A stretch of 37,095 bases of DNA from a virus. Of the stretch, positions 1 to 37,095 are shown piece by piece. Made by a program: the position numbers and the translations under genes. How positions within the stretch are numbered: the stretch's first letter is position 1; every line of letters starts with the position of its first letter. The notes beneath the pieces are model-generated. The model did not search any database and had not been told where the DNA came from. It saw nothing but the letters and a program-made list of their open reading frames with translations. The DNA lies in IMG/VR virus record IMGVR_UViG_3300032245_000456, positions 1 through 37,095 of that record; one strand, given 5' to 3'.

Positions 1-3000
1 AGTCTGGTGCTTGTTCTTCGGTCAAGATAAACTTGAACATCAAAATCAACAGTTGATTCTTGAAAATAGCAAGATCATTTATGAACAATTCATTGTTGAT
101 CGCTTGTATAATATTGCGTGTTTCGATCACTGGTTCCTGATCATAATACTGAGCGTCAAACACCTCGGCATCAAATCCAAAACGGCCTGCGGCATAATCC
201 CACAGGGTGTTATCAAAAGCAATGGTTCCATCTTGTAAACCAACCCGATCCCATCCGGTATTGGTTTTAATATAGATTTCCCATTTATTTTGTGCGTTGG
301 CTGTGACTTTAACACTGCTGCCCACAGCTACGTTATTGAGTGTTACAAGACTAGAATAATTTAGAACTTGGGCAACTGGTACAGTTGAAGAATTATAACC
401 TAATCTATACCAATCAATGTGACTCCAATAATTTTTTGTATTGAAATTCTGAATTCTAACCAACTGTGGAACCCTAGGAGCTGCAGGTGCTGTAGACGCT
501 AATACAACTTCATAAATTGTCCAGGCGCCGTTGTAGGTACTGTCTGACAAAATCAAATACTTGTATCCTAGCGGAACTTGGTTTAAATTTTGATAACTCA
601 ACTGTTCGACGTTATCTAATACCTTGTTGTATTGTTCGCTACCAGCGGCTGGAATAGGTTCGCTAGAATTTAACAATATAAATCTACGTTGTTCAACAAT
701 AGGCAAATACTTTAGTATTTCGTTGGCACGAGTCAGATAGTTTTCTAGCGCCATCAAGCGATCAACAAACATGCTCTGGCGCGGACTGAATGCTACGCCA
801 TATTGTTCAGGAGGACTCAAAAACGGATCTGGAACCTTGGCACCATTTTGATTGTATCCGCAGAAGCTGTCTTGTAACTTTTGATAAAGATTATCAGCCA
901 GGAAACTAGTTGGATCTCCGTCGGCAATCAATTGGAATTCAGTATGAATGTTTGCGTCTGACAATTCTTGTGAAAACTCTACGTGTAGTATTGTATCGGC
1001 CGCTGACAAATACTGTGATCCATTGTAAATTGCTACTGTGCTGGCATCAAGTGCGGCAATATAGGGTATACCGCTACTGCGTGGTTCTTCAATGTATCTA
1101 GCAATGCCAGTGGTACTGAGCGTTTTTCCTTCATTGATGGCAATGGTAGTAATTCCTGTGACCCAGAAATAATAAACAGTTTCAAATGTGCCAATGGCAT
1201 TCAAATGCGCTCTTACTGAGTAACTGGTAGTGTTTAATGGGGTTCCTTCACCAGTATAACCAGCAGGCGGTGTTGCGCTGGCAACCCACTGGTAGATATC
1301 TACTGTGCTTGACGGGAACAATTGTCCCCAGCGACGACTAGAATACACAATGTCGTCTTGATTTGGATCAATGAATCGTGCGTTTGTAGTATCCCACCAA
1401 ATTGTTCCTACTCGTTCAGATCCCCAGAAGTTACCAATATTATTAATTGGACCAAAATTATATTGAGCTGGGTTTACTTGACTGATAAAATCAATATTCT
1501 GCCTAGCAACTCCTAATATTTTACCTTGTAATGGATCAATGAAATCAAAGAAATAAGTTTCCTGACTTTGTAATTTGTTATACATGTATACAGTATTCAA
1601 CAACTCAACGTCGACTACAGGTCTCTGGAGACGCAGTGTTTTCCAAGCCGGTAGACGATCTAGGTTAACAAATTGTCCAACTCGGCCATAGTTGTCTGCA
1701 CCGGTTGGGCTTCCTACTAATAGTTTACCAGTGGTGTAATTAACAGCGGCTCCCCATTGATCTACAGGATCTGTTAAAGTATCATACACTTGTTGGCCAA
1801 ACACAAAATTTCCAGGATTTGTTACTGTGTCTGTGGCGCTAGACAAATAATCAAATGTATAGACCACACCACTTTCTAAAACTTCTTCAAAGAATGTAGT
1901 GCTTCGATCATCAAAATATGTAGTGCCGTTGTCAAAGAACACAGCTTCATACAAATTGCCACGTGGTGCACCAACAACCAGGGTCAGTGCTGTTGTGTCA
2001 ATGTTTACTGCGGCACCAAAGTTTGCACCAGCACTTGGGTTTGGACTGGTTATGGTTTGAGTATAAGCATATGAGTTGAATCCAAGATCATCAAATGCTG
2101 TGCCAGTTAAGCCAGGCCATACTGTCAATCTGTTGTATGCATCGGCGGCCGCAACATTAACTATGTTGATGGTCAACAATCCATTGGCCACAGAGGCTGT
2201 AACGTTGGGTATCTCAGCCGCAACAATTGCTTGTGCCAAGCCTGTGACTGTGTTGTTTGGACCAGCAGGCACTGCTACTGGCATGTTGTTGATACGTATA
2301 GTGTTGCCAGCTGTCAATGTAGGGCTGGCATTGGTAGAGGTAATTGTTCCATAAACACGGGCCTGATTAACATTTCGTTGAACTGAACCGGCAGCCAGGG
2401 CCACTGTTCCATCGACAGGAGCACCTGTATAGATACTACAGTTATTTGGACAAACGTCAACTGCGGCACCAAACGCAGATTCATCATAAGGTGTGTCTGG
2501 CACTATCTTTTGCACCTGAGTAAAGATATTGCTTTCAATCTCTAATATGTCGCCTACGTTTAAAGCAACATCCAATACTACGTTGCCGCCAGTTACTGCA
2601 AATTGACCGTTGATATATTGAGCACTGTTGGTCAAGTATGCATTATTCAAAATTACCGCTACTGGATCTTGATATCCTGATGGTAATGCATAAGTGAGCT
2701 GTGTGGTATCACTTATGATGTAACGTGTTACACTGCGGTCAAACACATACACAGATCCAGAATTTACCCCAGACGTAGATTCGTCATTGCTGGCACCAAT
2801 GATAATTTGGCGACCGTCGGTTGTGGTATGAATGCTAGAACCAAATCTTGCAGTTACATCTAGACCCCCAACTGTGATTGCATCCATTGGTTGCCAATAA
2901 GTTCCTGTTATTACTTTAATTGCACTACCCGCGGCTGGCGCGGTTGTAAATGTTATTGGGCTATCGCCTGAAGTAGAGAATGTATAATCAATGTTAGGAA

Positions 3001-6000
3001 CTTGTATTACATCGTCGATATACACAATGAAACTGTAGATATTGTTAGCGTCGTATAGATATGGTCCTAAATCAAAAACAGTTTCGCTTCCGTCGCCAAG
3101 GTAATCTTGTTGAACTTTGCGAGTGACAATTAATTTTTGGCCTTCTGGTGGAATTACTGCCAAGTTAATAACAGTCCCGCCTACAGTATAATCAACGCCA
3201 ATGGTTAGTAGTTCATTGTTTAATACCACGGCCAACTGTAATTCGTTGTCAAATTCAATTATGCCACCTACATTGTAAACCTGATAAACGCCAGGAGTAA
3301 TAAACTGTGCTGTTTGTCTAGGTATAGTTACACGACCATATGGATAAACTTTGTTTTGTCCAGGTGCTGACACATACATCCATTGCTCATCTTGGCTTAT
3401 AGTTACACTGTAACCAAATTCAGCATTACTATAATCACCATCTGGCGAAATTAACAGTTGACGCTCTTCAAATGTTGTGCTGCCTGTGGCTCGGTATATT
3501 GCAACTGCATATCCTTGATTGTTTCTACTTGCACTGGCACCAGCTATGGCCCAATTTTGATAGCCTATTTGTATTGCATTGCCAAATCCAAGTGTATCAG
3601 CGGCATTCAACAACAAGATAGAATTTTCAGAATAGTTGTCATTGACATCTTTAACATAGGTATAGATTGTACCAGTGGTATCGTCGCCGCCGGTTGGTGC
3701 TCCAATCATGGCAATAATATTTTGATATCCCTGTGCAACAGCAGTACCGTATCCTGAATTGGCTACAGGAACTGTTGGTGTTATGGCTCCAGCATCAATG
3801 AAAGGGTCTGTTTTTTCCAAGACTTCCCAAAGACCAGACCCGTTGTTGTCTACCCAAACTTTAGCACCAGGAATCAACGAATTTGCATAAGGAAGATTCA
3901 GCACATCGCTGGCCTGACCAACCCGCATGGTTTGTAGGCTGAATCCTAGGCCAGCACCACCAGTGACTGAGTTTGTTATAGTCAACGCTATAGCAACCGA
4001 CGTTAATCCAGGTAAAGCTATCACACGATATACTCCGTCAACTGTAGCGTCTAAGAATCTAATTATAAGTATGTCGCCCACAACCAACCCAGGTGGTCTA
4101 GTAAATGTAACAATTGTAGTGCCATTGAGATTTGGTGTAGCTGAAGTTATATACCCAGGAACTTCAGTGCATCTGTAAACGTTCCAGTCGTAGGCATTGC
4201 TTTTTGCCGCCCATACTGTGGTGCCAATACCGATAGTGTTTAAAACGCCACTAGCTAGGCCTAATTGACCATCAAGGTCAAACACTGTTATATCTACATC
4301 TTGTAAATTTACATATCCTGCGCTGGGCAATGCAGAATCTGCAACTGGTATAATAGCAGTTGGGAAAATGTCCGGGCTGGTTACATTGTAACTTTCTCTC
4401 CACAGGTCTTGATACAAGATAGTCTGATCAGCCACACTAGATTCTTGAGGAGCGATGATTTGCACCGTTCCAGGATTTGCTGTCAACAATGCTTCGTTGA
4501 GTCGCATCTCAACAAATCGACGGTTGGCATTGGCGCCATATATTCCTCGCTGTATTCCCCAGTTTTCATATATTTGATACTGTGCAGTTTCTTTGTTGAG
4601 ATTGGTATTGGTCAACAAACGAACACTGTTGAGCGTACCTTTGTCTTGAATCAACTGTTGATACAGATTAACTTGACTGATATCAGTCAAGTTTAAATCA
4701 ACCATATACTGACGTGGTCTAAATCCAATCAATCCAAACGCAAATAAATCTTGTTCAAGTTGTAGATTGGATTGATTAATGTCGTAACTGTTGGCCAATT
4801 GGTTGGCCAACAACGGAATGTTTTGTAGTAAGCCGCCTTGTATTTTAGTGTAGTTACTCTGCGACCAAAGCGATTGATTCCACTGAGTAGAAGGTTGAAC
4901 AATATCAAGTGCTTGCCAGTAATTATTTTTGTAAATGACAATTTCGCCTTTGGTATATTTCTGCAAAGGTTGCCATTCTTTCACTGTCTGTGTATTGTTG
5001 TTTATGAATCCTTGTGCATCCAACTGTCCATTCCATTCGGCGGCCACTGTGGCCACAACGGTGACACGGCTTTGTCTTGCACCTGTAGCTGGATCATATA
5101 ACAAATCACCAAACACACTGACATTGTCCAGGATAACCAAACTTTCGTAGCTGGTTTGACGTAAGGCAATATAACTTATAGTTTGTTCGTTTAAACTGTT
5201 TACTTTGAATGTGTTTTCGTAACGATCTATCACCAGCTGAGCCGCAGGAATTGTAGTTCTATTCTGGTCCAGGATTAGGTTCTCTGGAGTCTGAGTCACA
5301 ATTGAATCAATCACCGCTTCAGGCGTAATCAGGGTCAACTGTTGAGCTGTAGGGTTCAGACTGATTACACTGCCTGTCATCCAGCCTTGGTTGGCCCAAT
5401 ACAGGTATTCCTGGACCATTTGACTCCAGTTTAAAGTTTTACCGTTTTCTCTAGCATCAAACACCAAGCCTTGGCTTTCTAACAAAGCTCCGTAACTCAA
5501 CAAGAAGTCAGCCACAACAGTTTGATTAGTGAATACATATCCGTACGGCACCTTCACAATATCTTGAGTATAGGTAGTTGGAACAGTGACTCTAGTGCCG
5601 CCGGCTGTAATAACTCGTGTTGGTCCTCCAGTACGGCTGGCCAATATTTCAAAATATGGATTGGTCAAACTGTATCCAGTGACCGACCATCCGCCCGCAA
5701 CAACTTGAACAATAACAGCACTATACAAAGTTTGACTGAATGGTTGGTTCTTATATACCAACAGATTATAACTGTTGTCTGGTATCAACAAACTACTGTT
5801 TGTGCTGTCGGGACTGGCTGTTTCTGCAATTATTTCTAAGTATTGCTTGTCTGTAAACGTGCCCATTCTGTAGCATAATCTCACATCCAGCAAAGACAAA
5901 CTTTCTGTTAGTTTGTCTGTTGAATTGATGCCTAACTGACGGTTGTAGTCAACAATCCAGTCAATGTAGCTGGCTTTGCTAACGCCGTTGCCATACACCT

Positions 6001-9000
6001 CTACGCCATTGGCATCTAGTCTATAACGTTGATTGTATAAGAATTGTTCAAGGTCAGCATCATATTTGTAAAGATCTCTATCAGCAAACAAGCTAAAGAA
6101 TTTAGCCGGGCGTGTAAGTGCCAACAGGCGCATAACTGCAAATGGGAATGATGAACTGGTACGCCAGCTGTATTCAACCGGACCTTCGTCGCCAAACACC
6201 CAGCTCTTTTGCCACTGGCTAGAGTCATATAATCCTACAACACTAAAGAACGGACTTAATAGTGTGCCTTCGCTGTCTACAGGAATTACATCTTGAACTC
6301 GTGTAAGAGTGCATGACACACTAGCACCAGTTCCGCCACCAGTATCTCTAATAATTATTTCTGGTGGTGAAGTATATCCACTACCGGGATTAGTTACTGG
6401 TATTGATACAATTACTCCGTCAACAATGACTGGCGTTCCCAGCGTGGCTGGAGTAGAATAGTTGCCAGGTGGCGGATTTGAAATAGTTACAGTGGTGTTA
6501 GCGGTATAGCCAGTTCCACCATTTTGAATTGCAATCTCTCCAGCACCATAAATTATCAACTCAGGGCGAGCATATTTAGGTAGATAATATGCGCCTGCTG
6601 GATCTGCTACCTTGCCAGCAGCCAAATCTTCCCACAAGATCAAGTTGCCTGAAGTATAAGGAGCAGGACCATAAACGTCAGTCCACCACGTAGGCTCTTG
6701 ACTAAATCCTAACATTTCCCAAGGCGTAGCCTGTGGAGTTGGTGTGTCATAGAAATATTGATAAATGCCGCGCCATGCGCCAGCTGGTAACGCAGATTCG
6801 TTATAACCACCTACTCCAGTGAGTCTATTGCCGGCGGCGCTGTAGTTCCATGTGAATTGATTTGCAGCATTGTAAGTTTGTTCTGAGTAGGTTAATTTGT
6901 TCCAACCTAGCCAACTTAAAAAGTTAGGCGCCAATATTTCATTGATTTCAGCCAGACTATATCCGGTTGAACGGAACTGTCCAGGAGTAACATCAGTTAA
7001 TGTCAATGGCACTTCTGATTTAATTTTTAAATTGTTAAAAATTCTAGTTTCAAATTCTAACAACAACTGATCTCTAAAGTCGCCAAATGCCAGTGTAAGA
7101 CTTCCGTCGTGTCCTTGAATAACAAATTGTGGATTCTCTAGAGTAGAGTTAACATAAGTGTAGTCAGGATAAATCTTAGGCTGGAACGCAGGATACAACC
7201 CTAGTTTGGTAGGAGTGTTGGGCACAAACGTTCCATAGGTTGTGGCATATTCTTGTATGGTCACAACATCGCCTACCGATAACGGTACAGTTATAGTCAG
7301 TGTGGGGGCGTCAGTGCTGACAACATAGTCATAGCCAAATTGCAACAGAACATCGTTGACATATACCAATACACTTTGATAGTTTGAACTGGTAAAGTTG
7401 TAGGTTGTGTTGAGATTAAACGTTGGAGTTGAAATCAACGAATACGTTGTTGTGGTTTGGGTATACACCGGATTGGCCGGCAACATGTCAGTCCAGTAGA
7501 ATGGATTGTTTTGTGTGCGACCAGCAACCAACTGTGTAACAACGGCTGTTAACATGTCTGGAATTGTGTAGTTTGTATAATCCGTTGTAACTACTGCGTT
7601 TAATAATTGTGCCTTATACTGTTCGTATTCTCTACTGCTATAGGACAATGAATCAAAAATATTGTATTGTTTTGATCTCATAAAATAGCCGGCCAAGGTC
7701 ATTGGCGCACTATTTTGAATAATGTTGGTGCCGTAAGGAATAATATTACCCAGGTCTCGAGTATTGTTATTACCGTTGATTGGACCAACTAACCCTAAGA
7801 GATTTTCACAAATTGATTCGTAGTGTGTTCTAGCGGTGCCCACTGTGAAGTAAGGACTGTTGACGTTGAGCGGATTGTTTTCAAGATTAATAGGCACTTG
7901 ATAAAATGCCACTTTACTGGCTTGATCACTCAGCACAAGAACTTCAATGATATCACCTATAGCGAATGCTGTGCCATTATTGTAACTGGCATTTACCCAG
8001 GTTATTGTAGTGCTGTCAGCGGTGGTGGCCACGGAATACTTGTAAGATTCTTGAAATTCACTGCTTACATACAATTGAATACTTGGAATTACAGTGTTGG
8101 GTAATGCGGCAACATCGAGTTGCAATGGACGACCATCATAACTGAACTGGAATTGTTGTCTTGCACGACTTGGAACTACGGCCGTTTGCCATCCCAATTC
8201 ACGACGATAAGAAACCCGATCTTGATATTTGCGAACAAATCCCATACTGATATTTTCAGTATACCCTACACTGTCTATAGTGTAATTAAACGTGTCGGTA
8301 TACAAGTTGTTATCAAATACAATGTCGCCAATGTTTGACAAACTTAAATATTTGATAGCAAAACCCAATACTGGATCTTTGCCATTGTCGGATGGCGCAT
8401 ACGAAAACAATTTAGATCCGCGGAAATCGCTACTAGGATATACAACTGTATCAGAAAAACTTACACCGTTGGCATCATATACATCAAACAACGGAGCTTG
8501 GTTAGCTGAAGTTTTTTGTTGGGCAGCAATCCATTCAACTCCGTCAAACCAAAAACTTTTACCTTGTAGTGTAAGTCCACTGATACTTACTACACTATTG
8601 TCAACTAATACATCGGCATCTGGTGCTGGTACTAGATTGATCACTGGTTCAGCTATCAACGGAGGTACAGTATCCGGCGTGATAAATTCTACAACATAGA
8701 TTTTATCACGCACATCTGGATCAAGGTCAGCGGCAAATATAACACGACTACCGTTTATCAAAGTGTAGCCATCGATGCCATACCCGGTGGATCCATTGAC
8801 TGTGCTGAAGGCATCTGTATTTGAAAAATCAATGATGTCCACCGGTTGTTTGCCTTTGGTGCCAAAATCAAATAATCGGGTACCACCGCGGAATTCCAAT
8901 ATTGGACGACGAGCGCGAAGTGCATTGTCTACAACCAACACAGCATTGTTGTATGTTGCAGTTTGTTCAATTACACTGATATGGAACCAACGGTTACTGC

Positions 9001-10996
9001 GTGTCCACGGATTTAGATCTGGACTTGAACGATTGATTGTTAAGTAGTCTGGCTGTGCCGGTTGATTTAAACTGGCGTCGTAGTTGCCAAAGTCATAGAG
9101 TGTGCTGTCATACGGCACTGAACTGCTTTGAGTATATGTTTCTGGCGTTATAAAATCTGTAACTGGCAACAACTGTATGGCTGTGCCTACACCTTCGACG
9201 TAGTAGCTGTTTCCTTGATAACTGGCCGGAACAACTGATCCAATAAACTGAACTTTAAGTCCGTTAGTGAACACTACTCCGTTGGGACTGGTGTAATTTT
9301 TCTTGCCAAGTATATCTGTAATATCCAATGCGTCTGCAACACTTTGATCTATGACATTTATTTCACCAAAGATACCAGGATCAACGCCGTCTTGGTAGTA
9401 GAGTCGATCTCTTATGGCCGCCAACAGAGGAATTTGTTGGAAGGCTCCGTCTGCATCTTTGTACCAACTGGTATTAGAATATACTGCGCCAAATTGAATA
9501 TTGAATTTATACAAATCTGGTATGTCGTATATGCTGGTCAAACGCATATACTGACCACCGCCAGCTGCGGTTATATACTGTATCTGCCAAACACTGCGCT
9601 GAATTGCCACCTCCGCAATTGGTGTAGTTTGATCAAATGTCAAACTGTCAAACGATCCAGGACCTGCTTCTACTGGATCCTCAGGAGGCGCTGTTCTAAC
9701 CAACGGGTCAAACTGCGATTTAACTAACCAGCCACCTGTGTTGGGATCAATATCGGCACCTGTGAATACAATTGTGCGGCCTTCTAAGTTTGTGATCCCG
9801 TCAATTCCATTGGGATTTTCAGTTAAAAATTGATCAACAAATACATTGTTAAGCTGATCAAATTGCAAATCAGTTATGAGATTTACCTGGCCGTTGTTGA
9901 TGTTGATATATGGAAGACTGTAGTAAAAATCTTGTGCGTCTTTGGCCGGAACGTCAAAGGTTACGGTACCAAGATCAATGCCGTTGTTGGTCACACCGTT
10001 GACTGGTCCAAGTCTACTGCTGATATTGGGTGTAGCAGGTATGCGGCCGTTTACTCCTGGGTCTGTCTGAATCCAAAAGTTAGGACCAGTGCCGGGGTCG
10101 GCATCTACAATAGTAAACATGCCTTGCATGTTCATCTGTGTAGGATTATTGTAGTATAGTGTGTCAGGAGCATTCTGTGGCACAACAAAAGTTATTGTTC
10201 CTGTAGCAGCACCGTTATTGGTTACACCTTCGGTAAACAGGTTATTGATGCCCAGTGTCTGTTGTGTTTTAATATAAAACGGCAGTGCCGGTGTAGACAC
10301 CAAGGTAAATGTGTAGGTGTTGCCACGCACCAAAGTCAAGGTAGGATTAGTTTCGTAATCAATTACCCAGGCGCTGGTTCCTTGATTTGAAACACGAAAA
10401 TTCACACTGCTGGCTTCATTCTGTGCTATCTGGAACGTGTAACTGCCGCCGCGCACCAAGGTCAACGTGGGATTCTCTCCGGTCTCGCCGGTAAATGTAT
10501 AAGCACCATTGGCTCTTGTAACTACAAAATTGTCGGTGAGCGGCTTTGCTCCAGTAAACACGTCAACGGCATTTGGACCGCCTGGCAGCCAGTAATACTG
10601 TGCGTAATTGACATACTTGTCAAAGTCTACAAACGGATCCCAAGCATAGTATTCGCTGGTATAAAGTTGATCAGCATTTTGTGTAATGGCTCCTTGCAAA
10701 TTCAGAGCATCTGTTATGCCAGGATATGTTATGGCATCAACAACTTTCTTGTTGTCAATTGGATCAATTTGAACTACACCTGGCTCGAGTTGATAGTTGG
10801 TTCTAGTTGCTGTTGGTTCTGTAACATAGTAGTCACCTGGAATAACTCCAGGGCCAACACGACGTCCAACAAATCCTTGTATTTGTTTCAGCTGAGGTTC
10901 CTGGATCATTTGATCCAAGGTTGCAGCTAATACTTGTCTGTTGGTAGAGGTCTGGAAGATTTCTGGTAAGAAATCTACTGATCTGGTACGGGCCAT
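1..10996 (-). CDS. giant mosaic baseplate/adhesin protein at the gp7 position (3' end outside window)
   Basis: Reading leftward from ATG at 10996, the frame stays open to base 1, at least 3,665 codons; I checked the frame at both ends and at several internal points. The start overlaps the gp6 stop as TAATG. The first ~130 residues (beginning MARTRSVDFLPEIFQ) resemble the large structural protein next to gp6 in T4-like phages of aquatic bacteria, at the place of T4 gp7 (baseplate wedge, about 1,030 aa). Further modules, approximate residues: cupredoxin-like repeats 160-370; fibre-type 'VYVNDV...DY...G..I' repeats near 1200-1250, 2580-2700 and 2770-2820; Gly-Tyr 'GTGYT/GSGYTSPP' repeats 1480-1570; seven FG-GAP repeats 2410-3100. 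Inferred role: wedge component enlarged with host-binding modules. The family assignment of the N-terminal part is from memory; the size and the repeats are seen directly. Confidence 0.85.
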   Translation of the reverse strand, partial: MARTRSVDFLPEIFQTSTNRQVLAATLDQMIQEPQLKQIQGFVGRRVGPGVIPGDYYVTEPTATRTNYQLEPGVVQIDPIDNKKVVDAITYPGITDALNLQGAITQNADQLYTSEYYAWDPFVDFDKYVNYAQYYWLPGGPNAVDVFTGAKPLTDNFVVTRANGAYTFTGETGENPTLTLVRGGSYTFQIAQNEASSVNFRVSNQGTSAWVIDYETNPTLTLVRGNTYTFTLVSTPALPFYIKTQQTLGINNLFTEGVTNNGAATGTITFVVPQNAPDTLYYNNPTQMNMQGMFTIVDADPGTGPNFWIQTDPGVNGRIPATPNISSRLGPVNGVTNNGIDLGTVTFDVPAKDAQDFYYSLPYININNGQVNLITDLQFDQLNNVFVDQFLTENPNGIDGITNLEGRTIVFTGADIDPNTGGWLVKSQFDPLVRTAPPEDPVEAGPGSFDSLTFDQTTPIAEVAIQRSVWQIQYITAAGGGQYMRLTSIYDIPDLYKFNIQFGAVYSNTSWYKDADGAFQQIPLLAAIRDRLYYQDGVDPGIFGEINVIDQSVADALDITDILGKKNYTSPNGVVFTNGLKVQFIGSVVPASYQGNSYYVEGVGTAIQLLPVTDFITPETYTQSSSVPYDSTLYDFGNYDASLNQPAQPDYLTINRSSPDLNPWTRSNRWFHISVIEQTATYNNAVLVVDNALRARRPILEFRGGTRLFDFGTKGKQPVDIIDFSNTDAFSTVNGSTGYGIDGYTLINGSRVIFAADLDPDVRDKIYVVEFITPDTVPPLIAEPVINLVPAPDADVLVDNSVVSISGLTLQGKSFWFDGVEWIAAQQKTSANQAPLFDVYDANGVSFSDTVVYPSSDFRGSKLFSYAPSDNGKDPVLGFAIKYLSLSNIGDIVFDNNLYTDTFNYTIDSVGYTENISMGFVRKYQDRVSYRRELGWQTAVVPSRARQQFQFSYDGRPLQLDVAALPNTVIPSIQLYVSSEFQESYKYSVATTADSTTITWVNASYNNGTAFAIGDIIEVLVLSDQASKVAFYQVPINLENNPLNVNSPYFTVGTARTHYESICENLLGLVGPINGNNNTRDLGNIIPYGTNIIQNSAPMTLAGYFMRSKQYNIFDSLSYSSREYEQYKAQLLNAVVTTDYTNYTIPDMLTAVVTQLVAGRTQNNPFYWTDMLPANPVYTQTTTTYSLISTPTFNLNTTYNFTSSNYQSVLVYVNDVLLQFGYDYVVSTDAPTLTITVPLSVGDVVTIQEYATTYGTFVPNTPTKLGLYPAFQPKIYPDYTYVNSTLENPQFVIQGHDGSLTLAFGDFRDQLLLEFETRIFNNLKIKSEVPLTLTDVTPGQFRSTGYSLAEINEILAPNFLSWLGWNKLTYSEQTYNAANQFTWNYSAAGNRLTGVGGYNESALPAGAWRGIYQYFYDTPTPQATPWEMLGFSQEPTWWTDVYGPAPYTSGNLILWEDLAAGKVADPAGAYYLPKYARPELIIYGAGEIAIQNGGTGYTANTTVTISNPPPGNYSTPATLGTPVIVDGVIVSIPVTNPGSGYTSPPEIIIRDTGGGTGASVSCTLTRVQDVIPVDSEGTLLSPFFSVVGLYDSSQWQKSWVFGDEGPVEYSWRTSSSFPFAVMRLLALTRPAKFFSLFADRDLYKYDADLEQFLYNQRYRLDANGVEVYGNGVSKASYIDWIVDYNRQLGINSTDKLTESLSLLDVRLCYRMGTFTDKQYLEIIAETASPDSTNSSLLIPDNSYNLLVYKNQPFSQTLYSAVIVQVVAGGWSVTGYSLTNPYFEILASRTGGPTRVITAGGTRVTVPTTYTQDIVKVPYGYVFTNQTVVADFLLSYGALLESQGLVFDARENGKTLNWSQMVQEYLYWANQGWMTGSVISLNPTAQQLTLITPEAVIDSIVTQTPENLILDQNRTTIPAAQLVIDRYENTFKVNSLNEQTISYIALRQTSYESLVILDNVSVFGDLLYDPATGARQSRVTVVATVAAEWNGQLDAQGFINNNTQTVKEWQPLQKYTKGEIVIYKNNYWQALDIVQPSTQWNQSLWSQSNYTKIQGGLLQNIPLLANQLANSYDINQSNLQLEQDLFAFGLIGFRPRQYMVDLNLTDISQVNLYQQLIQDKGTLNSVRLLTNTNLNKETAQYQIYENWGIQRGIYGANANRRFVEMRLNEALLTANPGTVQIIAPQESSVADQTILYQDLWRESYNVTSPDIFPTAIIPVADSALPSAGYVNLQDVDITVFDLDGQLGLASGVLNTIGIGTTVWAAKSNAYDWNVYRCTEVPGYITSATPNLNGTTIVTFTRPPGLVVGDILIIRFLDATVDGVYRVIALPGLTSVAIALTITNSVTGGAGLGFSLQTMRVGQASDVLNLPYANSLIPGAKVWVDNNGSGLWEVLEKTDPFIDAGAITPTVPVANSGYGTAVAQGYQNIIAMIGAPTGGDDTTGTIYTYVKDVNDNYSENSILLLNAADTLGFGNAIQIGYQNWAIAGASASRNNQGYAVAIYRATGSTTFEERQLLISPDGDYSNAEFGYSVTISQDEQWMYVSAPGQNKVYPYGRVTIPRQTAQFITPGVYQVYNVGGIIEFDNELQLAVVLNNELLTIGVDYTVGGTVINLAVIPPEGQKLIVTRKVQQDYLGDGSETVFDLGPYLYDANNIYSFIVYIDDVIQVPNIDYTFSTSGDSPITFTTAPAAGSAIKVITGTYWQPMDAITVGGLDVTARFGSSIHTTTDGRQIIIGASNDESTSGVNSGSVYVFDRSVTRYIISDTTQLTYALPSGYQDPVAVILNNAYLTNSAQYINGQFAVTGGNVVLDVALNVGDILEIESNIFTQVQKIVPDTPYDESAFGAAVDVCPNNCSIYTGAPVDGTVALAAGSVQRNVNQARVYGTITSTNASPTLTAGNTIRINNMPVAVPAGPNNTVTGLAQAIVAAEIPNVTASVANGLLTINIVNVAAADAYNRLTVWPGLTGTAFDDLGFNSYAYTQTITSPNPSAGANFGAAVNIDTTALTLVVGAPRGNLYEAVFFDNGTTYFDDRSTTFFEEVLESGVVYTFDYLSSATDTVTNPGNFVFGQQVYDTLTDPVDQWGAAVNYTTGKLLVGSPTGADNYGRVGQFVNLDRLPAWKTLRLQRPVVDVELLNTVYMYNKLQSQETYFFDFIDPLQGKILGVARQNIDFISQVNPAQYNFGPINNIGNFWGSERVGTIWWDTTNARFIDPNQDDIVYSSRRWGQLFPSSTVDIYQWVASATPPAGYTGEGTPLNTTSYSVRAHLNAIGTFETVYYFWVTGITTIAINEGKTLSTTGIARYIEEPRSSGIPYIAALDASTVAIYNGSQYLSAADTILHVEFSQELSDANIHTEFQLIADGDPTSFLADNLYQKLQDSFCGYNQNGAKVPDPFLSPPEQYGVAFSPRQSMFVDRLMALENYLTRANEILKYLPIVEQRRFILLNSSEPIPAAGSEQYNKVLDNVEQLSYQNLNQVPLGYKYLILSDSTYNGAWTIYEVVLASTAPAAPRVPQLVRIQNFNTKNYWSHIDWYRLGYNSSTVPVAQVLNYSSLVTLNNVAVGSSVKVTANAQNKWEIYIKTNTGWDRVGLQDGTIAFDNTLWDYAAGRFGFDAEVFDAQYYDQEPVIETRNIIQAINNELFINDLAIFKNQLLILMFKFILTEEQAPD

Positions 10997-13900
10997 TAAA
11001 TTACTCCGCTGCCAGGAGCAGTTCGTATGTTCGTACTAGTTAATGCAGTAATCACTTCGACATTTTGCACAGTGGCTCCGTTTACAAATATCTGATTGGG
11101 GGCGCTACGAATTTCGTATAGGCTTCCAAAATACTTATCCTGGTTGAGAGGTACCAAAACTACACTGCTGACAATTCCAGCCAACTTGTCATGCAGGAAG
11201 CCCGACAGTTCTGAGAAGTAGAATGTGTCACCGAAGTCCCATAGGTCTAGACTGAAGTATTCATTGAGATATTGCACTACCAAATTTTTAATTTCACTGG
11301 TACTGGCCACACTTTGGGCAGCGCGAATAACTTTAATTGTGGCCTGAAGCTCTGGCAAGGCCTTGGCTCCAAACAAGGGCTGGAATTGCACACTGTTCAT
11401 GATCAGGGTGTCTGACAACATTTTGTAATTGTTTAATCCAGCATAGGCTGTGTTTAAAAAATCCAATGTTGGCGGAATTGGTTCAGTTACTGTGTTTGTG
11501 GTGTCTTGAATATAATTTGTATAGGCTATGTAGTATTCATTGGTCACTACATACACGTCAATGATGTTGGTGGTGCCAGGGTCAATTCTGTTGGTCAATG
11601 GGCTGTTGTGTCTGTATTGGAAGAACAAGTTTTGTCGACCAGTCTGAGCAATATATTCGTCAGTTGCTACCAACGAGCGAACACCAGTTGTAATGTCTTG
11701 TGCCAATACATAAAATACTTCGTCTGTGTAGGTGTAAAATACTTGTCCTGGGACATATTCGGCCAGCACTACTAGGACATCATTTTCTGTAGCATACTGA
11801 CTGTTGACTATGCCTGAGTCAATTAATACGTATCTTTGTAAATTATCAAAGTCCACAATGCGTTTTAAAAATACCCACGGGCTTGCTGCTGATGCAGGAT
11901 TAGGTATGGGTCCAATAATTTCAGAGAAGAAATCTGGGTTGTCTGGCACGCCGTCATTGTTTCTGTCAGAGAATGAAACCAACACTTGATAATCATCTAC
12001 TAAGCCGTCAATTTGTATAGGTTGTCCTACAATCTTGGTTATGATATCAGACCCTAGTGGTGCAGCTGATGTGGGCTGACTGTTAGTTTTTAATACATTA
12101 ATAAAGTCGCTAATTGTTGTTCCGGTTCTGCTGTCGTACACCAGTTGATCACCACTGAAGAAAAATCTAGTTTGAACTACACTTCCAAAGTAGTAATCAA
12201 GAGCACGGAAACTCACAGTATAAAATCCGCTGTTAAACACAAATTCAATAAACCAACTTGCATCTAAGCCGGCACCAGACGTGTCTCCAGCATTGGCTTC
12301 ACTCCAGGGTGCATCAACATTTAAATTTGTTGTGGTTATCAGGTACCAGGTACCAGCAGTGCCAGTAATGTCTCCTAAACTGTCATAACCTAATCCAAAA
12401 TTTCTTTTCAATCCAATCTGTTCAGCCATACTGGTTTGTAAGCTGTTTGGTATTTCTTTAACAAAAATAGGAATAACCTGAATCGCTATTGCGCCGTCGG
12501 GCACATAGTCGTTCAGCACAACAGGACCTAGACCACTAGGGAGATTGCCTTGACCTTGGTTGGTTCCGTCAAGATATATTTCTAATGGACTAGCCCAAAT
12601 AGTAAGTTTTTCATCTGCCAGGGTTGGAGAGCCCACCTTTAACCGATTGTTGGCATCAAAATAATAACCAGCAGGTGCAGCAAATTTTACAAGACTGCCT
12701 ACAGTGATATATCTAGCGTTGGATGATGTAGTGCCATTGATTGGCACTGGATTTCCTGACGAGTTTACAAAATAACCAGTGGAGCTTCCGGCTTGACTTG
12801 TGCTGAGGTTCCAACCAATAAACGATGACGTTAGGTTGGCTCTTGGGTATTTTGCGTAATAGAATTGTTGTGCTTGACTTTTGGCCAATAATGGCTGGAC
12901 TTCGTTTAAAATAACACTGTTGGTTTCATTACTGGTTTGTGTAATAAACTGGAAAGTAGGCAAACTGTAGTTTTGATACAAGGCTCCGTCACTGCTGAAA
13001 GTGTTGGTGCTAGAATATTTTCCAGTGTTGTCTACTAGATCAAGATAGCGACTGACTCCAATGCTTGAACGATTCAGTGCTTTGCTTTTTAAAATTGAAT
13101 TGTAGGCTGTGTGTGGAAAGTTGTTGTAATCTTCTCCGTTGACCATACGATTTTGTGTGTAGTATCTTGCAGGCGCATTATTTTTAATTTGAGCAAGAGT
13201 TTCACGTGGTTGTGCATTTGATACTGGTGTTGTGATACCGCAGGTAAATGTTAGGGTTTGTAACTGTCCAGTACGACTCACATAGCTGATAGGTATAGCA
13301 ATGCTTTGCATCTCTTGTGGATTGATAATGTATTGCAATCCATTGCTGGCACGGACATAGTTACGGAATGTTCCTACAGGGATATCGCTAAAGACTCCGT
13401 CACCAAAGGTCAATGTTATTTGATCATTGGTTCTGCTGGTCACACTAAACAAAGGACGACTGCCAGGATTGGTCTGTTCTGCTGCAGCCCCATACACACT
13501 AGGAACATAGGTCCACTCTTTGGCAATGGTACCAACGTTGTCTAATTGGTATAACCAAACATCAGTGTTGTTAACACCTTCGATGTTGATGTCTACTGTT
13601 CTGTTGCTTACACGATCGGCCAAGTTGAAATCTTGATTTTGTAGTGTGCCTTGTTTGAACAAGAAAAAATATCCGGTGTTGGCACTGGCAAATCCCAATT
13701 GGTCATTGCGGAATAAAATATTAAATCTTCCACTGGGTTTTGGGCTAGGTTCATACACATAATCTTGTCCAACAATGGTAGAAGTAACTGCTTCAAATGG
13801 CATGTTGATACCGTCTACGGTGGCAGTATACGGCACCACTGGCAAGTAGCCTGGCACAAGATTGATACTGTATTCTGCGGTGTCAACTCCAAGAATTGTT

Positions 13901-14430
13901 GCTCGTGCTCCAGGAACACCCACTCGTTGTGCATCAATTAACGCGGCATTTATAATTGCTGTAAATTGTTCTTGCCAGCTGAAGTTTGTGGGGTCTGCCC
14001 AGTTAACTGTTACATTGGCCAAGTCAATTCCGTTGATGTCAGTGACATCCTCCGTAGTTGATACTGAAAATACCTTAAGGTAACCTGACGCTTCTATGTT
14101 GCGTTTAGGAGTATAGCTGACCAAATTGGCCAGGCGAACCACGCTGTCTCTACGCTCAGCTGAATCAATGTAGTTTTCACGTGTGTTTAAATCGGTACGG
14201 AATGCTAGACTTTGACCCATAAAGGCCATGACGTCTAACAAGGCAATAAATTCTGAACTTTCGATATAGTCATTGAAAGTTTCTGGGTAATATAAGCGCA
14301 GATAGTCTACAAAACTTTTGCGTAAGGTTTCAAAATCGTAACTTTGAAAGTCAGCCTCTTGGTACGTTTGATAGATTCTTTTCCAATCTTCAACGCCAAA
14401 AATTACTGTTTGTCTTGTAGTAGATGCCAT
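10996..14430 (-). CDS. 6: baseplate wedge subunit gp6
   Basis: 1144 aa. The N-terminus (about residues 10-115: DWKRIYQTYQEADFQSYDF, then YPETFNDYIESSEFIALLD and FRTDLNTRENYIDSAERRDS) is the conserved gp6 signature of T4-like phages. gp6 forms the dimeric ring that ties the six wedges of the baseplate together. T4 gp6 is 660 aa, so this one is almost twice as long; the C-terminal region (about 1025-1144, PLFGAKALPELQATIKVIR onward) also looks gp6-like, so the extra length is internal. It follows gp25 in the operon, as is usual in this group, and its stop shares one base with the start of the giant gene. A TAAATA box and an AGGA ribosome-binding site precede it. Confidence 0.9.
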   Translation of the reverse strand: MASTTRQTVIFGVEDWKRIYQTYQEADFQSYDFETLRKSFVDYLRLYYPETFNDYIESSEFIALLDVMAFMGQSLAFRTDLNTRENYIDSAERRDSVVRLANLVSYTPKRNIEASGYLKVFSVSTTEDVTDINGIDLANVTVNWADPTNFSWQEQFTAIINAALIDAQRVGVPGARATILGVDTAEYSINLVPGYLPVVPYTATVDGINMPFEAVTSTIVGQDYVYEPSPKPSGRFNILFRNDQLGFASANTGYFFLFKQGTLQNQDFNLADRVSNRTVDINIEGVNNTDVWLYQLDNVGTIAKEWTYVPSVYGAAAEQTNPGSRPLFSVTSRTNDQITLTFGDGVFSDIPVGTFRNYVRASNGLQYIINPQEMQSIAIPISYVSRTGQLQTLTFTCGITTPVSNAQPRETLAQIKNNAPARYYTQNRMVNGEDYNNFPHTAYNSILKSKALNRSSIGVSRYLDLVDNTGKYSSTNTFSSDGALYQNYSLPTFQFITQTSNETNSVILNEVQPLLAKSQAQQFYYAKYPRANLTSSFIGWNLSTSQAGSSTGYFVNSSGNPVPINGTTSSNARYITVGSLVKFAAPAGYYFDANNRLKVGSPTLADEKLTIWASPLEIYLDGTNQGQGNLPSGLGPVVLNDYVPDGAIAIQVIPIFVKEIPNSLQTSMAEQIGLKRNFGLGYDSLGDITGTAGTWYLITTTNLNVDAPWSEANAGDTSGAGLDASWFIEFVFNSGFYTVSFRALDYYFGSVVQTRFFFSGDQLVYDSRTGTTISDFINVLKTNSQPTSAAPLGSDIITKIVGQPIQIDGLVDDYQVLVSFSDRNNDGVPDNPDFFSEIIGPIPNPASAASPWVFLKRIVDFDNLQRYVLIDSGIVNSQYATENDVLVVLAEYVPGQVFYTYTDEVFYVLAQDITTGVRSLVATDEYIAQTGRQNLFFQYRHNSPLTNRIDPGTTNIIDVYVVTNEYYIAYTNYIQDTTNTVTEPIPPTLDFLNTAYAGLNNYKMLSDTLIMNSVQFQPLFGAKALPELQATIKVIRAAQSVASTSEIKNLVVQYLNEYFSLDLWDFGDTFYFSELSGFLHDKLAGIVSSVVLVPLNQDKYFGSLYEIRSAPNQIFVNGATVQNVEVITALTSTNIRTAPGSGVI

Positions 14431-14448
14431 AATAATCCTGTGTTCTTG

Positions 14449-14456
14449 TATTTATG
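14449..14456 (-). promoter_or_regulatory. late promoter box CATAAATA upstream of gp6
   Basis: On the minus strand CATAAATA matches the T4-type late promoter TATAAATA in seven of eight positions. It lies 18 bases from the gp6 ATG, leaving room for a short leader with AGGA at about 14436-14439. This spacing contrasts with the boxes that abut their start codons. Confidence 0.55.
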
Positions 14457-14475
14457 GAAATCAAAAACGGCTCAG

Positions 14476-14850
14476 TTAAACGTAACTGGCTCGGCGTTGT
14501 TGTTGATTAAAAAATATACTCAACTGTTGTGCAGTAGTGTTAGGAACCACGGCTAACTGTACCTGTATTAATATTCCGTTTTCTTGCGGAAAAACCTGGG
14601 TGTCTGATATTTGTATACGTGGGTCATATCCAGCAACTCGTTGGATTTCATTTTCTATAGCAGTAACCAACGCAGGTGACTGGTTTTCAAATAAATTGTC
14701 CCATAATGTGGTGCCAAATTGCGGGCGGCCCGGTAATTGACCTTGTCTAATGTTCAGGCCATTTAACAAGTCACGTTTGACCAAAGCTTCATCTAATAAT
14801 GTAAACTTTTTATATTGATCTTGGGTGTTAAATCCAATAAATGTTGGCAT
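14476..14850 (-). CDS. 25: baseplate wedge subunit gp25
   Basis: 124 aa, close to T4 gp25 (132 aa). gp25 is the small wedge protein that contacts the sheath and helps trigger its contraction; it is related to a component of type VI secretion baseplates. Seen here: the N-terminal MPTFIGFNTQDQYKKFTLLDEALVKRD, the LLNGLNIRQGQLPGRPQFGT segment, the TAIENEIQRVAGYDPRI core typical of the family (the conserved E-R pair lies here), and a C-terminal beta strand ending in VQLAVVP. The gene lies between the 282-aa gene and gp6, the usual neighbour. No Shine-Dalgarno is visible; a TTAAATA box ends 7 bases before the ATG and contains the stop codon of the preceding gene. Confidence 0.9.
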   Translation of the reverse strand: MPTFIGFNTQDQYKKFTLLDEALVKRDLLNGLNIRQGQLPGRPQFGTTLWDNLFENQSPALVTAIENEIQRVAGYDPRIQISDTQVFPQENGILIQVQLAVVPNTTAQQLSIFFNQQQRRASYV

Positions 14851-14857
14851 AGTTTAG

Positions 14858-14864
14858 TATTTAA
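14858..14864 (-). promoter_or_regulatory. late promoter box TTAAATA abutting gp25
   Basis: Minus-strand TTAAATA followed by CTAAACT and then the gp25 ATG (14850). The TAA stop of the 282-aa gene (14861-14863) is inside the box. T4 late transcripts start about six bases after the box, so an mRNA from here would have almost no leader; no ribosome-binding site is seen. Confidence 0.55.
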
Positions 14865-15709
14865 CCTTGTCTTGAACCGCGTGAAAAGCGGAAAGTGCCG
14901 TCATCTGGGTTGCTTGGAGGTATAGGTATAACTATATTCCCAACCGTGGCTATTAACTCAGCTGCTTTGGCTGATGCAATAACATCGGCTTCGATGGCCG
15001 CGACATTGGCATATTCTAATGTGGGTATTTTAGGATTGTCAATGGTAAATGCAACCGCTTGATCAATTTGATCTCTAACTACTGTGTTGTCAGAGCTTGG
15101 TGCAGCAGGCGCTAGCATTAATTCAGCACCGTAGGTGTCAACAAAATCTATGGCATAAATGCCTTGTCGTCCAGCAATTTCTATAGCTGAATACAAAGTA
15201 GAATCTGCTGTGCCTTGAATATAATCAACCACTGCATCAACTCCGTATCTAACCGCAGGTTGTAGGAAAGCGGCAATATACCTGGCTGTTTCGTTGCCAA
15301 CAATTATTTCATAATCCAGCAGTCCTTGATATGCTCCATCGTACAAGGCCACCTGCACTTGTTCTTGCAAAATAGGAGAATCTAAATAATCAGCTAGACT
15401 ATTAATACTGTATGATCCAGTCCAGGCTCCAGGAGAGTTCAACACAGCAAAAGTCATAGTAGGATCCATTATGAGATTTAGGGCCGCGGGTTTCAACAGG
15501 CCAGCCAACACTAGGTTCGCTGGTGTTTGTCCATACAGTCCTATTCCTCTAGTGGCTATTTCAGTGCCAGCATACACAGCTTCGCCATTGCTGGCAATAT
15601 ACCAGTCAGGCAATAATTCTCCAACAAGATCTGTAGATGGATAGGTAGCCGCTGTTCTGGCCTGGGCGATAAGTGCTGTGACTTGTCCTGTGGTTAATAT
15701 AGTTGTCAT
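14861..15709 (-). CDS. structural protein of unknown function between gp5 and gp25
   Basis: 282 aa. The ATG overlaps the stop of gp5 as ATGA, which implies translational coupling. I do not recognise a named family with certainty. Visible features: a middle segment with GLYGQTPANLVLAGLLKP, then LNSPGAWTG (about residues 77-120) and SLADYLDSPILQEQVQVAL, a layout I associate from memory with small conserved phage proteins linked to the tail tip or cell-wall contact; an Ala-rich, mostly helical C-terminal half; and a proline stretch (IPIPPSNPDD) before a basic tail (FRFSRGSRQG). No signal peptide or membrane segment. Position between hub (gp5) and wedge (gp25) genes makes a tail-tip or hub-associated role likely, but this is inferred from context. 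Confidence 0.6.
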   Translation of the reverse strand: MTTILTTGQVTALIAQARTAATYPSTDLVGELLPDWYIASNGEAVYAGTEIATRGIGLYGQTPANLVLAGLLKPAALNLIMDPTMTFAVLNSPGAWTGSYSINSLADYLDSPILQEQVQVALYDGAYQGLLDYEIIVGNETARYIAAFLQPAVRYGVDAVVDYIQGTADSTLYSAIEIAGRQGIYAIDFVDTYGAELMLAPAAPSSDNTVVRDQIDQAVAFTIDNPKIPTLEYANVAAIEADVIASAKAAELIATVGNIVIPIPPSNPDDGTFRFSRGSRQG

Positions 15710-17358
15710 GTTGTGGCCGCCGGTACAGTTGTTGTTGCTGGATTTGTTCCAAGAAATTCAGATTTGGTAACAGGTGCAGTTACTGGCCTTGCAGCCATTC
15801 TGTTGAACGAAATTTGTGCCAATTCAAGATTGCTTCCTACTTTAGGAACAACAACCGCGCTGGTAGACGTTGCTGACGTAACAGCAGCGGCTGCTGGATC
15901 ATTCAAATTGGTAGTGACGTTAACACCACTGTTGTGTCCTTTGAATGGTTCATGTGTAGGAGCTCTGGTAACAATGGTTGATAAAGTCCCGGGTTCAGAT
16001 GTCCACCCTTTGTTGGCAATCCATCTAGTATCAGCCAGTTTATATCCAGTCATTGATTTAACTGGAGTTACTCCAGCGGCAGATCCACCATTTAGGTTGA
16101 TCACCGAAGCTTTGAAATTCAAACTTCCTCCACCATTCCAACTACCAGTTTTACTTTGCAAGGCCAATGCACCATCACTTCTTATGCCAACTTTAGTTTG
16201 TCCATACATAGATATGGCCTGTGTGGTTGTCATGGTTATACCTGTAACACCTTCTAATTTGAGTTGAGTATTGGCCTTGGCTTTGATACTTCCACCTGCA
16301 TACATGTTGATATCTTTGTCAGCATGTAGATTTAACGTGCCTTGTGTTCTTACGTTGACTGAATTGGTGCTGTAAAGATCAATAGTTCCATTTTGTCCCA
16401 ATTCAATCCAGCTTTGGCCATTGGCGTGACAAATGTAAAAACAATTGCCATCATCACTCATGGTTATTTGATGGCCTTTGGCCGTGCGTATACGAACCAG
16501 AGTATCTTTGCCTGACAAGTCGCCGTCATCCATGACCAAGGTATGTCCGCCCATACGACCAATTACCACTATGTCCTGCGGTTTAACTGCGCCGGTTTCT
16601 AGTTGTTTCTTAATGGTTTCTGGTTTCAACCCACCTTGATATATGGGTTTGCCAGGAGTGCTGATTCCGTAAACTGAACTGGGACTTTCTCGTTGACTAC
16701 TGCTTTTTATAGGGCCACGAACAGTGTCAGTGATCAATCCTTGTTGTAAAAATGTGCCAGCAATAACGCTTTGCACTGGTTTTTGCTGATCATAAAATTT
16801 AGGATTTTGATTGATGGCCTTGTTTAATTCGTTAATTTCTACCACTGGCAATTGTTTGGCATCACCAAATAGGCCCGATGAGCTAGCCGCGCTTGACAAG
16901 GCATATTCTTTTGTATCAACTGCGCCAATGGCTGGAATCATACGGTTAATTCCGTTTACAGGTATACATCCTATATAGAATCCTTTGGTCGGGTCGCCGC
17001 CTACAAAGAAACACAGGACCTGAACTCCAATATCAGGAGGAGTAAACCACATTCCGTAACTGTTGCTGTTGCCAGGATATGTGCCAGCCCCTGTGCTGGT
17101 TCCTAATGGTGCTGTTGCGCCATAAAAAGGCGGACAATAACTTACTGTGCGCCACAAACTAGGATCACCAAGGTTTGGTGTTCCATCTTTATTGGTTGCA
17201 CCAAACTGATCAATATACACTTGCAATCGTCCACTGCGAGTGGTGTCTACATTGCTGACCACGGTGCCAATATAGGGCCCCATTTCCGCAGGCATACCAC
17301 CACGATCAAATTTGTAGTTCTCTGAACGACCTCGACTCCGTTGTATATTTTCTGACAT
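15706..17358 (-). CDS. 5: baseplate hub / tail spike gp5, without lysozyme domain
   Basis: 550 aa. gp5 forms the trimeric membrane-puncturing needle below the tail tube. Residues about 20-135 look like the OB-fold (MGPYIGTVVSNVDTTRSGRLQVYI, WFTPPDIGVQVLCFFVGGD). About residues 270-430 are the C-terminal triple beta-helix: alternating polar/hydrophobic strands such as GTIDLYSTNSVNV, GTLNLHADKDINMYAGGSIK. RAPTHEPFKGHNSG (about 462-475) is a motif seen in gp5 of T4-like phages of aquatic bacteria. In T4 a lysozyme domain of about 165 residues sits between the OB-fold and the helix; here the linker of about 130 residues (about 145-270) is polar, low in complexity and has no lysozyme motif. The gene lies 3 bases after the 1092-aa gene and overlaps the 282-aa gene. 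Confidence 0.85.
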   Translation of the reverse strand: MSENIQRSRGRSENYKFDRGGMPAEMGPYIGTVVSNVDTTRSGRLQVYIDQFGATNKDGTPNLGDPSLWRTVSYCPPFYGATAPLGTSTGAGTYPGNSNSYGMWFTPPDIGVQVLCFFVGGDPTKGFYIGCIPVNGINRMIPAIGAVDTKEYALSSAASSSGLFGDAKQLPVVEINELNKAINQNPKFYDQQKPVQSVIAGTFLQQGLITDTVRGPIKSSSQRESPSSVYGISTPGKPIYQGGLKPETIKKQLETGAVKPQDIVVIGRMGGHTLVMDDGDLSGKDTLVRIRTAKGHQITMSDDGNCFYICHANGQSWIELGQNGTIDLYSTNSVNVRTQGTLNLHADKDINMYAGGSIKAKANTQLKLEGVTGITMTTTQAISMYGQTKVGIRSDGALALQSKTGSWNGGGSLNFKASVINLNGGSAAGVTPVKSMTGYKLADTRWIANKGWTSEPGTLSTIVTRAPTHEPFKGHNSGVNVTTNLNDPAAAAVTSATSTSAVVVPKVGSNLELAQISFNRMAARPVTAPVTKSEFLGTNPATTTVPAATT

Positions 17359-17361
17359 GCT

Positions 17362-20300
17362 TTATCCAAAAAAATCGTTTAAATCTTCTGGAGTGCTTTG
17401 CGGAGCATCCAATAGACGTGGTGTTTCATTGTTTGAGGCAAACAGGTATTCAGCGGTTGTTGCACTATCGCCAGAATCGTCTGAACCTGCCATGGTCTGA
17501 TTACTTAGTGGGTTTACCACTGGTGGCCTTTCAATTTCTGAAATCTGCGGTATGCCCAATCTGGCACGGATAATAGGATCAGTAGGATCGGCACCGCCCA
17601 GTGCCGCTATTTGCTCGGGCGTTAATCCATAATATGGATCTACCACAGCGTTTATAGGATTGCCGGCAGCAGTTACTACATTGTTTAATTTTGCTGGCGC
17701 AGTCAACGCCCTGTTTAATATGCCTATTGCCTGGGTGCCGCTAGTGGGTAGACCAGGAATGGCACTGGGCCTAGTTGATTGTCCGCCCAATACATTTTGT
17801 GTCAGGTAGTTTACAGCAGAATTTGTTACAGCACCTACCGCTCCGTTAACAGTAGGAGCCAACCAGGCTGGCGTTGCAAACCCGCTAACTGCTGCTGTCA
17901 AAGAAGAACCCAATCTGCTGGAACTGAGTCCATTGATGGCCTGTTGTTGAAGAAATTGTGTAGCAGATGCTGCCGCGGCATTGTCTGCTGTGGTTTTATC
18001 TAAGAGTATACTGCCTTTGAGTTCTTGTGTAAATTTGCCCTTGGCAAAAGTGCTGTAAACTTCTTTGGCAATAAATGTTCTATTAATTGCAGCCGGGCCA
18101 CCGGCACGACCAGTTAGTGCTGTGGCATCAGTGCCGGCACCAGAAGAAGAAACTGCTTGACCAGTAACTGTTTGTAATCCTGTGTTGAGATTGTAGTCAT
18201 CGGCTGAGTTAAATGCAATACGATACAACACTTGACCAGCATCAAAATTTATTGTACCGTCGGCTAAAAATGCACTAAAATAATCAGAACTACCAATTGG
18301 ACGACCAACAAATGCTTCGCCCTGTTGTAGCCAGGCAGGATCGCCCACAATGGTTATAGTGCTTTCTTTGAAGTCTGCTGGGTTCAATAACTGTTCAGCG
18401 GCATTGGCTACTGGTTCGTTGGTCTTGCCGTCGGCACCTTGACTGCTTTCCGTACTTCTTGTTTGATGACTGTATTGTATTTGATCATCGGCAGCTCCGG
18501 GTGTTCCAGCAAAGGTCTTGTTAAAATTTACACCTGACAAGGTTAGATAATACAGATTATTAATTGATTCTTCGTAGTTTAATACCGAAGTGTTTTTACC
18601 CGTGAACCAATAGTTATATTCTTTTTGCACTCCTGTAAATGTTGGTTTAGGAAAATATTGACTATTGAGTTGTGCAATACGATAGGGACTGATAATGTAT
18701 TTTATATTGTATGCAAAATCGTTACGCTTGGGGTCGTATTTGTCAAATTGCGGTGTTGCCTGAAGATTAATTTTAAACCAAGCTACATTTTTTGCCGCTG
18801 CTCCGTTGCGTAGCAGTTGTCCATCAGTCTCACTGTAACTGACCAACTGTTGATCTTCAAGGTATGAACTGTTACGAACAATCTGATCCAGCAGTTGCAC
18901 AATCTGCATACCAGCTGTGGCGCCTTGCACTCGACTATTGGTGTCTACACTTTGTTTACTACCTAATTTTTGATCTGCGGCTGTAGAGCCAACAGAATTA
19001 CTGGTTTTGCTTCGGTCAAGGCCACCGGGTTTTTTTACCTTGGCATTTTTTAATGCCGGCGTAGCAAACTCTACAGAATAAACGTCTGGGTAGGTATACG
19101 GACAGTCTGGTCCAGGACCTGATAATTCACGTTGATAATTGTTGAGAGCGGTTATTAGACCTTGACGAACTGTTGCTCCATTGGACAACGGAATTGCGCC
19201 AGCGTTGGCAGGAGCACCAGCTGGCGGTAAATCTAGTCGCCTAGGATCTGTAGCTGCAAAAGTAGTTGAACTTCGACCACCTCCGGTAACATTGCTGGCA
19301 TCTAATGTGCCATTCAATAGATCATTTACAGATTGTCCACTGAGTTCAATGTTGTACGGTATAGATCCACGTTTAGAACCCACGTTGATGTTGTAGGGTA
19401 GGCCTACAGCCTTAACGTCGTATTCAACCAGTTTACTGCCCACTTTAAATTTGATATCTTTGATCTGTAGTGGAAAAAACTTTTCTACAAATGCATTGGC
19501 ATCAGTATTTGTATTGGCACTGTTAAGATTGCCCGGGGCACCTCTGACCAAATTTCCATTTTGATCGTAACCATAAAATCTTATGACCATTAGATATACC
19601 ACACTGGAAAAACTTTTTGTAGTTGCTATATCTGGATAAAATTGTTGTATTGCTTTGGTTAAATTAGGGATAAGAGTTATGCCAGAGGGCTCAGATATAG
19701 TAAAGTCTATATCAACCACATTGTGGGTCAAGCCTACGGCTTTGCCTATTATTTTAGATTGCAGTCTAACTTTTTCAATATAGTAATCGTTGTTAAAATA
19801 CGGCACACGACTTCCTGTAGGAATACCGGCACTTTGCATCAACAACCAACAACCGGATAAGTTTTTTCTTCCGGTAGAAACCATAGTTTCGTACGCCTCT
19901 TTAGTAGTAAGGTAAAGAGAAACACCATAGGTGTAGCTGGCATATTGATCCAACACATTTGGCAAGGGTGTTATTGGAGAATTACTAAAAATTGTGTTGA
20001 TTTCTTGTTGTGTTGCGTTTGGTGTTCTTGCCTGGCCAGAATCTTCTCCTGGTGCACCTACACCTATCTGTGTATTTGCTGGTGGTGTTGCCAGGTCAGG
20101 TCCTGGAATTACTCCACTGCCTTCTCGGTCTATATCTAAACGTCTGGGATCGTTGGTTGCATAGGCCGCTGAACTTGACCCGCCGCCAGTGCTGGTAGCT
20201 TGTGTTTGACTAAGCGGTCTAACTGGTGCATCGGTACCGGTATCTACTATGGTCTCTCCAACTGCCAGACTGTCTTTTACTGACACTGCATTGGTACCCG

Positions 20301-20640
20301 ATGTGGTGTCTGGAGCTGTAGCTATTCGGCCGTCGGGTTGAAGAACTTGTAACGGAGCTTCGGGTGTTTGTGATCGCGAATCGGGTGCTGTGGCCAGCTG
20401 ATCGTCTCTGACCAAGTTTCCAGCACTGGCGGTGCCGCCAATTTGGGCAGATTCAGCTACTTGTATTTGTTCATTTACCACTGCAAGCAACTCTTGTGCA
20501 GAGTTTATTCTTGCTTGGATCCCGGCCGCAATTGATGCTGAAGCATTGGTCTGGGCATAAGCTAGTTGTGCGGTAAGATTAGCTATCTCTGCAGTTAATC
20601 GTCCACGCTCGCTATACAGGTAAGCAAGATTTTGTGCCAT
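17362..20640 (-). CDS. large virion structural protein, hub region (1092 aa)
   Basis: 1092 aa, ATG one base after the stop of the gp53-like gene. Residues 1-65 are a likely coiled coil (YLYSERGRLTAEIANLTAQL and on). Long Gly/Thr/Ala/Gln-rich linkers separate more ordered blocks at about 230-440 (YGVSLYLTTKEAYETMVSTG, VVYLMVIRFYGYDQNGN, FPLQIKDIKFKVGSKLVEYD) and about 560-800 (YNIKYIISPYRIAQLNSQYF, YNYWFTGKNTSVLNYEESIN). Two linker segments, about 151-173 and 452-472, share the same motif, GGG-x-SS followed by DPRRLD. I do not recognise a T4 counterpart with confidence. Its place between gp53-like and gp5 genes suggests a hub or tail-tip protein; T4 gp27 is a candidate analogue by position only. 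No enzyme motif was seen. Confidence 0.65.
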   Translation of the reverse strand: MAQNLAYLYSERGRLTAEIANLTAQLAYAQTNASASIAAGIQARINSAQELLAVVNEQIQVAESAQIGGTASAGNLVRDDQLATAPDSRSQTPEAPLQVLQPDGRIATAPDTTSGTNAVSVKDSLAVGETIVDTGTDAPVRPLSQTQATSTGGGSSSAAYATNDPRRLDIDREGSGVIPGPDLATPPANTQIGVGAPGEDSGQARTPNATQQEINTIFSNSPITPLPNVLDQYASYTYGVSLYLTTKEAYETMVSTGRKNLSGCWLLMQSAGIPTGSRVPYFNNDYYIEKVRLQSKIIGKAVGLTHNVVDIDFTISEPSGITLIPNLTKAIQQFYPDIATTKSFSSVVYLMVIRFYGYDQNGNLVRGAPGNLNSANTNTDANAFVEKFFPLQIKDIKFKVGSKLVEYDVKAVGLPYNINVGSKRGSIPYNIELSGQSVNDLLNGTLDASNVTGGGRSSTTFAATDPRRLDLPPAGAPANAGAIPLSNGATVRQGLITALNNYQRELSGPGPDCPYTYPDVYSVEFATPALKNAKVKKPGGLDRSKTSNSVGSTAADQKLGSKQSVDTNSRVQGATAGMQIVQLLDQIVRNSSYLEDQQLVSYSETDGQLLRNGAAAKNVAWFKINLQATPQFDKYDPKRNDFAYNIKYIISPYRIAQLNSQYFPKPTFTGVQKEYNYWFTGKNTSVLNYEESINNLYYLTLSGVNFNKTFAGTPGAADDQIQYSHQTRSTESSQGADGKTNEPVANAAEQLLNPADFKESTITIVGDPAWLQQGEAFVGRPIGSSDYFSAFLADGTINFDAGQVLYRIAFNSADDYNLNTGLQTVTGQAVSSSGAGTDATALTGRAGGPAAINRTFIAKEVYSTFAKGKFTQELKGSILLDKTTADNAAAASATQFLQQQAINGLSSSRLGSSLTAAVSGFATPAWLAPTVNGAVGAVTNSAVNYLTQNVLGGQSTRPSAIPGLPTSGTQAIGILNRALTAPAKLNNVVTAAGNPINAVVDPYYGLTPEQIAALGGADPTDPIIRARLGIPQISEIERPPVVNPLSNQTMAGSDDSGDSATTAEYLFASNNETPRLLDAPQSTPEDLNDFFG

Positions 20641-20641
20641 G

Positions 20642-20944
20642 TTAGAATCCTAGTGTATCGCGTAGTGTGTTTATGGTAGGAAGATAGATGGTAGTCCCTG
20701 CTTTGAAATCTAAAGGTGGTGCTTGTAGTGTGTTTGGATTGCGTTGATAAAATACCCACCACAAGGTTGGCGTTTGATACAGGTCCAGGGCCAACAGGTC
20801 TGGTCTATATTGATAGGTCAAGTTTATGACCATCTGCTGATCATCTGGCAGTTTAGGTATAGGTCTATTGACCATGGGGTTAAGATAAAACTGCGTATAG
20901 CCCGTGGTAAAATAAGGACTGGTTGAATCGTATGTGTTGGCCAT
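20642..20944 (-). CDS. 53: LysM-like baseplate wedge protein, gp53-like
   Basis: 100 aa when started at ATG 20944. That start overlaps the TAA stop of the upstream gene by one base and has a strong AGGAGG nine bases upstream, so I prefer it to the in-frame TTG six bases earlier. The C-terminal half has the look of a LysM fold: YRPDLLALDLYQTPTLWWVF, then NPNTLQAPPLDFKAGTTIYL, with the typical 'start-working-position, W-W, G-x-x-I-x-L-P' pattern. T4 gp53 (196 aa) is a LysM-containing wedge subunit that joins neighbouring wedges. This protein is half as long and keeps mainly the LysM part. It is also comparable to gpX-type LysM tail proteins. Placement in the baseplate operon supports the gp53 reading. 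Confidence 0.7.
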   Translation of the reverse strand: MANTYDSTSPYFTTGYTQFYLNPMVNRPIPKLPDDQQMVINLTYQYRPDLLALDLYQTPTLWWVFYQRNPNTLQAPPLDFKAGTTIYLPTINTLRDTLGF

Positions 20945-22827
20945 TACCAAAATCCTCCTTTGAGCAAGTTACCATTGGCAAATCCTCTGACACTGAATTG
21001 TTGACTGACTTGACTGCGAGTCTGCACCGGCAACAACACAAGACTTATTTCCATTTTGGTAGGAACATAGGTAGGGTTACCGGCTGCCAGACTGCCTTGT
21101 GGAGCAAACGGCGCTGTTACTGCTCCAGGAAAGATCTTTTGTCCAAGGCTGGAAAGCCGTTGAATTGTGCTGGCTATAGGATTGCCTAAAGTTGTTTGTC
21201 TGGTGCGAGCTGCCAATTGGTTACCACCGTTACTTAATGTGCTTTGAGCACGAATGTAGTTAACGTCAGAAGGCAAGTTGTAGTTAAATTGTGATACCAC
21301 GCACGGATGCTTGTTGAACTGAAAATCTCCCAGGCCACTTAGGAATACCAAAGGCGGAGGTGTGCCACGCTGTGCATCTTGACCGTAGAACATTTTAGTA
21401 ACTGATCTGAAAAAGTGTATTACTGCCAAAAGATAATTGGCTTCAGCACTGTCCTGTGCGGTAAACGTACCTTTAATGTTGATACCATCTATATAACTGT
21501 TTTGATAAAAATAGCCACGATAGTTGCTGTGTGTGAGATCATAGGTAGAATAATTTGCCTTGTATGATGTGTCTATGGTAGGAGTATATGGGAATATAAC
21601 ACCATTGGTGTCACGCAAAGGCCAAAGCAATGGCCCACAGTCAGGTGCATTATACAAATAGTCCGATGAATCAGCCAATTGCAATCGCACACGCCAATCG
21701 CCGGTGGCTGCATTGTTGTTGGCTTGAACTCGGGCTGTTTGTTGATTCTGGGCTTGTCTCAATAGACCTTGAGCTCTTGCGGCAGCGTCGGCAATTGCAG
21801 TTGTGGCAGTTGTTCCGCCGGGAACTAAACTGGCAGCGGCAGCCAAAGCCGCTGCGGTTGACAGTGGCGGTAAGGCCAAATTAATATCGTTGACTGTGCC
21901 CGGTGTTGATGCTCTAACTACAGTATCAACAGTGCCCAATGCGCCAACATTAGTGTCATCAGTTGCAACCGGTGCGGTGTAATTTACCGCGGTACTGCTG
22001 GCATTAGCACCAGCTGGTACATCGCCGGCATCAATGAAAGTTTGATCTTGAGCTTTAAGGGTAGCTTGTTGTTCGGTGAGTCCACTGGATACAATTGCTC
22101 CAGTAACTTCATTTTTAACATAGTAGGTACCGTTTTCTGGATCTTGTCCAGTGACATAGCCAACATTACCGGCGGCTGTATCAACTGTGCTGGGTGCAGG
22201 CGGGCCAACAAATCCTGGATTACTAGGATCAGTTACCGGACGTGTGCCTGTGGTTGCCGGACCGGTTAATGATCTGGTAACACTGCCAGTGATGGTAGCC
22301 GCTGCCGCAGGCCCAACTACGGTGCTGAGTGCTTGATTGGCCGTAGATGTTACCAGGTTGACAGCGGTGGTCTGAGCTTGTGCAACCAAACCGTTGACTG
22401 TTCTAACTGCCGCACTGGATACTTGTTTAACTGCACTATCAAAAAGAGAATTAGCACTAGGCACCTTGTCAATGATGCCCGACAGACTAGGAAAGCTAGA
22501 TGTCAGGCTTGATACGTTTGGTAGTCCAGAAGTGAAACTGTCAAGACTTGGCAAGCTGGAAGGCAGTATGCTTGACAGGCTAGGAAATTCAGATGAAAAA
22601 CTACTTAACGAATCAAGATTAAAACTGCTAGTTAATGTGGTTACATCGTTAGGAACAATGTCGCCAATGAAGTTGGAATCAAACCAGTCAGCTTCGCCGG
22701 CAAAATCAAAAACTTGTTCTTGTAATTGATCAAAGCCATCAGATAAAAATTCTGCGCCATCACTCAGCGTCTCTGACGCTACATCAAAGGCTTCAGTGGC
22801 AATATCGGCAAAATCTTCTACACCCAT
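20944..22827 (-). CDS. tail/baseplate structural protein (627 aa), Ser-rich N-terminus
   Basis: 627 aa with AAGGA eight bases before the ATG. Residues 1-50 are acidic. About 65-130 is a Ser/Pro/Leu-rich repetitive stretch (FPSLSSI, LPSLDSF, FPSLSGI). About 160-370 is an Ala/Thr/Gly-rich linker. The conserved part is about 375-627: WRVRLQLADS, LLWPLRDTNGVIFPYTPTI, LTHSNYRGYFYQNSYIDGIN, FHxxxPCVVSQFNYNLP-type strands and a C-terminal MEISLVLLPVQTRSQ. From memory the same block occurs in tail-associated proteins of T4-like phages of aquatic bacteria, sometimes called tail tube cap (gp48); I cannot confirm that here. Position just upstream of gp53-like supports a role at the baseplate-tube junction. 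Confidence 0.6.
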   Translation of the reverse strand: MGVEDFADIATEAFDVASETLSDGAEFLSDGFDQLQEQVFDFAGEADWFDSNFIGDIVPNDVTTLTSSFNLDSLSSFSSEFPSLSSILPSSLPSLDSFTSGLPNVSSLTSSFPSLSGIIDKVPSANSLFDSAVKQVSSAAVRTVNGLVAQAQTTAVNLVTSTANQALSTVVGPAAAATITGSVTRSLTGPATTGTRPVTDPSNPGFVGPPAPSTVDTAAGNVGYVTGQDPENGTYYVKNEVTGAIVSSGLTEQQATLKAQDQTFIDAGDVPAGANASSTAVNYTAPVATDDTNVGALGTVDTVVRASTPGTVNDINLALPPLSTAAALAAAASLVPGGTTATTAIADAAARAQGLLRQAQNQQTARVQANNNAATGDWRVRLQLADSSDYLYNAPDCGPLLWPLRDTNGVIFPYTPTIDTSYKANYSTYDLTHSNYRGYFYQNSYIDGINIKGTFTAQDSAEANYLLAVIHFFRSVTKMFYGQDAQRGTPPPLVFLSGLGDFQFNKHPCVVSQFNYNLPSDVNYIRAQSTLSNGGNQLAARTRQTTLGNPIASTIQRLSSLGQKIFPGAVTAPFAPQGSLAAGNPTYVPTKMEISLVLLPVQTRSQVSQQFSVRGFANGNLLKGGFW

Positions 22828-22837
22828 GATCTATTCC

Positions 22838-23191
22838 TTAATACAGCTCGTCTAATACTGCTTGGTCAGTTTCTGTGGTTGCGTGTATGCAATACCAAAC
22901 TGAATCTTCTAATGTGATTATTTTGCAACGTGTCATGGCATCAATTACCACATGTGCTGGTGCCACAACTTTAAATTTTTTGTCACCTTTTTCAATTACT
23001 ACACTGCCTTGTCCCAGGATGCTGATGTGCTCGTCTGGAAAACGTTTGGTGTAAATTTGTAGCCCAGCAGGCACTCTAAATGCTTTGATATACACACCGT
23101 TGCTGTGTATATGTTTAATTTGTGCGGCTTCTGCCAATGGTTGTCGTTGTGGACGTTCTGCAGGTTCTTGAATTTGTTGTTCGTTTAACAT
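22838..23191 (-). CDS. small cupin-fold protein heading the tail operon
   Basis: 117 aa. A single cupin-like beta barrel: NGVYIKAFRVPAGLQIYTKR, FPDEHISILGQGSVVIEKGDK, FKVVAPAHVVIDAMTRCKII, SVWYCIHATTETD. His55 in DEHISIL and His at the C-terminal YCIHAT lie where cupins often bind metal, but the full HxH...H set is not obvious, so catalysis is uncertain. The 35-residue N-terminus is Gln/Pro-rich. It is the first gene of the leftward tail operon, 10 bases before the next gene, so it is probably expressed late with the structural genes. It could be a small virion or assembly protein rather than an enzyme. There is no Shine-Dalgarno; a TTAAATA box ends 5 bases before the ATG. Confidence 0.65.
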   Translation of the reverse strand: MLNEQQIQEPAERPQRQPLAEAAQIKHIHSNGVYIKAFRVPAGLQIYTKRFPDEHISILGQGSVVIEKGDKKFKVVAPAHVVIDAMTRCKIITLEDSVWYCIHATTETDQAVLDELY

Positions 23192-23196
23192 TACTG

Positions 23197-23203
23197 TATT
23201 TAA
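23197..23203 (-). promoter_or_regulatory. late promoter box TTAAATA of the tail operon
   Basis: Minus-strand TTAAATA, then CAGTA, then the ATG at 23191. This is the only promoter-like element I see for the whole leftward operon. The expected start point coincides with the ATG, which predicts a leaderless first gene. Confidence 0.6.
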
Positions 23204-23234
23204 CCAAAATAATATAGGCGTAGTTTATAAAAGG

Positions 23235-23262
23235 TTGACAAGTGTCGTTTTTATGTTACAAT
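23235..23262 (+). promoter_or_regulatory. sigma70-type promoter for gp55
   Basis: TTGACA at 23235-23240, a 16-base spacer and TACAAT at 23257-23262: a near-consensus host-type promoter. It is followed by AGGAGA at 23275-23280 before the GTG start of gp55. This fits early or middle expression of the late sigma factor by unmodified host RNA polymerase. Confidence 0.7.
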
Positions 23263-23287
23263 AAATATATTATTAGGAGACCCATCT

Positions 23288-24205
23288 GTGGCCACATCAC
23301 TGCTTCCAAGAACCCCAGCAAAAACCAACTATCTCAACAACAGAGATATCCTGAAACAAATACACCTTAGTAAAAATACCTACTGCTCATACACAGATCC
23401 TGTAACAGACCATCAATATGACATTATTTTACCCAGCTTGGCCAAGATCAATCAACGCACAGTGGCCGAAGCTAGACGCAATCGTGCCGACCGTTTAAAG
23501 CGTGAGGGCACTATTGTTGACCCAAAAAAGATTCCAAATACCGACTTAGTATTCCGTATTACTTGCTGGGAACACATACCAATGGCACCCAAAAAAGTAT
23601 CTAAAAACGCCGCAAAGAAGAAGAAAATTGAAGATATTTTTGAACTGGACATGCCCGAAGAAGACGATCCATTGGCAGAATTGCTGGACATTCCAGTGCT
23701 AGACGAAAAACATGTGCGCCTAAACTTTCCTCCGTTTTATCACTATCGCTTGGATGAAAACAAACAACCTTATCAAGTGGGCAAGAGTCACTGGATTGGT
23801 GATTTTGAAACAGGTGAATTCAGCAAGGACCATGGGCAGGTCACACGCACCTTGGCCACCATGTATATGAAACTGTGTGAAAGATATGCTACAAGGAGTA
23901 ACTGGCGTGGATACACTTACAACGAAGAAATGCGGGGACAAGCCCTGTTACAGCTCAGTCAAATTGGCTTGCAATTCGACGAATCAAAATCGCAGAACCC
24001 TTTTGCGTATTATACTGCCGCTATCACTAATAGCTTTACTCGTATCTTGAATCTCGAAAAGAAGAATCAAAATATTCGTGACGACATGCTGGAGCAGGCT
24101 GGACTCAATCCAAGTTGGACACGTCAGAATGCCGGCAAGAAAAATCAAAATCTAAGTTCTGCTGTTACCAATATTGACATTGCCGAATACAACAACGACA
24201 ATTAA
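23288..24205 (+). CDS. 55: late-transcription sigma factor gp55
   Basis: 305 aa, GTG start with AGGAGA seven bases upstream. gp55 replaces the host sigma factor and directs RNA polymerase to TATAAATA-type late promoters. The C-terminal part (about residues 205-278) shows the gp55 / sigma region 2 pattern: RGYTYNEEMRGQALLQL, then SQNPFAYYTAAITNSFTRIL and LEKKNQNIRDDMLEQAG, the stretch that binds polymerase and opens the -10 region. T4 gp55 is 185 aa; here about 150 extra N-terminal residues include a lysine block (KKVSKNAAKKKKIEDIF, about 103-119) and an acidic stretch (DMPEEDD). The C-terminus is short and lacks a clear sliding-clamp-binding hydrophobic tail. It is the first gene of the rightward block and regulates most of the other genes in the window. 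Confidence 0.85.
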   Translation: MATSLLPRTPAKTNYLNNRDILKQIHLSKNTYCSYTDPVTDHQYDIILPSLAKINQRTVAEARRNRADRLKREGTIVDPKKIPNTDLVFRITCWEHIPMAPKKVSKNAAKKKKIEDIFELDMPEEDDPLAELLDIPVLDEKHVRLNFPPFYHYRLDENKQPYQVGKSHWIGDFETGEFSKDHGQVTRTLATMYMKLCERYATRSNWRGYTYNEEMRGQALLQLSQIGLQFDESKSQNPFAYYTAAITNSFTRILNLEKKNQNIRDDMLEQAGLNPSWTRQNAGKKNQNLSSAVTNIDIAEYNNDN

Positions 24206-24214
24206 CCAGATTGC

Positions 24215-24243
24215 TTGCAAAACTCTTTTTGTTAATGTATACT
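24215..24243 (+). promoter_or_regulatory. sigma70-type promoter for gp47-gp46
   Basis: TTGCAA at 24215-24220, a 17-base spacer and TATACT at 24238-24243. Only eight bases separate the -10 element from the ATG at 24252, so the mRNA start would fall at or next to the start codon. No Shine-Dalgarno is visible. Confidence 0.5.
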
Positions 24244-24251
24244 GTTAACCT

Positions 24252-25268
24252 ATGACCAATCTATTTAAAAAAGTAGCTGTATGCACGGACATTCATTTTG
24301 GCCTTAAATCAAACAGCCTGATGCACAATCAAGACTGTAGTGATTTTATTGACTGGTTTATTAAAACAGCCAAGGCCAATGGATGTGAGACCGGTATGTT
24401 CTTGGGTGATTGGTCGCACCAACGTGCAGCCATTAACATGCAGACCTTACAATATAGCCTGCGTAGTTTAGAAAAACTATCCAAAGCATTTGATCGCTTT
24501 TACTTTATTCCAGGCAATCACGACTTGTATTATCGTGATAAGCGTGATATCTATTCAACAGAATGGGCCAAACATATTCCTAACATTGTGATTGTCAATG
24601 ACTTTTTCAAAGATGGCGATGTTATCATTGCTCCTTGGCTTGTAGGTGATGATCATAAAAAATTAGCCAAAATGAGTGCCCGGTATATGTTTGGGCATTT
24701 TGAATTGCCACATTTTAAAATGAATGCCATGGTAGAAATGCCAGATCACGGTGAAATCCGAGTAGAAAACTTTAGCGGCATTGAAAGTGTTTATTCTGGA
24801 CACTTTCATTTACGCCAGCACAAAAAGAACATCAACTACATTGGCAATTGCTTTCCGCACAACTTTGCTGACGCTGGAGATGATCAGCGTGGCATGATGA
24901 TTAAAGAGTGGGGCATGCCAGATCAATACTTTGCTTGGCCAGGCCAACCCCTGTATCGTGTTATGAAACTAAGTGAAGCCATTGATAACGGTGCTAACAT
25001 ACTAAAACCTAACATGCATGTGCGTGTTGAACTTGATATTGATATCAGTTACGAAGAAGCAAACTTTATTAAAGATACGTTTGTTCGAGATCACAAGTTA
25101 AGAGAGATGGCATTGATACCTAGCAAGCGCACCGACATTGATATTGATCTAGCACCAGGAGAAGTTAAATTTGAAAGTGTAGATCAAATTGTAACAGATC
25201 AACTTACCAACATCGAAAGTGAGTTTTATGATCCTAAACTGTTACTTAAAATCTATCAAAACCTATGA
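24252..25268 (+). CDS. 47: recombination endonuclease subunit gp47 (Mre11-type)
   Basis: 338 aa, matching T4 gp47 (339 aa). With gp46 it forms the phage Mre11-Rad50 nuclease that resects DNA ends for recombination-dependent replication and helps degrade host DNA. The calcineurin-like phosphoesterase motifs are in order: D13-I-H15, G52-D53, G-N-H-D at 88-91, and SGHFH near residue 187, which supply the two-metal site. The stop overlaps the gp46 start as ATGA, indicating coupling. It follows gp55, from which it is separated by its own promoter. Confidence 0.93.
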   Translation: MTNLFKKVAVCTDIHFGLKSNSLMHNQDCSDFIDWFIKTAKANGCETGMFLGDWSHQRAAINMQTLQYSLRSLEKLSKAFDRFYFIPGNHDLYYRDKRDIYSTEWAKHIPNIVIVNDFFKDGDVIIAPWLVGDDHKKLAKMSARYMFGHFELPHFKMNAMVEMPDHGEIRVENFSGIESVYSGHFHLRQHKKNINYIGNCFPHNFADAGDDQRGMMIKEWGMPDQYFAWPGQPLYRVMKLSEAIDNGANILKPNMHVRVELDIDISYEEANFIKDTFVRDHKLREMALIPSKRTDIDIDLAPGEVKFESVDQIVTDQLTNIESEFYDPKLLLKIYQNL

Positions 25269-27028
25269 TCCATATAAAGAATCTAACCGTTAAAAACTTT
25301 ATGAGTGTTGGTAACAGCACTCAAGCCATTGACTTTGATCGCAAGGACCTTACACTTGTTTTAGGTGAAAACTTAGATCTAGGCGGAGATGGATCACGCA
25401 ACGGCACGGGTAAAACTACAATTATTAATGCACTGAGCTATGCGTTATATGGCACTGCACTTAGCAACATCCGCAAGGACAATCTGGTAAACAAAACCAA
25501 TGGCAAGAACATGTTGGTCAGTCTTGATTTTGGTGTGGGTGGTAAGAATTACAAAATTGAACGTGGGCGTAAACCAAATGTCCTGCGTTTCTATGTCAAC
25601 AACGAAGAACAGGCTATCACCGACAACGCTCAAGGTGATTCAAGAGAAACGCAAGACAACATAGAACAATTGTTAGGACTCAGTCACGATATGTTTCGAC
25701 ATATCTTGGCATTGAACACATACACTGAACCGTTTTTGAGTTTGAAGGCTAACGATCAGCGCACAATCATTGAGCAGTTGTTGGGTATTACACAGCTGAG
25801 TGAACGTGCTGACCGCATCAAAGAGCTAAACAAACAAACCAAAGATGCTATTCAGGCCGAAGAATTTCGCATTCGTGCCGAACAAGAAGCAAATAAACGT
25901 ATTGAAGAACAAATAGAAAGTCTACAACGTAGACAAACATTATGGACAAACAAACATGGCGAAGATATCGCGGAACTTGAGAAAGCCCTTAAGGCGTTAC
26001 AAAATATACAAATCGAAACTGAGATCCAAGCTCATAAAGATCACAAAGAGTGGGACCAAAAGCGCAAGGATATCAACGAACTATCAACTCAGATCTCCCG
26101 TGTCAAAATGGACATCGGTCGGGAAGAAAAGTTGGCGGCCAAATTATCAAAAGAAATCGAGACACTCGAGAATCATGAGTGTCATACGTGCGGACAGGCT
26201 TTCCATGACACTAAGCACCAACAAGTTTTGGAAGGCAAGCAGACGGAATTGGCAACGGCTCGACAGAGTGGCCAGGAGTTTAGCACCCTCTTATCAGAGC
26301 TGGAGGCTGCCCACACGGCCTTGGGCACGTTAGGCAAACCGCCTACTATGTTTTATGATAACGAATCAGATGCTATTCAACATCAGGCCACAGTGGCCAA
26401 TTTGGAACAGCAGATCTCTGCCAAGCAGGTTGAAACAGATCCATATGCAGAACAAATTACAGAAATGCAACAACAAGCCCTACAGGAAGTAACATATGAC
26501 ACACTTAATGACCTTACTCGCCTACAAGAACATCAAGACTTCTTGCTCAAACTACTCACCAGCAAAGACTCGTTTATCCGTAAAAAGATTATTGAGCAAA
26601 ATCTTAGCTACCTCAACGCCAGACTAACGCATTATTTAGATCGTGTAGGCTTACCGCACACAGTGGTATTCCAAAATGATCTAACTGTCAGCATTGAAGA
26701 ACTAGGTCGTGAACTGGACTTTGATAATCTATCGCGAGGTGAGCGTAATCGACTAATTCTGAGTATGAGCTGGGCATTCCGAGATGTGTTTGAATCGCTA
26801 TATCAACCTATTAACTTGTTGTTTATAGACGAAATGATCGACAACGGACTTGATACGTCAGGCGTAGAAAATGCCCTGGCATTGCTAAAACAAATGAGCC
26901 GTGAACGACACAAGAGTATCTGGCTAGTAAGTCATAGAGACGAGCTGGCTGGTCGTGTAGAGAATATCCTTAAGGTCATTAAAGAAGGCGGCTTTACTAG
27001 CTACAACACAGATGTAGAGATTGCCTAA
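25265..27028 (+). CDS. 46: recombination endonuclease subunit gp46 (Rad50-type ATPase)
   Basis: 587 aa; T4 gp46 is 560 aa. The SMC/Rad50 parts are all visible: Walker A GSRNGTGKT at 43-51 (K50), two long helical arms (about 180-300 and 320-440) around a zinc hook C306-H-T-C309, the ABC signature LSRGER at 489-494, Walker B LLFIDE at 518-523, and a switch histidine in WLVSHRDE. It powers and tethers the gp47 nuclease. The next gene begins directly after its TAA stop, without spacing. Confidence 0.95.
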   Translation: MIHIKNLTVKNFMSVGNSTQAIDFDRKDLTLVLGENLDLGGDGSRNGTGKTTIINALSYALYGTALSNIRKDNLVNKTNGKNMLVSLDFGVGGKNYKIERGRKPNVLRFYVNNEEQAITDNAQGDSRETQDNIEQLLGLSHDMFRHILALNTYTEPFLSLKANDQRTIIEQLLGITQLSERADRIKELNKQTKDAIQAEEFRIRAEQEANKRIEEQIESLQRRQTLWTNKHGEDIAELEKALKALQNIQIETEIQAHKDHKEWDQKRKDINELSTQISRVKMDIGREEKLAAKLSKEIETLENHECHTCGQAFHDTKHQQVLEGKQTELATARQSGQEFSTLLSELEAAHTALGTLGKPPTMFYDNESDAIQHQATVANLEQQISAKQVETDPYAEQITEMQQQALQEVTYDTLNDLTRLQEHQDFLLKLLTSKDSFIRKKIIEQNLSYLNARLTHYLDRVGLPHTVVFQNDLTVSIEELGRELDFDNLSRGERNRLILSMSWAFRDVFESLYQPINLLFIDEMIDNGLDTSGVENALALLKQMSRERHKSIWLVSHRDELAGRVENILKVIKEGGFTSYNTDVEIA

Positions 27029-27808
27029 ATGAATACTACTATTTTTGTTGGTTGCTCCTTTACCAAAGGAGAAGGACTAGTTGATGAAAAAACTTCTCCA
27101 GATTTATGGGTCAATCAACTGCATCAATCTGCAACACCACTAAAAGAAACAACCTTAATTAATCTTGCCGAAGGTGGAAACAGCAACGAAATAATTTTTC
27201 ATGACGCTGTACGATCTTTGGCAAGTTCTCCCAAGTATCTGTTTGTAGTATGGACTATATTTCCAAGATTGTGGATAAATCCCAGTGTCGAATTATACGA
27301 TACTGCCCAGCTATGGGGTCCTTCAACCAAACTACTTGATGTTAATTTACATCAAGTAAATTACAGTAAAAAGTATCTAACGGATATAAAAAATAGATTT
27401 TTTGATTTGATACATGATCATTATGAAATTGTAAAAGTATTAGAATACTCGCAAACTATTACAAAATTAAGCAAGTTGTCCAATACAAAAGTATTTTTTA
27501 TCAACGGACTGTTGCCATGGGATACAGATTATTTCACCAAGCAAGACCAAACGGTTCCATCTAACACAACCCAGTATACACAATCATTGCTCAACGCCGA
27601 TACAAGAAGTGATCAAGAATATTGGTCGTTGTATAATACTGTTCATGCTGCTTATGCTACCGCTGGACTGCCCGACGATCACTGGTTAAATTTATATCGC
27701 AGTTACAAAAAACATTTTATGCTAGACCTTGGCACCGACGATGCACATCCAGGGCCGTTGAGCAATCAAGCATTTTCAAAATTTCTACTAGAAAAAATTA
27801 CATTTTGA
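27029..27808 (+). CDS. SGNH/GDSL-hydrolase-like protein 1
   Basis: 259 aa. The N-terminus VGCSFTKGEG carries Ser10 in a GCS motif in place of the usual GDS; GGNSN at 49-53 resembles the oxyanion block, and D237-D-A-H240 followed by PGP is the DxxH catalytic block. These are the hallmarks of SGNH esterases/acyl hydrolases. Similar proteins are common in T4-like phages of aquatic bacteria; their substrates (perhaps lipids, acylated sugars or host surface polysaccharide) are unknown. The gene starts immediately after the gp46 stop, yet its codon use is visibly more AT-rich than gp46. It is a paralogue, at motif level, of the gene at 28261. No signal peptide is seen. Confidence 0.65.
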   Translation: MNTTIFVGCSFTKGEGLVDEKTSPDLWVNQLHQSATPLKETTLINLAEGGNSNEIIFHDAVRSLASSPKYLFVVWTIFPRLWINPSVELYDTAQLWGPSTKLLDVNLHQVNYSKKYLTDIKNRFFDLIHDHYEIVKVLEYSQTITKLSKLSNTKVFFINGLLPWDTDYFTKQDQTVPSNTTQYTQSLLNADTRSDQEYWSLYNTVHAAYATAGLPDDHWLNLYRSYKKHFMLDLGTDDAHPGPLSNQAFSKFLLEKITF

Positions 27809-27832
27809 CATGAATATCATAACTATAAGTCC

Positions 27833-28264
27833 ATGTCATGGCTTTACGAAAACACTCAAATTGAACAACTACCCGAAGATTGCGTTGGCTTCGTTTATTT
27901 GATTACAAATAACGTAACCGGCAGAAAGTATATTGGAAAAAAATTAGCAAAATTTAGTAAAACCTCATACAAAGTAGTAAAATTAAAAAACGGCAACAAA
28001 AAACGCAAGAAAATTAAATCAAAAATAGATTCTGACTGGCAGCTATACTATGGATCAAACGATCAACTCAACAAAGACCTTGCAGAGCTAGGCTCAGACA
28101 ACTTCACAAGACAAATATTATTTTATTGTAAATCAAAAGCAGAATGCAGTTACATAGAAGCTAGAGAACAATTTAAACATCAAGTTTTAGAATCAGACGA
28201 TTGGTATAACGGACAAATAGCATGCCGCATACACGGCAGCCACATAAAAAACAAACTGACATGA
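27833..28264 (+). CDS. GIY-YIG-type nuclease-like protein
   Basis: 143 aa. The core starts at about residue 17: FVYLITNNVTGRKYIGKK (the GIY...YIG pair is reduced to VYL...YIG), then a Lys-rich insert (KLKNGNKKRKKIKSKI), WQLYYGSN, and ECSYIEAREQF, where a conserved Glu of the family is expected. The same compact protein occurs widely in T4-like phages and has been compared with Seg-type homing endonucleases; it may instead be a non-mobile DNA-repair or degradation nuclease. It sits between two SGNH genes and overlaps the second as ATGA, so it seems a fixed part of a cassette rather than a free-standing intruder. No Shine-Dalgarno is evident. Confidence 0.7.
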   Translation: MSWLYENTQIEQLPEDCVGFVYLITNNVTGRKYIGKKLAKFSKTSYKVVKLKNGNKKRKKIKSKIDSDWQLYYGSNDQLNKDLAELGSDNFTRQILFYCKSKAECSYIEAREQFKHQVLESDDWYNGQIACRIHGSHIKNKLT

Positions 28265-29250
28265 CAATTAATTTATATTTTGGAGACACCAACACCGAGC
28301 TTGCTGACAAAGCGGTCTCTGTTGATCCACGAGCATTTTTAATTGATCATTCTAATTACGCAGAATTTTTGAACAACCCTCCTACCAATGATGTTACTGT
28401 ATACACTTCGTTAGCCGATTTACCTAAGGTATTTGAAAATAACAATGTAGTCCACGACTTACTTGGTCTAGCCGACAACATATATTATCATCCTCCTGCG
28501 GTATGGTCTCATGCTAAGATGCAAGAATTAACCGAACGTATTTTACAAGAATTCAGTCTAGAAAAAAACAACGTTCACAATTTAAACTTGCCAAATTATA
28601 CAGAATTATATACTAAACTAGTTGACGGTCGACGAACACCCGATCAACAATTATGGATATCTGGGTGTAGCATATCGCATGGCGTTGGAGTTACACAAGA
28701 ACAACGATACGGACAATTAATTGCAAATTCGTTAAGGTTACCGGTATCTTTTTTAACCGAGGGCGGATCTTCCATCCCTTGGGCAGTAGATCAAATTGTC
28801 AGGTCTGACATTTGTGCCGGTGATATTGTCGTACTCGGGCTAACCGAAGAATTTAGATTTCCATATTGGACTACCAACAACACAGTATGGCATATAGGCG
28901 TGAATCATCAGAATCAAAGCGATCGCTTGCCTTTTACAAATTTATCTAGCAGCATGATAGATAGACTAATTACAGATGACAATTGTTTTTATCAATCCAT
29001 AATTAAAATACACCAACTTGTAAATTTTTGCAGAAAACTCAATGTAAACTTATTAATGGTAGGGCTACTCTCGTCAAATCGTTTGGCATGGCATTTAAAT
29101 ACTATACCTGAATTTATAAATTATAAAAACATCAAATTACCAAATTCATTTGCAGACGTCGGAACTGACAATAAACATCCAGGGCCGCTACAACATCAAT
29201 TATACGCAGACTTTTGTCAAGCAACATTAAAAAAACTCAATTACATTTAA
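28261..29250 (+). CDS. SGNH/GDSL-hydrolase-like protein 2
   Basis: 329 aa from ATG 28261, chosen because it forms an ATGA overlap with the nuclease stop; an in-frame ATG at 28222 would lie inside the nuclease gene. Residues 1-120 are an extra domain I do not recognise. The hydrolase part has ISGCSISHGVG (Ser137), EGGSS at 167-171 and D303-N-K-H306 followed by PGP. The GCS and DxxH-PGP motifs match those of the gene at 27029, so the two are probably old duplicates or were acquired together. Coding is markedly AT-rich. Substrate unknown. Confidence 0.65.
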   Translation: MTINLYFGDTNTELADKAVSVDPRAFLIDHSNYAEFLNNPPTNDVTVYTSLADLPKVFENNNVVHDLLGLADNIYYHPPAVWSHAKMQELTERILQEFSLEKNNVHNLNLPNYTELYTKLVDGRRTPDQQLWISGCSISHGVGVTQEQRYGQLIANSLRLPVSFLTEGGSSIPWAVDQIVRSDICAGDIVVLGLTEEFRFPYWTTNNTVWHIGVNHQNQSDRLPFTNLSSSMIDRLITDDNCFYQSIIKIHQLVNFCRKLNVNLLMVGLLSSNRLAWHLNTIPEFINYKNIKLPNSFADVGTDNKHPGPLQHQLYADFCQATLKKLNYI

Positions 29251-29654
29251 TTCAGACAGGCAACTCGTAGACACTGTGCTAGTCGTGGACTAGCCCCATT
29301 GAGGAACGGTGAGATACCCGGTCCGGATTCTTGGGCGTCAAAGGCAAATGCTAACTTAAGGCAACAAATGGTTTGGGCTCCGTTGAAAAAGATACGACCC
29401 ATGCTTATAGGACTTGGATTTATCGTCGGGTCACTAGGGTTCCGTTGATATGTGAAGCTAGAGTAAGGGGTACCGGTCAACCGCCTCTGTGTTGGAAACA
29501 ACAATCTCTTTATGATAAATGACAGCTACACTCAGATAATGTAGAAGTCATATTCACCGTGCATACGGTGAATTGTGACCGCGTAATCTAGATAATGCTA
29601 AAGAAAAACAAAATTGATGAACGAAGTGAAATCAATAGATCTCGTATAGAGATC
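29251..29654. other. 404-base gap without a convincing gene, rich in hairpins
   Basis: No supported protein gene lies here. The region is less AT-rich than the SGNH cassette to its left. Perfect or near-perfect hairpins include GCTAGTC/GACTAGC (29279-29295, loop of about 3), a longer pairing GACCC/GGGTC (29396-29400 with 29428-29432), CTACA/TGTAG (about 29526-29544), and a 9-bp stem ATTCACCGT/ACGGTGAAT with a 4-base loop (29552-29573) closed further by GTCA/TGAC. A leftward terminator occupies the right end. It may encode a structured RNA; I could not match it to tRNA, tmRNA, RNase P RNA or a known intron. Confidence 0.5.
29600..29637 (-). terminator. probable intrinsic terminator for the leftward 112-aa gene
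   Basis: Reading leftward after the stop at 29655, a 7-bp hairpin AGATCTC/GAGATCT (29638-29656, partly over the stop codon) is followed by ATTGAT...ATCAAT (12-base loop) and a T-rich run (TTTTGTTTTTCTTT). The second stem is short, so strength is uncertain. Confidence 0.5.
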
Positions 29655-29993
29655 TTATAAGTTGGTATCAGGCCAATCCCGGAATAAGGCATGTTGAATG
29701 TCTCCTGCAACAAACTGATTAAATGATTTATGTTTCACTTCGAGTTCTCCTTCTAATGGAGCAACTCTCTTAAATGCATTGTCCATTTGGCCCATGTCTC
29801 GAAACTCCATGAGTATCATCCATTCAGGCATGTCTGCAATGCTACGGAATCCCATTTTGCAACGAGTAATTCTGTAGCTTTCCATTTTGCCTTCGCTGAT
29901 CAAATGATCAAAGAAACTTTTCATTCCGTTGACCCAATTGATATCAGAAATGTCACCTTCTTTGTTTGCCCAAATTGTGTATAAGTCTGCCAT
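29655..29993 (-). CDS. small conserved protein, possible dimeric alpha/beta-barrel fold
   Basis: 112 aa with AAGGA seven bases before the ATG. The pattern MADLYTIWANKEG, then a helix (NWVNGMKSFFDHLISEGKM), a strand (ESYRITRCKMGF), WMILMEFRDMGQMDNAFKRV, and a C-terminal segment with HxxFNQFV resembles small ferredoxin-like alpha/beta-barrel proteins, of the kind found in antibiotic-monooxygenase or stress-response dimers. The assignment is from secondary-structure impression only. It is monocistronic, transcribed leftward, divergent from the arginyltransferase-like gene, with only 37 bases between the two starts, and ends at a probable terminator. Function in the phage unknown. Confidence 0.6.
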   Translation of the reverse strand: MADLYTIWANKEGDISDINWVNGMKSFFDHLISEGKMESYRITRCKMGFRSIADMPEWMILMEFRDMGQMDNAFKRVAPLEGELEVKHKSFNQFVAGDIQHALFRDWPDTNL

Positions 29994-30008
29994 AATTTTT
30001 CCTTGAGT

Positions 30009-30014
30009 TATAAT
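30009..30014 (+). promoter_or_regulatory. possible -10 element TATAAT for the 30031 gene
   Basis: TATAAT lies 16 bases before the ATG at 30031 in the 37-base divergent gap. No good -35 hexamer is present at the proper distance, and no Shine-Dalgarno precedes the ATG. Confidence 0.35.
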
Positions 30015-30030
30015 CTACATACATAATTAT

Positions 30031-30711
30031 ATGAAAATACAGTTCGATCATAATTTTGGCCACCAGGAGCAAGGAGAGTTCTTTCATTTTGGTTGCGAGC
30101 TAGTTGATGTTGCTCCAGAAGAATACAATACAGCTCTTGAGATGGGATTTTTACAAACAGTAGAAAACGAACAATCACGTTGGTATCAAAGTCGTAGCAC
30201 TCGTGTCAACACAACAGCGACTAACTATGAATTGTTAGCAGATGCCAATTTAATTCTGAACCCAACACCGGCACAGTTTAGTGAGATGGATCATATCTAC
30301 ACCTCTTACTGCTATTACAAAAAATTCAAAAAGTATTTTGAGGTAGGGCAACGATTGGCGCACGATCGATTCATGGGCTATTGGCAAAACGACCTAATGG
30401 TGGCCTGGGCCAAGTTACGACACTATACTGATCAAGCAGTTGAGACTTGTTTGTTTGTTTGGGACTACAGTCAGCCGTCTACTAGATTGGGTAGTCGTAG
30501 TTTAGAACATGAAATTGCTTGGGCCAAACGAGAAGGATACAACTACGTTTACTTAGGCCCAGGATATGAACGAAGCAGTGTTTATAAAGCAGACATACAG
30601 GGCTTTGAGTGGTGGACCGGAAGTGAATGGAGTACCGATGCGGATCAGTATCGTTGGTTGTGCAAGCGTGATAGCAAGATCAAGATACTCGCGGATCTAT
30701 ACGATGTTTAA
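30031..30711 (+). CDS. arginyl-tRNA-protein transferase-like protein (ATE/Bpt superfamily)
   Basis: 226 aa, close to bacterial Bpt (about 240 aa). ATE/Bpt enzymes move an amino acid from tRNA to the N-terminus of proteins and so mark them for the N-end-rule protease system. Seen: an N-terminal part shaped like the ATE N-domain (ALEMGFLQTVENEQSRWYQS, STRVNTTATNYELL), the YKKFKKYFE segment where the family has its 'F.rYL..RH' motif, and a GNAT-like C-terminal part with RLGSRSLEHEIAWAKREGYN, YVYLGPGYE, YKADIQGFEWWTG, matching the family order RSLG...E...A...G..Y.YLGY...YKA.F.P.E. The cysteine cluster (CxxC) of cellular enzymes is absent. Either a minimal enzyme or a divergent acyltransferase. 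Its end overlaps the convergent gene by 32 bases. Confidence 0.6.
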   Translation: MKIQFDHNFGHQEQGEFFHFGCELVDVAPEEYNTALEMGFLQTVENEQSRWYQSRSTRVNTTATNYELLADANLILNPTPAQFSEMDHIYTSYCYYKKFKKYFEVGQRLAHDRFMGYWQNDLMVAWAKLRHYTDQAVETCLFVWDYSQPSTRLGSRSLEHEIAWAKREGYNYVYLGPGYERSSVYKADIQGFEWWTGSEWSTDADQYRWLCKRDSKIKILADLYDV

Positions 30712-31192
30712 ACAGAGCTTGTAGATATTCTTCAGGCCATGTGTCATAAAAGCCCTTCCGAGCAACGAGTTGGGCTTTTTCATTTAGGTCGCCTAGGCTT
30801 TGCACCAATGCTAGTGCATAGGTTCCGTTGTTCATTACCACTCCGTTGACCACTTCAGGATCATCTGGGTGATCTTCTAACGCTAACAAATTGTTTGGCA
30901 ATAGGAATTCTTTGTTGCAAACATCAATGGCATAGCTTAATTCAGTGTAGGATGTGTCCTTTGGATCGTATGCAAATATGACCACACTCTTGCCTTCTAA
31001 GCCTTTGCGACTAACTTGAATTAAATCGTGCATGGGTGCCAACCCTAACCTAACATCAAAGTCACGATCCATTCGGGCCTTTCTAGCATATGGACAAGGA
31101 GCCCAGTTGCCAAGGCTAGGATGTGGAACTTCTACAAAATCCACAATCCATTTTTCTATGTTGACTTTTACGTCGTCTAATTTTAATAGCAT
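30680..31192 (-). CDS. conserved protein of unknown function (170 aa)
   Basis: 170 aa, third gene of the leftward gp26 group, starting 3 bases after the 63-aa gene's stop. I do not recognise the family. Seen: KWIVDFVEVPHPSLGNWAPC followed by PYARKAR (about 14-40), where a Cys-Pro-Tyr sits in a Trp/Pro-rich loop; a central strand KSVVIFAYDP; an acidic stretch LEDHPDDPEVVNG; and a C-terminal helix KAQLVARKGFYDTWPEEYLQALFKHRI. No membrane segment. The location beside gp26 could mean a tail-assembly role, but an enzyme cannot be excluded. A rightward terminator for the convergent gene lies inside its coding sequence. Confidence 0.6.
   Translation of the reverse strand: MLLKLDDVKVNIEKWIVDFVEVPHPSLGNWAPCPYARKARMDRDFDVRLGLAPMHDLIQVSRKGLEGKSVVIFAYDPKDTSYTELSYAIDVCNKEFLLPNNLLALEDHPDDPEVVNGVVMNNGTYALALVQSLGDLNEKAQLVARKGFYDTWPEEYLQALFKHRIDPRVS
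30748..30780 (+). terminator. intrinsic terminator inside a convergent gene
   Basis: AAAAGCCC (30748-30755), a 16-base loop and GGGCTTTT (30772-30779) plus one more T, 37 bases after the stop of the 30031 gene. The stem is perfect and ends in a T run. It overlaps the C-terminal coding part of the leftward 170-aa gene and is symmetric enough to act in both directions. Confidence 0.6.
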
Positions 31193-31195
31193 AAT

Positions 31196-31387
31196 TTAAA
31201 AGAAAGGTAATCCAGATTTTTTGGTTGTTTCTAAGTTTTCTTTGATCAGTTCGCTGATCATTGCTCGCTCGCTAGATCCCAAGGACATGGCTTGTTCATA
31301 AGTCAGTCCTCCACGCATATACCAAGCCATTTTTAACGCCTCCTGCCGTATGCTGTCTGCTTCTTTGTCCATCTGCTCCAGCATCAT
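31196..31387 (-). CDS. small tail-assembly-type protein next to gp26 (63 aa)
   Basis: 63 aa: a charged helical N-terminus (MDKEADSIRQEALKMAWYMR), then GGLTYEQAMSLGSSERAMIS and a C-terminal ELIKENLETTKKSGLPFF. A small protein ending in this 'NLE.TKK..LPFF' form next to gp26 is, from memory, conserved in T4-like phages of aquatic bacteria. It lies 23 bases after gp26 and 3 bases before the 170-aa gene. Two ATGs are adjacent; the first is used here. Likely a baseplate hub assembly helper; function unproven. Confidence 0.6.
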   Translation of the reverse strand: MMLEQMDKEADSIRQEALKMAWYMRGGLTYEQAMSLGSSERAMISELIKENLETTKKSGLPFF

Positions 31388-31410
31388 ACCAATTTTGTCA
31401 GAGTCTAAGG

Positions 31411-32256
31411 CTAGGAGGCGACTTCGAAAAAACTTGTCATATCCAATGTCATGCCTTGCTCGTAATCATGCTGGCACTCTGCTTCTGGACATTTCATGTT
31501 CAACGGTTGAAGTTCCGATGATGTCTTGAGTTTGATAATATGATCTCTTATGCTGTTGAATATAGTTCGATCACAGTTTTGCATAAGTTCACGAATAAAC
31601 TCAGGCTCAGTAACCAGGGCATTAGGAGTCTTTACAGCGCCAATACTTTGGCAAAGGGCATCAATGGTAATTGTGGTAATTTTTCTTAAGGCATCACTGA
31701 TTGAAGCAATTTTTTCAGAGTCAGGTAATTCAGCGTCGGGCAACAATGACATTAACTTTTGCTGTTCAAACTGCATTTGATTGTTCTCATTGAGATTTTG
31801 ATAAGTCATTGGTTTAAAAAAGAATTCCAAATCGCCGTGACACACAGGAGTATTATAGTCTGGTGTTTTTAATTGATCTAGTACCATACGTAGATCAACA
31901 CTGATATCGTGTTCGTGTTTGCACTTTGGGCATTGACTGGTAAGTTCCATGTTGTGTCCGTAGCTAGCCACTCGTATACCTACCAAGATGGTATCCACAT
32001 CCATGGCCGGAATTGCCCAGGCATTTTTAATGTTTGGAATGCAACTGTGGATTACATTGACCATGGCCGATCCGTTAAACAAGGCGTCTGGTGTGCGATA
32101 TGTAATTTCGTCAACTGCTGTCATTGGCAAAACTGGAAGCTCCAAATTGGGTGGCATATCCAGTGTGCCTTCTGGGTAAAATTGTCCTTGGCTGGGCAGT
32201 CTGATGTAGATAGACGGTTGTCTAAAATACTGTGTTAATGGGTTGTTTGGTGTCAT
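31411..32256 (-). CDS. 26: baseplate hub subunit gp26-like (T4-type baseplate protein with zinc ribbon)
   Basis: 281 aa, GAGGA six bases before the ATG, TAG stop. The N-terminal half is the conserved part: NPLTQYFRQPSIYIRLPSQG, FYPEGTLDM, ELPVLPMTAVDEITYRTPDA, then VIHSCIPNIKNAWAIPAMD and VGIRVASYGHNMELTSQCP. C109-x2-C112 and C256-x4-C261 (with H263) could bind one zinc and join the two halves. T4 gp26 (208 aa) belongs to the hub; the phages of aquatic bacteria carry this longer form. It heads the leftward group 32256-30680 and is divergent from the tape-measure-like gene with only 23 bases between the start codons. Confidence 0.8.
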   Translation of the reverse strand: MTPNNPLTQYFRQPSIYIRLPSQGQFYPEGTLDMPPNLELPVLPMTAVDEITYRTPDALFNGSAMVNVIHSCIPNIKNAWAIPAMDVDTILVGIRVASYGHNMELTSQCPKCKHEHDISVDLRMVLDQLKTPDYNTPVCHGDLEFFFKPMTYQNLNENNQMQFEQQKLMSLLPDAELPDSEKIASISDALRKITTITIDALCQSIGAVKTPNALVTEPEFIRELMQNCDRTIFNSIRDHIIKLKTSSELQPLNMKCPEAECQHDYEQGMTLDMTSFFEVAS

Positions 32257-32266
32257 AATTATCCTC

Positions 32267-32274
32267 GATAAATA
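32267..32274 (+). promoter_or_regulatory. late promoter box GATAAATA abutting the tape-measure gene
   Basis: GATAAATA followed by five bases and the ATG at 32280; the expected start point is the A of the ATG. It lies within the 23-base gap shared with divergent gp26, whose own ribosome-binding site (GAGGA on the minus strand) overlaps the same few bases. Confidence 0.55.
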
Positions 32275-32279
32275 TAATT

Positions 32280-34424
32280 ATGGCAGAATTTACCTCCCCG
32301 GAAGAATTTGAGAAGTATCTATCAGCAATGAAAGAGCAGTATGAGGCTGGCTATCTTTCAGCTCAAGACTACAATGCTGCATTAAAAGACGCTGCAGCCG
32401 GTGTAAAAGGTTACACGGCTAACCTTAAAAACAGCATGGCCCAATTGGGCACCAGTTTCAAACAACTGGGCAAGGCCATATATGATGGCAAACAAGGAGC
32501 CGCAACCTACAACGAAGCAATGAGTTCCGGTGCCGATCTTGTGGCCGCTTATGCTTTGAAATTTGGTCCAGCTGGCGTAGCGTTAGGATTGTTTACCAAA
32601 GCAGTGGTTGGCTATGTAAATGCGGCCAACAAACAGAGTGATGCACTGTATGAAAGTTATCAAAAGATAAGTCGATCTGGAGCCATTGGCAGTGATGCCA
32701 TGGATCAGGTATTTGAATCGGCTGTCAAGATGGGCTACACAGTTGACCAATTGGGCAACTTAGGATCAATACTAGCTGAAAATAGTAAGAATTTTGGCCT
32801 GTTTAGTTCTAGTGCAATAACAGGAGCCAAACAGTTTACAGAAGCGTCTAAGGGATTACAAGACACATCAACTCGCAAATATTTCTTTAATTTAGGGTTG
32901 ACTGTTGATGATATCAACAACGGTCTAGCTGGATTTTACAAACAAGAAGGCGCTTTAGTTCAACTGCGCGGAAGAAGCACAGCAGATCTAATTCAAGGCA
33001 GTAAGGCCTATATTCGTGAGATGGAAATTTTAACACGTCTCACAGGCCAAACTCGCGAAGAGATGGAAGCACAACGTGAGGATGCTCTCAACGTAGATGC
33101 GTTCTATGCTTCATTGATGGACATGCCAGCTGAGGCACAAAAAGAAGCACTGGCTACCTATAATCGACTAGCGGCAATTAATCAAAAGGCTGCCGCTGAA
33201 TTTGCAGCCAACTTTAGCGGAGCCATAACTGGCAGCACTGACCTCCTGGTTAGCACACAAGGGCAATCATTAAGACTTACTAAAGAAGCATACAAAGCTG
33301 GAATGAAGAGCAGCGATGCTATGCAAATTCTTAGCGATTCAGCTAGACCCATGATTGAGGTTACCAAACAAGTGGCACAGGTAGGCGGACAAATTGGTCT
33401 AAGCGCACGAACCATGAATCAACTGGGCAACAAAGGCCTTGACCCGTTACAAAAACAATTTGATGACATAGCCAAAGATGTAGACAAAGCTGGTGATGGA
33501 TTTAACTCTGCTACAAATTCTCAATCTACAATGCGAGATGCACAAATTAAATCAGCTCAAAATTTACAAGAGTTTGTTAAGTTAGGTGTAGCACCGGCAA
33601 CCAAAGCCATGCAGTTCCTGGCCGAAGCTGTGGAAAATTTAACATCATTTATTCCAGGCGCTGGTCGCACCAGGAAAGGTGTAACATCCGGGAAACCTAC
33701 AACCAAGTCTGGTGGCGGTGTTGAAGGAGTTTCTGTTACGGGTGAAGTTGATCTTAGTGGTGGCGGTGGTGGAGGTGGAGAAGAAAAAACTGCTCCTATT
33801 GCCAAAACAGATGTTGACAAAATTTTAGCCACAATTCGCAAACGTGAATCTGGTGGTAATTATGCAATACAGGCCAAAGGAAGCAGTGCATCTGGTGCAT
33901 ATCAGTTTATTGATAAAACATGGCAAGCTCTGACTAAACAAGCTAATGTGGGCACTGAATTTAAGACCGCCAAAGAAGCTCCAAAAGAAATCCAAGATGC
34001 CATTGCAAAACTGCACGTAGAAAATTTATTAAAACAAGCAGGCGGTGATGTTAGCAAAGTGCCTCTTGGATGGTACACTGGTAATGTGCAAGGAAAAATA
34101 AGTCCAGAGGCCATGGCGGCAAACAACGGCCTGACTCCAGAAGAGTATCAGCGTAAATGGATGATGGACTACAACAAAATGGCTGGTCCAAACGAGTCAG
34201 CAGCCAATGGTGCAATCTTAAGCGGACCAACCAGTGGGTATCGTCCAAATCTTACCATGCACGGAACCGAAGCAGTTGTGCCGTTAAACACACCTGCACA
34301 GCAGGCAGCAGCCGGAATGGACAGTGGAATTATGGTTGCACAGTTAGACAAACTAGACGAACTAATATCCATTATGAAAAATCAGCTAGGCGTGTCAACA
34401 AGAATAATGCAGTCTAGCATTTAA
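32280..34424 (+). CDS. tape-measure / tail hub protein with lytic transglycosylase domain
   Basis: 714 aa. Residues 1-480 are almost entirely helical and Ala/Gln/Lys-rich, with a hydrophobic segment at about 77-112 (DLVAAYALKFGPAGVALGLF), as in tape-measure proteins that set tail length and enter the cell envelope. A Gly-rich linker (SGGGGGGGEE, about 495-505) leads to an SLT-type domain at about 508-610: KILATIRKRESGGNY with the catalytic Glu at E523, SASGAYQFIDKTW, and GWYTGN. This domain cuts peptidoglycan glycan strands. By position (next to hub gp26 and portal) it may be the counterpart of T4 gp29, the 590-aa tape measure, which has no such domain. No Shine-Dalgarno is seen. Confidence 0.8.
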   Translation: MAEFTSPEEFEKYLSAMKEQYEAGYLSAQDYNAALKDAAAGVKGYTANLKNSMAQLGTSFKQLGKAIYDGKQGAATYNEAMSSGADLVAAYALKFGPAGVALGLFTKAVVGYVNAANKQSDALYESYQKISRSGAIGSDAMDQVFESAVKMGYTVDQLGNLGSILAENSKNFGLFSSSAITGAKQFTEASKGLQDTSTRKYFFNLGLTVDDINNGLAGFYKQEGALVQLRGRSTADLIQGSKAYIREMEILTRLTGQTREEMEAQREDALNVDAFYASLMDMPAEAQKEALATYNRLAAINQKAAAEFAANFSGAITGSTDLLVSTQGQSLRLTKEAYKAGMKSSDAMQILSDSARPMIEVTKQVAQVGGQIGLSARTMNQLGNKGLDPLQKQFDDIAKDVDKAGDGFNSATNSQSTMRDAQIKSAQNLQEFVKLGVAPATKAMQFLAEAVENLTSFIPGAGRTRKGVTSGKPTTKSGGGVEGVSVTGEVDLSGGGGGGGEEKTAPIAKTDVDKILATIRKRESGGNYAIQAKGSSASGAYQFIDKTWQALTKQANVGTEFKTAKEAPKEIQDAIAKLHVENLLKQAGGDVSKVPLGWYTGNVQGKISPEAMAANNGLTPEEYQRKWMMDYNKMAGPNESAANGAILSGPTSGYRPNLTMHGTEAVVPLNTPAQQAAAGMDSGIMVAQLDKLDELISIMKNQLGVSTRIMQSSI

Positions 34425-34429
34425 CTTGC

Positions 34430-34437
34430 GGTAAATA
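34430..34437 (+). promoter_or_regulatory. late promoter box GGTAAATA before the portal gene
   Basis: TAAATA at 34432-34437 is followed by TACTACC and the ATG at 34445. The spacing is seven bases and there is no ribosome-binding site, as at gp25. Confidence 0.5.
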
Positions 34438-34444
34438 TACTACC

Positions 34445-36286
34445 ATGGCAGACAATCAAAATACTCGTAAACCCGGTTGGAAAAAATATTTCAAAGTCGC
34501 AAACACCGGCGGCCAACTAAGTCCAATTAGTGGACAAAATCAATTTGGACTAGACGGATATCCTCGTCAAACCGGCGCTGATTACAGCACAGGTGGCACA
34601 CCCAACGACTTTGCTTTCCGCAACTATGCCAGCCGTTTGCCGGAAGTATATTCAGGACACCCTAACCGTATTGAACGCTATAATCAATACGAAAACATGG
34701 ACTGTGACTCGGAAGTCAATGCCTGTTTGGACATTATTGCTGAGTTTAGCACACAGGTCAACGAAGACAACAAGACACCGTTTGATATCAATTTTACAGA
34801 CAAGCCCACTGATCACGAAGTAGAAATTATTAAAAAGCAGTTACAGCAATGGACCAAGCTGAACAAGCTGGATCAGCGTATATTCAAACTGTTCCGTAAC
34901 ACCATCAAGTATGGTGATCAAGTGTTTGTGCGTGACCCAGAAACATTTGAAATGATGTGGGTTGACATGGTCAAAGTTGCCCGTGTTATTGTTAACGAAA
35001 GCGAAGGCAAACGTCCTGAGCAGTATATGATTCGTGATATCAATCCTAACTTTCTATACATGAGTGTGGCGCAAAAGACCACTAGCGATTATTATGTAAG
35101 TCGTGCATTAGGTGGTGGTACTAACACTAATAACTATAGTTCGCCAGGTGGCGGTGGCGCAGGAGGTGGCACCGGCAATGGCGGAGTAGGCAACAGTCGC
35201 TTTACACAGGCCATGAACGAAACCTGTATTGATGCACGACATGTTGTGCATTTGAGTCTAAACGAAGGGCTTGATTACTTTTGGCCATTTGGACAAAGTA
35301 TCCTAGAAAACATTTTCAAAGTATTCAAACAAAAAGAATTGCTAGAAGATTCAGTTCTAATCTATCGTGTGCAACGTGCTCCTGAGCGTAGAATTTTCAA
35401 GATTGACGTGGGCAACATGCCAAGTCATATGGCCATGCAGTTTGTGGAACGTGTTAAAAATGAAATGCATCAACGCCGTATCCCTACTAACACTGGTGGC
35501 GGCGCCAACATGATGGATGCTAGTTATAACCCACTCAGTATCAATGAAGATTACTTCTTTCCGGTCAGTGCTGACAGCAGAGGATCAGACGTTACTACCC
35601 TGCCCGGCGGTGCTAATCTAGGTGAAATTGACGACTTAAAATACTTCAACAACAAGATGGCACGTGGTTTGCGTGTGCCAAGTAGCTATTTGCCAACTGG
35701 TCCGGATGACTCAGACCGTGCCCTAAATGACGGAAAAGTAGGCACAGCATTGATACAAGAATACCGCTTTAACCAGTATTGTATGCGTCTACAACGACTA
35801 ATCATGCAGAAATTAGATGATGAATTCAAGATGTTTTTACGTTGGAGAGGCTTTAATATTGATGCAGGTCTGTTTACAATTAGCCTGTGCGAGCCACAAA
35901 ACTTTGCCAGCTATCGTCAGAGTGAACTGGATACTAGTCGTATTTCTTCGTTTGCGGCCATTGAACCTTTGCCGTATTTCAGCAAGCGTTTCTTGATGAA
36001 ACGTTACCTAGGACTCAGTGAAGAAGAACTTGTAGAAAACGAAACCCTGTGGCAAGAAGAGCGTGACGAACCTGAGTTAGAAACAACCCAGGGTCAAGAC
36101 TTACGTTCAATTGGTATCACACCAGCTGGTCTGGAAAGTGACATTCAAACCGGTGAAGAAATAACCGGTGCCAATGCCATGCCCGGTGCTGAAGGTGGTA
36201 TGCCCGGAGCACCAACTACTGCACCCGGAACTGCTGGCACTGCTGGAGCACCACCACCAACCGCTGGCGGAGTGCCTGGCGTATAA
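34445..36286 (+). CDS. 20: portal vertex protein gp20
   Basis: 613 aa; T4 gp20 is 524 aa. The portal forms the dodecameric ring through which DNA is packaged and ejected. Conserved stretches: PEVYSGHPNRIERYNQYENM, DSEVNACLDIIAEFSTQVNE, FKLFRNTIKYGDQVFVRDPE, LEDSVLIYRVQRAPERRIFK, MPSHMAMQFVERVKNEMHQR, and GLRVPSSYLPTGPDDSDRA. Two additions stand out: a Gly-rich insert at about 235-255 (PGGGGAGGGTGNGGVGN) and an Ala/Pro/Gly/Thr tail at about 575-613. The stop codon lies inside the next gene's late promoter box. Confidence 0.93.
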   Translation: MADNQNTRKPGWKKYFKVANTGGQLSPISGQNQFGLDGYPRQTGADYSTGGTPNDFAFRNYASRLPEVYSGHPNRIERYNQYENMDCDSEVNACLDIIAEFSTQVNEDNKTPFDINFTDKPTDHEVEIIKKQLQQWTKLNKLDQRIFKLFRNTIKYGDQVFVRDPETFEMMWVDMVKVARVIVNESEGKRPEQYMIRDINPNFLYMSVAQKTTSDYYVSRALGGGTNTNNYSSPGGGGAGGGTGNGGVGNSRFTQAMNETCIDARHVVHLSLNEGLDYFWPFGQSILENIFKVFKQKELLEDSVLIYRVQRAPERRIFKIDVGNMPSHMAMQFVERVKNEMHQRRIPTNTGGGANMMDASYNPLSINEDYFFPVSADSRGSDVTTLPGGANLGEIDDLKYFNNKMARGLRVPSSYLPTGPDDSDRALNDGKVGTALIQEYRFNQYCMRLQRLIMQKLDDEFKMFLRWRGFNIDAGLFTISLCEPQNFASYRQSELDTSRISSFAAIEPLPYFSKRFLMKRYLGLSEEELVENETLWQEERDEPELETTQGQDLRSIGITPAGLESDIQTGEEITGANAMPGAEGGMPGAPTTAPGTAGTAGAPPPTAGGVPGV

Positions 36287-36289
36287 ATA
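36282..36289 (+). promoter_or_regulatory. consensus late promoter TATAAATA
   Basis: An exact TATAAATA followed by CTAGT and then the ATG at 36295. The portal stop TAA (36284-36286) is part of it. The expected start point is the A of the ATG. Confidence 0.75.
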
Positions 36290-36294
36290 CTAGT

Positions 36295-36516
36295 ATGATT
36301 CTTAACGAAATATACGAAAAAAGTCCTGAAGCTTATCAAGACGTTAGCCAAGACAACAGCCAACCACAACTGGGCAATCTTCGCAAAACTCGCTTGACTT
36401 TGCGTCAGCTTAATAAACTGCGTCAGATGAATGATGTGCGTAGCTACGAGTATAAAGAAAAACTCAAACAAGTTAAGAAACAATATGCACCGCCTCCGGC
36501 TGCACCTGGACTATAA
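36295..36516 (+). CDS. small basic head protein downstream of portal (73 aa)
   Basis: 73 aa: an acidic/polar first third (ILNEIYEKSPEAYQDVSQD), a basic helical middle (LRKTRLTLRQLNKLRQMNDV, then RSYEYKEKLKQVKKQY) and a Pro-rich tail (APPPAAPGL). A small basic protein of this type is found between portal and prohead protease genes in T4-like phages of aquatic bacteria; T4 has gp67 and gp68 there. It may bind DNA or the acidic core. The family link is from memory. The start is set by the exact late promoter box five bases upstream; no Shine-Dalgarno. Confidence 0.6.
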   Translation: MILNEIYEKSPEAYQDVSQDNSQPQLGNLRKTRLTLRQLNKLRQMNDVRSYEYKEKLKQVKKQYAPPPAAPGL

Positions 36517-36578
36517 TTAGCTGTAACAAAATAGTCAAATATACCCACTTTTCCACCTCAAAACTACCAATATTATAA

Positions 36579-36598
36579 GTTAGATGTAAATATCTAAC
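36579..36598 (+). promoter_or_regulatory. hairpin containing late-promoter-like TGTAAATA
   Basis: GTTAGAT (36579-36585) and ATCTAAC (36592-36598) form a perfect 7-bp inverted repeat around GTAAAT; TGTAAATA is at 36585-36592. It lies 24 bases before the start of the acidic gene. It may be a late promoter, an operator or an mRNA 5' structure. Confidence 0.45.
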
Positions 36599-36622
36599 GA
36601 GCCATAACCATTGGAGGAAAAT

Positions 36623-37095
36623 ATGACTAATAAATTTGAACAGTTGATCGAATACGTGATCAATGATGAAGAGGCGAAAGCCAAAGAACTATTCCACGAC
36701 ATCGTGGTAGAAAAATCCCGTGAAATCTATGAAAATTTGATGAACGAGGAAGATGAAGAAGAGTTAGACGAAGCTGATGAAGAGTTAGACGAAAACTTTG
36801 GCGGCGATGCTAGCGATGACTTGATTGATGATGTTGAATCAGAAGAGCAAGGCATGCAAGAAGAAGAAGAGTCTGATGCTGAGTTTGACGACGAAGCTGA
36901 ACAAGACGGCGAAGATTTAACACACGATATCGAAGCTGATCACGACGAAGGTGGTGACATTGAAGATCGCGTTGTTGATCTAGAAGACAAATTAGACGAA
37001 TTAATGGCTGAATTTGAAGCTATTATGAGTGGTGAAGAAGGCGGCGACATGGGTGATGAAGTGTCCGATATTGACGGCGGCGACGCTTTAGAAAT
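36623..37095 (+). CDS. very acidic prohead-core-type protein (3' end outside window)
   Basis: At least 157 codons, open to the window end. GGAGGA at 36613-36618 gives a strong ribosome-binding site. The first 40 residues are a normal helical domain (MTNKFEQLIEYVINDEEAKA, KELFHDIVVEKSREIYENLM); from about residue 41 the sequence is dominated by Glu and Asp (EEDEEELDEADEELDENFG and on), with one heptad-like helix at about 118-137 (RVVDLEDKLDELMAEFEAIM). Location after gp20 corresponds to T4 gp67/gp68, acidic prohead core (scaffold) proteins. Whether it equals gp67, gp68 or a replacement is not settled. Confidence 0.65.
   Translation, partial: MTNKFEQLIEYVINDEEAKAKELFHDIVVEKSREIYENLMNEEDEEELDEADEELDENFGGDASDDLIDDVESEEQGMQEEEESDAEFDDEAEQDGEDLTHDIEADHDEGGDIEDRVVDLEDKLDELMAEFEAIMSGEEGGDMGDEVSDIDGGDALE

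Follow-up and report, generated by a model that had tools for sequence, protein, structure and literature searches.

A giant gene at the gp7 position of a jumbo-phage baseplate cluster belongs to a family of very large virion proteins

Gene Content of the Baseplate Cluster

The window analysed here, 37,095 nucleotides in length, is the whole of the viral record IMGVR_UViG_3300032245_000456. Its minus strand carries a cluster of genes that encode, in order, a short-tail-fibre-like protein (22838-23191; 117 aa; phrog_12032, E 6e-12), a 627-aa virion protein, a gp53-like wedge subunit (20642-20950; phrog_7145, a family matched by T4 gp53 too), a 1,092-aa virion protein, a gp5-like hub subunit (15706-17358; phrog_13211 and PF04717), a 282-aa protein, a gp25-like sheath initiator or wedge protein (14476-14850; PF04965 above the cut-off, and phrog_261), a gp6-like baseplate wedge subunit of 1,144 aa (10996-14430; phrog_10646, E 6e-279, and phrog_219, E 6e-25), and a giant protein of the phrog_10938 family (2-10996). 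The 282-aa protein (14861-15709), located between the gp5-like and gp25-like genes, is kept at 265-282 aa in three close relatives (L087, L090, and L098) and has no match in PHROG or Pfam.

The gp6 stop and the start of the giant gene share one base (TAATG), and in all six relatives checked the end of gp6 is likewise exactly the start of the giant. The giant also lies directly after gp6 in PA5oct, Atu_ph07, RaK2, CBB, and Phosso. The gp25-gp6-giant order of the window is the gp25-gp6-gp7 order of the T4-like phage P-SSM2, and T4 itself has gp6-gp7. Preceded by gp5, gp25, and gp6, the giant thus occupies the gp7 position as it is found in T4-like phages such as P-SSM2, in agreement with an earlier note on this DNA. 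The same note had suggested that a wedge protein grown into a giant adhesin would be a route to host binding different from separate tail fibres. The neighbourhood does not support a replacement of such fibres: a short-tail-fibre-like gene belongs to the same cluster, and downstream of the giant, close relatives encode first a 205-aa protein and next one of 428 aa that matches fibre-type PHROGs and, near the cut-off, Peptidase_G2. The giant is thus accompanied by separate fibres.

Two genes elsewhere in the window deserve mention. A 143-aa protein (27833-28264) has phrog_447, 'NAD synthetase', as its best match, and several homing-endonuclease families match it as well; judging from these matches, it is probably a homing endonuclease under a misleading family name. 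A 714-aa protein (32280-34424) contains a transglycosylase-like domain (PF06737 above the cut-off) and has a weak match to a head maturation protease.

Continuity and Size of the Giant Frame

The giant gene (2-10996, minus strand) opens with an ATG and continues for 3,665 codons up to the contig end, confirming the uninterrupted frame described previously; its stop is not visible because the record ends at the window edge. The part of the protein encoded in the window amounts to 403 kDa. The five nearest relatives (90-92% identity) have complete frames of 4,806-4,817 codons, indicating that about 1,140 codons are missing from the window copy. The complete giant of relative L010 comprises 4,806 aa (528 kDa), and the closest complete relatives imply for the window phage a full-length protein of roughly 528 kDa, with a chain of about 4,810 aa.

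A scan of IMG/VR viral contigs recovered 80 loci with the C-terminal part and 77 with the N-terminal part of the gene. Among the 58 relatives closed at both ends, 55 contain frames of 4,320-5,192 codons, and three (L053, L027, and L137) have a shorter frame. The L053 gene has an in-frame stop around 9505 and the L027 gene a frame break around 12300, in each case with the remainder of the gene beyond the interruption, reflecting either a sequencing error or a truly split gene; the L137 frame ends early. Nucleotide differences between the window gene and that of L010 are concentrated at third positions (269/125/1210 by codon position), with dN of 0.044, dS of 0.87, and dN/dS of about 0.05; such values indicate strong purifying selection on the giant gene. 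The intact frames in 55 of 58 relatives, together with the divergence at third positions, establish a single continuous coding frame that is cut by the contig end. Among isolated phages, no relative was found at the DNA level.

A Family of Very Large Virion Proteins

At the protein level, the giant matches phrog_10938 in five stretches (E 1.4e-283, PHROGs profile search); this family profile spans 3,324 positions and is named 'virion structural protein'. By BLAST the giant is colinear with the homologues of four isolates, and the homology extends across most of the protein. The homologues encoded by isolated phages include RaK2 gp465 (3,326 aa), CBB gp236 (3,340 aa), PA5oct gp355 (3,857 aa), SCTP-2 gp140 (3,807 aa), Atu_ph07 gp180 (4,449 aa), and those of Vibrio 2.275 (3,771 aa) and Phosso (4,555 aa). 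In most of these phages the giant gene immediately follows a gene annotated as baseplate wedge (gp6), much as in the window. The window clade differs from them in its greater length (a predicted length of about 4,800 aa, with relatives reaching 5,192) and in its additional cupredoxin-fold, glycine-rich, and C-terminal modules.

Homologues of the giant are present in virions. CBB_236 was detected in CBB virions with 21 peptides (PMC5259590), and the record of PA5oct gp355 is marked ESI-MS/MS. In phAPEC6, the 381.88-kDa 'hypothetical protein' gp245, listed beside the 'baseplate wedge' protein gp244, was detected in the virion with 17 peptides (PMC7247149); judging from its size and from its position behind the wedge gene, it is presumably the phrog_10938 giant of that phage. 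The virion proteomics that the earlier note had proposed, with its search for a very large band, has in effect already been done for these relatives (phAPEC6 gp245, 381.9 kDa; CBB_236; PA5oct gp355). The literature searches run found no functional study, structure, or binding data for any phrog_10938 giant.

PHROGs assigns the category 'head and packaging' to phrog_10938 as well as to phrog_11190 and phrog_12050; in the window, these families correspond to 2-10996, 17362-20640, and 20944-22827, all in the baseplate cluster. This label is probably wrong for these families.

Conserved Backbone and Inserted Modules

Alignment with the isolates delimits several conserved regions of the giant. A family-specific N-terminal domain (residues 1-150; 10547-10996) shares about 21-39% identity per 75-residue block with PA5oct, Atu_ph07, RaK2, and SCTP-2, and is matched in sixty phage records, some of them marginally. 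A scaffold conserved throughout the jumbo-phage family spans residues 526-1480 (6557-9421), and a further block conserved in four distant aligned isolates spans residues 3083-3450 (647-1750; all coordinates of the giant are on the minus strand).

Between and within these regions are modules of the kind found in fibres and adhesins, a chain of which had been proposed in the earlier note and is borne out by the cupredoxin fold, CBM5/12-like, FG-GAP, and beta-repeat domains found here. Residues 193-300 (10097-10420) are predicted to adopt a cupredoxin fold, their model superposing on rusticyanin with a VIA-align Z of 11.3 over 96 residues at 2.4 A. The segment contains no Cys and no His, whereas the copper ligands of a cupredoxin would be His, Cys, His, and Met, so that this is a cupredoxin-fold domain without a copper site. 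A second domain of similar type surrounds it. Six of 16 representative relatives lack the inner domain at this point, and some relatives have just one domain. Matches of the first 300 residues to cyanophage 'tail fibre' proteins coincide with this module, and we discounted them as a sign of whole-protein homology.

The beta repeat, about 65 residues long, is found in four copies in the window protein by an HMM of the internal repeat: one at residues 1184-1251 (7244-7447) and three at residues 2565-2823 (2528-3304), the latter region including an FG-GAP_2 repeat above the Pfam cut-off at residues 2716-2752. The closest complete relative has about five further copies in the C-terminal part that is absent from the window. 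The 87 residues at 1481-1567 (6296-6556; matched by phrog_460) form a glycine-rich insert that is shared with L016/L088, which represent one contig, and is missing from the other relatives of 90-92% identity; this distribution points to a recent gain or loss of a module.

A small CBM5/12-like domain is predicted at residues 2002-2051 (4844-4993). In VIA-align comparisons of the predicted model, which cover about 45 residues in a region with model pLDDT of about 61-79, it resembles the Milano baseplate chain 8fqc_P1 (Z 7.8), the phage 7-7-1 fibre 9rkv_M (Z 7.4), and chitin-binding domains (Z 4-6). The window protein does not reach the Pfam cut-off for the corresponding family, PF02839 (CBM5/12); in complete relatives, CBM_5_12 is above the cut-off at positions past the window edge. 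Judging by fold and phage context, the modules may bind host glycans.

AlphaFold models of residues 1-1190 and 1560-2300, with a mean pLDDT of 54 for one and 57 for the other, are weak outside single modules; because both are poor overall, our structural claims are limited to single modules. Structure searches gave no gp7 or wedge match over the backbone, a result that is not evidence against such a relationship. Overall, the alignments present the picture of a conserved backbone with swapped-in modules.

Search for a gp7 Homolog

The earlier note had proposed that the N-terminal part of the giant resembles a conserved wedge-type protein, and this part of its reading is not supported. Matches to residues 1-160 are confined to the giant's own family, with no detectable similarity to T4 gp7, P2 gpI, Mu gp48, or cyanophage gp7. 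Specifically, profile comparisons of the N-terminus with T4 gp7, its core, P2 gpI, Mu gp48, T4 gp6, the phage's own gp6, and cyanophage gp7 were all null (E 0.46 against the cyanophage gp7 core). The null results with P2 gpI and Mu gp48 say little, as T4 gp7 itself fails to match either protein by the same method; more can be learnt from the control with cyanophage gp7. The predicted model of residues 1-141 has a pLDDT under 50, and in sequence searches neither P0001 nor L010 nor the N-terminal profile had a relative in the PDB.

We extended the comparison to all parts of the giant and found no significant profile match to the T4 gp7 (phrog_964) alignment; as positive controls, the method recovered T4 gp6 from the gp6 family (E 4e-4) and cyanophage gp7 (E 3e-8). 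A separate search for phrog_964 in the records of five metagenomic relatives and in the complete genomes of PA5oct, Atu_ph07, RaK2, and SCTP-2 did not detect it, whereas phrog_219 (gp6) was detected in all of them. The missing phrog_964 would agree with the giant being the gp7 equivalent, and equally with a gp7 that has diverged beyond detection. For gp8, the family PF09215 had no match anywhere, controls included, making that search uninformative; phrog_977 matched T4, K491, and P-SSM2 and not the jumbo relatives, with a marginal match elsewhere in Atu_ph07. PHROGs also includes a giant 'baseplate wedge subunit' family of 4,179 positions, phrog_2885, which T4 gp7 touches.

One stretch of the giant did resemble gp7. 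Residues 2,089-2,149 (4550-4732) align weakly to the cyanophage gp7 core (hhalign E 0.0013), placing the conserved motif 'Y..fi..KGT..s' of the giant onto 'FY.sKGi..S' of gp7, whose core comprises a helix bundle and the trifurcation motif. Shuffling the alignment columns 400 times never gave an equally low value (best shuffle, 0.0022), and in a sliding-window analysis the six windows of 117 that stand out all contain the KGT motif (next best, 0.058). The region has no confident structural model. This signal is weak but specific, and we regard it as suggestive; if the giant does contain a gp7 core, the core would be internal, not N-terminal.

Comparison with Other gp7 Systems

A giant gene at the gp7 position is not new: such genes are annotated in cyanophages and have been sequenced in several jumbo phages. 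The annotated baseplate wedge protein gp7 of P-SSM2 (5,195 aa; NC_006883.2, 75005-90592) and gp7 of P-SSM4 (7,312 aa; AY940168.2, 57144-79082) are both longer than the window protein. The P-SSM2 giant shares with that of the window its slot after gp25 and gp6, and the cyanophage giants are of the same order of size and have glycine-rich modules weakly similar to those of the window giant. Their gp7 core, however, is clearly T4-like (T4 gp7 by hhalign, 95%, E 3e-8) and lies near the N-terminus, at about residues 190-270, whereas the one candidate core of the window giant is weak and some 2,100 residues into the chain.

With T4 gp7 itself (phrog_964, 1,032 aa), the giant has in common its gene position, and no other gp7 is detectable in the genomes searched; it differs in being at least 3.5 times longer and in having no significant sequence match. 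The minimal gp7-type wedge proteins XM1 gp17, TssG, and P2 gpI would share the role proposed below, although P2 gpI (176 aa) and XM1 gp17 (242 aa) are very small beside a giant of about 4,800 aa, and sequence similarity between the giant and P2 gpI is undetectable. In XM1, gp17 binds the tail spike via loop insertions (PMC10457771).

Proposed Role of the Giant Protein

We consider it probable, though well short of certain, that the giant is a virion baseplate protein of a RaK2/PA5oct/Atu_ph07-type jumbo myophage at the gp7 slot, and most likely the gp7-equivalent wedge scaffold. This reading is based on the phrog_10938 match, the place after gp6, the homologues in virions, the undetected phrog_964, the weak signal at residues 2,089-2,149, and the modules; against it are the lack of a T4 gp7 profile match, with one short region at E 0.0013, the poor models, and the PHROGs category. 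In the proposed arrangement, the backbone (about residues 1-150, 526-1480, 1570-2290, and 3083-3600) would be assembled at the six wedges together with gp6 and gp25, and the gp7-type motif near residues 2,089-2,149 would be the leading candidate for the site that contacts the gp6 dimer. The exchangeable beta-sandwich and carbohydrate-binding-like modules, inserted in the backbone and at the C-terminus, would form the outer baseplate, where they could hold fibres and make additional weak contacts with surface glycans.

The strongest competing explanation, which we nevertheless regard as unlikely, is that the giant is an adhesin or fibre-like appendage attached to the baseplate and encoded in the gp7 slot, the true gp7 being short, diverged, and encoded elsewhere. 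An N-terminus without clear gp7 homology and the many adhesin-like modules would fit this, and a minimal gp7 ortholog such as the 242-aa gp17 of XM1 could escape detection (PMC10457771). Against it, the gene lies strictly after gp6 in very distant phages, most of the protein consists of conserved backbone and not of variable modules, and separate fibre genes are close by. We give a much smaller chance to the giant being a peripheral ornament (tail hairs, whiskers, or a baseplate skirt) and not part of the wedge. Homologue carriers CBB, phAPEC6, and Atu_ph07 do bear hair- or whisker-like appendages (PMC5259590, PMC7247149, PMC6102473), but the hairs of CBB were reported as a trait undescribed in the other RaK2-like phages, although RaK2 has the gene, and the giant gene sits within the baseplate cassette.

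Less probable again is a head protein or an ejected protein, as the PHROGs category of phrog_10938 would have it: the same category is given to its baseplate-cluster neighbours phrog_11190 and phrog_12050, the gene is syntenic with gp5, gp25, and gp6, and the modules are of surface type. That the frame is an assembly artefact fusing several genes might be suspected from its contact with the contig edge and from the three shorter or interrupted frames among 58 relatives, yet the chance of this is negligible in view of the 55 intact frames in other contigs and the low dN/dS, and isolate genomes encoding proteins of 3,326-4,555 aa refute it.

Read as a probable wedge scaffold, the giant is a long example of a catalogued family of very large jumbo-phage virion proteins; with giant genes at the gp7 slot already annotated in other phages, it is a known kind of protein. 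The present analysis adds the length range of the clade, a map of the modules with their gain and loss, results that speak against a wedge domain at the N-terminus, and an internal signal of gp7 type that is specific though weak. The phrog_10938 giants are annotated merely as 'virion structural protein' or 'hypothetical', and well-studied jumbo phages have homologues in their virions; the gp7-slot placement, the candidate core at residues 2,089-2,149, and the map of backbone and modules together offer structural biologists a concrete hypothesis. A more specific proposal, which we advance only tentatively and think somewhat doubtful, is that the phrog_10938 giants are true homologs of gp7, with the wedge core lying deep in the chain, after about 2,100 residues. 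In that case gp7 would have been enlarged in at least two ways, with C-terminal growth in the cyanophages and additions on either side of the core in RaK2/PA5oct-type jumbo phages, beta modules being taken up in each enlargement, and the baseplate wedge would be a recurrent platform for an outer host-contact layer.
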